NCBI GenBank assembly: GCA_945860285.1
Contig: CAMAQB010000003.1
Location: forward strand, 1 to 64,000
DNA length: 64,000 nt
Reading direction: 5' to 3'
Origin: Akkermansia muciniphila
GTDB lineage: Bacteria; Verrucomicrobiota; Verrucomicrobiia; Verrucomicrobiales; Akkermansiaceae
The first letter of the stretch is position 1. The number at the start of each line of letters is the position of its first letter. The translations under genes and the position numbers were made by a program. This document shows, in pieces, positions 1 through 64,000 of the stretch. The notes beneath the pieces are model-generated. The model was not told the DNA's origin, made no database searches, and worked only from the letters and a program-made list of their open reading frames with translations.

Positions 1-160
1 TGTAACCGTCATCTACCACCCTCGGCAGAAGCTCTGGATTACCGATCATTCACCAAAGTTAACATGGCCGCCGGTCCTCGGCCATTTTACGTTATCATCT
101 GTCTAGTTTTGATCAGACAAAAAATCTAGTTTTGAACACTCGCCGACACCCGAAGGGAAA

Positions 161-1138
161 ATGCTGGAATTATTCGGCGATGCTCCTACCTTGTTGCTCA
201 TGAAATGCCTGTGCCTGATGATGTCGCTTGCGGGTGCGCTCTGTGCCCAGGAACCGCGCTTGCATACGGTGACTCCACCGAGCCCGCTGCGTCTGCCGAA
301 GGACACGGTTTTCAAGGGCGATTCGAAATTTTACGCCATTGTCAAACAGGCCGAGAGCGAAAACTGGCGGGCGCGACCGATCGGGCAACGCACGACTCTT
401 GCGGCGCGGGCATTGCTGGGGACGAAATATGTCAACTACACACTGGAGGTCGACAATCGGATCGAGAGTCCGGTGGTGAATCTGCAGGCGATGGATTGCT
501 GGACCTTTTATGAAAACTCGCTGGGCCTGTCGCGGATGCTGACTTACAAACCGGGCCCATACAAACCGGAGGATTTGATTCACATGGTCGAAGTGGAGCG
601 CTATCGCAATGGTCAATGCACGGGTTCCTACCTGAGCCGCATGCATCACCTCGAGGAGGTGTTTTACGACAACCAGCGCCGCGGTCTTGCCGAGAACATC
701 TCCACGCGGCTGCCCGGGGCCGAGAGGATGCAACGGTCGATCCAGGAAATGACCGTCGCATGGAAAAGCTACCGGTACTTGAAAAGCGATCCCTCCCTGC
801 TGCAACCCATGGCGGAAATCGAAAAACGCGTTTCCGCGCTGCCCGTCTATCAAGTGCCGAAATCGAAAGTGCTCGAGGCGGAGAAATATCTCGCGGATGG
901 TGATGTCTGTGCGATCACGACGACTTCCCCGAATCAATACACATCGCATGTCGGCTTGATCATGCGTTATCAGGGAAGGGCGTATTTCATGCATGCGACT
1001 TCGAGCAGCAGCAAAGGGCGCTGTACGGTTTTTGACAAACCGATCACTGATTACTTGAACGAACTCAGCACCCATTCCGGGGTCATTGTCTGTCGACCCA
1101 AAGATCTGCCGCCGTCGCGGATGTGGCAGAAAAAATGA
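161..1138 (+). CDS. DUF1460-type (N-acetylmuramoyl-L-alanine amidase-like) secreted protein
   Basis: 325-aa ORF; hydrophobic N-terminus ending ..GALCAQE; MDCWTFYENSLGL and SHVGLIM segments typical of DUF1460; terminator downstream. Start may be at an internal Met (MKCLCLM). Confidence 0.75.
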   Translation: MLELFGDAPTLLLMKCLCLMMSLAGALCAQEPRLHTVTPPSPLRLPKDTVFKGDSKFYAIVKQAESENWRARPIGQRTTLAARALLGTKYVNYTLEVDNRIESPVVNLQAMDCWTFYENSLGLSRMLTYKPGPYKPEDLIHMVEVERYRNGQCTGSYLSRMHHLEEVFYDNQRRGLAENISTRLPGAERMQRSIQEMTVAWKSYRYLKSDPSLLQPMAEIEKRVSALPVYQVPKSKVLEAEKYLADGDVCAITTTSPNQYTSHVGLIMRYQGRAYFMHATSSSSKGRCTVFDKPITDYLNELSTHSGVIVCRPKDLPPSRMWQKK

Positions 1139-1225
1139 GTCGTGGTGAGGCGATCGGGCATATCGATTTCGCGAAGCCTGACGATGGGCGAATGGACAGC
1201 GGAAATGTCCGCTGTGGCGGAAAAT

Positions 1226-1271
1226 GCCCCCGCCGCGCGGGGGGGAGATCGCGCGGCGGGGCTGGTTTTTT
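1226..1271 (+). terminator. Rho-independent terminator downstream of the DUF1460 gene
   Basis: CCCCGCCGCGCG ... CGCGCGGCGGGG 12-bp inverted repeat followed by TGGTTTTTTT. Confidence 0.8.
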
Positions 1272-1804
1272 TGCTGAGCGATGATTTCGGGGGTGGTCTG
1301 ATCTGCTCAGAAAATTTTCGGTTCAGGGGATGTTAGTTGCGCGGAAAAACGGAATGAAGCATTAGCAACTCAGGTTTTTGCTGTTCCGAAAAACGCCGAT
1401 GATCGCCTCATGGAAACCGGCTCCCCCGGCGATTAAACCACCGGGAAGTGCCGACTCCGCTATGAGACAGTCACAGAAAATCATTTGCAAACCGGGACGA
1501 GTGGACTGCTTGATTCGAAACGATCCGAATCGGGAATGGTCGCGTTTCCCCTCATCTTTCCTGCTTGAACCAACACGGGACCCGGCCGCTGCCGATTGGT
1601 CAAGTAATGGCACATTGTGAAAGGTGGCATAATGTTACATATCGACTAGAAAACAATGGTGATTTTACAGCTAATGTAAATACAAAAAGAATCAATTGTG
1701 AAACTTTTTTACTTTGTTTATGCTGAATATTTCCACAAGTCGACCAATCGCTTGAAAAATGTTTCGACTCTGGCGGTAAAGCAGTGCAATGGTTGCCGCG
1801 TGCC

Positions 1805-2083
1805 ATGATTGCAAAGAGAATCGTATTTGCCGGGAAGGTTCAGGGAGTTGGATTTCGTTATGCGACAAAGGAAATCGCCCGATCCTACGACGTGTGTGGC
1901 TGGGTGAAAAACATGCCGGACGGCACGGTTGAATTGCAGATCATGGCGGAAACCGACAGCGAACTGGAGGCCTTCTTGAAGGAATTGACCGAGGAGTCAG
2001 CCGTGGCGCATCATATTCAATCGATGCATGCCCAGGTGATTCCTCCCTTGGAGGGGGTCGTTGGATTTTGCATCGAGCGCTGA
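1805..2083 (+). CDS. Acylphosphatase
   Basis: [38 protein letters not shown] matches the acylphosphatase signature (GxVQGVGFR, G.V.N..DG.VE). Confidence 0.93.
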
Positions 2084-2097
2084 AGCAACTCTGCGTT

Positions 2098-2997
2098 TCA
2101 GGTGTTGTTTGCAATTGCCACCAGAATGGCTTTTTGCACGTGCAGGCGGTTTTCGGCTTGCTGGAAAATTGTCGCGGCATGTTTTTCCAATACTTCCGCT
2201 GTGATTTCCTTTTCCCGATAGGCGGGCAGGCAGTGTAAGACGATGTGGCCAGTGGCTGCATGCTTCAGCAAGGCCGCGTTGACCTGAAACGGGCCGAAGG
2301 CCTGTTCCTTTTCCTTTTGATCCTCCTGTCCCATCGACAGCCAGACATCGGTGTTGATCACGGCGGCATCGCGCGCAGCGGTTGCGGCATCGTGGGTGAT
2401 GACAACATTGGCGGCATCGAGATTGTCCAAAAATCCCCTGCTGGGTGAATAGGCCGGCGGACAAGCGACATGAAGGGCAAATCCGAGATGTTTGGCCGCC
2501 CACATCCACGAGACGGTCATGTTGGAAAATCCGTCGCCGATGAAGGCGATTTTTTTCCCCTGCCAGCCGCCTGACAGTTCTTTCACCGTCATCAGATCGG
2601 CGAGAATCTGGCAGGGATGTTCTTCGTCGGTGAGCGCGTTGACCGTGGGGATTCCCGAAAGGCGGGCGAAATCGACTACATCGGCCTGATCGAACGTGCG
2701 GATGACCGCGCCGTGCACCATGCGTCCCAAAACCCGCGCGGTGTCCTGGATTGGCTCGCCGCGGCCGAGTTGGATGTCGTTTTTCGATAGAAACATCGGG
2801 TTGCCGCCCAGTTCGTGAATGCCAACCTCAAACGATACCCGGGTGCGGGTGGAGGATTTCGTGAACAACATCGCCCAGGTCTGGCCGGTCAGCGGTGTTT
2901 CATGATGTCCGCGGGCGGCTTTGAGACGCAAGGCATCGGCCAGCAGGGCTTCGATGATCGGACCGTTCAGTTCCTCGATGGAGAGCAGGTGGTTCAT
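2098..2997 (-). CDS. argF: Ornithine carbamoyltransferase
   Basis: STRTRVSFE and HCLPAYR motifs; adjacent to argD. Confidence 0.93.
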   Translation of the reverse strand: MNHLLSIEELNGPIIEALLADALRLKAARGHHETPLTGQTWAMLFTKSSTRTRVSFEVGIHELGGNPMFLSKNDIQLGRGEPIQDTARVLGRMVHGAVIRTFDQADVVDFARLSGIPTVNALTDEEHPCQILADLMTVKELSGGWQGKKIAFIGDGFSNMTVSWMWAAKHLGFALHVACPPAYSPSRGFLDNLDAANVVITHDAATAARDAAVINTDVWLSMGQEDQKEKEQAFGPFQVNAALLKHAATGHIVLHCLPAYREKEITAEVLEKHAATIFQQAENRLHVQKAILVAIANNT

Positions 2998-3012
2998 GGC
3001 GACAAGGATGGA

Positions 3013-4278
3013 TTAGAGTTCGTTGGTGAAGTCCCTGGTTGTAAGCCGGATGATGGCTAGTGCATCATCGATTTCATCCTTCCTCACGTTCAAGGGTGGC
3101 AGGATGCGCAAGGTTTCCGGTCCGGCCGGCACGGTCAGCAGCCCGCGCGCCATGAGCTTGGCGGCAAGGGTTTGAGCCACGGTCTTCCCTTCGACGGCGG
3201 GGATCGCGGCGGCATTGATGGAAAATCCCAACAGCAGGCCTTTGCCGCGCAGCGCGGTCAATACGTGATGATCCCAGCGCGAAAAAGCATCGCGAATGTA
3301 TCTCTCCATCGCGGCGGCGTGGGCCGCAAGTCCCTCGCGGTGAATGACCCCGAGCACCGCCAATGAAGCGGCGCAGGCCAGCGGACTTCCCCCGTAGGTG
3401 GAGCCGTGCGAACCCGCATTCATCAGGCTGGAGAGGGGAGTTGCGGCATCGATCAAGCGATCCGAAACCCAAAACGCACCGATCGGAAATCCGCCGCCCA
3501 TGCCTTTGGCCCACGAGATGCCGTCGGGTTCGATCTCCGGGCAGAAGGCCCGCCATGCCATGGTTTCGCCGCAGCGACCGAAGCCTGCCTGAACCTCATC
3601 GAAAAAGAGCAACAAGTCATGTTTTTTTGCGAGTGCCGCGACACCGCGCATGAATTCCGGGGTGATGCAGTTGACGCCGCCTTCACCCTGGACCGGTTCC
3701 ATCAAGATGGCCGCAGTGATCGGCGAAATGGCGGATTCCAGGGCATCGAGGTCGTTGAAGGGGCAATAACGAAATCCGGTCAGCAAGGGATCGAATCCTT
3801 CGTGCACTTTTTTCTGCGCCGTGGCCGCCATCGAACCCAGGGTGCGACCGTGGAAGGACTGGCCGAATGTGATCACTTCGTATCGAGCCTCGCCACTGGC
3901 CTGGGGAAGTCTGTGACCGAAACGCCGCGCGGTTTTGATCAAGCCGTCATTGGCCTCGGCTCCGGAGTTGGAAAAGAACACCTTGCCGGGCAGTTGGACA
4001 TGGTCCTCGACGATGGTTCTCGCCAACTCCGCCTGTTGAGGAATTTGATAGAGATTCGACACGTGAATCAGCGTTGCGGCCTGCGCTTGAATGGCCCCGG
4101 TGAGGGCGGGATGGCAGTGTCCGATCGAACAAACCGCGATCCCCGTGCAGAAGTCCAGATAGCGATTGCCGGCATCGTCCCACAAATACGCGCCCTGTCC
4201 TTTGACAGGAACTAACGGAAAACGTCCGTAGGTGGGCAGCACATACTGCGATAATGTCTCGGCTGTATTCATCGGCAA
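3013..4278 (-). CDS. argD: Acetylornithine/succinyldiaminopimelate aminotransferase
   Basis: Class III PLP aminotransferase; FFDEVQAGFGR and SWAKGMGGGFPIGA motifs; adjacent to argF. Confidence 0.92.
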   Translation of the reverse strand: MPMNTAETLSQYVLPTYGRFPLVPVKGQGAYLWDDAGNRYLDFCTGIAVCSIGHCHPALTGAIQAQAATLIHVSNLYQIPQQAELARTIVEDHVQLPGKVFFSNSGAEANDGLIKTARRFGHRLPQASGEARYEVITFGQSFHGRTLGSMAATAQKKVHEGFDPLLTGFRYCPFNDLDALESAISPITAAILMEPVQGEGGVNCITPEFMRGVAALAKKHDLLLFFDEVQAGFGRCGETMAWRAFCPEIEPDGISWAKGMGGGFPIGAFWVSDRLIDAATPLSSLMNAGSHGSTYGGSPLACAASLAVLGVIHREGLAAHAAAMERYIRDAFSRWDHHVLTALRGKGLLLGFSINAAAIPAVEGKTVAQTLAAKLMARGLLTVPAGPETLRILPPLNVRKDEIDDALAIIRLTTRDFTNEL

Positions 4279-4359
4279 GCGATGATCCTAGCGGGTTTGC
4301 GTTCGGATTGCAAGAATGCGATTTGAATCTTTTCGATGCTTCGGATACAATCCGGCCCG

Positions 4360-4902
4360 ATGAAAAAACGAGCGCTGTTTGTGTTTGCGGATGGAGTTGA
4401 GGAACTCGAGTTGATCGCTCCCGTGGATGTTCTGCGCCGGGCCGGTGTCGAGGTATGCATGGCAACCGCGGGTGAGGGGATTCGCGTGCTCAGCCGGGGG
4501 AATGTCACATTTCATGCCGATTGCCTGTTCTCCGATGTCAGCATCCATGACTTTGACATTCTTGTCCTGCCCGGCGGCCCCGGGGTGATTGCGCTGCGCC
4601 GACAAGGATTGCTGACCGTCGTCTTGCAGGAATTCGCCGCCAGTGGTCGACCCATTGCCGCGATCTGCGCCGCGCCTTTGTTGCTTCACGATGCCGGGCT
4701 TCTTGTCGGCAGGCGGTTCACCAGTCATGACAGTTGCTGGGGTGAACTGGCGGAATCCGATAGACAGGATGCGGTGGTTTGCGATGGTGGGATCATCACC
4801 TCCCGTGGCGCGGGCACCGCACTGGAGTTCGGCCTGGTGCTCGTCGGGATATTGTGCGGCAGCACCGCGCGCGGCAAGGTTGAAGGGGAAATCATGCTGT
4901 AA
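4360..4902 (+). CDS. DJ-1/PfpI family protein
   Basis: MKKRALFVFADGVEELELIAPVDVLRRAGVEV..LPGGPG..AAICAAPLLL nucleophile-elbow region. Confidence 0.9.
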   Translation: MKKRALFVFADGVEELELIAPVDVLRRAGVEVCMATAGEGIRVLSRGNVTFHADCLFSDVSIHDFDILVLPGGPGVIALRRQGLLTVVLQEFAASGRPIAAICAAPLLLHDAGLLVGRRFTSHDSCWGELAESDRQDAVVCDGGIITSRGAGTALEFGLVLVGILCGSTARGKVEGEIML

Positions 4903-5010
4903 AGTGGTAGAAAAGTGGTATAACTGCCAACCAAGAGGGTCGCATTTTTTCTTGTTTTTTAGTTGCCCGGGCCCGCCAATTCAAGCAAGTATGAGCGCAC
5001 CAACAAACAC

Positions 5011-5098
<88 letters not shown>

Positions 5099-5452
5099 TC
5101 TGGTCATTTTGTGACCATTCCTGCGTCTTTCGTTGATTCTGCGGGCTTTCGTGCGTCTCTGGATTCGGTTGGTGATGCATGGTTGTGACTGGTTGAACGG
5201 CGATTTGTCAGAAATCCGTTAGAAATCGGGTGTTCATTCTGTCGCGGATTTGGAGTGGATTTGAATCCCGACAAAATCACGCCGTTGCCCGGAATCCGGG
5301 AGTCAGCATGTCTGGTCAGGTTCTCTTCCATCCGTCACACATCTGCCAGATCGGTGCCGTGGATCAAGGACTTTCCATTCGCTCGCAAAAAAAGACTACA
5401 TTCATTTCCTGAGGAGTAATTTATCGCGGGCTCATAAGTGACCTCCACCACA

Positions 5453-8400
5453 TTAAGCGGCCGTCAGCGAATACACAAAATCACTGATCGCACGGCGGAA
5501 GGCCTCGTTTTCGACGAACTGCTTGTAAACCTGTGTGTCGTCCTTCAGCAGCGTGAGCATCACCTTGGCGAGTGCCTTGTCGTGCTCGATGCGGGCGGCT
5601 CCCGGGGTGTTTTCACGGGCGTTACGGAATGCTTCGTTCTTGGCGACAAGCGGAGCGATCTCATCCTTGATGCGGGCGAAGATCCTATCTGAGTCATTGA
5701 AAAGCGTGCCGAACTGCTCGTTGAAGGCTTTTAGGATGTTGCTGAGGCGGTCGAGTTCCGGCTCGGGCTTGCGTCCTCCGCCTTCGACTGGCATGGGATC
5801 GATCTCAGCGTCCTCATCAGTTGAGGCGATCTGAATGGCCTGCTTCTTTTCGACACGGTAGCTGTCCATATCGATGGATTCGAGGATACCTTTGGAAAGG
5901 TCTTCCTCTTTGGGCGCGGGGAGTTTCGGAATCAGCAGATTGAGGAGGACCGAGAGCTTCTCCCACTCCCGGCTGCCATAGGGAAGGATGGAGCCGAGGA
6001 AATCATAGGCGCGGGTGAACACCTTGGCCTTGCTCTTGAAATCCACCTGCCCGTCTTCGTCGAGTTGTTCGAGGTAGGTGGCGACGCAGACGTCGAGGAT
6101 GGGATCGAGCTTCTCACGGCTGGCACCGGCGAGGAAGAGTTCCACGATGCTATCGATCTGCTCCTGCGAATATACTTGGGCCGTATCCAGAGCGAGCTTG
6201 AGGTCGTGGAGTTTGTTGGGGTCCGTCTCTTCACTGAGGATCGTGGTGCGGTAATAGTCGGAAAACGCCTGAGTGACGGTGTCGCTGTTGTTCTGGAAAT
6301 CGAGAACGAAGACATCGCGTTTCTCGGGATGGGCACGGTTGAGGCGCGAAAGCGTCTGCACTGCCTTGATGCCGGAGAGTACCTTGTCCACATACATAGT
6401 GTGTAGCAGCGGCTCGTCGTAGCCGGTCTGGAACTTGTCGGCGCAGATGAGAAAACGATAAGGATCTTCCTTCACCTTGTCTGCGATGTCGTTGCTGGCG
6501 AATCCGTTCAACGAGGCTTCGGTGACTTTCTCGCCTTTGAAATCGAACTCCCCGGAAAACGCTACAATGGCCTGATACGGACTCTTCCGCTCCACAAGGT
6601 ATGTCTTGAAGGCGTGATAATACTGGATCGCTCGCTCGATGCCGCTGCACACGACCATGGCACGTGCTTTGCCACCGATCTTGCCGACGGACATGACCTG
6701 CTCGTGGAAATGATCCACCATGATCTCCGCTTTGAGTTGGATGGCGTGTTCCTGGCTTTCGACGTAGCGGCGCAGTTTCTTACGCGCCCTTTTTTTATCG
6801 AACTCCGGGTCGTCCTCTATTTTTTTAATCAGGCGGTAAAAGCTTTCCACTGGCGTGTAGGAGCGCAGCACATCGAGGATGAAACCCTCCTGGATCGCCT
6901 GCTTCATCGTGTAGCTGTTGAATGGGCGGTGCTTGATCTTGCCTTCGGCATCCGGAGGCAGCGGAATGCCGAATAATTCTAAGGTCTTGTTTTTCGGCGT
7001 GGCGGTGAATGCGAAGTAGCTGGCGGTGGTCAGGAGCTTGCGTGACTTGATGCGCTTTTCTATGGCGTCGTTGATCTCGTCTTCGGGGTCGGTTTCACCC
7101 AGCGCCTTGCTCATGGCGGAGGCAGTCTTGCCGCCTTGGCTGCTATGCGCTTCGTCGATGATGATCGCGAAGTTTTTCCCGGCTCCTTCGCCTTCCATTT
7201 CATCCAGAATGAACGGGAACTTCTGCACGGTGGTGATGATGATCTTCTTCCCGTCCGCGATGAAGCTGCGCAGGTCGCCAGACTTCTTGGCATGACCAAC
7301 AGTGGCGCTGACCTGCATGAACTGTTTGACCGTCTTCTGGAGTTGGTCGTCTAGAATACGACGGTCGGTGACTACGATCACTGAATCGAAAACTTCCTTA
7401 TCTTTATGCTGCACACGAACCAACTGATGAGCGAGCCATGCAATCGAGTTCGACTTGCCGCTACCGGCCGATTGCTGAACGAGATAGCGTTTGCCGACCC
7501 CGAAGTCCTCCACATCGGTCAATAGCTCGCGCACCACGCCAAGCTGGTGGAAGCGCGGAAAGATCTGCTTCAGCTTCTTCTCTCCGGTCTTCTGGTTTTT
7601 CTCTTCGATAATCTGAGCGTAGTTCTCCAGAATATTGGTGAGACTAGCAGGTGTAAGTGTTTCCTTCCACAGGTAGTCGGTCTTGAGTCCGTCCGGGTTT
7701 GGCGGATTGCCCGCACCATCGTTCCAGCCCTTGTTGAAAGGGAGAAACCAGCATGCCTTGCCCTTCAGCTCCGTGCACATCCGGACTTCCGAGTCATCCA
7801 CCGCGAAGTGAACCATGCAGCGCCCAAAGCCGAACAGCTTCTCCTTCGGGTCTCGGTCGCGGCGGTATTGCTCCACCGCGTCCTCCACCGTTTGCTTGGT
7901 GAGGCTGTTCTTCAGCTCGAAAGTGATCACCGGCAGGCCGTTGACGAAGGCTGCCAGATCCAGTGAGCGCCGGGTTTCGTCGAGGCTGTAACGAACTTGG
8001 CGGGTGATGCTGAAACGGTTTTGCGAGAAACGCTCCGCCGCCTTGGCATTGCCGGGGGAAGGCGTGCCGTAAAACATCTCGAAGCGCAGCGGGCCGTCGG
8101 AAATGCCATTGCGGAGCACATCGATCACCCCGCGCTTGCCGATCTCCGAGCTGATGCGGGCGAGGAACTTCTGGCGGGTGATGTTCTTCACATCGCGGTA
8201 ATTCCCGATATTGAGCTTCGCCAGTGTCTCCGGCTGGGTGGACTGGAGAAAGGCGAAAAGTTGGGTAACGTCGACACAGTGCGCCCGGTCATAGGCATCG
8301 GGAGAGCCAGCGTGCCACCCGCTGCCACACGCTTTGTCAGCGGCAATACCATCGGGCGTATCGTGGATCACAGGCTCGCTGGCGGATGAAATTCCATCCT

Positions 8401-8461
8401 CGCCCGTCATGTGGCGCATGATCAGTGTTTCGAGGCCTTTTTCTGTAGTGTCGGTGGGCAT
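5453..8461 (-). CDS. hsdR: Type I restriction enzyme, R subunit (HsdR)
   Basis: 1002 aa; N-terminal nuclease region (VITFELKN), Walker A-like QQSAGSGKS, DEAH (IIIDEAHSSQ), FTATP, SF2 helicase C-terminal motifs. Confidence 0.95.
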   Translation of the reverse strand: MPTDTTEKGLETLIMRHMTGEDGISSASEPVIHDTPDGIAADKACGSGWHAGSPDAYDRAHCVDVTQLFAFLQSTQPETLAKLNIGNYRDVKNITRQKFLARISSEIGKRGVIDVLRNGISDGPLRFEMFYGTPSPGNAKAAERFSQNRFSITRQVRYSLDETRRSLDLAAFVNGLPVITFELKNSLTKQTVEDAVEQYRRDRDPKEKLFGFGRCMVHFAVDDSEVRMCTELKGKACWFLPFNKGWNDGAGNPPNPDGLKTDYLWKETLTPASLTNILENYAQIIEEKNQKTGEKKLKQIFPRFHQLGVVRELLTDVEDFGVGKRYLVQQSAGSGKSNSIAWLAHQLVRVQHKDKEVFDSVIVVTDRRILDDQLQKTVKQFMQVSATVGHAKKSGDLRSFIADGKKIIITTVQKFPFILDEMEGEGAGKNFAIIIDEAHSSQGGKTASAMSKALGETDPEDEINDAIEKRIKSRKLLTTASYFAFTATPKNKTLELFGIPLPPDAEGKIKHRPFNSYTMKQAIQEGFILDVLRSYTPVESFYRLIKKIEDDPEFDKKRARKKLRRYVESQEHAIQLKAEIMVDHFHEQVMSVGKIGGKARAMVVCSGIERAIQYYHAFKTYLVERKSPYQAIVAFSGEFDFKGEKVTEASLNGFASNDIADKVKEDPYRFLICADKFQTGYDEPLLHTMYVDKVLSGIKAVQTLSRLNRAHPEKRDVFVLDFQNNSDTVTQAFSDYYRTTILSEETDPNKLHDLKLALDTAQVYSQEQIDSIVELFLAGASREKLDPILDVCVATYLEQLDEDGQVDFKSKAKVFTRAYDFLGSILPYGSREWEKLSVLLNLLIPKLPAPKEEDLSKGILESIDMDSYRVEKKQAIQIASTDEDAEIDPMPVEGGGRKPEPELDRLSNILKAFNEQFGTLFNDSDRIFARIKDEIAPLVAKNEAFRNARENTPGAARIEHDKALAKVMLTLLKDDTQVYKQFVENEAFRRAISDFVYSLTAA

Positions 8462-8478
8462 ATGAAGGGGTAGTTCGT

Positions 8479-9681
8479 TCAGCTCGCCAATCCAAACATC
8501 GGCCTGAGTTTCCCAGTCCCGACGAGGGATTTCATCACCGTGTAGTCATCGGCCTCAAACCTGACCCGGCCGGCCGGAATGGCTGGACTGATGCGAAGCC
8601 TTTCGGCAAACGCCATGACATTTGCGGTCGGTGTGTTCCGCTGCAACCTGGCGGCTTTCCACAGCTCTTGGGGAATCAAGGTCTCGGTAGCCAGCGCATC
8701 GGCTTCCTGTTCGCACTTGTCCTTCCCGGTTTTCGTGAGGTCGTCGAAAAACGCCTCGATCTCGCCGTGATCCAAATGCAGCGCCACATGCGCGAGTTCG
8801 TGAAACAGGGTAAACCAGAAATTGTCCAAACGGTCGTGGCGGAGGGTGAGAGCCACCACCGGCGAACCATCAGGCAGTTTGAGTGCCGCGCCGTCGAGGT
8901 GGGTTTTGGGCAAGTGCCGCTCACAAATCAGGTGGATGCCACTCTTGTTCAGGAATTCCTTCGCCAGCAACGGTCCGGAATCCAGGTAGCTCAGCCGTGC
9001 CAACTCGCACAGGAAATCGGCATTGACCGTGCCCCGGCGATATTCCGGTAGCGTCTCACGCATCGCGCGGGTCGCCACCCGGATCCGCCAAGCGGCCAAG
9101 GCATGTTCGTCTTGTGTGCCTCCATCCCGCAGGTGCTGCCGATTCAGAGCTGGCACCATGGCGTTCTCGCCCAGCGGCCCCACGAAACGGTTTAAGAGAT
9201 CTTCGAGTTGCGCCTTAGCCTCTGCCACGCTGCCGGAGAAGCCCGCGAACCAACCGCGCTTCACCATCTCCGCCACGGGGAAATGCCTGCCTTGCTGGAG
9301 GGCGGCGTCCGACGGCAGGTCCGCACCGGCTTCCTGGAGCAGCACTTCCGCCGGGATGCCCAGGCCCTTCACCAGATTGCGGATCATGGTGAGACTGAGC
9401 GGTCGCTTGCCGGTGAGCACTTCCGAGACTTTGGGCGCGCTGCCGATGTATGGCACCAGATCTTTCCGCTTCAGCCCTTGCTGCTCCATGCGGAACTTGA
9501 TCGCCTCGATGGGATCGGGCAGGTCGATCGGGTAGGCCTTTCGCTCATACATCTCGATCAACGCGGTCAACAGCTCAGCCTCGTCACCCTCGGGCGTGCC
9601 GGGCTCGGCATCGAAGATTTCGTCGAGCCGCGCGAGGGCGGACTCGTTCTCTTCTTCGGTCTTGATCAGCTTGGCTTTCAT
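8479..9681 (-). CDS. HigA-like HTH antitoxin fused to ImmA/IrrE (COG2856-type) metallopeptidase domain
   Basis: N-term IKTEEENESALARLDEIFDAEPGTPEGDEAELL typical of HigA-type antitoxins; HTH; C-term FTLFHELAHVALHLD (HExxH). Confidence 0.85.
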   Translation of the reverse strand: MKAKLIKTEEENESALARLDEIFDAEPGTPEGDEAELLTALIEMYERKAYPIDLPDPIEAIKFRMEQQGLKRKDLVPYIGSAPKVSEVLTGKRPLSLTMIRNLVKGLGIPAEVLLQEAGADLPSDAALQQGRHFPVAEMVKRGWFAGFSGSVAEAKAQLEDLLNRFVGPLGENAMVPALNRQHLRDGGTQDEHALAAWRIRVATRAMRETLPEYRRGTVNADFLCELARLSYLDSGPLLAKEFLNKSGIHLICERHLPKTHLDGAALKLPDGSPVVALTLRHDRLDNFWFTLFHELAHVALHLDHGEIEAFFDDLTKTGKDKCEQEADALATETLIPQELWKAARLQRNTPTANVMAFAERLRISPAIPAGRVRFEADDYTVMKSLVGTGKLRPMFGLAS

Positions 9682-9974
9682 TAGATTTCCTTCGCGTTGA
9701 TTTTACTGTATTCGGCGTGGGTTCCGACGAAGCGGATGAACATCCGGCCGGAGTTGTAGTGGATTTTGACGATGAGACGGTAGTGGTTGCCTTTGATGTC
9801 GAACACCACCCGGTTACCCGGAAGGCAATCCGCACTGCGGTGAGAGGCCTTGATTTCTGAAAACGACTTCCACGATGCCTGGCAGGCCTCGCGATACCAT
9901 GCGCGGAGGGCCTGCTCGGATGCGGCGTGTTGCTGCCAGAAATCGCGGAGCTTCTTGAGTGAGACGACGTGCAT
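9681..9974 (-). CDS. HigB-like type II toxin
   Basis: 97 aa; LKKLRDFWQQH..ALRAWYREA..W.SF.EIK..; GNHYRLIVKIHYN..FIRFVGTHAEYSKI; immediately upstream of the HigA-like gene. Confidence 0.85.
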   Translation of the reverse strand: MHVVSLKKLRDFWQQHAASEQALRAWYREACQASWKSFSEIKASHRSADCLPGNRVVFDIKGNHYRLIVKIHYNSGRMFIRFVGTHAEYSKINAKEI

Positions 9975-10028
9975 GGATCGTTGTTCCCGGTTTGATTGTC
10001 AATAGAAAGTTCCCGAATGGGTAATTTT

Positions 10029-11408
10029 CTACCCTTCCACCTCCTCCCCTTCGGTTTCCTCCTCGGGGATTTCGGATTCGGGCAGCGGCTCTTCTTCCGC
10101 CTCCTCCGGCAGTTGGGCGGCGGCGGCGCGGACGTCCAGCTTGCCGGTTACCACGTCCGCCGTCAGGCGGGTGCGGTATTCGCGTAACAGGGTGATCTCG
10201 CGCTCGTAGCGGGTGATGACGAGGTCGATGCCGCCGGTCTCCTTGAGAATGAATGATATTATGTCCCGCTGCTCGGTTTCAGGTAGAACCAGATTGGGCA
10301 TCTGCTTGAAGCTATCCCAGTAGAGGCGATTTCGATCGGAAACAATCCCGGTGGATTGGCGGTTCACTTGCTGTTTGTAGAGATCCGTGTGGAACACGTA
10401 ATCGTAGAACTCAGGAACAGTGCCACCCCTTGGCGCGATGACGACATACGCGGGGCTGACCAAGCCATCACACGGCGACACCCCGACAGCACCTTGCCAC
10501 ATGCGCATCGTATTGTATGCCATGTCGCCTTGATGCACCCGTTTGTATTTCGTGGCATCGGCTATCAGCTTTTTGGGACGCCCGAACTGATCGAGTTCTT
10601 CCATCGTGATCCCTGATCGAAGACTCACCTGAAGAACCGGCAACCCCTCAACACCAGATTCGACTCGAAGAGAGAACAGCGCCATGTTTCGCCTCACCTC
10701 CCAATGTTCCGGAATCTCGCCGAGCCACGGGATGCCGGAGTCCTTGAGTTTGACGTTGGGGTCGAGGCCGCGGGTGACGGCGCGGTGGATGATAGCCTGC
10801 TTCTGCTCCTGGAGCAGGGCGATGACCCGCCGCTTCGACCGGATCGCCTTCTCCAAGCGCCCGTTCCAGTGGTCGAGAAAGCGCACGATGGCCGCTTGCT
10901 CGGCGGGGGGCGGGAGGGGAATTGGTGCATCGAGAAACGAGGTGTCGGTCAGCTGAAGTCTGGAAATCCAGACACCTTTGGATCGGACCTGCAGCTCCCA
11001 GTGGAATGCGGAAGAACGGACCAATTCATGCAGATAGCGGGGATTGATTTTGGCCGAAGGGCGACTTCGATAAACGCTGTAGGCGGTGCTGATGATCCCG
11101 TGATGCTGCGACACGCCTAATCCGCCGCCCCAAGCCCAGAGACTGTTGATTACCAAATCTCCTGGCCAGCATAGCTTGTGGCCAGCGTAAGACTCGGCTT
11201 TGAACATCGTAACCTTTGCACTTCTGCGGGGGATTACACCGCGAGCAGAACTAACCGTAAGAAGTTCTTCTTTGCCGTTCTTCGATCGTTCATCGACACA
11301 GAATAAATAAGCCTTCCCTCGCTTGATCACCCAGTGCGCCGGATAGCGCTGTAGCCACGGTAGATCCGACTCCTTGTATTCCGGATACGGTTTGAGATCC
11401 GCAATCAT
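10029..11408 (-). CDS. hsdS: Type I restriction enzyme, S subunit (HsdS)
   Basis: 459 aa; two target-recognition halves (YPAHWVIKRGK.. and IPEHWEVRRNM..) with LPPPAEQAAIVRFLD and LPETEQRDIISFI conserved spacers. Confidence 0.93.
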   Translation of the reverse strand: MIADLKPYPEYKESDLPWLQRYPAHWVIKRGKAYLFCVDERSKNGKEELLTVSSARGVIPRRSAKVTMFKAESYAGHKLCWPGDLVINSLWAWGGGLGVSQHHGIISTAYSVYRSRPSAKINPRYLHELVRSSAFHWELQVRSKGVWISRLQLTDTSFLDAPIPLPPPAEQAAIVRFLDHWNGRLEKAIRSKRRVIALLQEQKQAIIHRAVTRGLDPNVKLKDSGIPWLGEIPEHWEVRRNMALFSLRVESGVEGLPVLQVSLRSGITMEELDQFGRPKKLIADATKYKRVHQGDMAYNTMRMWQGAVGVSPCDGLVSPAYVVIAPRGGTVPEFYDYVFHTDLYKQQVNRQSTGIVSDRNRLYWDSFKQMPNLVLPETEQRDIISFILKETGGIDLVITRYEREITLLREYRTRLTADVVTGKLDVRAAAAQLPEEAEEEPLPESEIPEEETEGEEVEG

Positions 11409-12526
11409 TTAGTTACCTCCTTGGCTACTGCATTTACGATTCTTGCACGAGCCTGCGCACGATCAGCCAATAACTTGTCTTCTCCAGTCTGTTCGAGCCA
11501 TTCCATGAAACGATCCAGCCCGTGGCGGGTGTTGCTCTCATCACGGCAATTTGTGATGAAGGCGAACTGAACTTTCTGGATAGGATCAGCAACGAATACC
11601 CCGAATGGTGCAGACACAAGTGTAGCATCGGGGAAACCCAGCAGTTTGGCTGCCTGCGTTTCGGTAGCCGTCTTGTGGCAGGCAATCACATGAACTGGGC
11701 CTCCTCTTTTCCCTTTGAGAATCGAGGCGTTCTCATGATCCCGAAGAAACGGTTGACCCACGCGCTCCCTTGCAGCGGCAACAGATAATGCCGCAGGGAC
11801 AGCGTGCAATTTCCACAAGATCTCGCGACCATCAAACTTTACCAGTATTTCGTGGCCTTCCTCCTTGGCTCCACTCCGGGAGAGTATCGATTCTCGAAGA
11901 ACACGGATCATTTCTCCCTCCCGTGATGTATAATCTAACCGGGACCAATCAAGTGCAGCTCCGCTATAAAACTTGCCTTTTGCCGCATCACGGACTCCTG
12001 CCTGAACAAGGCCGATAATCGCGTCGTGGAGAGCTTCCTTGATCCTCTTTATTAGATCTTCCTTTGTTTTGACCTCCCCGCCGCGGAACATGCTCTGCTT
12101 CGCAATTTCTTTCTGAAATCGTTGGTTGCGCTGACCGGCTTCATCTTTTCCGGCAGGAATATTTGGTAGTGCAATGAGGCGGACCTTTGCTGGAGCAGTC
12201 GAGAGTCCAGTCATCATTTCAGCATGGCATATCCCGACGCTGCCACCCGTTTTCGCCCATCCCGCGTTCCCGTTGCAGATGATGAGTAACACGTCGCAGT
12301 CCTTTACCGTCTGAATACAGGTATCCCACGAGTCCCACGTTGCGCTACCGGGGGCAGCATCCTCATTGATCCACACTTCAAATGCCTTACTCCCCGCCAC
12401 CTCCATCGCTTCGATCTCGGACTTTATTTCTCGGCGGATCATGGAGAGTGTGGTTTTGCTTCCGGCAGGAAACGCGTCATCGCTCCTGCTTGAAAGCATC
12501 AAACGGATTTTCGAGGATTTTGACAT
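11405..12526 (-). CDS. DUF4062-like protein (TIR-like fold inferred) embedded between hsdM and hsdS
   Basis: 373 aa; IRLMLSSRSD..., W.NEDAAPGSATWDSWDTCIQTVKDCDVLLIICNGNAGW..., followed by a long C-terminal region; ATGA overlap with hsdS. Confidence 0.6.
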   Translation of the reverse strand: MSKSSKIRLMLSSRSDDAFPAGSKTTLSMIRREIKSEIEAMEVAGSKAFEVWINEDAAPGSATWDSWDTCIQTVKDCDVLLIICNGNAGWAKTGGSVGICHAEMMTGLSTAPAKVRLIALPNIPAGKDEAGQRNQRFQKEIAKQSMFRGGEVKTKEDLIKRIKEALHDAIIGLVQAGVRDAAKGKFYSGAALDWSRLDYTSREGEMIRVLRESILSRSGAKEEGHEILVKFDGREILWKLHAVPAALSVAAARERVGQPFLRDHENASILKGKRGGPVHVIACHKTATETQAAKLLGFPDATLVSAPFGVFVADPIQKVQFAFITNCRDESNTRHGLDRFMEWLEQTGEDKLLADRAQARARIVNAVAKEVTK

Positions 12527-12529
12527 GGT

Positions 12530-12646
12530 TCAGGATTTGTCTCCTTTCAGAAGTAATCCCAACATATCTTCAGCGGCTTCTTCTTCCACGAGGATGTCGG
12601 CACGGATTTCTTCCAAGGTGCCGAGTGGCTGGGGCTTGTAGAAATT
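12530..12646 (-). repeat. Diverged duplicate of the hsdM 3' end (within an 84-aa ORF, 12530..12784)
   Basis: NFYKPQPLGTLEEIRADILVEEEAAEDMLGLLLKGDKS vs HsdM C-term HFYKPQPLRTLDEIRADILAEEEAAEGLLGELLKGGNP; 28/38 aa and about 90/117 nt identical by hand, without gaps. Confidence 0.85.
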
Positions 12647-12780
12647 CCGAGGGTGTTGGAATGGTTTCGCTAATGAGCGGTAGCGTGTAATATGGAACGG
12701 ATTGACGTCCATATTAAAGTCTGCGTTGCGCATGGATGAGGATACAGGCCAAACACAAGGCAGGATTGCATACAGTAGGC

Positions 12781-15096
12781 TCATGGATTGCCTCCTTTCA
12801 GCAGCTCGCCCAGCAGCCCTTCGGCGGCTTCTTCCTCGGCGAGGATGTCCGCGCGGATTTCATCGAGGGTGCGGAGCGGCTGGGGCTTGTAAAAGTGGCG
12901 GGTGAAGCTGACTTCGTAGCCGATCTTCGTGGCTCCCTCCTTGACCCAGGCGTCTGGGGTGTAGGGCAGGACTTCGCGTGTGATGAAGGCCTCGATGCCG
13001 CCGTCCTCCAGCAGCGGGACTTGCTCGGTGTCACGGAGGTCACTGTCGGTCTCGTATTCGACAATCATCGGACGGCTCGGCGATCCGTCCCTACCTTTGA
13101 TTTCGTAGAGGCCGTGGAAGGGATCGGGCTTGGCCTTGCCGGGTTTGTGGATCTTGCCGATGACCGGCGGGGCGTTCTCGTCGCGCCAGCTGACGGCTTT
13201 GTAGATCTGCTTGAGATCGGCGGCGGGCAGCTTGATGTCGCCGGATTTTAGGGCTGCCTCGACCTTCTCCCGGAAGAGGTTGTGATCCTCGAAAAGATCG
13301 CCGCCGAGTTCCTCGCGGAGACTTGTGGCGGTATCGACCAGGCGGCCATCACGTTCCCAGGTCTTGGAATCCAGAAGTTTCTTTCTCTTCTTTTCGGGCA
13401 GGCCTTTTTTCTTGGACTCGCCGTCCTCGTCGTCGCCGTCTTCCTCGTCATCGCCCCATTCGTTGAGGCGTTTCTCCAGGGCATCGGCGATTTTCGCGAA
13501 CTTGCGGAACAGATCGTCGCCGAACTCGTCATACAGCACGGAGCGGATTTCCTCGTCGCCGGAGGCGAAGCGCAGGGACTCGATGCGTGGCAGGCTGAGC
13601 TGGCTATGGAGCCGCAGCGGACGCTCGACGACGACTTTCCAGTAACCGAAGGCCTCGTTCGGGAAGAGCTTTGATTCGGGCGTTTCCTTGAAGTCGAGGA
13701 AGGTCTTTGTGATGCGCTCAATGTCATCCGGAGAGAGTTCACAGTTCTTTTTACCGAGGTTTTTGCGGAGCGGCTTGAACCACTGGGAGGCGTCGATGAG
13801 CTGGACTTTGCCTTGGCGGTTCTTCGGCTTGCGGTTGGAGAGCACCCAGATGTAGGTGGCGATGCCGGTGTTGTAGAACAGGTTGAGCGGCAGGGCGACG
13901 ATGGCCTCCAGCCAGTCGTTCTCGATGATCCAACGGCGGATGTTGCTCTCGCCCTGGCCGGCGTCCCCGGTGAAGAGCGAGGAACCGTTGTGGACTTCCG
14001 CGATGCGGCTGCCGAGCGGGGTGTTGTGATTCATCTTAGACACCATGCTGGCGAGGAAGAGCATCTGACCATCGCTGGTGCGGGTGACGAGGGACATTTC
14101 CTCGCCATCGTGCATGACCTTGAAGCGGGGATCGCGCATGCCGTCCTTGCCACCCATGTTTTCGAGATCCTTTTTCCAACTCTTTCCGTAAGGCGGATTG
14201 GCCATCATAAAGTCGAACTCCACGGAGGGGAATGCGTCGTGGGAGAGCGTGGACCACTCGGCCCCGCCGATGATGTTCTCCGCGTTCTCGCCCTCGCCCT
14301 TGAGCAGCATGTCTGCCTTACAGATGGCGTAGGTCTCTGGGTTGATTTCTTGCCCGTAGAGCTGGGCGGCGATTTGCAGGCCAAGATCGGACGCGAGCGA
14401 TTGAAGCGTTTCCTCGCCCTCGGTGAGAATTCCGCCGGTGCCGCAAGCGCAGTCGTAGAGCAGGTAGGTGCCGGACTTGAGTTCTGTAGCGATGGGGCGG
14501 AAGACGAGATTGGTCATCAGCCGCACGGCGTCACGCGGCGTCCAGTGCTCGCCGGCTTCCTCGTTGTTTTCCTCGTTGAACTTGCGGACGAGTTCCTCGA
14601 AGACGGTGCCCATCGAGTGGTTGTCGATGCCGGCAGGGGTGAGGTCGATCTCGGGATCGAGGAACTTGGAGATGAGGGTGCCGAGCGCGTCGGCCTTGGA
14701 GAGGGTGGAGAGCTGGTTGCGGAATTTGAAGTTTTCCAGGATGTCCTGCACGTTGGGCGAGAAGCCGTTGAGGTAGTCCTCGAAATCGGCGAGGAGCTGC
14801 TGCTGGTTGCCCCGGGACTTCAAGTCGCGGAGGGTGAACTTGGAGGTGTTGTAGAACGCGTGGCCGGAAGAGGAGTAAAGGGCGGCGGTCTGCTCGGTGA
14901 TCCCGGCGTCGTCGAGCATCTTGCGGGTTTCCAGCACGGCCTTCTTGGTCGGTTCCAGCACGGCGTCCAGACGGCGGAGGACGCACATGGGTAGAATGAC
15001 GTCCGGGTATTTGCCCCGCTTGAACAGGTCGCGGAGAACGTCGTCGGCGATGCCCCAGATGAAGGAGACGATTTTGTTGTGGGTGGCTTGATCCAT
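12781..15096 (-). CDS. hsdM: Type I restriction-modification system DNA methyltransferase (HsdM)
   Basis: 771 aa; YDCACGTGGIL SAM-binding motif and FMMANPPYGKSW catalytic motif. Confidence 0.96.
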   Translation of the reverse strand: MDQATHNKIVSFIWGIADDVLRDLFKRGKYPDVILPMCVLRRLDAVLEPTKKAVLETRKMLDDAGITEQTAALYSSSGHAFYNTSKFTLRDLKSRGNQQQLLADFEDYLNGFSPNVQDILENFKFRNQLSTLSKADALGTLISKFLDPEIDLTPAGIDNHSMGTVFEELVRKFNEENNEEAGEHWTPRDAVRLMTNLVFRPIATELKSGTYLLYDCACGTGGILTEGEETLQSLASDLGLQIAAQLYGQEINPETYAICKADMLLKGEGENAENIIGGAEWSTLSHDAFPSVEFDFMMANPPYGKSWKKDLENMGGKDGMRDPRFKVMHDGEEMSLVTRTSDGQMLFLASMVSKMNHNTPLGSRIAEVHNGSSLFTGDAGQGESNIRRWIIENDWLEAIVALPLNLFYNTGIATYIWVLSNRKPKNRQGKVQLIDASQWFKPLRKNLGKKNCELSPDDIERITKTFLDFKETPESKLFPNEAFGYWKVVVERPLRLHSQLSLPRIESLRFASGDEEIRSVLYDEFGDDLFRKFAKIADALEKRLNEWGDDEEDGDDEDGESKKKGLPEKKRKKLLDSKTWERDGRLVDTATSLREELGGDLFEDHNLFREKVEAALKSGDIKLPAADLKQIYKAVSWRDENAPPVIGKIHKPGKAKPDPFHGLYEIKGRDGSPSRPMIVEYETDSDLRDTEQVPLLEDGGIEAFITREVLPYTPDAWVKEGATKIGYEVSFTRHFYKPQPLRTLDEIRADILAEEEAAEGLLGELLKGGNP

Positions 15097-15120
15097 AAAA
15101 TTAAAATGCAGAAATCGAAT

Positions 15121-15426
15121 TTAAAGTGACCCCATCGACGGCCTCTCCGCCTCCCAGTTGCCCAGCACCTCGCCGAGGACGACGGTGTAGGTGAGGTTGC
15201 CGTGTTCAAGGTCTACATCGGGGAGGAACTCGTCGTCGAGGGCGGAGAGCAGCGGCTCGATATTCGATTCGTCGAGGCCGGAGCCTTTGAGGATGATCAC
15301 CGTGCCGGCGACTGTTCCATTGGCGAGGTAGTGAAGATCCACGGCGGCGAGGTCCTTGCCATCGCGGATAGCGAGAAAGCGTTCGGACGAGGGTGTGCGG
15401 AGGGTGCGTTTCCAGGTGAGGTTCAT
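15121..15426 (-). CDS. Small hypothetical protein upstream of hsdM
   Basis: 101-aa ORF with ATGA overlap to the preceding DUF4236 ORF and 24 bp from hsdM; same strand. Confidence 0.5.
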   Translation of the reverse strand: MNLTWKRTLRTPSSERFLAIRDGKDLAAVDLHYLANGTVAGTVIILKGSGLDESNIEPLLSALDDEFLPDVDLEHGNLTYTVVLGEVLGNWEAERPSMGSL

Positions 15427-15671
15427 GATAGAGACGTGACGATCCAGTTAGTGAATGCAAGCGAGGCAGGGATGGCGGCGAGCAGAATCAAGCAACCTTT
15501 GCCACGGTACCCCACGCCAGTGCCGGGGATGCTGAAGGCGGAGTAGCGGCGACCACGGGCACTCGTGCCGACGCGGAATCCCTTGCCGCCGACCGAATAG
15601 CCGAGGCCGGATTTGTTCAGATTGACCCGGAACGGCCCGAAGTTGATGGATTTGCGATAGAAAAATCCCAT
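15423..15671 (-). CDS. DUF4236 domain-containing protein
   Basis: MGFFYRKSINFGPFRVNLNKSGLGYSVGGKGFRVGTSARGRRY is a typical DUF4236 N-terminus; C-terminal hydrophobic helix. Confidence 0.85.
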   Translation of the reverse strand: MGFFYRKSINFGPFRVNLNKSGLGYSVGGKGFRVGTSARGRRYSAFSIPGTGVGYRGKGCLILLAAIPASLAFTNWIVTSLS

Positions 15672-15940
15672 ATGCGTTAGTGATTTTATGGAGACAATTG
15701 TTGGCCAGCGGAAGAAAACGAATTCTTTCCCTAGCGGCGCTAACTATTATGCTCAAGTGAGAAAAAGAATCAAGAAGGTTCTTGAAATTCGCTTCATTTT
15801 GGCGTGCCAAATGGTGATTTACAGGCAGAAAAAAGTGCTGAGGTTTCTACGCTAGATATAAAATAAACGAATAAAGTGTCGAATTCCCCGATTTCGCGAA
15901 AGTGCATACAAAACGAAAATGATTTTGAGAAACTATTTGT

Positions 15941-15971
15941 TCATAAAAAAAAACGCTCGATATCGACGAGC
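15941..15971 (-). terminator. Terminator-like hairpin on the minus strand, 5' of the hsd island
   Basis: Reverse complement reads GCTCG-TCGATAT-CGAGC-GTTTTTTTTT. Confidence 0.45.
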
Positions 15972-16271
15972 ACCCAAGTCAAAAATGCATGATTTTATGA
16001 AATTCTATGTTTTTTTTATGAAGCAGCGAACCATCCAATCTGGCAATCTTCACTCGGAACAACGGCGTATGTCGTCCTTGGAAATCGGTGAAAGGCTCGT
16101 CCGGCAAGGGGATGAGTTCGCGCAGGAGGGCACAAAAGCGTTGGGAGGCTTTGCTGACACGTTCGTATTCGGTGGAGTAGGTGGGTGGGTTTTCCCAGTG
16201 CCCTTGTGCGTTTTGTGTTGCCGATTCAGGGTTGACAAAAAATGCCTCGCCACGAAACTGTGCGCGAAGTT

Positions 16272-17204
16272 ATGGAACAAGTGATCATTATTGGTACGGG
16301 GTGCGCGGGATATACGGCGGCCATTTACACGGCGCGGGCCAATTTGAAACCGCTGATGCTTTCGGGCACGCAGCCGGGCGGACAACTGACCACGACCACC
16401 GAGGTCGAAAATTTTCCCGGTCATCCCGAGGGTATCATGGGGCCGGAATTGATGGTGCGCATGCAAAAACAGGCCGAGCGTTTCGGCACGCGCATTGCCT
16501 ACGAAATGGTCGAAAGCGTGAGCCTTCTTGCTGACGGCGGGTTTGCTGTGAAAACCGGATCGGCCAGTTATGAGGCGAAAACCGTCATCATTGCCACGGG
16601 TGCCGCGCCGCGCCACATGGGGCTGCCGAACGAGCAAAGTTTGATCGGTCGCGGGCTGACCTCCTGCGCCACTTGTGACGGGGCTTTTTACCCCGACGTT
16701 CCCGTCGCGGTGATCGGCGGCGGCGACAGCGCCTGTGAGGAAGCTGGATTCCTTACCCGCTTCGCCAGCAAGGTGTATTTGATTCATCGTCGCGACGAAT
16801 TGCGCGCCTCGAAAATCATGGCGGATCGGGCGTTGGCGAATCCGAAGATCGAGCCGGTGTGGAACTCCACGGTGACCGAGTATCTCACCGATGAAAAAGG
16901 CGAGATGCGCGCGGTGAAATTGAAAAACCTGGTCACGGGCGCGGAAAGCGAAATGGACGTCAAATGCGTGTTTGTCGCCATCGGTCACGTGCCGAACAGC
17001 GGCTTTCTGGGCGGGTTGGTGGATCTCGATGAAAACGGTTACATTTTGCAAACCCCCGGCCGCACCGCGACCAAAACTCCCGGGCTGTTTGCCGCCGGCG
17101 ACGTGGCGGATCATTATTACCGCCAGGCGATCACGGCGGCCGGGCAGGGGTGCGCGGCGGCATTGGAAGCGGAACGCTATCTCAGCGAGCACGAAGGGCA
17201 CTGA
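16272..17204 (+). CDS. trxB: Thioredoxin-disulfide reductase
   Basis: [37 protein letters not shown] redox motif, AAGDVAD. Confidence 0.96.
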
Positions 17205-17239
17205 GCGCTTCGGCTGGCTTCAATCAGTTTCGCTCCCGC

Positions 17240-18007
17240 TCAGGAGAGCGAGCCGTTGTGGATGATGTCGAAGAAACTCTGTGCATCGAGTGAGGCACCG
17301 CCGATCAGTGCGCCGTCGATATCCGGGCAGGCCATCAATTCCGCGGCGTTGGCGGGTTTGACGCTGCCGCCGTATTGGATGCGCAGCTTGCCCGCGACTT
17401 CGGGGCCATACAGTTCGGTGATCACGCTGCGAACGAATTCATGCGCATCCTGGGCCTGTTGCGCCGTGGCGGTGACCCCGGTGCCGATCGCCCAGACCGG
17501 TTCATAGGCGACGACCGTATCCTCCATGTCCGAAACCGTAATGTTCTCCAGTCCCTCGGTGATCTGTGAACGCAGGATGCTTTCCAGTTTTCCGGCATTG
17601 CGTTCCTCCAGGGTTTCGCCGATGCAAAAAATCAGCTTCAGTCCGGCCTCGCGCGCTTTTTTCAACTTCGCATTGATCACCGCGTTGGTTTCGCCGAAAA
17701 GCGAACGGCGCTCGCTGTGGCCGACGATCACATGGCGCACGAGGATTTCGCGAAGCATCTTCACGCTGATTTCGCCCGTGTAGGCGCCGTCGTCATATTG
17801 AGAGCAGTTCTGCGCCGCCATCTCCACCCCGCGAGCATCGTTCAGCGATTCCGACAACGTGGGCAGGGAAATGAATGATGCGGCAATCACGATGTCGCTG
17901 GTCTGGCGACCTGTTAGTTTGCTGAGGAACGATTTCACAAACGCCGCGGTGTCGGACGGTCCTTTGTTCATTTTCCAGTTGGCGGCGAAGATCGGGCGGC
18001 GGTACAT
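17240..18007 (-). CDS. tpiA: Triosephosphate isomerase
   Basis: FAANWKMN, VGHSERR, AYEPVWAIGTG. Confidence 0.97.
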   Translation of the reverse strand: MYRRPIFAANWKMNKGPSDTAAFVKSFLSKLTGRQTSDIVIAASFISLPTLSESLNDARGVEMAAQNCSQYDDGAYTGEISVKMLREILVRHVIVGHSERRSLFGETNAVINAKLKKAREAGLKLIFCIGETLEERNAGKLESILRSQITEGLENITVSDMEDTVVAYEPVWAIGTGVTATAQQAQDAHEFVRSVITELYGPEVAGKLRIQYGGSVKPANAAELMACPDIDGALIGGASLDAQSFFDIIHNGSLS

Positions 18008-18058
18008 ATTTTTCGTTAGGGTAAGGGAATGTGTGGAGTGTTGTGGAGGAGGATGATT

Positions 18059-19255
18059 TCAGACTTCGGTCAATGCGGCAACGCCGGGGAGTTCCTTGCC
18101 TTCGAGTAGTTCCAGCGAGGCACCGCCGCCGGTGGAAATGAAGTCCATGTCGTCGTCGAGTTTGTATTTGACCACCGCGGTGACGGAATCGCCGCCGCCG
18201 ACGATGGAAAGCGCGTCGGAGTCGGCCACCGCCTGGGCAATGGCCTTGGTGCCGATGCCGAAGGAGTCGATTTCAAAAACCCCCATCGGTCCGTTCCACA
18301 GGATTGTTTTCGCCGTGGCGATCTCCTTTTGAAATTCCGCAATTGCCACATCGCCGATGTCGATGCCCTCGCTATCGTCGGGAATGCTTCCGCCATCGGC
18401 ATAGGGAGCAGTGACTTCGGTGGCAGCGCCCTCCTTGAATTCCTGAGTGCAGCGCGTGTCTGCCGGAAGCAAGAAGCGTATGCCCTTATCTTCAGCATTT
18501 TTCATGATGTCGAGCGCCAGTTCTAATTTGTCCTTTTCGACCCGTGACTTGCCGACCATGAAGCCTTGCGCCTTGCGGAATGTGTAGGCCATCGCACCGC
18601 CGATGATGAACGAATCGGCTTTTTTCATCAATGCGTTGATCACCTTGATTTTGTCGGAAACCTTCGCACCGCCCATGATGACCAGAAACGGCCGCTCTGC
18701 GTTTTCCAGCTTGTGCACCAGATAGTCGAGTTCACGAGCCATCAAAAATCCCATCGCGCTTTGCTTGACGAAATGTGTGACTCCCTCGGTGGAAGCATGG
18801 GCGCGGTGTGCGGTGCCGAAGGCGTCATTGACGAAAATTGCGGCGTTGCCCGCCAGCTCCCTGGCGAAGTCCGCATCGTTTTTTTCCTCTTGCGGATAAA
18901 AGCGGGTGTTTTCGAGCAACATCACTTCGCCTTCCTTCAGCGCGGCGCGGCGGGCGGCGGTGGCGTCACCGATGCAATCCGTTGCCATGACCACCGGCTT
19001 TCCTAACAACTCGGCAAGCCGCGTGGCTGCCGGTGCGAGCGAGAATTTCGCCTCCAGGCCGTTTTCCGGACGACCGAGGTGCGAGCACAGCACCAGCCTG
19101 GCCCCGCCTGCGAGCAGGTGTTGGATCGACAGCACCGCCGCGGTGATCCGGGTGTCGTCGGTGATCACACCGTCCTGCAGCGGCACATTGAAGTCCACGC
19201 GCATGAGAACTTCCTGGTTGCGGACGTCGAGATTTTGAATCGATAATTTGGCCAT
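18059..19255 (-). CDS. pgk: Phosphoglycerate kinase
   Basis: LMRVDFNVPLQDG, LCSHLGRP, GGAKVSDKI, GGGDSVTAV. Confidence 0.97.
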   Translation of the reverse strand: MAKLSIQNLDVRNQEVLMRVDFNVPLQDGVITDDTRITAAVLSIQHLLAGGARLVLCSHLGRPENGLEAKFSLAPAATRLAELLGKPVVMATDCIGDATAARRAALKEGEVMLLENTRFYPQEEKNDADFARELAGNAAIFVNDAFGTAHRAHASTEGVTHFVKQSAMGFLMARELDYLVHKLENAERPFLVIMGGAKVSDKIKVINALMKKADSFIIGGAMAYTFRKAQGFMVGKSRVEKDKLELALDIMKNAEDKGIRFLLPADTRCTQEFKEGAATEVTAPYADGGSIPDDSEGIDIGDVAIAEFQKEIATAKTILWNGPMGVFEIDSFGIGTKAIAQAVADSDALSIVGGGDSVTAVVKYKLDDDMDFISTGGGASLELLEGKELPGVAALTEV

Positions 19256-19302
19256 GGGCAATTCGGTAAGGTGGATATGACACCAATGTCAAGCCTCTTG
19301 AA

Positions 19303-19336
19303 TCAAGAAATATGACAGTTTTCAGATATTTCTCGA
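19303..19336. promoter_or_regulatory. Imperfect palindrome in the divergent pgk / thioredoxin-family intergenic region
   Basis: TCAAGAAATAT gacagttttcag ATATTTCTCGA; 8-bp perfect core arms, 10/11 when extended. Confidence 0.4.
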
Positions 19337-19380
19337 CAATCAGGGAATCCGCCGCACTATCCCCGCACTCCCATACCATT

Positions 19381-20388
19381 ATGAAAAGAAACACACTCAT
19401 GACCACGGTTGCGTTTGTCTTCGCCTCAGTCAGCGCGCTGCATGCCGGTGGCGAGGGGTGGCAAACCGACTTTGAAGCGGCCAAAAAACTCGCCGCTGAA
19501 GGCAAAAAAGACTTGTTGCTCGATTTCACCGGTTCCGACTGGTGCGGATGGTGCATCAAATTGAACAAGGAGGTTTTTGGGCTCGAGCCTTTTAAAACCG
19601 GCACCAAGGACAAGTTTGTTCTGGTGGAACTTGATTTTCCGCAGAAAAAGGAACTCGAAGCAAAGCTCAAGGAGCAGAACGAAAAGCTGCAGGAACAGTT
19701 CAAGATTCAAGGATTTCCCACTATTCTGCTCTGTGATGCCACCGGCAAGCCCTATGCGAAAACCGGCTATCAACCGGGCGGCGCGGAAAAGTACGTCGCC
19801 CATCTCGACGGGCTGCGTGCGGTGCGGGTCAAGCGCGACAAGGCCTTTGCCGATGCCGATCAAGCGAAGGACGATGCGGCCAAGGCGGCTTGCCTGGTCG
19901 AAGGATTGAAGGGTATCGATGAAGAGTTGGTCGATTCCAGCTACGGCGATGTCGTCGAAAAAATCGGCGAACTCGACAAAGAGGACAAGACCGGATTCGT
20001 GAAAGCTCGCAAAGAGGTGATCGCCAAGAAAGACGCTGCGGAAAAAGCGGAAGCCGACATTCAGGAGTTCATGGGCACCAAAATCCAGCCGCTGATGCAG
20101 GCCAAGGAGTTCGACAAGGCCCTGGCTGCGGTCAAGACCTTCATCAAGGAAAATCCCGACACTCCCGAGGACTTCAAGATCGGCATGACCGTCAACATCG
20201 CTCTCGCCGGCCCGATGGAAAAAGGTGATGTGGAAGCGGCGAATGCCGTGATCGATGGTGTCGTCAAGGACTACCCCAAGAGCGACCTGGCGAAAAACGC
20301 AGATAAGATCAAGGCAAGCATCAAGACCCGCCTCGAGCAAATGAAAGCCAACAAGGTTGACGAAAAAGACAAAGCCGAGGAGAAGTGA
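19381..20388 (+). CDS. Thioredoxin-family secreted protein
   Basis: Signal-like N-term MKRNTLMTTVAFVFASVSALHAGG; KKDLLLDFTGSDWCGWCIKLNKEVF (CGWC). Confidence 0.85.
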   Translation: MKRNTLMTTVAFVFASVSALHAGGEGWQTDFEAAKKLAAEGKKDLLLDFTGSDWCGWCIKLNKEVFGLEPFKTGTKDKFVLVELDFPQKKELEAKLKEQNEKLQEQFKIQGFPTILLCDATGKPYAKTGYQPGGAEKYVAHLDGLRAVRVKRDKAFADADQAKDDAAKAACLVEGLKGIDEELVDSSYGDVVEKIGELDKEDKTGFVKARKEVIAKKDAAEKAEADIQEFMGTKIQPLMQAKEFDKALAAVKTFIKENPDTPEDFKIGMTVNIALAGPMEKGDVEAANAVIDGVVKDYPKSDLAKNADKIKASIKTRLEQMKANKVDEKDKAEEK

Positions 20389-20436
20389 AAAGCTTCAGCC
20401 GTCGTGACCGGTAGAGGTCGTGATCAAAAAAAAATG

Positions 20437-20467
20437 CGCCGCAGTGACTCCTGCGGCGTTTTTTTGC
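20437..20467. terminator. Bidirectional Rho-independent terminator
   Basis: A-run, CGCCGCAG tgactc CTGCGGCG, TTTTTTT; lies between convergent genes. Confidence 0.85.
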
Positions 20468-20491
20468 GGGTGGCGAGAAGCCTTGCGACGA

Positions 20492-21202
20492 TCAGGCGAT
20501 GTTGGTGAACACCGACTGCACGTCGTCGTCGTCCTCCAGTTTGTCGATGAGCTTTTCGACTTCCTCGAGTTGTTCTTCGGTCAGTTCCACCGGGTTGCTG
20601 GCGACGCGGCGCAGTTCGGCTTTTTTTACCGCGATGCCCAGTTTTTCAAAAGCCTGCGTGAGTGTCGAAAAACTCGCGTAGTCGGCATAGGCGGTGACCA
20701 GGTCGTCCTCGACCACCAGTTCCTCCAGACCGCCGTCGATCAGTTCCAGTTCGATTTCCTCGAGATTCATTCCGGGCGTGAGAGGAAATTCGATCGCAGT
20801 TTTCCGCGAGAACAAAAACTCCAGCGATCCGCTCGGCACCATCTGGCCGCCGTTTTTGTTGAAATGCGTTTTGACATTGGTGACCGAGCGATTCGAGTTG
20901 TCGGTCGCGCATTCGACGAAGATCAGCACGCCGTGCGGGCCCTTGCCCTCGTAGTTGACCTCCACGATGTCCTGGGCATCCTTCGCCGAGGCGCGTTTGA
21001 TGGCGGCATCGATGTTGTCCTTCGGCAGGTTCTCCGCTTTCGCGTTCGAAATCGCCAGTCGTAGTTTGGCATTTGTGAAAGGATCCGGTCCTCCTTCCTT
21101 GGCGGCCATGGTGATCAGTTTCGCCATTTTGGGAAACACCTTGGACATTTTATCCCAGCGTGCTTCCTTTGCCCGTCGTCTGCATTCGAATGCGCGTCCC
21201 AT
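20492..21202 (-). CDS. YebC/PmpR family regulator / TACO1 homologue
   Basis: MGRAFECRRRAKEARWDKMSKVFPKMAKLITMAAKEGGPDPFTNAKLRLAISNAKAENLPKDNIDAAIKRA. Confidence 0.93.
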   Translation of the reverse strand: MGRAFECRRRAKEARWDKMSKVFPKMAKLITMAAKEGGPDPFTNAKLRLAISNAKAENLPKDNIDAAIKRASAKDAQDIVEVNYEGKGPHGVLIFVECATDNSNRSVTNVKTHFNKNGGQMVPSGSLEFLFSRKTAIEFPLTPGMNLEEIELELIDGGLEELVVEDDLVTAYADYASFSTLTQAFEKLGIAVKKAELRRVASNPVELTEEQLEEVEKLIDKLEDDDDVQSVFTNIA

Positions 21203-21301
21203 AATGATTGTTGCGGTTGGAAAATGTCAGGGCTGCGGTTGTCGCGCCCGCCCGATTGAAACGGAAAACTCCGGGAGAACCAATACAAGAATGATAAAAA
21301 A

Positions 21302-22009
21302 TTGCCACGCACGATGCGGTGCGATACGTTTCGCGCGGTGAAAATTGACATCCTGACGCTGTTTCCCGAGATTGTGCTCGCACCGCTGGGCGAGAGCATT
21401 ATCAAACGTGCGCAGTCGGCGGGAATTGTGGAAATCCGCGCCCATCAACTGCGGGACTGGGCGTTTGACAAACATCGGAAAACGGACGACACCCTGTGCG
21501 GCGGCGGGCCGGGCATGCTGTTGAAACCGGAACCGTTGTTTGCCGCCATCGAGGAACTGCGCGGACCGGCGACCAAGGTGATTCTGATGACCCCGCAGGG
21601 CAGGGTTTTCAAACAACAGGTGGCCCGCGATCTTTCCCATGAGAGTCATCTGCTCATCGTCTGCGGCCACTACGAGGGCGTGGATCACCGCGTGGTGGAA
21701 AACCTGATCGACCTCGAGCTGTCGATCGGCGATTACGTTCTCACCAACGGGGCGATTGCCGCGGCCGTTTTGTGCGACGCGGTGATCCGACTGCTGCCGG
21801 GAGCACTGGGCGACGAACGTTCCAGCGTCGAGGAATCATTCGCACAGGAAAACCTGTTAGAAGCGCCCGCCTACACCAAACCCGCGGAGTTTCGTGGAAT
21901 GAGGGTGCCGGAAGTGCTGCTCTCGGGAAATCATGCGCGGATTGTCGAGTGGCAGAAGCAAAAAGGCATCGAACGCACGCGGCAAAACCGGCCCGACCTG
22001 CTGGAATAG
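21302..22009 (+). CDS. trmD: tRNA (guanine-N1)-methyltransferase (start possibly GTG at 21338)
   Basis: KIDILTLFPEIV, CGGGPGMLLKPEPLF, CGHYEGVDHRV, LSIGDYVLTNGAIAA. Confidence 0.95.
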   Translation: MPRTMRCDTFRAVKIDILTLFPEIVLAPLGESIIKRAQSAGIVEIRAHQLRDWAFDKHRKTDDTLCGGGPGMLLKPEPLFAAIEELRGPATKVILMTPQGRVFKQQVARDLSHESHLLIVCGHYEGVDHRVVENLIDLELSIGDYVLTNGAIAAAVLCDAVIRLLPGALGDERSSVEESFAQENLLEAPAYTKPAEFRGMRVPEVLLSGNHARIVEWQKQKGIERTRQNRPDLLE

Positions 22010-22021
22010 CCTGCCGACCTT

Positions 22022-22531
22022 TCAGTCGTCGGCGGGCAGTTCGTTGCGGTTGTTCACCGGTTGCATCAGGCGTTGGGGAATGATGAAACGCACGGTGCCC
22101 GAGCGGGACGGCGGCTTGACATCGAAAAGAATCAGCGAGCCCTTGCGGACCTCCACCGCGCCCGATTCACAGTTGGTGACCCAGGCGAGCAGCATCGAAA
22201 AATCGGGCTCGTGGCCGACGAGGCAAATGCGCTTGAATTCCTGGAACGCCGCCAGTTCGCGCAGTGCGACATCGGGGTGCATGCCGCTGGCCAGCCAGGG
22301 TTGCACGACCGCACCGGGTAATTGCGCCGCCCGGCAAAAGTACTCGGCGGTTTGTTTGGCGCGGACCAGCGGGCTGGTGAGAACGATTTCGGGCAGGATG
22401 CCGGCAGCGCGGAGGAAGTCTCCCGCTCTGCGCGATTGTTCTTCGCCCTTTGGCACAAGAGCGCGTGCGGCATCACCCTGGGGATGCCCGTGGGGCTCGG
22501 CTTTGCCATGGCGCAATAAAATGATTTCCAT
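22022..22531 (-). CDS. SixA-like histidine phosphatase
   Basis: MEIILLRHGKAEPHG phosphohistidine motif; LTSPLVRAKQTAE; LVGHEPDFS. Confidence 0.87.
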   Translation of the reverse strand: MEIILLRHGKAEPHGHPQGDAARALVPKGEEQSRRAGDFLRAAGILPEIVLTSPLVRAKQTAEYFCRAAQLPGAVVQPWLASGMHPDVALRELAAFQEFKRICLVGHEPDFSMLLAWVTNCESGAVEVRKGSLILFDVKPPSRSGTVRFIIPQRLMQPVNNRNELPADD

Positions 22532-22547
22532 TGTTCGGGGGGGTGTT

Positions 22548-23330
22548 TCACATGGTCATGCCGCCATCAACCGCCAGCACCTGACCAGTGATGTAGCGCG
22601 CCTGCGGACCGGCTAAGAATAACACGGCTGCGGCAATGTCAGCGCATTCACCAAAACTGGCAAGGGGAATTTTCGTGAGCACCTGCTCGCGGACTTTTTC
22701 CGGAAGTTCGCCGGTCATGTCGGTGGTGATGAAGCCCGGGGCGACGGCATTGCAGGTGACGGCGCGACCAGCCAGTTCGCGCGCCACTGCTTTGGTGAGG
22801 CCGATCAGTCCGGCTTTGCTGGCCGAGTAGTTGGCCTGCCCCGCATTGCCGATCAGTCCGATCACCGAGGCGATGTTGATGATGCGCGGGTCCTCCGCTT
22901 TCATCAAGGTGCGCATGAAGGCCTTGACGGTGTTGAACGCGCCCTTGAGGTTGGTGTCGAGCACGGTGTTCCAGTCCTCCTCTTTCATGCGCATCAGCAA
23001 TCCGTCGCGGGTGACACCGGCGTTGTTGACGAGGATGTTGACCGAGCCGAAGTCGGCAATGATGCGCGCCCCCAATTCCTGCACCGCTTCATGGTCGGCG
23101 ACATCGACAGCATACGCCCGGGCCGATTCGGGATGGGAGGCGTTCAGTTCTTCGGCCACGGCACTGCAACTGGCCTGGGTGCGACTAACAACAGCCACCC
23201 GGGCACCTTGTTCGACAAAGGCTTTGGCAATCGCATGGCCGATCCCGCGACCGCCGCCGGTGACGACGGCAACTTTTCCTGCAAAACTCTGCATGGGCGA
23301 AATTTGCCCCATTTTCGGTGTCGCCGTCAA
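22548..23330 (-). CDS. fabG: 3-oxoacyl-[acyl-carrier-protein] reductase (start probably MQSFAGKVAVV)
   Basis: SDR family: VTGGGRGIG, NNAG, YSASKAG, PGFITTDMT. Confidence 0.88.
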   Translation of the reverse strand: MTATPKMGQISPMQSFAGKVAVVTGGGRGIGHAIAKAFVEQGARVAVVSRTQASCSAVAEELNASHPESARAYAVDVADHEAVQELGARIIADFGSVNILVNNAGVTRDGLLMRMKEEDWNTVLDTNLKGAFNTVKAFMRTLMKAEDPRIINIASVIGLIGNAGQANYSASKAGLIGLTKAVARELAGRAVTCNAVAPGFITTDMTGELPEKVREQVLTKIPLASFGECADIAAAVLFLAGPQARYITGQVLAVDGGMTM

Positions 23331-24163
23331 AGCAAACCTTTGCTAACTTGTGCGCGTGCGCAATTCGCATTGCCGAACACCACGGGAAGAAAACTGCGCG
23401 GAATACCCGTCGCGCAAACCCACCCTCAACGGCGCAACTTCGCAGCCAGGGGCGGAGCCACGCCTGGCCCACGGTCTGCGGCGATCAAGCCAGGGAAAGG
23501 ATTGACAAGAAATGTTGTAATCAAAAGGCGGGGAACGAACTCCGGGTGTTCCGGTGGGGGACGTTCGCGGATCACCCTCACGTGATCTCCCTTCACCCCG
23601 CGCTCTCCTGCGCCAACAACGCCGGTGAGTCAGGAAGGATTACCCGTCAACCATCCTGCCCCCAGATCGCCAGGGACAGCGATCTTTGCATTTGAGCATC
23701 TCCCTGGTTTGATCGCCGTGAGGATTTACACGGATACTTTTGATTTGAATCACCAGTAGAGTTTTACATAACCTTATGCGCGACAGTAGATCGGCATTGG
23801 CGTGAAATGTGATTGCAAGAGGGTGAGGCGCGATTGCTATGGGGGGAATCACTCCGGTTCCTGCCAGTTCGATCCTTGAAGGAGGACGCCCGCAACAACC
23901 TGGGCTTCCGCCCCGCAGCTCCCCGCATTTCGATGGGGGGAGCACTGATCTCGCCAACGGCGTGAACGTTGATAGCGAAGGGTGAAATCCCCATAGGGAA
24001 TTCACTCTGGTATCATACCGTAAAAAAATGAAGCGCTCCCCAACGGCGGTGGACGGAACGATGATCTGATGTGCCGCATGGTTTTGAATGGAATTCACAT
24101 GTTCATTTCGCAGCTATTCCGTGCACCCATGCAGGGCGCGGGAAAATGGCGGGGCATATTCCA

Positions 24164-24212
24164 GGGTGCCTCCCGGCACCCTTCGTTATCACCGTTGGCC
24201 CTGTTCGGGCCA
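24164..24212 (+). promoter_or_regulatory. Two consecutive stem-loops in the guaB upstream region
   Basis: GGGTGCC-TCCC-GGCACCC followed by TGGCCC-TGTTC-GGGCCA. Confidence 0.4.
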
Positions 24213-24313
24213 TTTGCCATTGATCCTTTGTGTCACGATCAGCTCAGTTGGCTGTCAGCCACTGATGAAAAATTTGCCCTTGTCAGCCGGGGGATTTTTC
24301 GATTCCATCGCTC

Positions 24314-25768
24314 ATGGCAGACTTCCCTTTAGCTTTTTCGTTCGATGACATTTTGCTTGTCCCCGCGCGCAGTGCCATTTTGCCCGCGGATGCATCGATT
24401 GATACGATGCTGAGCAAGGACATTTCCTTGAGAATCCCGGTCGTTTCAGCGGCAATGGATACGGTTTCGGAGTCGGAACTCGCGATCGCGCTCGCCCGTG
24501 AGGGCGGCATGGGGGTAATCCACCGCGCGTGCCCGATCGAGGAACAGGCGGCGATGGTTTCGCGGGTGAAACGTTCGGAAAACGCGGTAATTTTGAAGCC
24601 GTTCACTTTTCGCAAGGATCAATCAGTCGATGACGTGCGCCGGGTTATGGAGGAGCAGGGGTTTTCCGGCTTTCCGGTTGTCGATGCTGATGGTCATCTC
24701 GAGGGCATGGTCACGGGTCGCGACGTACGCTACATCGAGCGCATCGATGTTCTGGTGGCCGATGTGATGACGCCCCGCGACCGGTTGGTCACCGCCCCGC
24801 CGAACATGGAACTGGAGGAGGCTCGGCGGATTCTTTATAAAAACCGTATTGAAAAACTTCCTTTGGTCGATGAGCAGAACCGGTTGGTGGGATTGATCAC
24901 CGGTTCTGACATCGAAAAGCGTATTACTTTCACCAATGCCGCCAAAGACCCCAATGGGCAGTTGCGCTGTGGTGCTGCGGTTGGTGTCGGGCCGGAATAC
25001 CTCGAGCGGGCCCAGGCGATGATTGCTGCAGGCGCCGATGCTTTGTTTATCGATGCTGCCACTGGTCATACCGACCGGGTGCTGGAGGTGATTAGTCGTT
25101 TGCGCGAACTTTCCGATCGTCCCGTCATTGCGGGCAATGTTGTCACTGAGGCCGGCGCGCGCGACCTAGTCTCCGCTGGCGCAGGGGCGATCAAGGTCGG
25201 CATCGGCCCCGGTTCCATTTGCACAACGAGGGTGATCTCGGGTGTGGGCATGCCGCAGTTCACGGCTATTCGCAACGTTGCGGATCACTGTCATGAACAC
25301 GGCGTGAAAGTCATTGCTGATGGCGGAATCCGCTATTCAGGCGACATCGTCAAGGCGCTTGCCGCGGGTGCTGATTTGGTGATGCTGGGCTCGCTGCTCG
25401 CTGGCACGCGAGAGAGCCCTGGTCAGACGGTTCATTCACAGGGCCGTCGTTTCAAAACCTACCGCGGCATGGGCTCGCTCGGGGCAATGCGCAAGGGCGC
25501 GGGCGACCGCTACGGCCAGAACAGCTCAGGCAAACTTGTGCCCGAGGGCGTCGAAGCCCGCGTGCCTTACAAAGGACCGATTTCCGATGTGATCTTCCAG
25601 CTAATGGGTGGGTTGCGCTCCGGCATGGGTTATGTCGGCGCACCGAATCTTGAAGCCTTGCGCCGCGATGCCACGTTCGTGAGAATCACTGCCGGAGGGC
25701 TTCGCGAAAGTCACGTGCACGATGTCGTGCTTACTGAAGAGCCGACCAATTATCAGCCGATGAGCTGA
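24314..25768 (+). CDS. guaB: Inosine-5'-monophosphate dehydrogenase
   Basis: [14 protein letters not shown] pair, [20 protein letters not shown] catalytic loop, [17 protein letters not shown]. Confidence 0.97.
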
Positions 25769-25798
25769 GCTGCAGGATATAATATTTACGTTAAAAAA

Positions 25799-27322
25799 AT
25801 GACAAAACATCATCACGTAGCAGTCCTCGATTTCGGTTCGCAATACACGCAGTTGATTGTGCGCAAAGTCCGCGAGTTGGGATGTTTCGCTCATCTGTAT
25901 GCGCCCGAAGATATTGAAGAGGTCGGCGAACCAGGTGCCATCATTCTTTCTGGTGGCCCCCGTAGCACCAGTGATCCGGATGCTCCCGACATCGATTTTG
26001 AAAAGCTGAAATCCTTCGGCGTACCGGTGCTGGGTGTTTGTTACGGCATGCAGTTGCTCAATATCAAATTCGGCGGCACTGTACACGCGAGTAACCGCCG
26101 CGAGTATGGTCCCGCCGAACTTACACCGCAATCGCGCACGGGACTCTACGAAGGGCTGTCGCCCTCGTCGCAGGTGTGGATGAGCCATTCCGACACCGTG
26201 GATGTGCTGCCGCCTGACACCAAAGTGCTGGCTGTCAATCAGCACGGCACGCCGGTTTCGCTGCAATGGAGCGATCGCTTTTACGGCATCCAGTTTCACC
26301 CCGAGGTCACACACAGTCATGAGGGCTTGCGCATCCTGCACAACTTTCTGCTCACCGCAGCAGAACTGCAACCGTTTCACATCGAAGATTTCAAGCGCGA
26401 GATGATCGAGGGCATCCGTAAAACGGTCGGTGATCGCCAGTGCGTCTGCGGTGTGTCCGGCGGCGTCGACAGCACTGTGCTCGCTGTTCTCCTGAAAGAG
26501 GCCGGTGTGAAGGTGCGGGCGATTTTCGTCGATCATGGATTGATGCGTTTGAACGAAGGCGACGAGGTTCGCAACAACTTCCACCGCATGGGGGTGGAGA
26601 TCGAGACCGTGGACTGCGCGGATCTTTTTCTATCGAAACTCGCCGGCGTCGATGATCCGGAAGAGAAACGGAAAATCATCGGCAATTTGTTTATCGATGT
26701 TTTTTGGAACACCGTCGGCAATGCCGAAATGCTCGCCCAGGGGACCTTGTATCCCGATGTGATCGAGAGCGCCTCGAACGCAAAATCGAAGGCATCGAAA
26801 ATCAAAACCCATCACAACCGCGTCGACCGCATCCTCGAACTGCAGGCACAGGGCAAGGTGCTGGAGCCGCTGGCGGAATTGTTCAAGGACGAGGTGCGCG
26901 AACTGGGGAAATCGCTGGGCATTGCCGAAGACATTTTGCAGCGTCATCCGTTCCCCGGCCCCGGACTTGCCGTGCGCTGCCCGGGCGAGGTGACCGCGGA
27001 AAAACTGCGCATCATCCGCGAGTGCGATGCGATCTTCATCAATCAACTCAAGGAGGACGGCTGGTATGACCGCGTCTGGCAGGCCTATGCTGGCTTGATT
27101 CCCGTGAAAACCGTCGGGGTGAAAGGCGATGAGCGCTCCTACGAGTGGGCCACCAACCTGCGCGCCGTGGTCAGCGAGGATGCGATGACCGCCGACTGGG
27201 TCGACCTGCCCTACAGCCTGCTGCGCAAAGCCAGCCATCGCATTCTCAACGAAGTCAAGGGCATCAACCGGGTACTCTATGACATATCCACCAAGCCGCC
27301 CGCCAGCATCGAGTGGGAATGA
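25799..27322 (+). CDS. guaA: GMP synthase (glutamine-hydrolysing)
   Basis: DFGSQYTQLIVRKVRE, GVCYGMQLLN, CGVSGGVDSTVLAVLL, HPFPGPGLAVRCPGE. Confidence 0.97.
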   Translation: MTKHHHVAVLDFGSQYTQLIVRKVRELGCFAHLYAPEDIEEVGEPGAIILSGGPRSTSDPDAPDIDFEKLKSFGVPVLGVCYGMQLLNIKFGGTVHASNRREYGPAELTPQSRTGLYEGLSPSSQVWMSHSDTVDVLPPDTKVLAVNQHGTPVSLQWSDRFYGIQFHPEVTHSHEGLRILHNFLLTAAELQPFHIEDFKREMIEGIRKTVGDRQCVCGVSGGVDSTVLAVLLKEAGVKVRAIFVDHGLMRLNEGDEVRNNFHRMGVEIETVDCADLFLSKLAGVDDPEEKRKIIGNLFIDVFWNTVGNAEMLAQGTLYPDVIESASNAKSKASKIKTHHNRVDRILELQAQGKVLEPLAELFKDEVRELGKSLGIAEDILQRHPFPGPGLAVRCPGEVTAEKLRIIRECDAIFINQLKEDGWYDRVWQAYAGLIPVKTVGVKGDERSYEWATNLRAVVSEDAMTADWVDLPYSLLRKASHRILNEVKGINRVLYDISTKPPASIEWE

Positions 27323-27412
27323 GTTGGCCAGTTGTTTGAGGGTTCGCGGATTTTGTAACGAAAGATGGCACGCATACTGCTTGATTCGGTGCGTAGATTA
27401 CGCAACCCTCCC

Positions 27413-27700
27413 ATGAGTCGGAACATGCCTGAAATACGCCAAGTGCTTGCATTTGTGGCGATCGTGGAGACGGGTAGTTTCACCCTGGCCGCGAAGAAAT
27501 TGAATCTGACGCAGTCGGCCATCAGTCATTCGCTGCGTTCGCTCGAGGATTCGCTCGACGCGCGATTGTTGGATCGCAAAGGCAAGAGCCACCGGCTCAC
27601 GGCATCCGGCGAAATTTTTCTCAAGCACTGCCACGCCGTCATCAATGAGTTGGATACCGCGATGACCCGGATGAATGCCATGCCGAAGAAAGCCGGTTGA
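27413..27700 (+). CDS. LysR-type DNA-binding domain protein lacking the effector domain
   Basis: MPEIRQVLAFVAIVETGSFTLAAKKLNLTQSAISHSLRSLEDSLDARLLDRKGKSHRLTASGE; ORF ends soon after the HTH. Confidence 0.85.
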   Translation: MSRNMPEIRQVLAFVAIVETGSFTLAAKKLNLTQSAISHSLRSLEDSLDARLLDRKGKSHRLTASGEIFLKHCHAVINELDTAMTRMNAMPKKAG

Positions 27701-27718
27701 GGGTGCCGCGGTCGGGTT

Positions 27719-28615
27719 TCAGACACTGACGGCGGTGGATCTTTTCCAGCTTGAGAATCCGTAGAGAGCGATGGCAAGCCAGATCAGGGCGAACGAGACG
27801 GTGCGCTCCGGGGTCATGGGTTCGTGATAAATCCGCCAAGCGACGAGCCATTGCAGTGTCGGACTCAGAAATTGCAGGATGCCCAGAGTGGTCAGCGGGA
27901 TATTCCTGGTGGCGTGACCAAAAAGCAACAGCGGTGTGCTGGTGGCGACTCCCGTGAACATCAACAACAGACTCTGTTGATTGAAATTCGCGAGAGTGCT
28001 GGTGATCGTGGGTGGCACGACACACAGCCAGACCAGCGCGATGGGCGTGAGCAACAGGGTTTCGATGCCGAGTCCCGGCAGCGATGAAAGCGGGGATTTT
28101 TTACGAACCACGGCGTAGAGTGAAAATGTCAGAGCGAGAGTCAGTGCGACCCACGGAAACCCGTGCACGCCGTGAAATTGGCAGGCCACGCCGAGCAGGG
28201 CGATGGCGATGGAGATTTTCTGGCCCCGCGAGTGGGTTTCCCCGAACAGGCAGTAGCCGAACAGCATGTTCACGAAGGGATTGAGATAGTAACCGAGAGA
28301 GGTTTCGAGAATCCGTTCCTGCAATGTGGCCCACACATAGAGCAGCCAGTTGGCCGCAAGCAGAAGGCCGGAAAGCAGATGCCAAATGAAGATTTTCGGA
28401 TTACCGAGCTGCCGCCAGGTGGCAGCCGCGTTTTTCTGCAGTGCGAGAATGCTCCACAGGACCAGCACCGACCAGATCGTGCGGTGCGCGATGATGCTGG
28501 TGGCGGGCAGCCCTTGCAGGCATTTCCAGAACATCGGCAACACGCCCCAGAGAAAAAACGCCCCGAGCGCCGAAAGGATTCCTTCCGGCGGCGTTCGTGG
28601 CGATGACTTGGACAC
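27719..28615 (-). CDS. rarD: RarD-type EamA/DMT transporter
   Basis: Ten predicted hydrophobic segments; GVLPMFWKCL, IIAHRTIWS, YLNPFVNMLFG. Confidence 0.88.
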   Translation of the reverse strand: MSKSSPRTPPEGILSALGAFFLWGVLPMFWKCLQGLPATSIIAHRTIWSVLVLWSILALQKNAAATWRQLGNPKIFIWHLLSGLLLAANWLLYVWATLQERILETSLGYYLNPFVNMLFGYCLFGETHSRGQKISIAIALLGVACQFHGVHGFPWVALTLALTFSLYAVVRKKSPLSSLPGLGIETLLLTPIALVWLCVVPPTITSTLANFNQQSLLLMFTGVATSTPLLLFGHATRNIPLTTLGILQFLSPTLQWLVAWRIYHEPMTPERTVSFALIWLAIALYGFSSWKRSTAVSV

Positions 28616-28639
28616 AGAGGCGTTTCGCAGGCTCGATGT

Positions 28640-29290
28640 TTATCGCAGGACGCTGACAACCTGCTCCAGGGGAAAACGCGCCTTGGCGGCGTTTGCGTAC
28701 TTGTCGCTTTCACAGCGGTAGCCGAGCGCGCAGGCGACGACCGTGCGATAGCCGGTGTTCTTTAGCGAAAGTGTTAGATCGTAGCCTTCGGGCGACATTC
28801 CTTCCATCGGACAGGAGTCGACCCCGAGCACCGCGGCCGATGTCATCAACTGGCCGAGTGCGATGTAAACCTGCCGGGTGCTCCACTGGAGCAGTTGATC
28901 GTCGCTCATCGCCGTGACGAATTGCATGATCATGCCTTGCAATGGGGCAAGTTTCTCAAGAGGGGTCGATTGCGTTTTTGCGAGGCATTCGATCCATTCC
29001 TGCACGTCGGTGGCATCGATTTTCTCCTTCACGGCCAGCACAATGAAATGCGAGGCATCGGTGACTTGCGCCTGCCCCCATGAATGGTTGCGTAGTTCCT
29101 CGCGCAATCCGGGATTTTCAACGACAATGAATTTCCAAGGCTGCAAGCCAAAGGATGAGGGGCTGAGGTGAAGCGACTCGATCAATGAAGAGATGAGTTC
29201 GGCAGGCAGTTTTTTTGCAGCGTCGAATGATTTCGTGGCATAGCGCCATTGCAGCGCGTCGATGAGTTGGGTGTGGGATATGTGATTCAT
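28640..29290 (-). CDS. Nitroreductase-family NAD(P)H-dependent oxidoreductase
   Basis: WRYATKSFDAAKKLP, SPSSFGLQPWKFIVV. Confidence 0.88.
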   Translation of the reverse strand: MNHISHTQLIDALQWRYATKSFDAAKKLPAELISSLIESLHLSPSSFGLQPWKFIVVENPGLREELRNHSWGQAQVTDASHFIVLAVKEKIDATDVQEWIECLAKTQSTPLEKLAPLQGMIMQFVTAMSDDQLLQWSTRQVYIALGQLMTSAAVLGVDSCPMEGMSPEGYDLTLSLKNTGYRTVVACALGYRCESDKYANAAKARFPLEQVVSVLR

Positions 29291-29829
29291 GATTCGATTT
29301 CGATTTGATAACGGGGGAGAGCAGGGTCGATTTCACGACTCCAGGCATCGATGCCACCCCGCATCACCCGGGTATTTTTCATGCCGTGGCCCAAAAACCA
29401 CGCGCAGGTATCGAGCGCGTTTTTGCCGAGGTGATCATATATAATGATTTCCTGATCGGGATTGTCCGCGAACAATTGCCGCTGCAGATCCTGGGTGAGA
29501 AAATGGCTGCCTGCGATCGCCACCGCCTCGTGTTCCTCTCGCGTGCGGCAGTCGAGCAGCACCGGCGGAGGGTTATTTGCAAGGCGCGATTTCACCTCCT
29601 GAACGGGAATGAGTAGTGACAGGTCGTGCTCGTGGGCCGCCTTCAGATGGTCGATCATTTCCTGCGGGGGAATGTCGCCGCTGCGCGCGCAAAGAGACGA
29701 CAGGGCTTCTTCGGCGGGGAAACCGCACGACTGGCAACCGCCGAGGTGGTAGCGTGCGAACAATGCCCGCCGGGCACCTGGATAGGCGGCGAGAATTTCT
29801 CCCATGCTGGTTTCCGGCGTGATCTTCAT
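29287..29829 (-). CDS. DUF1858-like N-terminal domain fused to rhodanese domain
   Basis: TSMGEILAAYPGARRALFARYHLGGCQSCGF, then PPPVLLDCRTREEHEAVAI..SH.. Confidence 0.75.
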   Translation of the reverse strand: MKITPETSMGEILAAYPGARRALFARYHLGGCQSCGFPAEEALSSLCARSGDIPPQEMIDHLKAAHEHDLSLLIPVQEVKSRLANNPPPVLLDCRTREEHEAVAIAGSHFLTQDLQRQLFADNPDQEIIIYDHLGKNALDTCAWFLGHGMKNTRVMRGGIDAWSREIDPALPRYQIEIES

Positions 29830-29914
29830 TGATTGATGCGAGCCACCGTAGCGGTGAAATCAAAATTTTCCACTGTTTCCCATCGATGAATTGTGTCATG
29901 CTGTCTCCCCGACC

Positions 29915-30751
29915 ATGAAAGACGAGGACGACTTGAAAATTCCCCTGCTGCCGAACTTGATGACGGCGGGCAATTTATGTTGCGGATTTTTGGCCGTGCT
30001 TTCTGTTTTTTATGGAGTGATGGAGGCATCGAAATCAGGAACCTATGATTTCCTGGAGGCGAAAAAGTACTATGAAACGGCGATCCTGTTGATTTTCGGA
30101 TCCTGTATTTTTGATTTGCTCGACGGGAGAATGGCGCGCATCACCGGTCAGGACTCGCCGTTTGGTCGGGAGTTCGATTCCCTCGCAGACATCGTATCGT
30201 TCGGCATGGCACCGGCGATGCTCGTTGCCAAAGCGGTGCTTTTTCCGCTGCCTAACAACGTCGGCTGGGGCATCGCCCTCGTCTATCTTCTCTGCGGCGC
30301 GATGCGGCTTGCGCGCTTCAATTGCCTGGCCCAGCTGCCGAAAAAACCGGGCGACAACGGCGACTTTACCGGCATTCCCATTCCCATGGCAGCGGGATTC
30401 ATTGCCTCGCTGACGATGCTGATCATCAATGTCTATGAAAACGACAAGCTGATCGGACCGTGGAAATACATCCTTGCCGCGGCGATGTTTGGTCTGTCGT
30501 TCCTGATGATGAGCAAGGTGCGCTATCCGAGCTTCAAGAAGGTTGATTTCAAGACCCGCGGATCCTTGTGGACCGTGATGGGCGCGGCACTCGCCCTTGT
30601 GCTCGTTGTGCGTTTCCGCTATCAGGGCCCTGTGGTGTTGTTCGGCGCCTATCTTGTGTATGGGCTTGTCCGACCACTGATTTCGAAACGGCTGCAAAAG
30701 GACATCGAGTGGGATGACGACGACGAACCGGAGAATACATCGCAGCCGTGA
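29915..30751 (+). CDS. pssA: CDP-diacylglycerol-serine O-phosphatidyltransferase
   Basis: CDP-alcohol phosphatidyltransferase signature DLLDGRMARITGQDSPFGREFDSLADIVSFG. Confidence 0.92.
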   Translation: MKDEDDLKIPLLPNLMTAGNLCCGFLAVLSVFYGVMEASKSGTYDFLEAKKYYETAILLIFGSCIFDLLDGRMARITGQDSPFGREFDSLADIVSFGMAPAMLVAKAVLFPLPNNVGWGIALVYLLCGAMRLARFNCLAQLPKKPGDNGDFTGIPIPMAAGFIASLTMLIINVYENDKLIGPWKYILAAAMFGLSFLMMSKVRYPSFKKVDFKTRGSLWTVMGAALALVLVVRFRYQGPVVLFGAYLVYGLVRPLISKRLQKDIEWDDDDEPENTSQP

Positions 30752-31353
30752 ATCCGATCCGCATGGTAGTGGGACTGGGCAATCCAGGCCGCGAGTATGA
30801 ATCCACACGTCACAACGTGGGTTTCATAGTGCTCGACCGTCTGGCGGGGGAAAAGCGCGTGTCATTCGAACTTCACGCCCGCTGGGAAAGCAGCGTGGCC
30901 AAGTTTCCCGTCGATGAGGTTTTGCTCGTGAAGCCGCTGACCTTCATGAACCTGAGCGGCAGGGGGGTGGGAAAAATCGCCCGGTTCTTCAAATGGCAGC
31001 CCCACCAGATCCTGGTGGTCTATGACGATGCCGCGCTCGATCTGGGCCGAATCCGCATCCGGGAAAAAGGCAGTCATGGTGGCCACAATGGCATTCGTTC
31101 GCTCATCGAACACCTGGGCACGGATGCCTTTCCCCGCATCAAATTGGGTATCGGTTCCAAGGAACAAGCCTCGATGGTCGGTCATGTGCTCGGCAAGTTC
31201 TCCGAGTCCGAGCAAGAAAGTTTGCAAAACATGCTTGCCATGGCAGCAAATGCTGTGCAAGATTCGCTCTCCCGAGGCATTGCCACCGCGGCGCATATTT
31301 ACAATACAATCGGCAATCAATCACTCAAGAAGTCAAATGAGCAGGAAATATGA
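30748..31353 (+). CDS. pth: Peptidyl-tRNA hydrolase
   Basis: VGLGNPGREYESTRHNVGF, KPLTFMNLSG, GSHGGHNGIRSL. Confidence 0.96.
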   Translation: MNPIRMVVGLGNPGREYESTRHNVGFIVLDRLAGEKRVSFELHARWESSVAKFPVDEVLLVKPLTFMNLSGRGVGKIARFFKWQPHQILVVYDDAALDLGRIRIREKGSHGGHNGIRSLIEHLGTDAFPRIKLGIGSKEQASMVGHVLGKFSESEQESLQNMLAMAANAVQDSLSRGIATAAHIYNTIGNQSLKKSNEQEI

Positions 31354-31624
31354 AGGAATCGTGGTTCTCAACACCAAGGGAACCGATGGCGGCGTTGAAG
31401 ATTTGGTCAGCGTTGTTTCAAAGGAAATGGAGGCCGAGGGTGCGAAAATTTCCGAGGTTCAGGATCTCGGACGGCGCAAATTTGCCTATGCGTCCGATCA
31501 TCTGGAATCGGGCCATTACATCAACTACGCTTTTGCCGCGGAACCCGCCGCGATCGAAAAAATCAAAGGTCGCCTGCGTCTGAACAATCACGTCCATCTG
31601 CAATATTTCCAACGCAAGGGCTGA
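31337..31624 (+). CDS. rpsF: 30S ribosomal protein S6
   Basis: MSRKYEGIVVLNTKGTDGGVEDLV..GRRKFAYASDHLESGHYINYAF; nested inside the longer listed ORF 31022..31624. Confidence 0.9.
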   Translation: MSRKYEGIVVLNTKGTDGGVEDLVSVVSKEMEAEGAKISEVQDLGRRKFAYASDHLESGHYINYAFAAEPAAIEKIKGRLRLNNHVHLQYFQRKG

Positions 31625-31697
31625 TCCACAGTGAAGATTGTTCTTTTGAACACTTTTTGATTGACATGCGATTTCTGGATGCTAGCTTCGCACGACT

Positions 31698-32180
31698 ATG
31701 GCAAATTTAAACAAAGTATTGTTGCTGGGCAATTTGACCCGCGACCCTGAACTGCGCTACACGCCGAAAGGAACGGCGGTGGCCGATATTGGCGTGGCGA
31801 TCAATCGCGTTTGGAACAACGAGCAGAATCAACGTCAGGAGGAAACCACTTTTGTGGACATCACCCTCTGGGGGCGCCAGGCGGAAATCGCGCAGCAGTA
31901 TCTGACCAAGGGCAGGGGAGTATTCATTGAGGGTCGCCTGCAAATGGACACCTGGGAGGACAAGGCCTCCGGTCAAAAACGCAGCAAACTCAAGGTGGTT
32001 GCGGAAAGTCTTCAGTTCATGCCGGACGGCAAGGGCAATGCGGGTGGTGGTTTTTCGTCCTCCGCTGGAGCCTCGGCGAATGGTTCGGCCCCGCGCTCGC
32101 AGCACTCGGCTCCTCCGCAAGGGGGCTCTTCCATGGAAGAGGGCGGGTTCAACGAGGATGACGATGCCATTCCTTTTTGA
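31698..32180 (+). CDS. ssb: Single-stranded DNA-binding protein
   Basis: MANLNKVLLLGNLTRDPELRYTPKGTAVADIGVAINR; acidic C-terminal tip DDAIPF. Confidence 0.97.
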   Translation: MANLNKVLLLGNLTRDPELRYTPKGTAVADIGVAINRVWNNEQNQRQEETTFVDITLWGRQAEIAQQYLTKGRGVFIEGRLQMDTWEDKASGQKRSKLKVVAESLQFMPDGKGNAGGGFSSSAGASANGSAPRSQHSAPPQGGSSMEEGGFNEDDDAIPF

Positions 32181-32199
32181 ATTCCTCATTTCGAAGGAC

Positions 32200-33069
32200 T
32201 TACCGGAAGCCGGAGAGCCGAAACAAACGCGCGGCGTTTTGCGTGGTTACATCGCCGCATTGACGAATTGAAACTCCTCTGAGTTTCGCCAGTTCGGTCA
32301 GAGTGATAGGGAGGTCTGCGGGATGGTGGTAGTTGTCCCGATGATAATTTCCCTGGAAGATTTCCGGAGGTGCCATGTCCGGGGCATCGGTTTCGATCAG
32401 CAATCGATCATCGGGAATATGTCGAAATGTCAGCATGGTTTGCTGCTTGCGGGGGTGCAGGAAATACCCGGAAAATGAAAAATGCGCACCCCGCCTGCAC
32501 AGCGATGGCACATGTTCACGCGGACCGTTGTAAGAATGCAGGAGAAAATCGGGCAGCGGCGGCGAGGAATCCAAGAGTCCGATGAACTGCGGCCAGGCCT
32601 TCAGGCAGTGAATGGTGAGTGGCCGGTCGAATTCCCGGCTGAGTTGCATGTGGATTTTGAAAACCTCTGCTTGATCATCGATGTCGGCATCCCTCATCCA
32701 CAGGTCGAGACCGCATTCGCCGATCGAAGCCAGTGGATTTTCCAACAAAAAATGCCGCAGTTTTTCCTGCCACTCTATTGAGCGAGCGCCGGTTTTCCAA
32801 GGGTGAAGCCCGAATGCCGGACTGATCCGTTCGGGATGCGCTTTGTGCAGGGCTTCGACTTCCGGCCAGTCATGCTCGCAGGTGCCGTTGACGATGTTAT
32901 GGACGATGTTTTCATCCTGCATGCTGGCTAGAACATCGGCAAGGTCATCACCGAATCGTTGATCCTGCAGATGATTGTGGGCATCGATCAAAGTGCCCTG
33001 CGCATTGTTGTTTTCCGTTGGCATGCGTTGACCGACTCCGAGAACCGCAGGACCCGGCAACCTGCTCAC
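32200..33069 (-). CDS. TatD family hydrolase
   Basis: LIDAHNHLQDQRF, IGECGLDL, LLIETDAPDM. Confidence 0.9.
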   Translation of the reverse strand: MSRLPGPAVLGVGQRMPTENNNAQGTLIDAHNHLQDQRFGDDLADVLASMQDENIVHNIVNGTCEHDWPEVEALHKAHPERISPAFGLHPWKTGARSIEWQEKLRHFLLENPLASIGECGLDLWMRDADIDDQAEVFKIHMQLSREFDRPLTIHCLKAWPQFIGLLDSSPPLPDFLLHSYNGPREHVPSLCRRGAHFSFSGYFLHPRKQQTMLTFRHIPDDRLLIETDAPDMAPPEIFQGNYHRDNYHHPADLPITLTELAKLRGVSIRQCGDVTTQNAARLFRLSGFR

Positions 33070-33536
33070 TCCACTTCGACAGTGAGATTGATTTCGACGG
33101 CCGCGTTGAGAGGCAGTGAGGCGACACCGATGGCGGTGCGGGCGTGCTTTCCTCTGTCGCCGAAAATTTCCAGCAGCAATTCCGATGCGCCGTTGATGAC
33201 CTTCGGGTGATCATAAAAATCCGCAGCGCAACTGACAAAACCATTCACGCTGACAATGCGGGTTACGAGATCGATGCTGCCGATTTCCGCTTCAATCACG
33301 GCGAGCCGGTTGAGCACGATCATCCGCGATGCCTCCTGGCCTTCTTCGATCGAAACGTCGCGCGGAAGCTGGCCGAGGATTTTCTTTTCGCCGTCGATCG
33401 GCAATCCTCCGGAGAGGAAGAGCAGGTTTCCCGTGCGGACACAATTGACATAAGCGGCAAGCGGAACCGGGACTTTCGGCAGCGTGAGTCCGAGTCGGGC
33501 GAGATTTTCTGAAGCGGTCATGGGCGGTATCGACAA
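33066..33536 (-). CDS. RidA/YjgF/L-PSP family protein
   Basis: NLLFLSGGLPIDGEKKILGQLPRDVSIEEGQEASR..; C-term RTAIGVASLPLNAAVEINLTVEV. Confidence 0.88.
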   Translation of the reverse strand: MSIPPMTASENLARLGLTLPKVPVPLAAYVNCVRTGNLLFLSGGLPIDGEKKILGQLPRDVSIEEGQEASRMIVLNRLAVIEAEIGSIDLVTRIVSVNGFVSCAADFYDHPKVINGASELLLEIFGDRGKHARTAIGVASLPLNAAVEINLTVEVE

Positions 33537-33542
33537 TCGTTG

Positions 33543-34598
33543 TTAGGGTTTCTTTTTCTCAAGCGGCGCGGCGGCGGGAATGGCGGCGGCGGGGAATTTT
33601 CCGGAGATATGGTTGATCAGCTTGATGCCGGCGGGAGAAAGACTGGCGGTATTGCCGCTGCCGCTGAGGAGCCCGCGGGTTTTGTACCCATGAGGCACGT
33701 CCGATGGCCTGACCATCGTGACCGTCGGCTGTGTCACCTTGCGGTCGCTGGCGGTGATCGCCAGAGGCATGCCGGTCTCGGAGAAAGAAAGTTCCCACGA
33801 CAGGCTGGGCTTGGCATCATTGGAGCGGAGCATCCACGGGTAGCGCGTTGCCAGATCCAGTGGGCCTTCGTTGGGAATGGTTGCTTTGAAATACACGGGA
33901 AAACTGCCGAGAAATTGCGAGACCGTGATGTCGGGTTTGTTTTTGTGGGCGAGAAAAAACGATGCGACATCGAGGCCCGCGAGGTTCACGCCGTTGAAGG
34001 CACCATGAAACCCTGGTGTCTTGCCTACGCTGTCGTCATACCGGCTGTGGAGCATGAGGGCCAGCTCCAGATGGCAGTGGGCGCGCTCGCGGGTGATGCC
34101 GTCGCCGGTGAACCCCATGCGGCCGAGTGCACCGCCTTTGGCCACCGGGTCGCCGACCTTGCAGTTGACCTCCGCGAGATGTGCGTAGAGGCTGTATACG
34201 GGCGAGTCCTCCCAGGTGTGTTCGACAACCACGTATTTCCCATAATTGCTGCGACCCGCGGCATCGCTGACGTAGGCGACTTTTCCTGCGGCGATGGAGG
34301 ATACGGGATCCAGAGGATTGCCTGCCTTGTCACGATTGACCGGCGAAATGTCGATGCCTTCGTGAAACTTTGTTTGCAGAACTTGGTTGCCCACCCGCAC
34401 GCTGGTGCGCACAAAACCATAACATCCCGCTTCCCATGGCTGGGTATGTGCGCCCTCGAAAAACCGGTCCACATACATGTAGAATTTTTCCGGATTGCCG
34501 CTCAGTAGATTGTTGTTTTCCGTAGGCAGTTGGATGTCAACGGCCGGGGAAACGAGAGGAAAGCATGCAACAAGTAAGGTCGGCAGGCGCATCGACAT
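33543..34598 (-). CDS. M23-family (LytM-like) peptidase
   Basis: FHEGIDISPV, HTWEDSPVYSLYAHLAEV, RAHCHLEL. Start inferred at MSMRLPTLL because the longer ORF overlaps the upstream gene. Confidence 0.8.
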   Translation of the reverse strand: MSMRLPTLLVACFPLVSPAVDIQLPTENNNLLSGNPEKFYMYVDRFFEGAHTQPWEAGCYGFVRTSVRVGNQVLQTKFHEGIDISPVNRDKAGNPLDPVSSIAAGKVAYVSDAAGRSNYGKYVVVEHTWEDSPVYSLYAHLAEVNCKVGDPVAKGGALGRMGFTGDGITRERAHCHLELALMLHSRYDDSVGKTPGFHGAFNGVNLAGLDVASFFLAHKNKPDITVSQFLGSFPVYFKATIPNEGPLDLATRYPWMLRSNDAKPSLSWELSFSETGMPLAITASDRKVTQPTVTMVRPSDVPHGYKTRGLLSGSGNTASLSPAGIKLINHISGKFPAAAIPAAAPLEKKKP

Positions 34599-34611
34599 CG
34601 GCGTGGGGGGG

Positions 34612-35118
34612 TTATTTCTTTTCCTTGCCGATTCGCGGCACCAGCTTGTCGTATTCCTTGAGTTCCGCATCCTGGATTCCGTTCCAAATGACGATGAAAC
34701 CATCCTTGATCGGCTGATCGATGATCACATTGTCCACAAAGCGGCCATTGACCACAGCGGCCAGCATCCGGCCCTGGTTGGCGGCGGTGATGTTTTCCAA
34801 CCGGCTGGCAGCGGAACCGCGGAGTCGAAACACCGCGCCGTAATCGACACCGTTGTCGGCGAGGAAAGGGCTGAAAGCCACAATGTCCTTGCTGGTGATG
34901 TCAGGAGCCTTCTGAAAGTAGCGAACTTTGCCGGCCACGGTCTGCGTGTAGATGTTTTTCGGGTTGTTGTTGGCATCGGTTTCCATATGAAAGGAAACCG
35001 CGATGTTCTGCCCTTTTTTGTCGCCAGCATAGGCGGGAAAGGCAAGCAGCAGCAGGATTGGCAGCAGTCGGGACAAACCATGGTTCATGCGGTGATGCTG
35101 GGCTGGTTCGAAGGTCAT
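34612..35118 (-). CDS. Hypothetical secreted protein
   Basis: 168-aa ORF with signal-like N-terminus (LLPILLLLAFPAYAGDKKG). Confidence 0.6.
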   Translation of the reverse strand: MTFEPAQHHRMNHGLSRLLPILLLLAFPAYAGDKKGQNIAVSFHMETDANNNPKNIYTQTVAGKVRYFQKAPDITSKDIVAFSPFLADNGVDYGAVFRLRGSAASRLENITAANQGRMLAAVVNGRFVDNVIIDQPIKDGFIVIWNGIQDAELKEYDKLVPRIGKEKK

Positions 35119-35193
35119 GGCAAGGCAAAGATTGCGGAATCCGTTTGATTTTTCTTCTCGAAATCAGGGGCGTATCCAGTCTATTCTCGGCGC

Positions 35194-35943
35194 ATGGTTT
35201 TTGAAACATCGTCTCTGCCCAAGAACTTTGCCATGGAGCAGGACCTGCTCGACCATCTCGGCAGCAGGTCGGGCTGCCAACGCTGCATTCGTGGTCAGAA
35301 GGGCGAGCTGTTGCTGGTCGTTCACGATGTTCCGCAACCGGGCGTGCCCGAGCGCAAGGCATTGTTTTTTTGGAAGGACCAGGAGAATATCTGGCATGGC
35401 AGCGAGGGACAGGGGCTTCAAGGGCTCTATCATCTGCTGGAAGAATATGGCAAGGCGATCGACGTGCACGAGGCGGTGATCGACGATGCCGACACGGCGA
35501 AGGAGATTTTCGACATTCTCCGTCATGCCGGGCCGCTATCGCGATCGACGAGGAATCTTTACATGGCTCTGCAGGAGGCCCTTGAGAAAAGACCGCAGGA
35601 CAAGGAATTGCGCAACCTGAGCGACCGCGCGCTGGAAAATGAGCGCGCCGCCGATCTGCTTTATGCGGATGCCCGGGTGACTCTGGAGTTCATCCGCGCC
35701 GAGCGGGCGGAAGAACAGGCGAAGTCGGCCGACCGCCTGGCCCGGCTTGGATTCCGTTTGAATCTTTTGGCCGGTTTCTTTCTGCCTCTGGTCGCGCTCG
35801 GCGGCTTGATGGGGATGAATGTGAACCTGCCGCCCTTCACTCACGATGCATTTTGGTACATTGTGGTGGGCGGACTGGTTTTTGGCGCTTTGATCTTTTT
35901 GCTGGTGGGATACAACACCGGCGAAAAGGGCGACGATGTCTGA
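35194..35943 (+). CDS. CorA-like membrane protein
   Basis: C-term LGFRLNLLAGFFLPLVALGGLMGMNVNLP..FWYIVVGGLVFGALIFLLVGY: two TM helices with a GMN motif. Confidence 0.7.
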   Translation: MVFETSSLPKNFAMEQDLLDHLGSRSGCQRCIRGQKGELLLVVHDVPQPGVPERKALFFWKDQENIWHGSEGQGLQGLYHLLEEYGKAIDVHEAVIDDADTAKEIFDILRHAGPLSRSTRNLYMALQEALEKRPQDKELRNLSDRALENERAADLLYADARVTLEFIRAERAEEQAKSADRLARLGFRLNLLAGFFLPLVALGGLMGMNVNLPPFTHDAFWYIVVGGLVFGALIFLLVGYNTGEKGDDV

Positions 35944-35945
35944 AA

Positions 35946-36767
35946 TCACGCTGGTTGGCAGCGCGGGCAGTAGAAGCTGGCTCGCTGCGCCTGGATGATT
36001 TTGATGATCGGCACTCCGCAGTTGCGGCAGGGTTGACCAGCCCGGTCATAAACGAAAAGCATCTGACGAAAGTAGCCGGGTTCGCCATTTTCGCGGAGAA
36101 AATCCCGCAGGGTTGTCCCACCCTGGGCGATTGATTTCTCCAGAACATCGCGGATGGAATCGACCAGTCGTCCGGCCAACTTTTTGGAAATGTCCGCCGC
36201 GCATTTCGTCGGGCGGATGCCCGCGTGAAAGAGCGCTTCGGATGCGTAGATGTTGCCCACGCCGACGACGACAGCATTGTCCATGATCGCGACTTTGATC
36301 GGGCGCTTCGTTTTGCTCAGGGTGCTGTGGAGATGCTCCGCGTGGAAGTCATCGAGCAAAGGTTCCGGCCCCAATCCCGCGAAGAGCGGATGTGATAGCG
36401 GATCCTTGTTAACGAAATGGGTGAAGATGCCAAAGCGGCGCGGATCGTGATAGCGCAGTTGTTTTCCAGACGACAAGCTCAGGGCGACGTGGTCGTGGCG
36501 GCGGAATTCCGTTGTCGGATCAACAATTCGCAGGCTGCCCGACATGCCGAGGTGAATGATCACATGGTGCCGCCGCACAAGGGAGATGACAAGATATTTG
36601 GCTCGTCGCGCGACGCGGGTGATTTTCAGTCCTTCGATTTCCGTTAGAGAGGCTGGCACCGGTTGGCGCAGGTCGCGGCGGCGAACGAGGACTTCCCTGA
36701 CGTTTTTCCCCAGGAGATGAGGTTCAATACCCCGTCGGGTGGTCTCGACTTCAGGAAGTTCCGGCAT
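35946..36767 (-). CDS. mutM: Formamidopyrimidine-DNA glycosylase
   Basis: MPELPEVETTRRGIEPHL N-terminus and C-terminal zinc finger CRNCGVPIIKIIQAQRASFYCPRCQ. Confidence 0.97.
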   Translation of the reverse strand: MPELPEVETTRRGIEPHLLGKNVREVLVRRRDLRQPVPASLTEIEGLKITRVARRAKYLVISLVRRHHVIIHLGMSGSLRIVDPTTEFRRHDHVALSLSSGKQLRYHDPRRFGIFTHFVNKDPLSHPLFAGLGPEPLLDDFHAEHLHSTLSKTKRPIKVAIMDNAVVVGVGNIYASEALFHAGIRPTKCAADISKKLAGRLVDSIRDVLEKSIAQGGTTLRDFLRENGEPGYFRQMLFVYDRAGQPCRNCGVPIIKIIQAQRASFYCPRCQPA

Positions 36768-36770
36768 GGC

Positions 36771-38537
36771 TCACTGCAATGTTGCGTTCGCCAATGTGGC
36801 ATAGGCCCCGTTGAGGGCAAGCAGTTCCTCGTGAGTGCCGCTTTCGCAAATCCTGCCGTCCCTGAGGAAATAGATGCAATGCGCCTTGCGCACGGTGGAA
36901 AGACGGTGGGCGATGACAAAACAGGTCCTCTCGCTGCGCAAGTTGTCGAGAGCTTCTTGAATCAGTTTTTCGGTCTGGTTGTCGAGCGCCGAGGTTGCCT
37001 CATCCAGCAACAGCAGCGGAGGGTTTTTCAGCAGGGCCCGGGCGATGGACAGCCGTTGTTTTTCGCCGCCCGAAAACCTCACGCCGCGCTCTCCGGCCAC
37101 GGTGTCCAATCCCTCGGGCAGGTCCCTAACGAATCCGGCGGCGTTCGCCGATTCCAGCGCCTGCCAGATCTGGTCGTCGCCGGCATTCATGTTGGCTAGC
37201 TTCATGTTCTCGCGAATGCTGGTGTTGAAAAGAAAGCTTTCCTGGGTGACATAGCCTGTGTTGTCGCGCAGCCATTCTTTGGAGAGCCCGTCGATCGGTT
37301 GATCATCCAAAAGTATGACCCCGGTATCCGCTTCGTAAAATCGTGTCAGCAAATTCAGGATCGTTGACTTGCCCGCACCCGTTGGTCCGACCAGCGCAAT
37401 GGTCTGCCCCGGCGCGGCATGAAGGGTGATTTCGCTGACCGTCGGCGCCTCACTGCCGTAGGAAAATCCGACGTTCTTGAAGCGAACCCCGCCCTGGAAG
37501 TTTTCCAATTTCAGTCCATCCCTCAGGTTGCTTTCATCCGGTGTGTCGATGATCGCGAAGATCCGCTCCGCCGCCACCACACCCCGGGTGAAGGTCTGCG
37601 CGAGACCATTGATGCGCGAGACCGGGTCGAACAAAAATCCCCACGCCACCAGGAAGGACATCACCACGCCCGGTGTGATCCTGCCCTCCACCGCCCACCA
37701 CGCGCCGAAGGCCACCATCAGGATGATCCCCGATTCCGCGATCAGCGAAACCGCCGGCCAGACGATGGACTGGCCTTTCATGATGTCCATGTGCTTCTCC
37801 CCGACCTTGCGCGAGGCGCTGTCGAAATGATCCAGCGCCTCGGGTTCCACCGTGTAGGCCTTGATCTGGCGAATGCCTGTTAGATTATCGTGCAGCAAGG
37901 CATTGAGCGCCGAGGCGGCTTCCGATGACTCGCGCCATTTCGGTTCGGAACGTCTCGACCACCACGAAGTGATCAGGCCGATGAACGGCAGCGGCAGCAG
38001 CGTGATCAGCGCGAGTTGCCACGATTGATGGATCATGTATGCCAGAACCACCAAAAACTGTAGTATTGCTGCGAGGGTTTGATCGATGCCGTCGATCACC
38101 ACACGATCCATTGTCGGCACGTCATCGGCGACGCGTGACATGATTTCACCCGACGACTTGGTGTCGAACCACTTCACCGGCAGTCGCTGCAACTTGTCAT
38201 ACAGTTCCACCCGGATGAGGTGGGTGATTTTCAATTCCAGGGCATTGTTGAAATAAGTGCGCATGGTGAACAGCACCTGCCTGAGGGAAATCGCCGCGAT
38301 GCCCAGTAAAGCGGTGGGTATGATCAAATCCAGCCTTTTGTGCGGGATGATCACATCGATAAATCGCATCGTCACACCCGGCAACACCAGGATCAGGCTG
38401 GTGCAGGCGACGGCCAGCAAAAACGAAACCACGCTGCGCAGAGGGAAACGCAGCGTGTGCCGGATGATGCGCAAAAGCGATGACATGCTCGCACTATGGG
38501 GGAGATGTAATGGGGGGGAAAGCGATTTCCGCGGCAA
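36771..38537 (-). CDS. ABC transporter, fused permease/ATPase (MsbA-like)
   Basis: Six-TM domain; ALVGPTGAGKSTILNLL, FSGGEKQRLSIARALL, LLLLDEATSALD. Confidence 0.93.
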   Translation of the reverse strand: MPRKSLSPPLHLPHSASMSSLLRIIRHTLRFPLRSVVSFLLAVACTSLILVLPGVTMRFIDVIIPHKRLDLIIPTALLGIAAISLRQVLFTMRTYFNNALELKITHLIRVELYDKLQRLPVKWFDTKSSGEIMSRVADDVPTMDRVVIDGIDQTLAAILQFLVVLAYMIHQSWQLALITLLPLPFIGLITSWWSRRSEPKWRESSEAASALNALLHDNLTGIRQIKAYTVEPEALDHFDSASRKVGEKHMDIMKGQSIVWPAVSLIAESGIILMVAFGAWWAVEGRITPGVVMSFLVAWGFLFDPVSRINGLAQTFTRGVVAAERIFAIIDTPDESNLRDGLKLENFQGGVRFKNVGFSYGSEAPTVSEITLHAAPGQTIALVGPTGAGKSTILNLLTRFYEADTGVILLDDQPIDGLSKEWLRDNTGYVTQESFLFNTSIRENMKLANMNAGDDQIWQALESANAAGFVRDLPEGLDTVAGERGVRFSGGEKQRLSIARALLKNPPLLLLDEATSALDNQTEKLIQEALDNLRSERTCFVIAHRLSTVRKAHCIYFLRDGRICESGTHEELLALNGAYATLANATLQ

Positions 38538-38644
38538 AATTCAGCAGCCGAAAAACGCCAACACAGCAGCGTGTATTGCCACATTGTTGCCGGGCATCGC
38601 GGAATAACCCGGAGCGGACAGGGGCGCGGCCCCGCCTAGCGGAT

Positions 38645-39931
38645 TCAGATCTCACCGGCGATAAGATCATCCAGCGTCTGGCGTTTTCTCGCCACCACGG
38701 CTTCGCTGCCATCGACGAGGATTTCCGCAGGCAAGGGTCGGGTGTTGTAATTGCTGGCCATGACGAAACCATAAGCACCAGCGGAGAGCAGGGCGATTAC
38801 ATCGCCGGGCTTGAAGTCGGGCATCACCCGGTCCTGACAGAAAAAATCGCCGCTTTCACAAATCGGCCCGACGACGTCCGCTTTGACCGGGGTGCTGTTG
38901 TTTTCCTGAAGCGTGGCGATTTCGTGATGTCCTTCATACAAGGCGGGACGGATGAGATCGTTCATTCCCGCATCGACGATTTTGAAGGTCTTGGCGTTGC
39001 CCTTTTTTTCATAGAGGCAGCGGGTGAGCAGCACGCCTGCGTTGCCGACGATGTAGCGACCCGGCTCCATCAGGATTTTCAGGCCCAGGTCTTCGAGCAG
39101 GGGAACAACGGCGGCACCGTATTCGTCAATGCTCAATGGTTTGCTGTCGGGATCGTGATTGGCCCACCAACTCGCCTGGCCCGAGGCCAGGGAGTCGTGA
39201 TAGACGATGCCGATGCCGCCGCCGATGGACCAGAATTCGATCTGATGCCGCTCTTTCAGCAGTTGTGCCAGCGGCTTGACTTTTCTCACCGCTTCGACGA
39301 ACGGAGCGATCGAGGTCAATTGCGAGCCGATATGCATTTGCAACCCGCGCATGCGGACATGAGGCCATTCCCGCGCGGCTTGATCGTAGAGCGCCTCGAT
39401 GGCTTCGAAGTCGATGCCGAATTTATTCTCCGACTTGCCGGTGGAGATGTATTTGTGGGTCTTGGCATCGACGTTCGGATTGACCCGCACGGCGGCCGGT
39501 GCAAACACTCCCAACTCCGCAGCCACTTCGTTGAGATAGGCAAGTTCGGCGGCGGATTCGACGTTGAAACAATAGATGTTGTTTTGCAGGGCGTAGATGA
39601 TTTCATCGCGGGTTTTGCCCACTCCGGCGAAGGTGCAGTGAGCCGGGTTGCCGCCGGCTTTGATCACCCGGAAAAGTTCGCCGCCTGATACGATATCAAA
39701 CCATGCCCCTGCCTGGGCCAGCAGGCGCAGCACGGAAAGGTTGGAGTTGGCCTTGACCGCATAGGCGATCGCATGATCGAGACCGCCCAATGCCCGGTCG
39801 AGCCGATGGTAATGATCGAGAATGGTGTTGCCTGAATAGACGTAAAGCGGTGTGCCGTGGGCATCGGCGAGTCCCTGCAGGGCCACGTTTTCGCAGTGAA
39901 GTTGTCCGTTGATGTAAGTGAAAGCATGCAT
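38645..39931 (-). CDS. lysA: Diaminopimelate decarboxylase
   Basis: TPLYVYSGNTI, AYAVKANSNLSVL, GPICESGDFF, SAGAYGFVMASNYN. Confidence 0.95.
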   Translation of the reverse strand: MHAFTYINGQLHCENVALQGLADAHGTPLYVYSGNTILDHYHRLDRALGGLDHAIAYAVKANSNLSVLRLLAQAGAWFDIVSGGELFRVIKAGGNPAHCTFAGVGKTRDEIIYALQNNIYCFNVESAAELAYLNEVAAELGVFAPAAVRVNPNVDAKTHKYISTGKSENKFGIDFEAIEALYDQAAREWPHVRMRGLQMHIGSQLTSIAPFVEAVRKVKPLAQLLKERHQIEFWSIGGGIGIVYHDSLASGQASWWANHDPDSKPLSIDEYGAAVVPLLEDLGLKILMEPGRYIVGNAGVLLTRCLYEKKGNAKTFKIVDAGMNDLIRPALYEGHHEIATLQENNSTPVKADVVGPICESGDFFCQDRVMPDFKPGDVIALLSAGAYGFVMASNYNTRPLPAEILVDGSEAVVARKRQTLDDLIAGEI

Positions 39932-39988
39932 GCGGGCCGCACGCTAGACGCATATCCCTAACCAGCCAAGCAGGAAAATGCGGCAATC

Positions 39989-40426
39989 TCAGTCGATCAA
40001 CAGCCGCACGCTTTCTGTGCCGGGATAATCGGCCTGCGCGGTCAGTCGGATGCCGCCGCGGGAGGAGAAGTCGCCGCGCACGACTGCCTCGACGGGTTTG
40101 CAGGCGGCGATGAAGTCATCAAGGATCCGGTTGACAATTTCCTCGTTGAAAGCCCGGTGATTGCGGAAAGAGGTGAGATAAAATTTCAGTGATTTCGTTT
40201 CCACGCAGAGTTGGTCAGGCCGGTAGCGGATTTGGATGCGCGCGCTGTCCGGCTGGCCGGTCACCGGGCAGAGTGAGGAAAATTCAGGAAAATCGAGGTG
40301 CACCCAGTAATGGTTTTCGGGCGAGCGGTTGGGAAATGTTTCCAGGCGTGCATCGTCGGGCGACTGCGGCCACGAACTCTGCGAGTTTCCCAACAAGGTC
40401 AGCGATTCACTCATGCGCGAATTCAA
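39989..40426 (-). CDS. queF: NADPH-dependent 7-cyano-7-deazaguanine reductase
   Basis: FSSLCPVTGQPDSARIQIRYRP, ETKSLKFYLTSFRNH. Confidence 0.95.
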   Translation of the reverse strand: MNSRMSESLTLLGNSQSSWPQSPDDARLETFPNRSPENHYWVHLDFPEFSSLCPVTGQPDSARIQIRYRPDQLCVETKSLKFYLTSFRNHRAFNEEIVNRILDDFIAACKPVEAVVRGDFSSRGGIRLTAQADYPGTESVRLLID

Positions 40427-40592
40427 TCAGCAATTCCTTGCGGAGACAAGCACCGACTTGTCATAATGACGACTGGCAGGCGCGACAATCCAATTTTTCC
40501 TCTGTCGTCATGGAGGGGTGACCGGGGTGTGCCATCCGAGGCACAAGATTCATGAAAGAACCCGGCCTGTCGGCAAGTAGTGGGGAGCACAC

Positions 40593-41660
40593 ATGCCAAG
40601 TCAGGAAACTCAGGAAATTCCCGCAACGGGTAACATTGCCTTCTCCACCGTGCCCCTTGATGATCAGGCTGCGGCCGCACTGCTGGTCTCCAGTTATCAA
40701 AAAATTGTCGCGGAGATGGGCAAGTTCATCGTCGGTCAGAGCGATGTCATCGAGCAATTGATCATCGCCGTGCTCGCAGGCGGTCACTGCCTGTTAGAGG
40801 GAGTGCCGGGTCTGGCCAAGACCGCCATGATCCGCACCCTTTCGCAGACTCTGGCGCTGGCATTCCGCCGGATTCAATTCACGCCGGACTTGATGCCCAG
40901 CGACATTACCGGCACGGACATCATCCAGGAAGACCCGGAAACCGGCAGGCGCTCGTTTGTTTTCCAAGCCGGCCCGGTGTTCACACAAATGTTGCTGGCC
41001 GATGAAATCAACCGCACGCCGCCCAAAACCCAGGCCGCTCTTTTGGAGGCGATGCAGGAAAAAACCGTCACCGTGGGTGGCCACACCCTGGCACTTGAGC
41101 AGCCGTTTTTCGTGCTGGCGACGCAAAATCCAATCGAGCAGGAAGGCACCTATCCCTTGCCCGAGGCGCAACGCGACCGCTTCATTTTCCTGGTAAAGGT
41201 GGAATACCCGAGTCGCGAAGAAGAGCGGCAGATCCTGCTCCGCACCACCGGCACTTTTGAGACGCAGATCGAACCGGTGCTGAGTGGTGCCCAGATTCTG
41301 GCGCTGCAGAAAACCGTTCGCAAAGTCCCGGTGCCCGAGCATGTCACCGATTTCATTCTCGATTTGGTCCGCTTCACCCGACCTGATGAACCCGGCGCGC
41401 CGGACTTTGTCAAGGAACTCGTCGCCTGGGGTGCCGGTCCCCGCGCCTGCCAAAACCTTGTGCTCGCCGGCAAGGTGCGCGCCGTGTTGCGCGGACGTTT
41501 TCATGTCACCATCGACGATGTCGAAGCTCTCGCCCGTCCGATCATGCGCCACCGCATTGTTCCCACGTTCAATGCCGAGGCGGATGGCATTTCTGTCGAT
41601 GAAATCGTCAGCCGCATTCTCAAGGTGGTGCCGCGCGGCGAAGCCAAACGCTCGCTGTAA
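40593..41660 (+). CDS. MoxR-family AAA ATPase
   Basis: [65 protein letters not shown]. Confidence 0.96.
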
Positions 41661-41705
41661 CCGATTGAACAATCGCAGCACGACCGGGCCGCCACACGGT
41701 GCCCG

Positions 41706-42644
41706 GTGACTTGTTCCCAACCGTCCCGCACACCATCCATGGCCCACGTCAGCGACTTTCTCAAGCCCAGCGATCTACATCGCATCTCCAACCTTCAGGT
41801 GTTGGCGCGCCAGGTCGTCGAAGGCTTCACCAGCGGTTTTCATCGTTCGCCCCACAAGGGCTACAGCGTCGAATTCAAACAACACCGGCAATACGTGCAG
41901 GGCGATGAAATCCGTCGGCTCGACTGGAGCGTGTTCGCCCGCAGCGACCGACATTACATTCGCGAATACGAAGAGGAAACCAACCTGCGTTCCACCATCA
42001 TCCTTGATCGCAGTGGTTCGATGAACTACGCCGGCAGCACCGCCGGAGGTGTCAGCAAATACGAATATGCCACCAAGCTCGCCGCTTGTCTTGCCTACAT
42101 GATGGTCCATCAGGCGGATGGTGTCGGTCTAACAACATTCGACACCAAAATCCGCAGCCACATCCCGCCGCGCTCGCGGGTGAGCCATCTGCGGGTGATT
42201 CTCAATGAGCTGGAAAAAGGCAGGCCCGGAGGCGAGACCGAATTGGGTGAAGTATTCCATGAGCTCGAGGCCAAATTGCAACGTCGCGGTCTGCTCATCA
42301 TCATTTCCGATTGTTTCGGCGAGGTTGCGAGTTTTCTCAAGGCACTGGCTCACTTCCGTCATGCCCGCCACGAAATTCTGGTCTTTCAAATCTGGGATCG
42401 CGACGAATTGGAGTTTCCCTTCAAAAGCTGGACCCAGTTTGACTGCATGGAGCAAGAGGGTGTCAAACATTTGCTGGACCCGGCGATGCTTCGACAGTCG
42501 TATATGGAAAACCTGGCCGCCTTCCGCGACAGCCTGGTTCGCGGCTGCCGCCGCAACAACATCGACCTGGTGCCATTCTGCACCGACGAGCCCTACGCCA
42601 ATGCGCTCGCCGCCTACATGACCCGGAGACTCGGACGTCGATGA
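41706..42644 (+). CDS. DUF58 domain protein (start probably MAHVSDFLKP)
   Basis: SGFHRSPHKGYSVEFKQHRQYVQGDEIRRLDWSVFARSDRHYIREYEEETNLRSTIILDRSGSM. Confidence 0.95.
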   Translation: MTCSQPSRTPSMAHVSDFLKPSDLHRISNLQVLARQVVEGFTSGFHRSPHKGYSVEFKQHRQYVQGDEIRRLDWSVFARSDRHYIREYEEETNLRSTIILDRSGSMNYAGSTAGGVSKYEYATKLAACLAYMMVHQADGVGLTTFDTKIRSHIPPRSRVSHLRVILNELEKGRPGGETELGEVFHELEAKLQRRGLLIIISDCFGEVASFLKALAHFRHARHEILVFQIWDRDELEFPFKSWTQFDCMEQEGVKHLLDPAMLRQSYMENLAAFRDSLVRGCRRNNIDLVPFCTDEPYANALAAYMTRRLGRR

Positions 42645-44803
42645 ATTTCCTCAACACCGCCATTTTAGTTGGGCTGGCAGCGGGAGCGATTCCGCTCATC
42701 ATTCATCTGTTTCACAAAAGCCGTTTCAAGGTGGTCAAATGGGGCGCGACACATCTGCTGTCCACCGTGGTGCGCACCAATCAGAAACGGATCAAGATCG
42801 AACAATGGATCCTGCTGGCGATCCGCTGTGCGATTCCCATACTTCTCGCCCTGATGATGGCGCGACCGATGTGGCATGCCGGGTCCGGTTTGTTAGGCGA
42901 GAGGCCCACCGCGACGGTCGTGTTGCTCGACAACAGCTACTCGATGGAGGCGGGTCGCGCCGGGACATCCCATTTCAGCCTCGCCCGCGATGAAACGATG
43001 CGTCTGGTGGGCGGGCTCAAACCGGGATCGGAATCCTACGTTTACCTGATGGGGGAGGAGACCGGGGTGTTGGACGAGCCGACCCGCGACCTCACTCGAT
43101 TGACCCGGGTGCTGGCCAAGGCGGGATCGGGTTACGGTATGGCACACGTGCCTGCGGCGATCGAGCAGGTGACAGGCACCTTGGATCAAATGACCGAGGG
43201 CGTCCGGCAGGTCATCGTGCTCACGGACTTCCAGCGGGTGAGTTTTCCGATTACCGAAGACAAGGCGCTGGGACAGGCACTGGAGCGTTTGAAAAATCTT
43301 CCGGTTCGGCCGACCATTACCCTCTGGAATGTGGGAGGTGATGCCAGGGAAAATGTCGCCGTTGAATCGCTGGATTTTTCCAAACTGATGGTTGGCGTCG
43401 GCCAGAAAGTTCAAATCCGCGCGAATCTGCGCAACTACGGTGACAACCCGCGGCCTGATTTGCGCGTGGTGATGAAGATCGATGGCCTGGAGCAAAGCAC
43501 CACCCAGGTTGCGTTGGGAGCAAAGGCGCAGAGCCAGGTATTGTTCAGTCATGTGTTTGACAGGGCCGGTTCTCATGTCGTCGAGATCGCCACCGAGGCC
43601 GATGCGGTCAGTGGCGACAACAGCATGCTGGCGAGCATCCCGGTGCGCGACCGGCTTGGCGTGTTGCTTGTCGACGGCGCGCCGGGTGCCGCGCCGGACG
43701 ACTTGAAAAGCGAGACCGGCTTTGCCCAAATTGCGTTGGCACCTTTTGCCGCGGGCAAGGTCGAACAAGCCGACCTGATCGAAACAAAGGTGGTGGATGC
43801 GGCGAATCTAACAACAAATCACCTCGCCGACGCGGCGGTCGTGGTGCTGGCAAATGTCGCCACGTTGAGCGAGGCAACACTTGCGGCGCTGGAACAATTT
43901 GTCGATCGTGGTGGTGGCCTGCTGGTGTTCACCGGCGACCGCTGTGATCCCGCGTGGTGGAACGGGGCCTTTGCCAAACTCGCGCCGCTGCCGCTTGGCG
44001 CGCGCGCTGGCGAGCCGGGTGACACCGCGCCGACAATGGGCGTTCTCGGCCAGCGTTTCGAACATCCGGCGCTGGAGATGTTCAACGACCCGCGCAACGG
44101 TAGTTTGTCCGATTTCGCTTTGAAAGCCTGGTTTCGATTCAAATCGCCGGAGGTCACGGGCAAGCCGGATGATCCGGTGGTGATGGCCCGACTGGGCAAC
44201 GGCGATCCCTTTCTGGTGGAAAAACCATTCGGCAAGGGCAGGGTGATCGCCTGCGCCACCGCACTCGATTCCGACTGGAGCAATCTGCCCGCACGACCGT
44301 CCTATCTGCCCGTGGTTCAGCGGCTTTGCACCGCTTTGGCATCAACCGTCAATCCACCTCGCAACCTGCGAGTGGGTGAGCCCCTTACCTTCTTTGTGCC
44401 GCTTGCAAATGTCGGCAAACCCGCGCTGCTCACCCTGCCGGATGCCAGCACGGTTGATGTCACTGTGGCCGGTCGTGGCGATCACGGTGTGATTGAATAC
44501 CCGCAGACCCGGCGTCCCGGTCTCTATACGCTTTTGCCGTCGGATGGCATTCCCATTCATTGCGTGGTCAACGTCGATCGCGCCGAATCGGATCCCGAAC
44601 GCCTGACTGATTCAGAAATCCAGAACCTGGCAAAGTCCCACGGACTGCAACTGGTGCGCAGCGCTGAAGAATTCAAAGCACTCGACAAAGTGCAACGCTA
44701 TGGTCGAGAGTTGTGGCAGTGGGCGCTGATCGGCTTGCTCGTGCTGCTTTTCGTCGAACTCCTTCTCCAACAGAAATTCGCCCGCGGCGGCGCCAGAACA
44801 TGA
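42641..44803 (+). CDS. BatA-like membrane protein with VWA-type domain
   Basis: N-term MNFLNTAILVGLAAGAIPLIIHLFHKSRFKVVKWGATHLL; VVLLDNSYSMEAG (DxSxS); C-terminal TM; ATGA overlap with DUF58. Confidence 0.88.
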   Translation: MNFLNTAILVGLAAGAIPLIIHLFHKSRFKVVKWGATHLLSTVVRTNQKRIKIEQWILLAIRCAIPILLALMMARPMWHAGSGLLGERPTATVVLLDNSYSMEAGRAGTSHFSLARDETMRLVGGLKPGSESYVYLMGEETGVLDEPTRDLTRLTRVLAKAGSGYGMAHVPAAIEQVTGTLDQMTEGVRQVIVLTDFQRVSFPITEDKALGQALERLKNLPVRPTITLWNVGGDARENVAVESLDFSKLMVGVGQKVQIRANLRNYGDNPRPDLRVVMKIDGLEQSTTQVALGAKAQSQVLFSHVFDRAGSHVVEIATEADAVSGDNSMLASIPVRDRLGVLLVDGAPGAAPDDLKSETGFAQIALAPFAAGKVEQADLIETKVVDAANLTTNHLADAAVVVLANVATLSEATLAALEQFVDRGGGLLVFTGDRCDPAWWNGAFAKLAPLPLGARAGEPGDTAPTMGVLGQRFEHPALEMFNDPRNGSLSDFALKAWFRFKSPEVTGKPDDPVVMARLGNGDPFLVEKPFGKGRVIACATALDSDWSNLPARPSYLPVVQRLCTALASTVNPPRNLRVGEPLTFFVPLANVGKPALLTLPDASTVDVTVAGRGDHGVIEYPQTRRPGLYTLLPSDGIPIHCVVNVDRAESDPERLTDSEIQNLAKSHGLQLVRSAEEFKALDKVQRYGRELWQWALIGLLVLLFVELLLQQKFARGGART

Positions 44804-47238
44804 AGCACGAAACCGTCACCCACTCCCTGCGTTGGGCCGGCTCCTGGCCCTGGTATGTCGGCCTTACAGCCGCTCTGGCATTGGCGCTTGCCGCGTGGCT
44901 GCTCTATCGGCGCGAGATCGGCGGAATGCGCCCCCTGTTCCGCTTTTTGCTGCCGCTGCTGCGCGCTGCGGCTGTGTTTCTCATTGTCATCCTGCTCGGC
45001 GGTCCCATTGTTCATCACCGCACTGTCATCGGTCAACTCGCGCGACTTATCATTCTGGTTGATGGCTCAGCCAGCATGCAACTCGCCGACCCCGGCATGG
45101 ATGCGAACCGCAAGCTCCATATTCTCGATCGACTCGGCATGCTGGAACCTGGCACCGTGAATCTCGCACAACCGCTGGCAGCCACCACCCTGGCCAGCGA
45201 CCCCAACCCCGCGGTGAAAAACGCGCTGGCGAAATTCGACACGCTGCCGCGCTGGCAACGTGTGCAGGCGTTGTTGTCGGGCGGCAAACCCGGATCGGGC
45301 GTTTTGGACAAGCTGGCGGGCACCTTCGATGTGCAGGTGGCAACGCTCGATTATGGCAATGTGAATTTGTTGTGGCGGTCCGGCGCACAAGACAAACCCG
45401 TGCTGCGCGAATTGCCACAACCTCAGGGCAGCATCACCGACCTGACGAGCGGACTGGCGTATGCCGCCAATATTCCGCAACAAGCGGGTCCCGGTGCCCT
45501 GTTGTTGATATCCGATGGCCAACACAATGCCGGTGAATCGCCCCTGGATACGGCGAAAATTCTATCGGGCAAAAAACTGCCGGTGTTTGCGATTGGCACG
45601 GGCAGCGACCGCGCGCCGCGCGACCTGGCGATCCTGCGCTGCGATGTGCCCGACAGCGTTTTTCACGAGGACGTTTTGCGCGGCGAGGTGCTGTTGAAAG
45701 AAGAGGTCGCCGCCGGTCTGCCGGTCACCCTCAGCATCGCGGATGGAGACAAGGTCATATGGGACAAGCAACTCATCACCGAGGCCAACACCCATCGGGT
45801 CGTGCCGTTCGAAATTCCCATCAAAGAACTCGCCGCCGCGCGGCTCAAGGCCCTGCCAGAGGGGGCGGAAACATCCTCCGTCGCGCTCGATCTCAAGGTG
45901 AACGTTACTCCCATCGATGGCGAACGGGAGCTTTCCAATAACCAAAGCCGGATCCGCTTTCGCGCCGTGACCCAGAAGCGCAAGATACTTCTGTTGGATG
46001 GTCGCCCGCGCTGGGAAACCCGTTATTTGAAAAATCTCTTCCAACGCGATGAAAAGTGGGAAGTCAATGCGGTGATCGCCGGCATGAAGACCGACACGGG
46101 ATTCGATCGCGGTAGCAAGGAGGGCAGTTTCCCTGTCGACAAGGCGACACTTGATACCTACGAACTGGTCATTTTCGGGGATGTTCCAAAAGCCCTTTTC
46201 AAAGCAGAGGAGTTGAAGTGGCTGGCGGATTTTGTCGGCAAACGCGGCGGAGGAATGATCATGATCGATGGTGCCCGTGGCCACTTGCGCGAGTATGCGG
46301 ATACTCTGCTGGGCCCGCTGCTGCCGGTCGACCTTGGCAACGTCAAACCAGCGGCCGCCGTGAGTTCTCTGATTCTCTCTGGCCGGGCCCCGGAGCTGGC
46401 ATCCTTCGCCTTGAGTGCGGAAAGAGCTGCCAATGCCGGAGTGTGGGCGAATCTGCCGGTGCCGCGTTCGATCGCAAGTGGCACGCCATTGGCGGGCTCC
46501 GAAGTGCTCATCGAAGGCGAATCAACCGCCGGTCGATTGCCGCTGGCGGTGCTGCGGCCTTTCGGTGCGGGCCAGGTGTATTACCATGCGTTCGATGACT
46601 CATGGCGCTGGCGTCTCGAAGTGGCCGACAGCCATCATGTCAGGTACTGGAATCAGGTTGCGGCTTTTGTGTTGGAGGAACCTTTTGCCGCGCGCGACAA
46701 AAACCTTTCGCTCGATGCAGGAAAGTTGACTTACGAGCCCGGCGAACAGGCCGCGATCCGCGTTCGGCTGCGCAGCGGGGAGGGCAAAACCGTGACCGAT
46801 GCCACAGTCGCGGCCGTAATCTGGCGCGATGGCAAACGGGTGGCTGAAGTCGGTCTCACTCCCGATGCGGGTGGGGTGTTCCGGGGCAAAACCGCAGCGC
46901 TCGATGCCGGAGATTACGAAGTCACCATCGAAACCGCCGCCATTCCCGAGGGCAAAATCAAGGTGCGCACGGAGTTCAAAGTCGAAGCCCGGCAAAATGC
47001 GGAGCGCACGCTGCTCAGCGTCAATGAGGACCTGCTGCGTCAAATCGCGCTCACCAGCGGCGGGCGATATTTTCGTGAGGAGGATGCCGATCAACTCGAT
47101 CCATTGTTGGAGCCCTTGACCGCAGGTACAATCCGGGAAAGCGAGACACCGCTGTTGGAAAGCCGCTGGTGGTTTGGCCTTGTCGTGATACTGTTGACCA
47201 TGGAATGGCTGCTCCGCAAGCGTGTCGGCATGCTTTGA
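44802..47238 (+). CDS. Membrane VWA/GATase1-like protein
   Basis: MKHETVTHSLRWAGSW.., two N-terminal TMs, LIILVDGSASMQL, LLLISDGQHNAGES, C-terminal TM; ATGA overlap with the previous gene; listed ORF begins further upstream at 44713. Confidence 0.85.
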
Positions 47239-47272
47239 ATCCCATCATCCCCTTGTCTAACATTTCCACATC

Positions 47273-50200
47273 ATGAACTCCCATCCCGATCCCGCCATTC
47301 TGCAACTCTTGCAGACGTTCGCGCGACGCCGTCGACGACTGCTCATGTTGCGCGGCGGACTGATCACGCTCGCCGTGTTGGTTGTGGCGATGATCCTGGT
47401 CGCCGCGCTGGACTACTGGCTTCCGCTGATGCGCGAATCGATGCGCTGGGTATTCAGTCTGACAGCCTATGCATTGGTGTTGGTGGTCGCATGGCGGCAG
47501 TGGATTCGCCCGATGATGGACGCGCCGGACGAGCGGCGACTGGCGCGCATTGTTGAACACGCCGCGCCCGACCTGCACGAGGATTTGCTTTCAGCAGTCG
47601 AACTAGGTCAATCCACAGGGGGGCATTTCGACTCCGCGCAATTTCGCGCGCTGCTGCAGTCCGATGTCGCTGCGCGGGTGCAGGGAGTGGAGGTCAAGTC
47701 GCTGTTGCCTGTCGGTTTGCTAAATCGCTATTTCCGCGTCACGTCGATCATCGGAGTGCTGGTTTTGGCGCTGATGATATTCAGCGGTCTGCGCTTCGGC
47801 AACTTGTTGCTGCGCGCGCTCATGCCCGGTGCCAATCTGGATCGGGTGTCGGCCACCCAGATTGTCATCATTGAGCCCAACCCTCCGAGCCAGACCGTGC
47901 CGCAAGGCGACGCGTTGCGATTGGAGATCGAATTGCAGGGTCGACCAGCGACCAGCGCACGACTGGAAACGGAAGGCGCGAGCCAGGGGCGGGTAGTGAC
48001 GGAAATGAGGGCTCTGGGGAACAACCGTTTTGCCACCGCCATCCAGGTTGGACGAGAGAACCTGCGCTACCGGGTTCAGGCCGGTGACGGACTCACCCGC
48101 CGCTATGATCTCAAAGCCGTGGCCCGTCCGTACGAGCTTGCATTCGAAAAAACCTATCAATTTCCCGACTACTCCCAAATGACACCTACAACAGTGCAGG
48201 AACCGGGTGGCGGGCTCAGCGCGCTGGAAGGAACGATGGTCGATTTGAAAATTTCCACCAGCCAGAAAGTGAAGAGTGGCGAGTTGCGCATGGAACAAGG
48301 AGTCGAGCTGTCCGTTGTTCCTTTGACACCGTTGCCCGACGGTCGACTGGCCGCGCGAGTCCCCATGTCCGCAAGTGGAAGTTATCGTGTTCATCTGGTG
48401 GCCGCCGACACAGGATTCGACAACAAATTCAGTCCTGAATACGAATTGCGTGCCGAGCCGGATCTGGCACCCGTGCTGAAACTCACGGAACCCGATCAAG
48501 ATTTGGTGGCCGCCGCCGATCAAAGTGTCAAGCTCGTCGCCACGGTCAGCGACGACATCGGTTTGGCGCGCATCATCCAGCACGTGAAGGTCAACGAGGG
48601 CGAGTGGAAACAATCCCCGCTCAAGGAAAATGCCGGACGGCACTGTGATGTCGAGTTCGATTGGGATCTCGCTTCCGCAGGTGTCAAACCCGGCGATGTG
48701 GTCAGCAGCAAACTGGTTGCCACCGACCTGAAGGGCAATTCGGCGGAGTCGCGCACCCTGCAAGTCCTCGTCGTCGCGAATCGGGAAACCAATCGCGTCG
48801 CTGGACTGGCGAGCCGCAGCGCGCTCTATCAATCATTGCAGGCTCTGGCCGCTGCCGCTGTTGCATTTGATGCCGCCGCCCTGCTGGCGCGCAATCAATT
48901 TGATCAAAGCGAAGACAGCGGGCCGAATCGCAAACCGGTGCTGGCGGGTGTCGTGACGACCCGTGCCGATTGCGAAACCAAGCTATCCCAGGCGTGGCAG
49001 GCCCTGAATGTCGTGCTGCGCGATGGAGCGGCGGGTTACGAAAGTTCCGACCTTGTTTTGATGGGACGGTTGCTCGGCAACATCCACAATGGCGAGTTGC
49101 GGAAAGCCGACCGGGTGCTTGAACTCCTTGATGCCAATCCAGCCATGCCCGCTGCACGTGAACTCATGCGCGCGGTTCACGAGAGCGGTGGCCGAATGAA
49201 GTCGCTGGCAACTCTGGCTCGGGATGTTGATCAATTCAATCTCAGCGCCGGACAGGTCGATGTGGTGGGCGAACTCACTCTCGTTCTCGGGAGCCAGGTT
49301 GCGCGTATCCGCACGCTGGCACAGCAAAGCAAAACCCCGGACGATTGGCAGCAGGTGGCGACGCGGATGCGCGCCTTGTTGAGTGTCAGCAAGAGCGTCG
49401 ACGCCGTGTTGGAAACGATGAAAAATGGAGGGGGCCCACTGGCTGCGGATGCCGATGGGTTGCTTAACGGAGGGCTTTTTCTGGACATCCAGGACTGGCT
49501 TCAACGCGACATCCCCCCGGAACAACTCAGTGCCCAGATGATGGATCAGGTGGAAAATTTCAACCGTCGTGTCAGCAAAATCCAGGACCAAATCGGCCGC
49601 ATGCGCGAGAATTTTTCCCATCTGGCCGCAAAGGCGGTCACCGACCAGGGGAAGGTGCTCGCGACAAGCCCTGAAACACCTGCTGCGTTGGTGGCGAGCA
49701 TGCACCAGCGGCTCATGGAGGAAGTGGCCCCGACATCGAATTGCGTGCAACTCCTGCGTCAGGAGCAGGCGGTGCTTGCCAAGTTGTTAGATCTCCTGCC
49801 CCAGGATCGGACCGCTCTTGATGAGTTGGCTTGGCAGACCATGGCCGCGACGCTCAAAGTCCATGCCGACCTTGAGGAAACCCGCAATCTTGCTGACAAC
49901 GCATTTGTCAGCGACCTGCGCCGCGCCACTCTGGCGGTGCAGGCGCTGCAGACTCTGGCTCCGGGCGACGGAGCGGATGTGTCATCGGCCCGTCTTGATG
50001 CGATAGAGCAAAGTTTGCGGATGCTGGAAACCGGCCACAACCTGCAGGAACTGGTGAACGGCTGTGCCGCGCTGGTGGCGATGGAGCGTTGGGAATTCCG
50101 CATGCCTCAAGGTCGCACGGTGGAACGCCGCGACTGGGCATGGCTCGCCACGCGCGTGCGCATGGCTCCCGGCGAGTTCATGAAGTGGGAGTGGAAGGAT

Positions 50201-52477
50201 GAGGCCGCGCGCAACGCCGTGGCTGCAACAGTGGCCCAGCTCCGGGAGATTCCGGCAAGCCCGCCATTTCTCACGGTTGAGGCGGAAATGGGCAAACGCC
50301 GGAACTTGCGTTATGCGATCACCACACGCAATGAGCTCGAACAAGTGTCGGGCAAGCTCAGGGCCGCTCTTGCGCCGCTGCAGCCATCCATGGAAACCGC
50401 GCGGCGCAATTTGGCAAAGCTTGCTCCGAAAATCAGCGAACTCGCACTCGCCCTCGCCAAGGAGGAAGCGGAGTTGAAAAAACAATCCGCGCAACAAGTC
50501 GAGACCGCCGAGACCACCGAACCCGCTGAAAACAGCAACCGCAGCCGACCGCAATGGACTCGCCAGCAGCAGATCAATCTCAAGATCGATTCTTTGAAAG
50601 ACCTGATTCGCGCCGATGCCAACGAACAAAACATTCTGAAAAAAGACGAACGGGATCGGATGCGCGATGCCGATGATGCGATTGCGATGCTCAAGGACCC
50701 GCCGCCCGCCGCCGCGCGGTTTTTGTTGTCGGCCACACAGGGCGTGCAGGCCGAGGGACAAAAAAACGATCTCGTGCAGGCGGTGGAGCAGGAGCAAAAA
50801 GTTGTCGACGCGCTGATCCGCATCGGTCTTCATTTCGAGGCTCTCGAACAAGGGAAGGACCCCGACCAGACCCGCGCGGAGCTGCGCCAGGCGGAGGAAG
50901 AACTTGGTATCAAGGATGCTCTCGACGAACAATTTGGCAAAGCGGAGACTCTCGCGGAAATGACGGAACAGAGCCCCGAGGAGATGCTCAAGGACTTGGA
51001 AGCCAGGTTGCCGACGAATCCGGAAATGCAGCGCGAACTCGATCAGATCGCCAACACCGATTTGGCGCTTGCCAGGGACCTTCTCCAGAGGGCCGCGAAG
51101 GCGGAAGCCGGTGTCGCCACTACCGTCGACGAGCAGAAGGCCAGGGACGAGAACGACATGGCCAAACTCGGCGTGCTCGATGCCGCCCGACTCGCGGCTG
51201 CTTGTGCCAGAGAGTCCCAAACAGCGGCGGCCTCCGCCCTGCAGCTCAGCGGGCAAGCCGCCAACCCTCCTGGCAAGGAGCATGCACAGTTGTCAAACGA
51301 TCAAGCCGCCGCTGCAATATCAATTGCGGATGACATGGTGGTGGCGGCCCAGCGCCTGGAGGCCGGCCAAAATATCGCGGAGATCGTCAATGCATCGGCG
51401 GCAGTGATTGAAAAAGTCGGACTATTGATTCCGCGCTGCAATCAGGTCCGTGAGCATGCCAACCCGGCAGCGCAGATTTTCGGGACCGAAGCGAAAAAGG
51501 TCGGCCCCGATCAGGCAATCTGCCAACAGGCGGAACAACAGGCGACGCTTTGCGCACAAAAATCCGATCAGGCGATGGCTGCGGCACGCCAGGCCGAGGC
51601 CGCAGCACGCCACGCCGCCGAGAGCGCCCAGGCAATGGCGAAAATTCCGCAAGGTGCCCCTGTGAACCGCAAACTGGCGGTAGCGGCGCTGCGGCAGATG
51701 CCGGTGAAAATCGATGCCGCGGACGCGGCGGTCAATCTGGAGCGGGCCGCCCGTCACGAGCAACGGTTGAACCAGTCGGACGGTGGTCAGAATCTAACAA
51801 AGCTTGCCGCGCAGGTCGATCACGCGGTGAAAAACGAGGTGTTGGCGGCGGAGTCTGCCCTCAGCACCGCGCCGCAAGCTGCGCTGGCGCAGGCTCCTGT
51901 GCAAAAAGCCAGCGCGGAGCTGGCGCGACTTGCCGATGCCCTGAAACAAGTGGCCGATTCGCCGCCGGCATCTTCGCCCATGGCTGCCCCCCCTGGTTCG
52001 CCGGCTACCAGCGCGACACCGGCCGAGCAACAGGCGATGGCTCGCGCGCTCGATGCGCTCGATCAACAGCTTAATGAAGCTGCCGCCGCAGCGGCGGCAG
52101 CAGCGGCGGCCGCCGCGGCCAAAGGGGGACCACCGATGGCGGGCAATCAGCCTGGTCCTCCCGGCGGCATGGCGCAAGGCATGATGGCATCGATGCGCCA
52201 GGGACGTTCGTCGATGCCCTCGCCGATGCCCGGCATGCCCAGCCCCGAGAGCGAACCGATGGAAAAATCCCTTGGCGGTGCCAAACTGGATGCGGCCGGT
52301 CCCTCACAGGGTCAGGCTCCGGAATTGCAGGCCCTGCAAAAAGGTGACTGGGGCAAACTGCCCAAAAAACTTGCCGAACAACTCAGCAAAGGACAAAACG
52401 AGACGATCCCCGCCGAATATCGCGAGGCGGTGGCCACGTATTATCGGGTCATTGCCGAAAAATCCAAAAAACCATGA
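47273..52477 (+). CDS. 1734-aa membrane protein (DUF4175-like architecture), Ala-rich C-terminal region
   Basis: N-terminal TM segments, Ig-like/beta N-terminal part, long helical Gln/Ala-rich region, poly-Ala and Met/Pro/Gly-rich C-terminus. Confidence 0.8.
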   Translation: MNSHPDPAILQLLQTFARRRRRLLMLRGGLITLAVLVVAMILVAALDYWLPLMRESMRWVFSLTAYALVLVVAWRQWIRPMMDAPDERRLARIVEHAAPDLHEDLLSAVELGQSTGGHFDSAQFRALLQSDVAARVQGVEVKSLLPVGLLNRYFRVTSIIGVLVLALMIFSGLRFGNLLLRALMPGANLDRVSATQIVIIEPNPPSQTVPQGDALRLEIELQGRPATSARLETEGASQGRVVTEMRALGNNRFATAIQVGRENLRYRVQAGDGLTRRYDLKAVARPYELAFEKTYQFPDYSQMTPTTVQEPGGGLSALEGTMVDLKISTSQKVKSGELRMEQGVELSVVPLTPLPDGRLAARVPMSASGSYRVHLVAADTGFDNKFSPEYELRAEPDLAPVLKLTEPDQDLVAAADQSVKLVATVSDDIGLARIIQHVKVNEGEWKQSPLKENAGRHCDVEFDWDLASAGVKPGDVVSSKLVATDLKGNSAESRTLQVLVVANRETNRVAGLASRSALYQSLQALAAAAVAFDAAALLARNQFDQSEDSGPNRKPVLAGVVTTRADCETKLSQAWQALNVVLRDGAAGYESSDLVLMGRLLGNIHNGELRKADRVLELLDANPAMPAARELMRAVHESGGRMKSLATLARDVDQFNLSAGQVDVVGELTLVLGSQVARIRTLAQQSKTPDDWQQVATRMRALLSVSKSVDAVLETMKNGGGPLAADADGLLNGGLFLDIQDWLQRDIPPEQLSAQMMDQVENFNRRVSKIQDQIGRMRENFSHLAAKAVTDQGKVLATSPETPAALVASMHQRLMEEVAPTSNCVQLLRQEQAVLAKLLDLLPQDRTALDELAWQTMAATLKVHADLEETRNLADNAFVSDLRRATLAVQALQTLAPGDGADVSSARLDAIEQSLRMLETGHNLQELVNGCAALVAMERWEFRMPQGRTVERRDWAWLATRVRMAPGEFMKWEWKDEAARNAVAATVAQLREIPASPPFLTVEAEMGKRRNLRYAITTRNELEQVSGKLRAALAPLQPSMETARRNLAKLAPKISELALALAKEEAELKKQSAQQVETAETTEPAENSNRSRPQWTRQQQINLKIDSLKDLIRADANEQNILKKDERDRMRDADDAIAMLKDPPPAAARFLLSATQGVQAEGQKNDLVQAVEQEQKVVDALIRIGLHFEALEQGKDPDQTRAELRQAEEELGIKDALDEQFGKAETLAEMTEQSPEEMLKDLEARLPTNPEMQRELDQIANTDLALARDLLQRAAKAEAGVATTVDEQKARDENDMAKLGVLDAARLAAACARESQTAAASALQLSGQAANPPGKEHAQLSNDQAAAAISIADDMVVAAQRLEAGQNIAEIVNASAAVIEKVGLLIPRCNQVREHANPAAQIFGTEAKKVGPDQAICQQAEQQATLCAQKSDQAMAAARQAEAAARHAAESAQAMAKIPQGAPVNRKLAVAALRQMPVKIDAADAAVNLERAARHEQRLNQSDGGQNLTKLAAQVDHAVKNEVLAAESALSTAPQAALAQAPVQKASAELARLADALKQVADSPPASSPMAAPPGSPATSATPAEQQAMARALDALDQQLNEAAAAAAAAAAAAAAKGGPPMAGNQPGPPGGMAQGMMASMRQGRSSMPSPMPGMPSPESEPMEKSLGGAKLDAAGPSQGQAPELQALQKGDWGKLPKKLAEQLSKGQNETIPAEYREAVATYYRVIAEKSKKP

Positions 52478-53556
52478 GCCGGCCTTTTCTACCAAATATG
52501 CGGATTTTCCCGAAGCGTCGCGCCCCGCTGCACTTTCTGTGCGCACTCGCCCTGATTCTGCCGCCCCGTGCCGCGCAGGCCGACCAGAAAATCGATGACG
52601 CGTTGAAACTGGCCACGGGATTTCTGGTTTCCCAACAAAAACCGCAGGGGATGATCGGCGATCAATTTCCGATGCCCAACACGGCACTGGCGGTGCTGGC
52701 TCTCGCCGCCTGCGGTCACCAACCCGGCGAGGCGACACCGGAGGGCCAGGCGATGCGCAAGGCGATCGATTATGTGTTGCTGCCGGACAACCAGACTGCG
52801 GACGGATATTTCGGCAAGGTGGACAACTCGCGCATGTATGGTCATGGGATCACCACCCTGATGCTTGCCGAAATGCTGGGCATGGGACTCGATGAAAAGC
52901 AGGACGCGCTGATCCGTCAAAAGTGCAAACTCGGAGTCGAATTGATCCTGCGCGCCCAGGGCATGCGCAAGGATCCGCAGAACAGTGGTGGCTGGCAATA
53001 CGAACCCGACAGCAGGGGATCGGACTTGTCGGTTACCTGCTGGCAGACCATGGCACTGCGCGCGGCGCAAAACGCCGGAATTGATGTGCCGCGTGAGGCG
53101 GTTGACAAGGTTGTCGGCTACATGAAGCGCTTGTACAAACCCGTGGGCGAAACCCGCGGGCCCACCGTTCCCGGTGGTTTCGGTTACTCCTCGCCCGCCA
53201 CCACCATTTCGACCACCGCGGAAGGCTTGCTGGCGATGCAGGTCTGCGGTCAATACCAGGCCGATGAAGTGCTGTCCGCATCCGAACTGTTGTTCCCGCT
53301 GGATCTTAAAAACGAAAAGCAATGGTTCTACTACACCACCTATTATTACGCCCAGGGCATGTATCAACGCGGCGGCAAACATGCCGACACCGCACAGCGC
53401 ATGGTGCCGGCCACCTTGTTGCCGCTGCAATCCCGCGAGGGATGGTGGCAGAGCGTCGGCGGAGAGGAGGCGGGACCCGGCAAAACCTACTGCACCTCGC
53501 TGGCGATTCTGGCCCTTGCGGTGAAGAATCATTTCCTGCCGATCTACCAACGCTAG
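52474..53556 (+). CDS. Secreted prenyltransferase/squalene-oxidase-repeat (alpha/alpha-toroid) protein
   Basis: Signal-like N-term; FLVSQQKPQGMIGDQFPMPNTALAVLAL; GGWQYEPDSRGSDLSVTCWQTMALRAAQNAGI. Confidence 0.8.
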   Translation: MSRPFLPNMRIFPKRRAPLHFLCALALILPPRAAQADQKIDDALKLATGFLVSQQKPQGMIGDQFPMPNTALAVLALAACGHQPGEATPEGQAMRKAIDYVLLPDNQTADGYFGKVDNSRMYGHGITTLMLAEMLGMGLDEKQDALIRQKCKLGVELILRAQGMRKDPQNSGGWQYEPDSRGSDLSVTCWQTMALRAAQNAGIDVPREAVDKVVGYMKRLYKPVGETRGPTVPGGFGYSSPATTISTTAEGLLAMQVCGQYQADEVLSASELLFPLDLKNEKQWFYYTTYYYAQGMYQRGGKHADTAQRMVPATLLPLQSREGWWQSVGGEEAGPGKTYCTSLAILALAVKNHFLPIYQR

Positions 53557-53741
53557 CTTTTTGGATGATGCGAGCCTGCGGGTATCCTTTCTCGATTCCG
53601 GATTCACCTGCTATCGGGAATCGCGAGGTCAACATGGCATCACTGACTTTCCTCTCAAACGGATCGTTTTTTCCGTTGACATTATGATGTGCCGATTTTA
53701 GTTTTCGCGCAGACTGCCAATCTTAGATTTAAAAAACCATT

Positions 53742-56567
53742 ATGATCAGAACCTTGCGAAAGTTTGTCCTGGCGATTTTCTTGCTGCTCTCACTGGATGC
53801 CGGTGCCCAGGAGGACATGAACCGCGTTTACAGCGAAGGCATGAGGGCGTATCTTGCCAAAAACTATTCAGTGGCAATTGAGAATTTTACCAAAATTCTT
53901 GAGAAAACCAAGAATACCACCACGGAGGAGGTGATCTATGTTCTGGCGTTTTCCCATTACAACGAAAAGCAATACGAAGATGCGGCCAAGATCTTCAACA
54001 TGCACGCGACGCTGTTTCCCACCCACCAGAATGCTTCGGAGGTGCAGCTTTTCCTGGGTCGCAGTCTTTTGAATGTCGAGGGCAAGGAGGATGAAGCCAT
54101 CAAGGCACTTGGCAAAGCGGCGAGAAATCCCGAGTATCTTGAAGAGGCCCGTTTCTATGCGGCCGATGCCTACATCAACAAGAAGGACTACGCAAAAGCC
54201 GCGGAAATCCTCGAAAAGGCGATTTCGGAAAATGTTTCCGGTCCGGGCATGATGCGCGCCTGTCTGAAGTTGATCGACATTTACATTGAAGAGGAAAAAC
54301 TTGTCGAGGCTGTCGCGCTGCTGAAACGGGTGCAGGGCACCTCCAGTTATCCGGATGTCATCGTTGTCGTGAACCACCGCCTGGTGCAGATCGGCGACAA
54401 ACACCTGGAGGCGAAAAATTATCAACTGGCCCTGTCGACATACTCGTCGGTCAAACCCCATGCCCAGGTGGTCTCCCTACAGACCGAGCGCTTGGAGCAA
54501 TTGACGGCCTACGAAGGCGTGCTGAAGCGCGGGATGGAGGCGCTTACTAAAGTCAAAAAGCCGGTGCCGCAGAAAATGCAGGACCGCCTCGCCCTGATTG
54601 TCGGCACCGTTGAGTTTGTCAATAGTTCGATGAAGGAGATCAAGGCGATCACCGACTACGACGTGATGCTCCGCTACCGCATCACCCGCTGTTATTTCAA
54701 CATGGATCGCTACTGGTATGCAATTGCAGGCTTTGAATCCATCGTCAGGGATTATCCGAATTTTGCGGAGGGTTCGATCTGCTTGTATGGCGCGATCTAC
54801 TGTCAGACGAAACTGGACCTGAGCGACAGTACGGTCGCCAACTGCACTTGGTATCTGGACAAATTTCCCAAGGGTGTCTATGTCGATCAGGTCGCCGAGA
54901 TCAAATCTGGAATTCTTTTCAAACAGGAAAAAATGAAAGAGACCTGTGATTTCCTCGTTGAATTCCTGAAGAAAAATCCCGGCATCGAGGGCAAGGAGTT
55001 TCTACGCAGCATTCTCGCCAACACCCGGTTTGCGGATGGCAAGTTTGACCAGGCCGCTGCGGATTATGATGCCATGATGAAGGACTATCCGAAATCGGGA
55101 ACGATGGAGGAGTATTTCTATCGTCGGGCACTTTGTGATTTCCTCAGAAACGACTACGAGAACACCCTCAAGTCCTTCCAAGCCTACGAGCAAAAATATT
55201 CGCCGGGCACTTTTACGTCCGACATCCGCTATCGTCGCGGCATCATCCTGCTGGCTCAAGCAAGCCAGTCGACCGATCCGAAAAAGCAGGATGATTACTA
55301 CGAGCAGATCTTCGCGTCGATGGACTTGTTGTTGAAAGCCCAGGACACGGAAAAATACCGCGGACAGATTTACATCCTTCTTGCCGATGCCATGAAGGCC
55401 AAGGGCGGCATGGAGGTTGCTGCGGCCACCAACTACGCCAATGCTTTGAAGTTTGCCAATGGCGACAAAACGGTGATTCAGTATGCACTTGAAGAGGCGA
55501 CCACCGCTCTCAAAGAGGGTCGGAGGTGGAAAGAGTTGACCGATCTCTGGAAAGTTTTTCTCAAGGACAACCCCGGCCATCCCATGGAATTGCGCGGTGT
55601 CAGCGAACTCACCAAGCTGTTGGTGCGTGAACAGAAGTTCGATGAAGCCAAGAAGATGATGGTGCAGTACATCATGAAGGACATCCACAATCCGCGCTCG
55701 GAATATTGTGAGATGTTGCTCTCCCAGTATGCTTCGCTCTTTGTCCCTAAAAAGACCTTTGCGAAAAAAGGGGAGAAAACGGCCGCCGCCGATCCCGCTC
55801 AGCTTGCCGAGGAGGTCATTTCGGGTTTGCAACTGCCCGAGGCAAATCACACCGTCACCTATCTCGCCCGGTTGCAGTTCACCAAAGGCCAGTTTTTGAC
55901 CTACATGCGCAAGCCGGAACTTTACTATGCAACCCTGGACACCATTGCTTCGATCGCGAAACCCGAGGATCTAAGTCCGACAATCCTGACGCTGGTGGGG
56001 CAGCGGTTGATCGATACGAAGAAATACGACGAGGCCAAGGCGTATTTCACGCATTTGCGCGATAGTTTTGCCGATTCATTTTACTCGGAGGCCGGTCCGA
56101 TCGGCATTGGCGAGGTCGAACTGGCTCTCGCCGAATACCCCGCCGCGATTGCCGCGTTTGACGAAGCTCTGGCCAAACCTCAGGGGGGAATGCTGAAGGA
56201 GGCCACATTTGGCAAGGCTCGAGCTTTGTTTGGTCTGAAACAGTACGAGGAAGCAAAAAAACTTTTTGAACAAATCATCGGCACCAAGGAGTGGCGGGGT
56301 TTGGAAAAAGCGGGAGCATTGTATTACATGGGGGAGATTGCTTATAAAGCGAAGGATGGCACGGCTGCCCATGGCTTTTTTCAACGCGTCTATGTGTCCC
56401 ATTCCGCCTATCCCGAGTATGCGATCAAAGCCTACTTGCGGGCATCCGACATGCTGCGCGCTCTGGGCCAACTGGAGGAATCCAAAGCAACACTGCGCGA
56501 ACTCGCCCAACATCCCAAATTCAAGAACCTTCCTGAAGTGATCAAAGCCACCAAGTCGGTTGAGTGA
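53742..56567 (+). CDS. Secreted TPR-repeat protein
   Basis: 941 aa; signal peptide MIRTLRKFVLAIFLLLSLDAGAQ; repeated helical-hairpin motifs (AFSHYNEKQYEDAAKIF; YINKKDYAKAAEILEKA). Confidence 0.82.
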   Translation: MIRTLRKFVLAIFLLLSLDAGAQEDMNRVYSEGMRAYLAKNYSVAIENFTKILEKTKNTTTEEVIYVLAFSHYNEKQYEDAAKIFNMHATLFPTHQNASEVQLFLGRSLLNVEGKEDEAIKALGKAARNPEYLEEARFYAADAYINKKDYAKAAEILEKAISENVSGPGMMRACLKLIDIYIEEEKLVEAVALLKRVQGTSSYPDVIVVVNHRLVQIGDKHLEAKNYQLALSTYSSVKPHAQVVSLQTERLEQLTAYEGVLKRGMEALTKVKKPVPQKMQDRLALIVGTVEFVNSSMKEIKAITDYDVMLRYRITRCYFNMDRYWYAIAGFESIVRDYPNFAEGSICLYGAIYCQTKLDLSDSTVANCTWYLDKFPKGVYVDQVAEIKSGILFKQEKMKETCDFLVEFLKKNPGIEGKEFLRSILANTRFADGKFDQAAADYDAMMKDYPKSGTMEEYFYRRALCDFLRNDYENTLKSFQAYEQKYSPGTFTSDIRYRRGIILLAQASQSTDPKKQDDYYEQIFASMDLLLKAQDTEKYRGQIYILLADAMKAKGGMEVAAATNYANALKFANGDKTVIQYALEEATTALKEGRRWKELTDLWKVFLKDNPGHPMELRGVSELTKLLVREQKFDEAKKMMVQYIMKDIHNPRSEYCEMLLSQYASLFVPKKTFAKKGEKTAAADPAQLAEEVISGLQLPEANHTVTYLARLQFTKGQFLTYMRKPELYYATLDTIASIAKPEDLSPTILTLVGQRLIDTKKYDEAKAYFTHLRDSFADSFYSEAGPIGIGEVELALAEYPAAIAAFDEALAKPQGGMLKEATFGKARALFGLKQYEEAKKLFEQIIGTKEWRGLEKAGALYYMGEIAYKAKDGTAAHGFFQRVYVSHSAYPEYAIKAYLRASDMLRALGQLEESKATLRELAQHPKFKNLPEVIKATKSVE

Positions 56568-56595
56568 AATCTTTCCATCGTATTCCCAATCCATC

Positions 56596-57597
56596 ATGCG
56601 CTCATTTTTTCTCCTAACATTGTTGCTCCTGGCCTCGATTTCGAATTCCCATTCTCAGGAGTATCTGCTGAAAAACGGCCGACGTTTCCCCGCCAGCGCG
56701 GTGAAGATCAGCGGGATGAACTGCACTGCAACTGTTGCGGGTGAGGGTGGCATCGAGACCGTAGTTTTCACCATCAAGGACATTTCTCAGGCCACTTTTG
56801 CCCCGGTGCCCGACATGGCGAAGGCCCGCGATTTGATCGTGCAGAAAAAATTCGATGAGGCCTTCACGGTGACCGATGTCATTCTCAAGGCTACCGTTCA
56901 GTTCAAACCTCTGCCTGGCAACCCCTGGGTGGAAGCCCTGCTGCTGCAACTGGATGCTCTGGAGGGGAAGAAAAAGAAGTCATCCGATTCAACCCAGGCC
57001 GCAGCGCTGATTTCGCTCACACCCGATGAAAATGAATTGGTTACGAAGATGATTTCGATTGTCGATTCCGAGCACACGCCGGCGGGAATCGAGAAAATGA
57101 AGACATTGGCAAAGGAGACAAACATTGGTTACGTTCAGGCGCGCGCCCAATTGCGCATCGCCGATGTGCAGGCGGACTTTGGCAATCTTGAGCAGGCGGC
57201 GAAGGAATATCTCTGCGTTCCGATTTTCAATGCCACCGACAGTTTCCTCTCTTTCCGCGCCACCATGTCGGCTGCAAACTGCTTGTTTCAGATCAAGCGC
57301 GGCGAGGATGCCATAAAGATTCTCGATTACTACCTGAGCGACAATCCAAGCACGAAATACAAGACCATGATCGAAACGGAGAAACTCCGCTTCAAGACCC
57401 CCACCAAAGACGAGGAAGGCGCGGACAATGCTGCCGCCAAGGGCGCTGCCGCAGCAGACAGCACCCCCGCCAAGGATGAAGCGGAGGAAAAAAAGGAATC
57501 TCCCAAGGAAGAACCGGAAGAAGAAAAGAAAGAAGAAACAGCCAAAGAAGAACCAACGCCTGACAAAACTGTTGACAAAACTGAAACCAACAAATAA
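56596..57597 (+). CDS. Secreted hypothetical protein with Lys/Glu-rich C-terminal tail
   Basis: Signal-like MRSFFLLTLLLLASISNSHSQE; C-term DEAEEKKESPKEEPEEEKKEETAKEEPTPDKTVDKTETNK. Confidence 0.75.
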   Translation: MRSFFLLTLLLLASISNSHSQEYLLKNGRRFPASAVKISGMNCTATVAGEGGIETVVFTIKDISQATFAPVPDMAKARDLIVQKKFDEAFTVTDVILKATVQFKPLPGNPWVEALLLQLDALEGKKKKSSDSTQAAALISLTPDENELVTKMISIVDSEHTPAGIEKMKTLAKETNIGYVQARAQLRIADVQADFGNLEQAAKEYLCVPIFNATDSFLSFRATMSAANCLFQIKRGEDAIKILDYYLSDNPSTKYKTMIETEKLRFKTPTKDEEGADNAAAKGAAAADSTPAKDEAEEKKESPKEEPEEEKKEETAKEEPTPDKTVDKTETNK

Positions 57598-57628
57598 CCC
57601 ACAATCCACACCTTTTTAAACCATAGTT

Positions 57629-58495
57629 ATGCAATCCACATATCAAATTGTCCGCCGCCTAGTCGTCAAGTCATTCCGTTTGCTTGCCCTCGTGGTGGCC
57701 ATTGGCTTTGTCTGCCCCATCATGCCCGTTGAAGCACAAACTCCCGCCACAGCAGCTGCGGGGGAAACGCCGCCACCGGCTCCGAAAAAAAAATCCCTTT
57801 TCGCAACCATTGCGCAGGGTGGATGGGTCATGGTGCCCATCGGTCTGACCTCGGTGTTCACTGTTTACCTTGTGGTCGACATGTACATGCGCACCGCGCA
57901 GAAAAAACTCTGCCCTGACTCCGAGGTCTCCAAAGCCCGCCACTTTTTCCAAGCGGGTGATTATGTTGCCTGTTACCAGTCGATGAAATCCGTGCCCTGC
58001 GCCTACAACAACTGTGTGAAATACGCGCTCAGCTTTGTCGGCAAAGGCAAGGAGCAAACGGAGGAAGCATTGATGATGGAGGTGGAGCGCGAAGGCAACC
58101 GCCTGCAAAACCGCATCAACTACCTTTCTGTGATCGGGGTTTGCGCACCGATGATCGGATTGCTCGGCACCGTGGTCGGGATGATGGGCGCCTTCGACTC
58201 GCTCGGCAAGGGCGGAGCGGCGGGCGGTGGCAATGAAACTTCGGAACTTTCCCACCACATCGGCGAAGTGTTGGTTGCGACAGCCGCCGGCCTTTTCATC
58301 GCGATTCCCGCTTTCATGTTTTTTTACCTGTTGCGCAATCACCTTGCAGCGCAGATTCACTTCTTGGAAGATCAGGTGAACGCTCTTTTCCGCAACATGC
58401 CCTATGATCACTTCCATGGTTTGGAGATTGGCGAGGAGGTCACGTACGCCGCGGTGCCCAACTGGGTCGAGGGCGGCGTGCCGGTAGAGGCGTGA
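57629..58495 (+). CDS. MotA/TolQ/ExbB proton channel family protein
   Basis: RINYLSVIGVCAPMIGLLGTVVGMMGAFDSLG...ELSHHIGEVLVATAAGLFIAIPAFMFFYLL. Confidence 0.95.
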   Translation: MQSTYQIVRRLVVKSFRLLALVVAIGFVCPIMPVEAQTPATAAAGETPPPAPKKKSLFATIAQGGWVMVPIGLTSVFTVYLVVDMYMRTAQKKLCPDSEVSKARHFFQAGDYVACYQSMKSVPCAYNNCVKYALSFVGKGKEQTEEALMMEVEREGNRLQNRINYLSVIGVCAPMIGLLGTVVGMMGAFDSLGKGGAAGGGNETSELSHHIGEVLVATAAGLFIAIPAFMFFYLLRNHLAAQIHFLEDQVNALFRNMPYDHFHGLEIGEEVTYAAVPNWVEGGVPVEA

Positions 58496-58530
58496 GTCGC
58501 TGGGTTTTCTAATTATACTACAACAATTGT

Positions 58531-58968
58531 ATGGCTGGAAGCGTAGGCGGTGGTAATGGCAGTGAACCTGAGTTTCAGGTGGCGCCGATGATTGACGTGC
58601 TTCTGGTGCTTTTGATCTTCTTCATGAGCATCACCACGGACCAGATTCTCAAGGTGGACAAGTCGATCACTCTGCCACTCGCTCCCGATGCCAAGCAGCG
58701 CAAGGTGGATCTGCAAAACCAGGCGGTGGTGAACATCGACTGGCTGGCGGCGGAGAATCGCGCGGTTGTGAAGTTCGGCCAACAGCTGTGCGACCCGATG
58801 GAGCAGGTTGCGGAATTCATCACACCGATGAAAACGGCCAATCCGAAGTTGCAAATCATCGTCCGCAGCGATGGTGATACCCCGGCAATCGAAGTACAAA
58901 AAGTCATCGAGCAAATTGCCGCCGGCGGCGTTGATGACATTTCCCTTTCCGGCATCAATCGCAAATGA
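58531..58968 (+). CDS. ExbD/TolR family protein (copy 1)
   Basis: EPEFQVAPMIDVLLVLLIFFMSITTDQILKVDKSITLPLA: single TM with conserved Asp. Confidence 0.93.
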   Translation: MAGSVGGGNGSEPEFQVAPMIDVLLVLLIFFMSITTDQILKVDKSITLPLAPDAKQRKVDLQNQAVVNIDWLAAENRAVVKFGQQLCDPMEQVAEFITPMKTANPKLQIIVRSDGDTPAIEVQKVIEQIAAGGVDDISLSGINRK

Positions 58969-58980
58969 TCATCCCATCCC

Positions 58981-59430
58981 ATGGCCAATAGAAACAAACA
59001 CAAGAGATCCACTGAAATTCACATGGGCTTCCAGATCGCACCGATGATCGACGTTGTCTTCGTGATCATGCTGTTTTTCATGGTCATGGCGGGACAGGTG
59101 CAAAAGGAGCAGGAACTGAAGCTCAAACTACCCGGCAGAGCCGTGGCTTCGGAAGAGGTGGAGGCGATCGAGGAGACCCAGATCCGCGTGCTGGAAAGCG
59201 GCGATGTCCTGCTCAACGATGAGCCGATGGGTGCGCCGGGGGATGCCAAGTTGGTGGAAATGACCGCCACCTTGATCCGGCTGAAACAGGCGTCCGATGA
59301 CGCCCGCAGCAAAGTTGTCTGCACGATTGTGGCCGACGAATTAGCCCCTTTCCAACGTGTCGTAGATGTGCTAAACTCCCTCTCAGTGGCACGGATTGCC
59401 AACGTCACATTTGAAGTTCCCGCAGAGTAA
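58981..59430 (+). CDS. ExbD/TolR family protein (copy 2)
   Basis: MGFQIAPMIDVVFVIMLFFMVMAGQVQKEQELKLKLPG: single TM with conserved Asp. Confidence 0.93.
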   Translation: MANRNKHKRSTEIHMGFQIAPMIDVVFVIMLFFMVMAGQVQKEQELKLKLPGRAVASEEVEAIEETQIRVLESGDVLLNDEPMGAPGDAKLVEMTATLIRLKQASDDARSKVVCTIVADELAPFQRVVDVLNSLSVARIANVTFEVPAE

Positions 59431-59453
59431 CAATCAAACCAATCCCAAAACCC

Positions 59454-61136
59454 ATGAATGATTACAACCAGTATGATCAGCAGCAAGGATTCGATCAATA
59501 CAACCAGCCGAACGAATTCAATGATCAGTTCGGGGGCATTCCACAGCCACCCGCCAAGACGGGACTGGCGTTGTGGATGGCCAAGCTAGGCATGGGATCC
59601 TTCATGGTTTCGATGTTGGTCCACGCGATTTTCATCATTCTTGCGATCTTTTTCATTTTCCGGTGGATCAAACCACCCCCGGAGCCTATCCCTGACTTCA
59701 TTCCCGGCGGTGGCGGCGGCGGTGGTCAAAACGGCGAAGTGGCCCACAAAATCAAGACCTCGATGAGGCGCACCGTTTCCGCTGCTCTGAGCAACAAGCG
59801 GATCACGGCGAATACGCAGACTTCCACGTTCACCCTGCCTGATACCACGGACATGCCTGCGGTTCCGTTGCCTTCGGATGTTCAGGCCAGTTCTGGTGAT
59901 GGTGGTGGCGCGGGTGGGGGCCATGGCAAGGGCATCGGTCGCGGCATTGGCTCGGGTGAAGGCATGGGCAGGGGATTTGGCAAGGGCAAAGGCACGTTTT
60001 CCCTGATTCCCACAATCATGCAAGGCCGCTGTACTCCTGCGGAACGGATGCGGATGGTTCGCGAGGCGGGCGGCAACGAGGCATTGGAAACAGGGGTCAA
60101 AAAATCCCTCGATTGGTTGAAGAGTCAACAGAAACCCGATGGTTCGTGGGGGGATGTCCACAATGTGGCGATGACAGGCTTGGCATTGCTTTGTTATCTG
60201 GGGCATTGTGAAGATACCCAGTCAGCCGATTACGGTCCGGAAGTTTCCAAGGCGATCGGCTATCTGGTCAACATCGGCATGGCCAACAATGGCAAACTTT
60301 CATCCAATTTCGGTGCCAACTCCTGGTGTTACGAACACGGCGTCGCCACCTACGCGCTGGCCGAGGCACTGGCTTTCTCGAAGACCTTGAAGTTCCCCAT
60401 CTCGAATTTGGAATACGTGGTCTCCCGTGCGGGGCAAGCAATCATTGACGGTCAAAATCCCAATGGATCCTGGGATTACAAACTCGACGCGTCCTCGTCG
60501 CGCAATGACCTTTCGGTGGCCGGTTGGCAGATGCAGGCTCTGAAGGCTGTCAAGACATCCGGTGCGACGGTGAATGGTCTCGAAGCGACAATGCGCAAGG
60601 CGGTCCAATACCTCGGCAATAAAGTAGGGGAACAGGGGGCATACATTGACGACGGCATGTTTGCCTATAGTGGTGGTTCGCACAGTCCGGCTTTGTCAGC
60701 CGTGGGTGTGCTTTGCCTGCAACAGTGGAGCAAGGGCAATACCGGAGAGGCGAAGGCGGGGATCAAATACATCTCGAACGGTCTCAAACAACGCACCGGC
60801 GATGCCAAGGGCGCGGCGTTTCCCGGTCAGGATGTCTATGCATTCAATTACAAGACCAACTGCGATCTTTACGCATTCTACTACGCCAGTCAGGCGATGC
60901 GGAATGCCGGTGGTGGGGATTGGGCGGCCATGAACAAGGCGATCTTGGAGGAAATCGTCCCGAATCAGGCGGTGGATGGTTCTTTCGCCATGCCCGCCAA
61001 GATGCCCCATTTTACCAACAAGATCTATGCCCAGTGCCTGAACACCCTGATCATGGAAGTCTACTACCGTTTCCTGCCCGCAACGAGCGCGGGCAGCAGC
61101 AGCGGTGGTTTTGGTGGTTTGGATGCCTTGCGCTGA
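59454..61136 (+). CDS. Toroid (terpenoid-cyclase-like repeat) protein with TonB/TolA-like N-terminal anchor, copy 1
   Basis: N-term GSFMVSMLVHAIFIILAIFFIFRWIKPPPEPIPDF + Gly-rich linker; SQQKPDGSWGD, GQNPNGSWDYKLDASSSRNDLSVAGWQMQALKA repeats. Confidence 0.85.
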   Translation: MNDYNQYDQQQGFDQYNQPNEFNDQFGGIPQPPAKTGLALWMAKLGMGSFMVSMLVHAIFIILAIFFIFRWIKPPPEPIPDFIPGGGGGGGQNGEVAHKIKTSMRRTVSAALSNKRITANTQTSTFTLPDTTDMPAVPLPSDVQASSGDGGGAGGGHGKGIGRGIGSGEGMGRGFGKGKGTFSLIPTIMQGRCTPAERMRMVREAGGNEALETGVKKSLDWLKSQQKPDGSWGDVHNVAMTGLALLCYLGHCEDTQSADYGPEVSKAIGYLVNIGMANNGKLSSNFGANSWCYEHGVATYALAEALAFSKTLKFPISNLEYVVSRAGQAIIDGQNPNGSWDYKLDASSSRNDLSVAGWQMQALKAVKTSGATVNGLEATMRKAVQYLGNKVGEQGAYIDDGMFAYSGGSHSPALSAVGVLCLQQWSKGNTGEAKAGIKYISNGLKQRTGDAKGAAFPGQDVYAFNYKTNCDLYAFYYASQAMRNAGGGDWAAMNKAILEEIVPNQAVDGSFAMPAKMPHFTNKIYAQCLNTLIMEVYYRFLPATSAGSSSGGFGGLDALR

Positions 61137-61187
61137 TTTTTCCGCAGGATTTCAATAGGGTCAAGTAAATCGCTTGACGATCCGGAT

Positions 61188-61220
61188 TCCTTTGATTACG
61201 TTACTAACGTTATCAAAGGA
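61188..61220. promoter_or_regulatory. 33-bp near-perfect palindrome between the two toroid genes
   Basis: TCCTTTGATTACGTTA-C-TAACGTTATCAAAGGA; 15/16 arm positions pair; not followed by a T-run. Confidence 0.55.
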
Positions 61221-61441
61221 CTTATGGTAGGTGAGGGACAATCCGTTGTTGGTTCATGCCGGTGCTCCACTGCACGGATGCCGGAAAAAGCGCGGCAACG
61301 CGAATGGGTCGCTTGGCGTGAAGCTCCGATGGTGACCGGGTGGGGCCGCAGATGGTGCCCCCGCAGCGCGGCATGGTCTGCGCGCACATGGATTTTTTCC
61401 GGCATTCCCAATCAACCATCAACCCAAAACCTGACAAATCC

Positions 61442-63079
61442 ATGAAAAATCCACCTGATCGTTTTTCGTTAGAAAATCAAAACTCCGATGTGCCGTCGAC
61501 CGGCTCCCGCAACGGTTTCAAGCAGATGCTGGCAAAAATCGGCATCGGTTCCTTCGCGGTTTCCCTGTTTGTCCATTTTGCTTTTGTTCTGATTGCCGTG
61601 TTTTTTCTATTCAAGTGGGTGACACCTCCGGTCGTGGAAACGCAAACGTGGCCCGAGCACATCGGTGGCGGCGGTGGTGGCAACAATGGCGAGTTGGCGC
61701 ACAAGATTAAAAAAACGGTGAGCCAGGCGCAGAGTCACTCTGCCGTCGGCATGCGGATTACCGTGAACAACAGTGATGCGATATGCGCATTGCCGGTGGA
61801 GGCGGTGCTGCCTTCATTGCCATCGCTTTCAGAACAAACCGCAAGCAAGGGGCTCGGCGGTGGTGTCGAGGGTGGCAAGGGACTTGGCAAAGGTCCTGGC
61901 AACGGCCCGGGTCATGGGCCCGGCACAGGCCCGGGAAGCCATTTGCGGGGGTTCAGCAGCCTCTCTCCGATCATACAAGGCCGTTGCAGCGCGAGCGAAC
62001 GAATGCGGATGATCCGTGAGGCTGGTGGCAATGAAGCAGTGGAGGAAAAGGTGAAGAAATCGTTGGACTGGTTGAAAAGCCAGCAAAATGCCGATGGATC
62101 ATGGGGTGACACCCGGCAGGTGGCGATGACCGGGCTGGCACTCCTTTGTTATCTCGGACATTGTGAAGACACTTCATCGAACGATTACGGCGTGGTAGTC
62201 TCCAAAGCGATCGGGTATCTGGTCAACGTCGGCATGGCCAACAACGGCAAACTGGCATCCAACATGGGCGAAAATTCCTGGTGTTATGAACATGGCATCG
62301 CCACCTACGCCCTCGCCGAGGCCTTGGCATTTTCCCGCACCCTGAAGTTTCCCAATGAAGACCTGAAATCCGCGGTGACCAAAGCAGGCCAGATCATCGT
62401 TGACGGCCAGAACGTCAATGGTTCGTGGGATTACAAGCTTGATGCGTCGTCGTCGCGCAATGATCTCTCGGTGACCGGATGGCAGATGCAGGCCTTGAAG
62501 GCGGTGAAATCCTCGGGCGTTGACGTGAAGGGGGTGGAAGCGACCATCCGTGCGGCGACAAAGTACATCAGTCGCAAAAACAGTGATCAGGGAGCATTTC
62601 TCGATGATGGCATGTTTGTCTACAGTGGCGGCACTCACAGTGCGGCGATGTCCGCCGTGGGTGTTCTCTGTCTACAGCAGTCGGGCAAGGGAAACTCGGC
62701 CGAGTCAAAATCAGGCATTCGATACATCTTCAACGGACTCAAGCAGCGCACGGGTGAAGCGAAAGGAGCGGCATTTCCCGGTCAGGAAGTTTATGCGTTC
62801 CGCTATACGTCCAACTGTGATCTTTACGCATTTTATTATGCCAGCCAGGCGATGAGGAATGCGGGAGGAAGCGAATGGGCCGCGATGAACAAGGCCATCC
62901 TTGAGGAAATTTTGCCCAACCAAGCGGTCGACGGATCGTTCGCCATGCCAGCGAAGATGCCGCATTTTTCAAACAAGATTTATTGCCAATGCCTGAACAC
63001 CCTGATCATGGAGGTTTATTATCGATTCCTGCCGGCGACCAGTTCGGGCAGCGGACATGGATTTTCCGGATTGGAATGA
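61442..63079 (+). CDS. Toroid (terpenoid-cyclase-like repeat) protein with TonB/TolA-like N-terminal anchor, copy 2
   Basis: N-term GSFAVSLFVHFAFVLIAVFFLFKWVTPPVVE + Gly-rich linker; high C-terminal similarity to copy 1. Confidence 0.85.
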   Translation: MKNPPDRFSLENQNSDVPSTGSRNGFKQMLAKIGIGSFAVSLFVHFAFVLIAVFFLFKWVTPPVVETQTWPEHIGGGGGGNNGELAHKIKKTVSQAQSHSAVGMRITVNNSDAICALPVEAVLPSLPSLSEQTASKGLGGGVEGGKGLGKGPGNGPGHGPGTGPGSHLRGFSSLSPIIQGRCSASERMRMIREAGGNEAVEEKVKKSLDWLKSQQNADGSWGDTRQVAMTGLALLCYLGHCEDTSSNDYGVVVSKAIGYLVNVGMANNGKLASNMGENSWCYEHGIATYALAEALAFSRTLKFPNEDLKSAVTKAGQIIVDGQNVNGSWDYKLDASSSRNDLSVTGWQMQALKAVKSSGVDVKGVEATIRAATKYISRKNSDQGAFLDDGMFVYSGGTHSAAMSAVGVLCLQQSGKGNSAESKSGIRYIFNGLKQRTGEAKGAAFPGQEVYAFRYTSNCDLYAFYYASQAMRNAGGSEWAAMNKAILEEILPNQAVDGSFAMPAKMPHFSNKIYCQCLNTLIMEVYYRFLPATSSGSGHGFSGLE

Positions 63080-63179
63080 GCGTGCAGGAGTGTCCCGGCA
63101 ATCGTGCGACACGCATGGACTTTCGTTTGACGAAGTTTCCCGGGCTGCTTAGTATGCGCGCCTGCACGGCAGGAAAAGC

Positions 63180-64000
63180 ATGGAAGAGCGCAACACAATC
63201 ATCGTAGGAACAAGAGGTTCCGAACTGGCACTGGTGCAGGCCGATGCCACGGAAACTTTGTTGCGTCGGAAATTTCCAGAACTTGAAGTGCGGCGCCAGA
63301 TCATCAAAACCACCGGTGATCGCAGGACCGACGTGGCGCTGAGTGAGGTGGCGAAAAGCGAAGGCCATCTCGACAAGGGGGTCTTTACCAAGGAACTGGA
63401 AACCGCATTGTCCAAAGGTGAAATCGACATCGCGGTGCACAGCTTGAAGGATGTGCCCACGATTCTTGCCGACGAATTTTTGATAGCGGCCACACTGGAG
63501 CGTGCCGCAGTGCGCGATGTATTGATCTGTAAAACAAGCGGTGGGCTGGAAGCGCTGCCATCTGGCGCTGTTGTCGGCACCAGCAGTGTGCGAAGGGCCA
63601 GACAATTGCTGTGGCTGCGTCCCGACTTGCGAATCGCCGATCTTCGTGGCAACGTGCCGACACGCATCAGGAAGTTGATGGAAACGGATGACTACGCCGC
63701 GATCATGCTGGCCGAAGCGGGGCTGGCGCGGCTGGGATATTTGCCTGGAACCGACGGGCCATTGCACTTTCACATTCTGGATGAGGCGGAATTTTTCCCC
63801 GCCGCCAGTCAGGGGGCGATCGGGCTGGAACTTCGTGCGGATGATCCGTGGATGCGGGAAATTGTCCAGGTGATCACTCATCCGCAAACATTTGTCAGGG
63901 TCACCGCAGAAAGGGAATTCCTGCGCCTGCTCGATGCCGGTTGTCATACTCCCGTGGGAGTGTATTCGATCCTGGACTCTGGCTCACTGCGGATGAGCGC
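63180..64000 (+). CDS. hemC: Hydroxymethylbilane synthase (3' truncated by window edge)
   Basis: MEERNTIIVGTRGSELALVQ, KTTGDRRTDVALSE, GVFTKELETAL, VHSLKDVPT, GTSSVRRARQLL, AGCHTPVG; open to the window edge and absent from the ORF list. Confidence 0.96.
   Translation, partial: MEERNTIIVGTRGSELALVQADATETLLRRKFPELEVRRQIIKTTGDRRTDVALSEVAKSEGHLDKGVFTKELETALSKGEIDIAVHSLKDVPTILADEFLIAATLERAAVRDVLICKTSGGLEALPSGAVVGTSSVRRARQLLWLRPDLRIADLRGNVPTRIRKLMETDDYAAIMLAEAGLARLGYLPGTDGPLHFHILDEAEFFPAASQGAIGLELRADDPWMREIVQVITHPQTFVRVTAEREFLRLLDAGCHTPVGVYSILDSGSLRMS

Follow-up and report, generated by a model that had tools for sequence, protein, structure and literature searches.

The 3' end of hsdM is present twice in a predicted type I restriction-modification (R-M) operon of Akkermansia muciniphila, once at the end of hsdM itself and once, in diverged form, directly ahead of a DUF4062 gene that is lodged between hsdM and hsdS. 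The operon lies in a stretch of 64,000 nt, which is referred to here as the window, and copies of the hsdM tail also occur beside other guest genes in other type I loci. We read the repeat as a scar left when two related type I R-M loci recombined at a cargo slot that separates hsdM from hsdS; most likely, an incoming hsdM 3' end with its cargo displaced the resident tail, which is still joined to DUF4062. This account is probable in our judgment, though held with some reserve. How defence genes enter type I operons and are swapped within them is not settled in the cited literature, and hsdM 3'-end copies beside cargo would be physical marks of such exchange.

The operon and its repeated hsdM 3' end

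By its content of hsdM, hsdS and hsdR, the locus is predicted to be a type I R-M operon. It is read in the order hsdM, an 84-aa open reading frame (ORF) with the second tail, DUF4062, hsdS, a PD-Lambda-2 pair and hsdR, with guest genes both between hsdM and hsdS (slot 1) and between hsdS and hsdR (slot 2). The features are as follows.

12781..15096, minus strand: hsdM, 771 aa, with HsdM_N and N6_Mtase
12784..12900, minus strand: final 39 sense codons of hsdM itself, first repeat copy; HsdS-docking C-terminal tail (role per PMC9613975)
Inside 12784..12900, minus strand: Shine-Dalgarno-like AAAGGAGG
12530..12784, minus strand: 84-aa ORF, with an ATGA start at the hsdM stop, in frame through the spacer into the second tail
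12650..12780, minus strand: spacer between the tail copies, 131 nt, starting like a cargo gene start (ATGAGC)
12533..12649, minus strand: second, diverged copy of the hsdM tail, either displaced or imported, with 89/117 nt and 29/39 aa identical
11405..12526, minus strand: DUF4062 protein, 373 aa, predicted TIR-like, slot-1 cargo
10029..11408, minus strand: hsdS, 459 aa, with an ATGA overlap with DUF4062
9681-9974, minus strand: PD-Lambda-2 A, HigB-like toxin, slot-2 cargo between hsdS and hsdR
8479-9681, minus strand: PD-Lambda-2 B, HTH + M78 antitoxin-like, slot-2 cargo between hsdS and hsdR
5453..8461, minus strand: hsdR, 1002 aa

HsdM matches N6_Mtase and HsdM_N in Pfam (3.5e-52 and 9.7e-23, respectively) and MTase_I in PADLOC (1e-257); HsdS matches Specificity_I in PADLOC (5.6e-94), with Methylase_S of Pfam under its cut-off; and HsdR has HSDR_N and a SWI2/SNF2 motor according to Pfam. 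The adjacent PD-Lambda-2 A and B genes were recognized by PADLOC (6.1e-37 and 5.8e-143). A search of sampled genomes from the genus gave no near relative of the window hsdM at the thresholds used, suggesting that the locus is mobile. The slot-1 guest scores 22.3 bits against DUF4062 in Pfam (cut-off 24.7, E 1.6e-4), and a plasmid homologue with 49% identity to it is annotated as DUF4062. Its AlphaFold2 model (pLDDT 86, pTM 0.52) has TIR domains as the top PDB matches, the best single TIR domains reaching a TM-score by target of 0.53-0.57, and the protein is thus predicted to have a TIR-like fold. E103 in the motif GICHAE is invariant across 40 aligned DUF4062 homologues and is a candidate for the catalytic Glu. 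No DUF4062 homologues were found among viral contigs.

The repeat search returned a direct repeat of 117 nt (12527-12643 versus 12778-12894) with 78% identity at a spacing of 251 nt, the longest direct repeat within 6000-20000. In codon register on the minus strand, the copies are 12533-12649 and 12784-12900, and they align gap-free with 89/117 nt and 29/39 aa identical. The gap-free repeat described in the initial annotation is thereby confirmed, its slightly different counts (90/117 and 28/38) stemming from a register that took in the stop codon. The own hsdM tail reads RHFYKPQPLRTLDEIRADILAEEEAAEGLLGELLKGGNP and the second tail reads RNFYKPQPLGTLEEIRADILVEEEAAEDMLGLLLKGDKS. Their differences fall on codon positions 1, 2 and 3 as 7, 4 and 17, corresponding to a dN of 0.14 and a dS of 0.97. 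The similarity is far above chance: the terminal 100 nt of hsdM match the hsdM-hsdS interval with blastn E = 1e-17, and the 84-aa ORF is scored by an hsdM-tail HMM with E = 2.6e-9. Across the 3.7-Mb genome there is no third copy of the tail. Since the two copies are only 78% identical, mis-assembly is unlikely.

The 84-aa ORF has the geometry given in the initial annotation, that is, its ATGA start overlaps the hsdM stop at 12784-12781 and its stop at 12530 leaves 3 nt before the DUF4062 ATG at 12526. It matched no Pfam family, and its PADLOC MTase_I match (E 0.015) is confined to the tail part. The 131-nt spacer has no homologue in hsdM, in the fetched loci or in 96 relatives, and the part of the protein that it encodes has no match among plasmids. 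The ORF is possibly a translational bridge from hsdM to DUF4062.

Cargo slots and hsdM-tail copies in related loci

A cargo slot between hsdM and hsdS, which had been suggested from the window alone, is borne out by the different cargo genes that related loci hold at the same place. Of the mapped loci, 41 have both hsdM and hsdS (L148 repeats L041), and in about 30 of these at least 200 bp lie between the two genes, 29 of them being distinct; the guests include DUF4062, the DUF1016/YhcG nuclease, GmrSD, RhuM, PRTase-CE, an SF1-type helicase, an AlbA/RecG-C protein, TIR, Hypoth_Ymh, PDDEXK_3 and others. A genome-wide scan for DUF4062 yielded 57 loci, three of which have the order hsdM-DUF4062-hsdS: L041 (Verrucomicrobia), L044 (a Cyanobacteria MAG) and L063 (a Flavobacteriales MAG), the taxon names being those of the MAG records. 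These three are unrelated loci, and most of the remaining DUF4062 loci lie outside type I loci of this kind. Slot 1 of L041 holds a GmrSD (DUF262) gene downstream of DUF4062 (3849-5672), giving two stacked guests, and the 3' end of DUF4062 carries a Shine-Dalgarno-like stretch for this downstream gene. In L120 (G066:C4, ~212485-213593), the DUF4062 gene is split across two frames and adjoins a TIR-like gene.

Slot 2 holds PD-Lambda-2 in the window and in L104, Xre/RES in L063 and DarTG-like genes in L126, a Meiothermus plasmid. The A/B pair of L104 sits between hsdS and hsdR exactly as in the window. In L126 (Meiothermus taiwanensis plasmid pMtWR-220), slot 1 is filled as well (hsdM-DUF262-hsdS), and the genes ahead of hsdR encode DUF4433 (DarT-like), a macro domain (DarG-like), an AAA ATPase and DUF4276. 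In L123, a Sphaerotilus plasmid, a Tn3-family transposase gene stands directly ahead of the last 65 hsdM codons (4918-8108); hsdM is apparently truncated, and DUF1016, hsdS and hsdR follow downstream.

Most hsdM genes have a Shine-Dalgarno-like stretch in their 3' end, and an ATGA overlap with the next start is frequent; several guests have a 3' end of the same kind ahead of hsdS. Such a shared end design would let guests be exchanged with translation unbroken, which fits the translational coupling of hsdM and hsdS described for EcoKI (PMC3510504). We suggest that the slot owes its plug-compatibility to one short tail, which HsdM needs intact for binding HsdS and which also carries the ribosome-binding site of the following gene.

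Copies of the hsdM tail recur beside other cargo. Inside the hsdM-hsdS interval, L115 has a copy of 81 nt (95%) after DUF1016, L130 one of 251 nt (85%) ahead of the Hypoth_Ymh gene, and L102 one of 59 nt (80%) ahead of a DUF1016 relic; L155 and L156 have copies of 20 and 30 nt between DUF1016 and the hsdS start. The last two look like the product of one common event, and their second copy matches the native hsdM-hsdS junction of the cargo-free loci L103 and L151. In a tiling control, the terminal 100 nt of hsdM were repeated in 6 of 29 cargo loci, and the other 19 hsdM tiles gave four weak matches in all, the extension of the L130 copy aside; repetition is therefore a property of the hsdM 3' end. 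As for hsdS 3' ends in slot 2, no copies were found at the nucleotide level except one 22-nt match in L108, with weak tblastx matches in three loci. The tail copies vary in their upstream limit, have their downstream limit at or near the end of the tail, and are closest to the hsdM of their own locus. The sample is small, amounting to about four to five independent events including the window, with loci mainly from one phylum; similar scars in about four other lineages suggest a general route for the exchange of passenger defence genes.

Further details of these loci were recorded. Between hsdM and the second tail of L130 (reverse complement 8853-10914) lie two opposite-strand genes that run against the operon direction, one of them encoding an AAA ATPase like AbiEii-type proteins. 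A 65-aa ORF ahead of the TIR gene of L130 (reverse complement 12262-12459) ends in VQIGY...LALEKESEEFL and was considered as a degraded second hsdM tail; this was a resemblance by eye, and the candidate was dropped when the tail HMM gave no match. Ahead of hsdS, L155 and L156, which belong to two genera, share DUF1016 and the short hsdM-end copy, as well as a similar intergenic stretch upstream that has the look of an inverted repeat.

Origin of the second tail

The process that we favour would start with a closely related locus supplying DNA that comprised the 3' end of its hsdM and some other cargo gene. One joint would be homologous, in or upstream of hsdM, and the other would be illegitimate, immediately ahead of the tail of the resident hsdM. 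On this view, hsdM would now carry the incoming 3' end, while the resident tail would have been pushed downstream together with its old neighbour DUF4062, so that the general product would be, in order, the incoming hsdM 3' end, the incoming guest, the leftover resident tail and the resident neighbour. In the window, the incoming cargo may since have been lost or may never have been complete, leaving the 131-nt spacer; the lost cargo is a conjecture, because the spacer is without an identifiable source. It also counts against this account that neither a donor nor a cargo-free sister of the window locus was found in the sampled genomes of the genus at the thresholds used. Ribosomes would still reach DUF4062 by stop-restart coupling through the 84-aa ORF, which opens with ATGA at the hsdM stop and shares the frame of the displaced tail. 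Homology on one side only would account for an upstream limit that varies among the copies and a downstream neighbour that stays fixed, for the close relationship of the two tails and for the native joint in L155 and L156; copies nearest to their own hsdM are expected because the recombining partners would be close relatives. The same structure would arise with the opposite polarity, in which tail and DUF4062 came in and hsdM with another cargo was resident. Within a four-helix bundle, it is the C-terminal tail of HsdM that binds HsdS, and assembly depends on it (PMC9613975); a need for hsdM to retain an intact tail after each exchange would be explained by this.

A tree of hsdM tails pairs the second copy with the window's own tail as sisters (support 98/95), and AU tests reject its grouping with the tails of L041 (p 0.0006), L063 (0.007), L044 (0.019) or all three (8e-5). 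The tree was built on no more than 108 nt, and its branch lengths, 0.31 for the second copy and 0.012 for the own tail, may be distorted by unequal codon usage. By comparison with other tails, about seven of the ten amino acid differences look derived in the second copy, which has therefore been under weaker constraint. In simulations, an omega of about 0.2-0.3 for the second copy fitted ~40 times better than an omega of 1. Neutral decay would lead one to expect ~15 amino acid and 12 third-position differences, against the observed 10 and 17 (P 0.003-0.006). Both facts fit a second tail that was at first functional and later came under relaxed constraint, and divergence of this purifying type is what tails with such a history may be expected to show.

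A second account, less likely than the displacement described above and in our view rather doubtful, is the import proposed in the initial annotation, namely that a tail of a second hsdM joined to DUF4062 came from a related type I locus and landed downstream of the resident hsdM, beside or in place of an earlier cargo. The slot and the three loci with the order hsdM-DUF4062-hsdS, one of them from Verrucomicrobiota, speak for it, and so does the joint, which counts for displacement just as well. The second tail is joined to DUF4062 by a stop, 3 nt and ATG, close to the 2 nt of the true hsdM-DUF4062 joints in L041, L044 and L063, whereas the present hsdM ends in an ATGA overlap as with other cargos; the second tail, and not the present one, therefore looks like the old partner of DUF4062. 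GC3 is also low in both DUF4062 (0.53) and the second tail (0.56) compared with hsdM (0.82), and the codon usage of the second tail is closer to that of DUF4062 than to that of hsdM. However, GC3 of DUF4062 is below that of hsdM in L041, L044 and L063 too; composition therefore gives no polarity and was dropped as proof of import. The donor part of the proposal fared worse. The tree and AU tests reject a donor among the known hsdM-DUF4062-hsdS loci, so that it would have to be an unsampled close relative, and the sister position of the second copy comes close to the origin from the local hsdM that the annotation itself had named as speaking against import. In 933 kb around DUF4062 homologues, hsdM tails ahead of DUF4062 were confined to type I loci, and a free-standing cassette of tail and DUF4062 is hence not seen. 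The copies of L155 and L156, finally, are better explained by a displaced native tail.

It is improbable, to a further degree, that the tail was copied in situ, that the spacer came between the copies and that the second copy has been decaying since. The sister position and the almost complete restriction of change to the second branch, including the derived amino acids, agree with local copying and fast drift, though differences in codon usage inflate the contrast between the branches. Against this stand the poor fit of neutral decay and the preference for an omega below 1. Simple tandem duplication, a recent case of which the earlier note had argued against from the divergence, does not fit: the copies are neither adjacent nor parts of a unit homologous throughout, the spacer is unlike hsdM, and whole cargo genes lie between the copies in other loci.

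A selected small protein, acting as a free HsdM C-terminal tail that would dock on HsdS or link it to DUF4062, is very improbable. The frame is open across the 45-codon spacer and the tail, omega is below 1, and the tail of HsdM is the helix by which it binds HsdS in the bundle needed for assembly (PMC9613975); but the whole ORF has no homologue in the fetched loci, plasmids or 96 relatives, the tail residues are altered relative to HsdM (H2N, R10G, G28D, E32L), and the copies of L115 and L102 are not neat small genes. Least to be expected is the fuller version in which the expressed tail would enter the HsdS four-helix bundle, limit or tune methyltransferase assembly and tie the TIR-like DUF4062 effector to the restriction complex, a scar turned regulator.

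Comparison with known systems

Some integrative elements restore the 3' end of their target gene, leaving a tRNA or protein gene 3' end duplicated on either side of the insert and the gene intact. The repeated hsdM tail resembles this in that the hsdM 3' end is duplicated around an insert and hsdM is intact; it differs in that the copies vary in length (117, 81, 251, 59, 20 and 30 nt), with no fixed att core. No integrase was found among the slot-1 cargo proteins given to Pfam, a subset of the ORFs. An att-type site is thus not indicated.

Closer to the displacement that we favour is homology-facilitated illegitimate recombination (PMC3240628), in which one homologous and one illegitimate joint would likewise put the cargo ahead of a remnant recipient tail whose length varies. 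That process is known from transformation and conjugation experiments, whereas here it is deduced from structure; that it was judged too rare in E. coli to explain the dimorphic loci there (PMC3240628) counts against our proposal. If the reading holds, hsdM homology may serve as an anchor for loading new antiviral genes, and the scars offer something to search for and to date, as well as a way to extend the list of cargo genes between hsdM and hsdS, a form of guilt by embedding.

The guest itself is comparable to Swarozyc, a DUF4062 TIR-like NADase family in phage defence described in a 2026 preprint as portal-activated and acting by abortive infection (PMC13174449). Common to both would be the DUF4062 domain, which in the window protein scores just under the Pfam cut-off, a TIR-like fold, a conserved Glu and a patchy spread near defence genes; the window protein differs in being a guest between hsdM and hsdS, and it is at most a candidate member of that defence system.

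Unrelated defence or toxin genes inside hsd operons have been described repeatedly: PrrC in the EcoprrI type I operon (PMC3874165), RloF and TgvAB in type I R-M operons (PMC11411939), and DarTG2 in a type I operon for which a recombination hotspot was suggested (PMC12255303). A phrase search of the open-access literature for guests between hsdM and hsdS gave only the EcoKI fusion paper, and no report of hsdM-tail copies was found there. Where a position is stated in the cited cases, the guest lies between hsdS and hsdR, whereas the main slot of the window is between hsdM and hsdS. That type I operons harbour defence genes is known; the hsdM-tail scars are new as far as we found, and in the loci described here a repeated hsdM 3' end would be the mark of exchange.

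Follow-up and report, generated by a model that had tools for sequence, protein, structure and literature searches.

The window analysed here is a stretch of 64,000 nucleotides from Akkermansia muciniphila (GCA_945860285.1 CAMAQB010000003.1:1-64000). One strand carries genes in the order TPR-TPR-ExbB-ExbD-ExbD, followed by two tandem copies of a predicted toroid-headed protein that form the end of the operon. The features are as follows.

53742..56567, + strand: TPR1, a periplasmic TPR protein of 941 aa with a signal peptide (Pfam TPR families)
56560..57597, + strand: TPR2, TPR-like and periplasmic, with a weak TPR match; the ORF opens at TTG 56560
57629..58495, + strand: ExbB/TolQ-type motor subunit (PF01618, 93.6 bits)
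58531..58968, + strand: ExbD/TolR-type subunit 1 (PF02472, 58.2 bits), APMID helix with the proton-carrying Asp
58981..59430, + strand: ExbD/TolR-type subunit 2 (PF02472, 66.3 bits), APMID, heterologous to subunit 1
59454..61136, + strand: putative toroid-headed transducer copy 1, an ORF of 560 aa
59589..59663, + strand: TM anchor of copy 1, MGSFMVSMLVHAIFIILAIFFIFRW, from hydropathy and alignment
59610..59612, + strand: Ser53 of copy 1 (codon TCG), position −4 of S-x3-H
59622..59624, + strand: His57 of copy 1 (codon CAC), the anchor His, invariant in homologues
59664..59999, + strand: periplasmic Pro/Gly-rich linker of copy 1, from alignment, with PDFIP directly after the helix
60000..61133, + strand: predicted alpha/alpha-toroid head of copy 1 (AF2, Foldseek, and Pfam SQHop_cyclase_C in relatives)
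61188..61220, no strand: 16-nt inverted repeat between the two transducer genes, from a repeat search
61442..63079, + strand: putative toroid-headed transducer copy 2, an ORF
61562..61564, + strand: Ser of S-x3-H in copy 2 (codon TCC)
61574..61576, + strand: His of S-x3-H in copy 2 (codon CAT)
61940..63076, + strand: predicted alpha/alpha-toroid head of copy 2, from alignment (SQHop_cyclase_C 31.6 bits, cut-off 26.1)

TPR1 is the first gene of the operon, and its slot 5′ of ExbB is conserved across the phylum, as is the slot of TPR2. The comparison drew on 80 related loci taken from named Verrucomicrobia genomes, together with 136 additional stretches drawn from relatives and from the phylum, and profile HMMs made from the genes of the window served to annotate them; the sampling is confined to one phylum, Verrucomicrobiota, in draws of about 290 genomes. 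Across it the order TPR1-TPR2-ExbB-ExbD1-ExbD2-transducer recurs in dozens of families, and the operon is established by this comparison. Alignment with E. coli ExbB and TolQ from the MG1655 record places a Ser of the window ExbB at the Ser34 position and identifies the pore residues Thr148/Thr181 and Pro190. Features of a 5:2 motor are present, namely ExbB Thr148/Thr181 and an APMID helix with a TM Asp in both ExbDs. For copy 2 the ORF begins at GTG 61340, alternative starts being the in-frame ATG codons at 61388 and 61442; it is alignable from approximately 61448. The inverted repeat is possibly an operator or attenuator. The upstream MoxR-DUF58-BatA genes were considered as part of the system and set aside, as none were recognised beside the operon of the nearest relative (L041).

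Within the genome (3.70 Mb, 98% complete) there are eight MotA/ExbB and seven ExbD matches. A TonB_C domain (PF03544) occurs only on contigs C34 and C84, each time beside a different ExbB, and is absent from the window's locus; TonB_2 (PF13103) has no match anywhere in the genome. The TonB-like protein on C84 has its own S-x3-H (SAVTH). Given this distribution of TonB_C and the absence of TonB_2, the window's ExbB-ExbD-ExbD set has no classical TonB or TolA adjacent to it, and the slot is occupied by the two toroid proteins.

The two copies are paralogues with 67% identity overall and 78% in the toroid. Their anchors read GMGSFMV-S53-MLV-H57-AIFIIL in copy 1 and GIGSFAV-S-LFV-H-FAFVLI in copy 2, and their shared linker reads GGGGGGGQNGEVAHKIK and GGGGGGNNGELAHKIK, respectively. 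An initial annotation, made from the sequence alone, had described both S-x3-H anchors and the shared linker; the anchors hold to the base and the linker holds in both copies. It also noted that Ser and His are kept between the copies while their surroundings differ; in homologues His is kept, and the −4 residue is Ser (36) or Ala (48) in 84 close relatives. With Ala in 48 of the 84, strict S-x3-H was rejected as a family rule for the near clade. The anchor of the window's clade reads W-x-K-x-G-G-G-S/A-L-x-x-S/A-x3-H. Class-H anchors of the order have His in 65/65 as the sole invariant residue of an otherwise variable helix, with Ser (24) or Ala (41) at −4 and Gly or Ala at +7. In distant families the helix is GP-x-x-S-x3-H, with Ser at −4 in 71/73 and Leu at +7 in 50/73, and these toroid anchors resemble TonB and TolA in reading S-x3-H-x6-L. 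The window copies lack the second half of the SHLS motif (Leu +7, Ser +11): their residues are A/A at position +7 and F/L at position +11.

Among 88 ExbB-adjacent transducers the anchor residue is His in 80, Pro in 5, and Asn, Gly and Val in one each, with Ser relaxed only to Ala in the window's clade. Frequencies are taken from this set because the last extension of the sampling purposely favoured non-His relatives. Sequence comparison thus shows the coupling His, and the 8/88 ExbB-adjacent transducers without it indicate that His is not absolutely required. The motif is commoner than chance, since S-x3-H is absent from all 236 hydrophobic segments near the N terminus of the other ORFs in the fetched loci, and [SA]-x3-H is present in 2 of them. 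The His lies at residues 19–340 of the ORF (median 44), and net charge is +2.0 before the helix and −1.8 after it, positive-inside in 146/157. Hydropathy and charge asymmetry therefore meet the test for a single-TM, N-in signal anchor near the N terminus, and a cleaved signal peptide is unlikely.

Within the order, His anchors lie beside ExbBD in 40/58 cases against 0/22 for the His-less RNSTISS toroids (Fisher 8e-9), and 18/58 His-anchored toroids lack an adjacent ExbBD operon. The RNSTISS toroids (class N) can serve only in part as a clean negative control, because a Pro-flanked strand still follows their helix and some RNST anchors do carry His (L203, L204); class N thus resembles a set of His-loss derivatives.

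Co-variation of the anchor His with ExbB Ser34, which goes beyond the initial annotation, is the strongest result. The S-x3-H of TonB and TolA contacts TM1 of ExbB and TolQ, and E. coli cryo-EM shows TonB Ser16/His20 in contact with ExbB Ser34/Trp38 (PMC12215075). The window system shares this docking Ser with E. coli (ExbB Ser34, TolQ Ser28). Every ExbB paired with a His anchor has Ser at this position (81/81); with non-His anchors (n=22) it is Gly in 13, Leu in 3, Ala in 3 and Ser in only 3. It is the most strongly lost of the 32 columns conserved in ≥95% of the His group (Fisher 6e-18, next-best column 1e-11, p-values uncorrected for phylogeny), and the pore residues Thr148, Thr181 and Pro190 are unchanged in 81/81. 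In the first comparison set the non-His anchors were essentially one clade; the extended set added a second joint loss, in L252. An IQ-TREE phylogeny of ExbB places joint loss in a clade of 19 and, on a separate branch, in L252, which is nested among His-bearing relatives with 99/100 support, giving at least two independent events. Among the compared ExbB-transducer pairs, Ser34 was never lost where the His was retained. Two natural transducers, located apart in the tree, carry Asn in place of His, and Ser34 is retained with each of them, in line with Asn reportedly being able to substitute for TonB His20. The E. coli Trp38 position is here Val, Ile or another residue, and many of these ExbBs have Trp or Tyr one residue further. 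The co-variation is thus shown by sequence comparison, and the proposal of a TonB/TolA-like coupling helix, with the anchor coupled to ExbB, is well supported by comparison, in the absence of experiment.

After the TonB helix lies a Pro-flanked strand of alternating hydrophobic and hydrophilic residues that is captured by ExbD, as described by Loll et al. 2024 (PMC10907165). A strict form of this D-box pattern is found in 26/58 distant GP-type His anchors, where shuffling predicts 4.3, and in 7/15 non-His GP anchors, where it predicts 1.1. In its place the clade of the window shows V-D-F-L/M-P, present in 55/85 near relatives where 1.7 would be expected. Copy 1 continues after its helix with PIPDFIP, a partial D-box match, while copy 2 has no clear motif. 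The PDFIP of copy 1 may mark a D-box position for ExbD binding, a tentative assignment for which there are no binding data.

The head is predicted by model to be an alpha/alpha toroid. AlphaFold2, supplied with the copy 1 toroid and 73 relatives, predicts an all-helical structure with a pLDDT of 86.5 and a pTM of 0.89. A Foldseek search of the PDB retrieves enzymes with an alpha/alpha-toroid fold (GH76 mannanase, squalene-hopene cyclase, AprG, MstE and GH105), including (alpha/alpha)6 and terpene-cyclase toroids, with E values of 1e-6 to 1e-3, TM-scores of 0.4–0.6 and 9–16% identity. Pfam SQHop_cyclase_C is found in 73/73 relatives (E ≤ 0.001) and a prenyltransferase alpha-alpha toroid family in 22. 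The catalytic DxDD of class II cyclases is not conserved, as only a single Asp column is invariant among the 73 toroids. Invariant polar residues in the alignment (C, E, Y, D, S, W, Q) hint at a possible binding pocket. The suggestion that a toroid stands in place of the TonB/TolA C-terminal domain therefore held, with the fold resting on a model and no TonB_C at the locus. The initial annotation had also named three outcomes that would refute it, namely S-x3-H not conserved in orthologues, a helix that is a cleaved signal peptide, and a conventional TonB or TolA as dedicated partner of this ExbBD. All three were examined and none was fulfilled.

The search for relatives also returned proteins that match in the anchor and linker only. 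Such anchors carry vWA-like heads (L122–L125, L127, L128, L130–L132) or PA14-like heads (L121, L126, L129, L133, L134), with His in 14/14 and Ser at −4 in 12/14. Pfam matches to PA14 exceed the cut-off in L121 and L126 and those to vWA fall below it in L124 and L132; the remaining heads were assigned by motif without Pfam confirmation. In L123 and L132 a vWA protein occupies the same operon slot, and in L126 a toroid protein is followed by a PA14 protein. Force transducers with vWA heads have been described in PVC and other bacteria by Williams-Jones et al. 2025, with the gene order TPR, tolQ-like, two tolR-like, transducer and three parts: a TM helix with SHLS and an essential-type His, a disordered linker with a motor box, and a globular head (PMC12204202). 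The window proteins share the division into helix, linker and head, with a partial D-box in copy 1 and no clear one in copy 2, and the operon of TPR, tolQ, two tolR and transducer, and L123 and L132 further share a GGGS-type anchor and linker with a vWA head in the same slot, whereas the head in the window is a predicted toroid. None of the words toroid, terpene, squalene, prenyl and PA14 appears in the text of that paper, and no report of toroid- or PA14-headed transducers was found in the literature searched. Judged by that literature, what is new here is the toroid and PA14 heads, the vWA transducers with the same gene order being already known (PMC12204202).

Compared with TonB and TolA, the window proteins share the N-in single helix, S-x3-H, a linker and an operon with a 5:2 proton motor, while Leu at +7 and a D-box-like strand are shared by distant toroids only. 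They differ in lacking the TonB/TolA C-terminal domain, in having two different ExbDs and two TPR partners, and in an operon that lacks Pal/TolB and any TonB-dependent receptor. With the toroids of squalene-hopene cyclases, prenyltransferases and TED domains they share the predicted fold and Q-x-DGSW-type repeats, but the window head is membrane-tethered and periplasmic, without a conserved DxDD and with low identity. They are neither TonB/TolA, lacking such a C-terminal domain, nor vWA transducers, having another head, and by analogy would work like both.

Our favoured model, which is likely but has neither experiment nor complex model behind it, is that these proteins are periplasmic force transducers of TonB/TolA type in which a toroid replaces the C-terminal domain. 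By inference from TonB and TolA, the N-in helix would dock on the outer face of the ExbB pentamer that its own operon encodes, with His57, together with Ser53, packing on the TM1 Ser equivalent to E. coli Ser34. The ExbD pair would hold the stretch after the helix (D-box or motor box), and proton flow through ExbB5-ExbD2 would pull or move the Gly/Pro linker. The toroid head may then deliver work to an unidentified periplasmic or outer-membrane ligand, with the two co-encoded TPR proteins probably in an organising role. The PMF-energised toroid effector of the initial annotation thus remains an inference from TonB/TolA, since force transmission and the target of the toroid are not shown.

Other explanations carry less weight. 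The toroids might dock on ExbBD without transmitting force and instead regulate, or act as a scaffold for, the gating or localisation of the motor. This is unlikely, and is favoured by the argument that the TonB TM-ExbB contact may merely localise TonB while ExbD pulls (Loll et al. 2024, PMC10907165), by window copies that keep S-x3-H with a weak (copy 1) or no (copy 2) D-box, and by a linker that is Gly-rich and hence flexible. Against it, the excess of strict D-boxes after the helix in distant families implies a full coupling set. Less probable still is a tethered periplasmic enzyme acting on glycan or lipid, as do GH76 and squalene cyclases, with ExbBD incidental or used for positioning. 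The fold matches are indeed enzymes (GH76, AprG, squalene-hopene cyclase), several polar toroid residues are invariant, and class N toroids with a His-less anchor have no ExbBD nearby in 22/22. However, DxDD is not conserved, no enzyme match exceeds 16% identity, TM-scores lie at about 0.4–0.6, and incidental linkage fails to explain the Ser34 co-variation. That the helix is a cleaved signal peptide and its S-x3-H coincidental can be all but dismissed. The helix is N-terminal and hydrophobic as such a reading requires, but the position of the His, the positive-inside charge, the invariance of the His and the lack of S-x3-H in the background segments all oppose it.

Beyond the force transducer model lies a bolder reading, towards which we lean only slightly when all its parts are taken together. 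Verrucomicrobiota would possess modular proton-driven envelope machines in which one TonB-like anchor is combined with toroid, vWA or PA14-like heads and TPR-ExbB-ExbD-ExbD motors. A large sub-lineage would have remodelled its membrane coupling by exchanging the anchor His (mostly for Pro or Val) jointly with ExbB Ser34 and retaining the strand that binds ExbD, and the toroid heads would be force-delivering effectors acting on an envelope ligand that is unidentified.

The paired natural losses of His and Ser34 put the cryo-EM contact between TonB and ExbB to an independent test by evolution. Natural His-to-Asn anchors with Ser34 kept bear on the long-standing question of whether this His carries protons or makes a structural contact, and the His-less sub-lineage supplies ready-made variants for studying coupling without His. 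Envelope force transduction was long thought to be limited to TonB or TolA heads. If our reading is true, a whole phylum pairs one coupling helix with toroid, PA14-like and vWA heads, and the TonB/TolA anchor would therefore be a portable module.

The anchor His of the S-x3-H motif in the transducer N-terminal transmembrane helix is replaced by Pro or Val in a large toroid-transducer lineage that adjoins ExbBD, the proton motor genes, in Verrucomicrobiota relatives (loci L178, L197, L200, L231, L244, L251-L257 and L262-L269). In these same loci Ser34 of ExbB (E. coli numbering, TM1) is Gly, Ala or Leu, and several members, on checking, retain a strand resembling the D-box, the post-helix candidate ExbD-binding position.

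Toroid proteins also occur with an RNST-type (RNSTISS) anchor or a similar one (L083, L088, L090, L095, L097, L101-L103, L119 and L205, the last representing relatives from genus g3 of the same family). Here the anchor His is lost and ExbBD is absent nearby, and tandem arrays of at least two toroid genes are frequent. Elsewhere the toroid gene is followed directly by a second ExbB-ExbD-TPR set (L049, L056, L058, L060, L062, L069, L070, L072, L073, L075 and L078).

The TonB-like anchor and Gly-rich linker of the toroid transducers can also carry PA14-like domains (L121, L126, L129, L133 and L134), an arrangement for which our literature search found no description. The L126 protein adjoins a toroid transducer and ExbBD.

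Further features accompany the operon in the window:

40593-53556, same strand, directly upstream: MoxR AAA ATPase, DUF58, BatA/VWA, VWA, 1734-aa DUF4175-like protein and secreted soluble toroid
57629-57780: ExbB start, with a signal-peptide-like segment and periplasmic Pro/Ala extension
61188-61220, between both toroid genes: near-perfect 16-nt inverted repeat, TCCTTTGATTACGTTA / TAACGTTATCAAAGGA

In L041, the nearest relative, we recognised no genes of the upstream types next to the operon. The ExbB N terminus recalls the long ExbB of Serratia. The inverted repeat could conceivably be an operator or attenuator, which would place copy 2, the second toroid transducer, under separate control.
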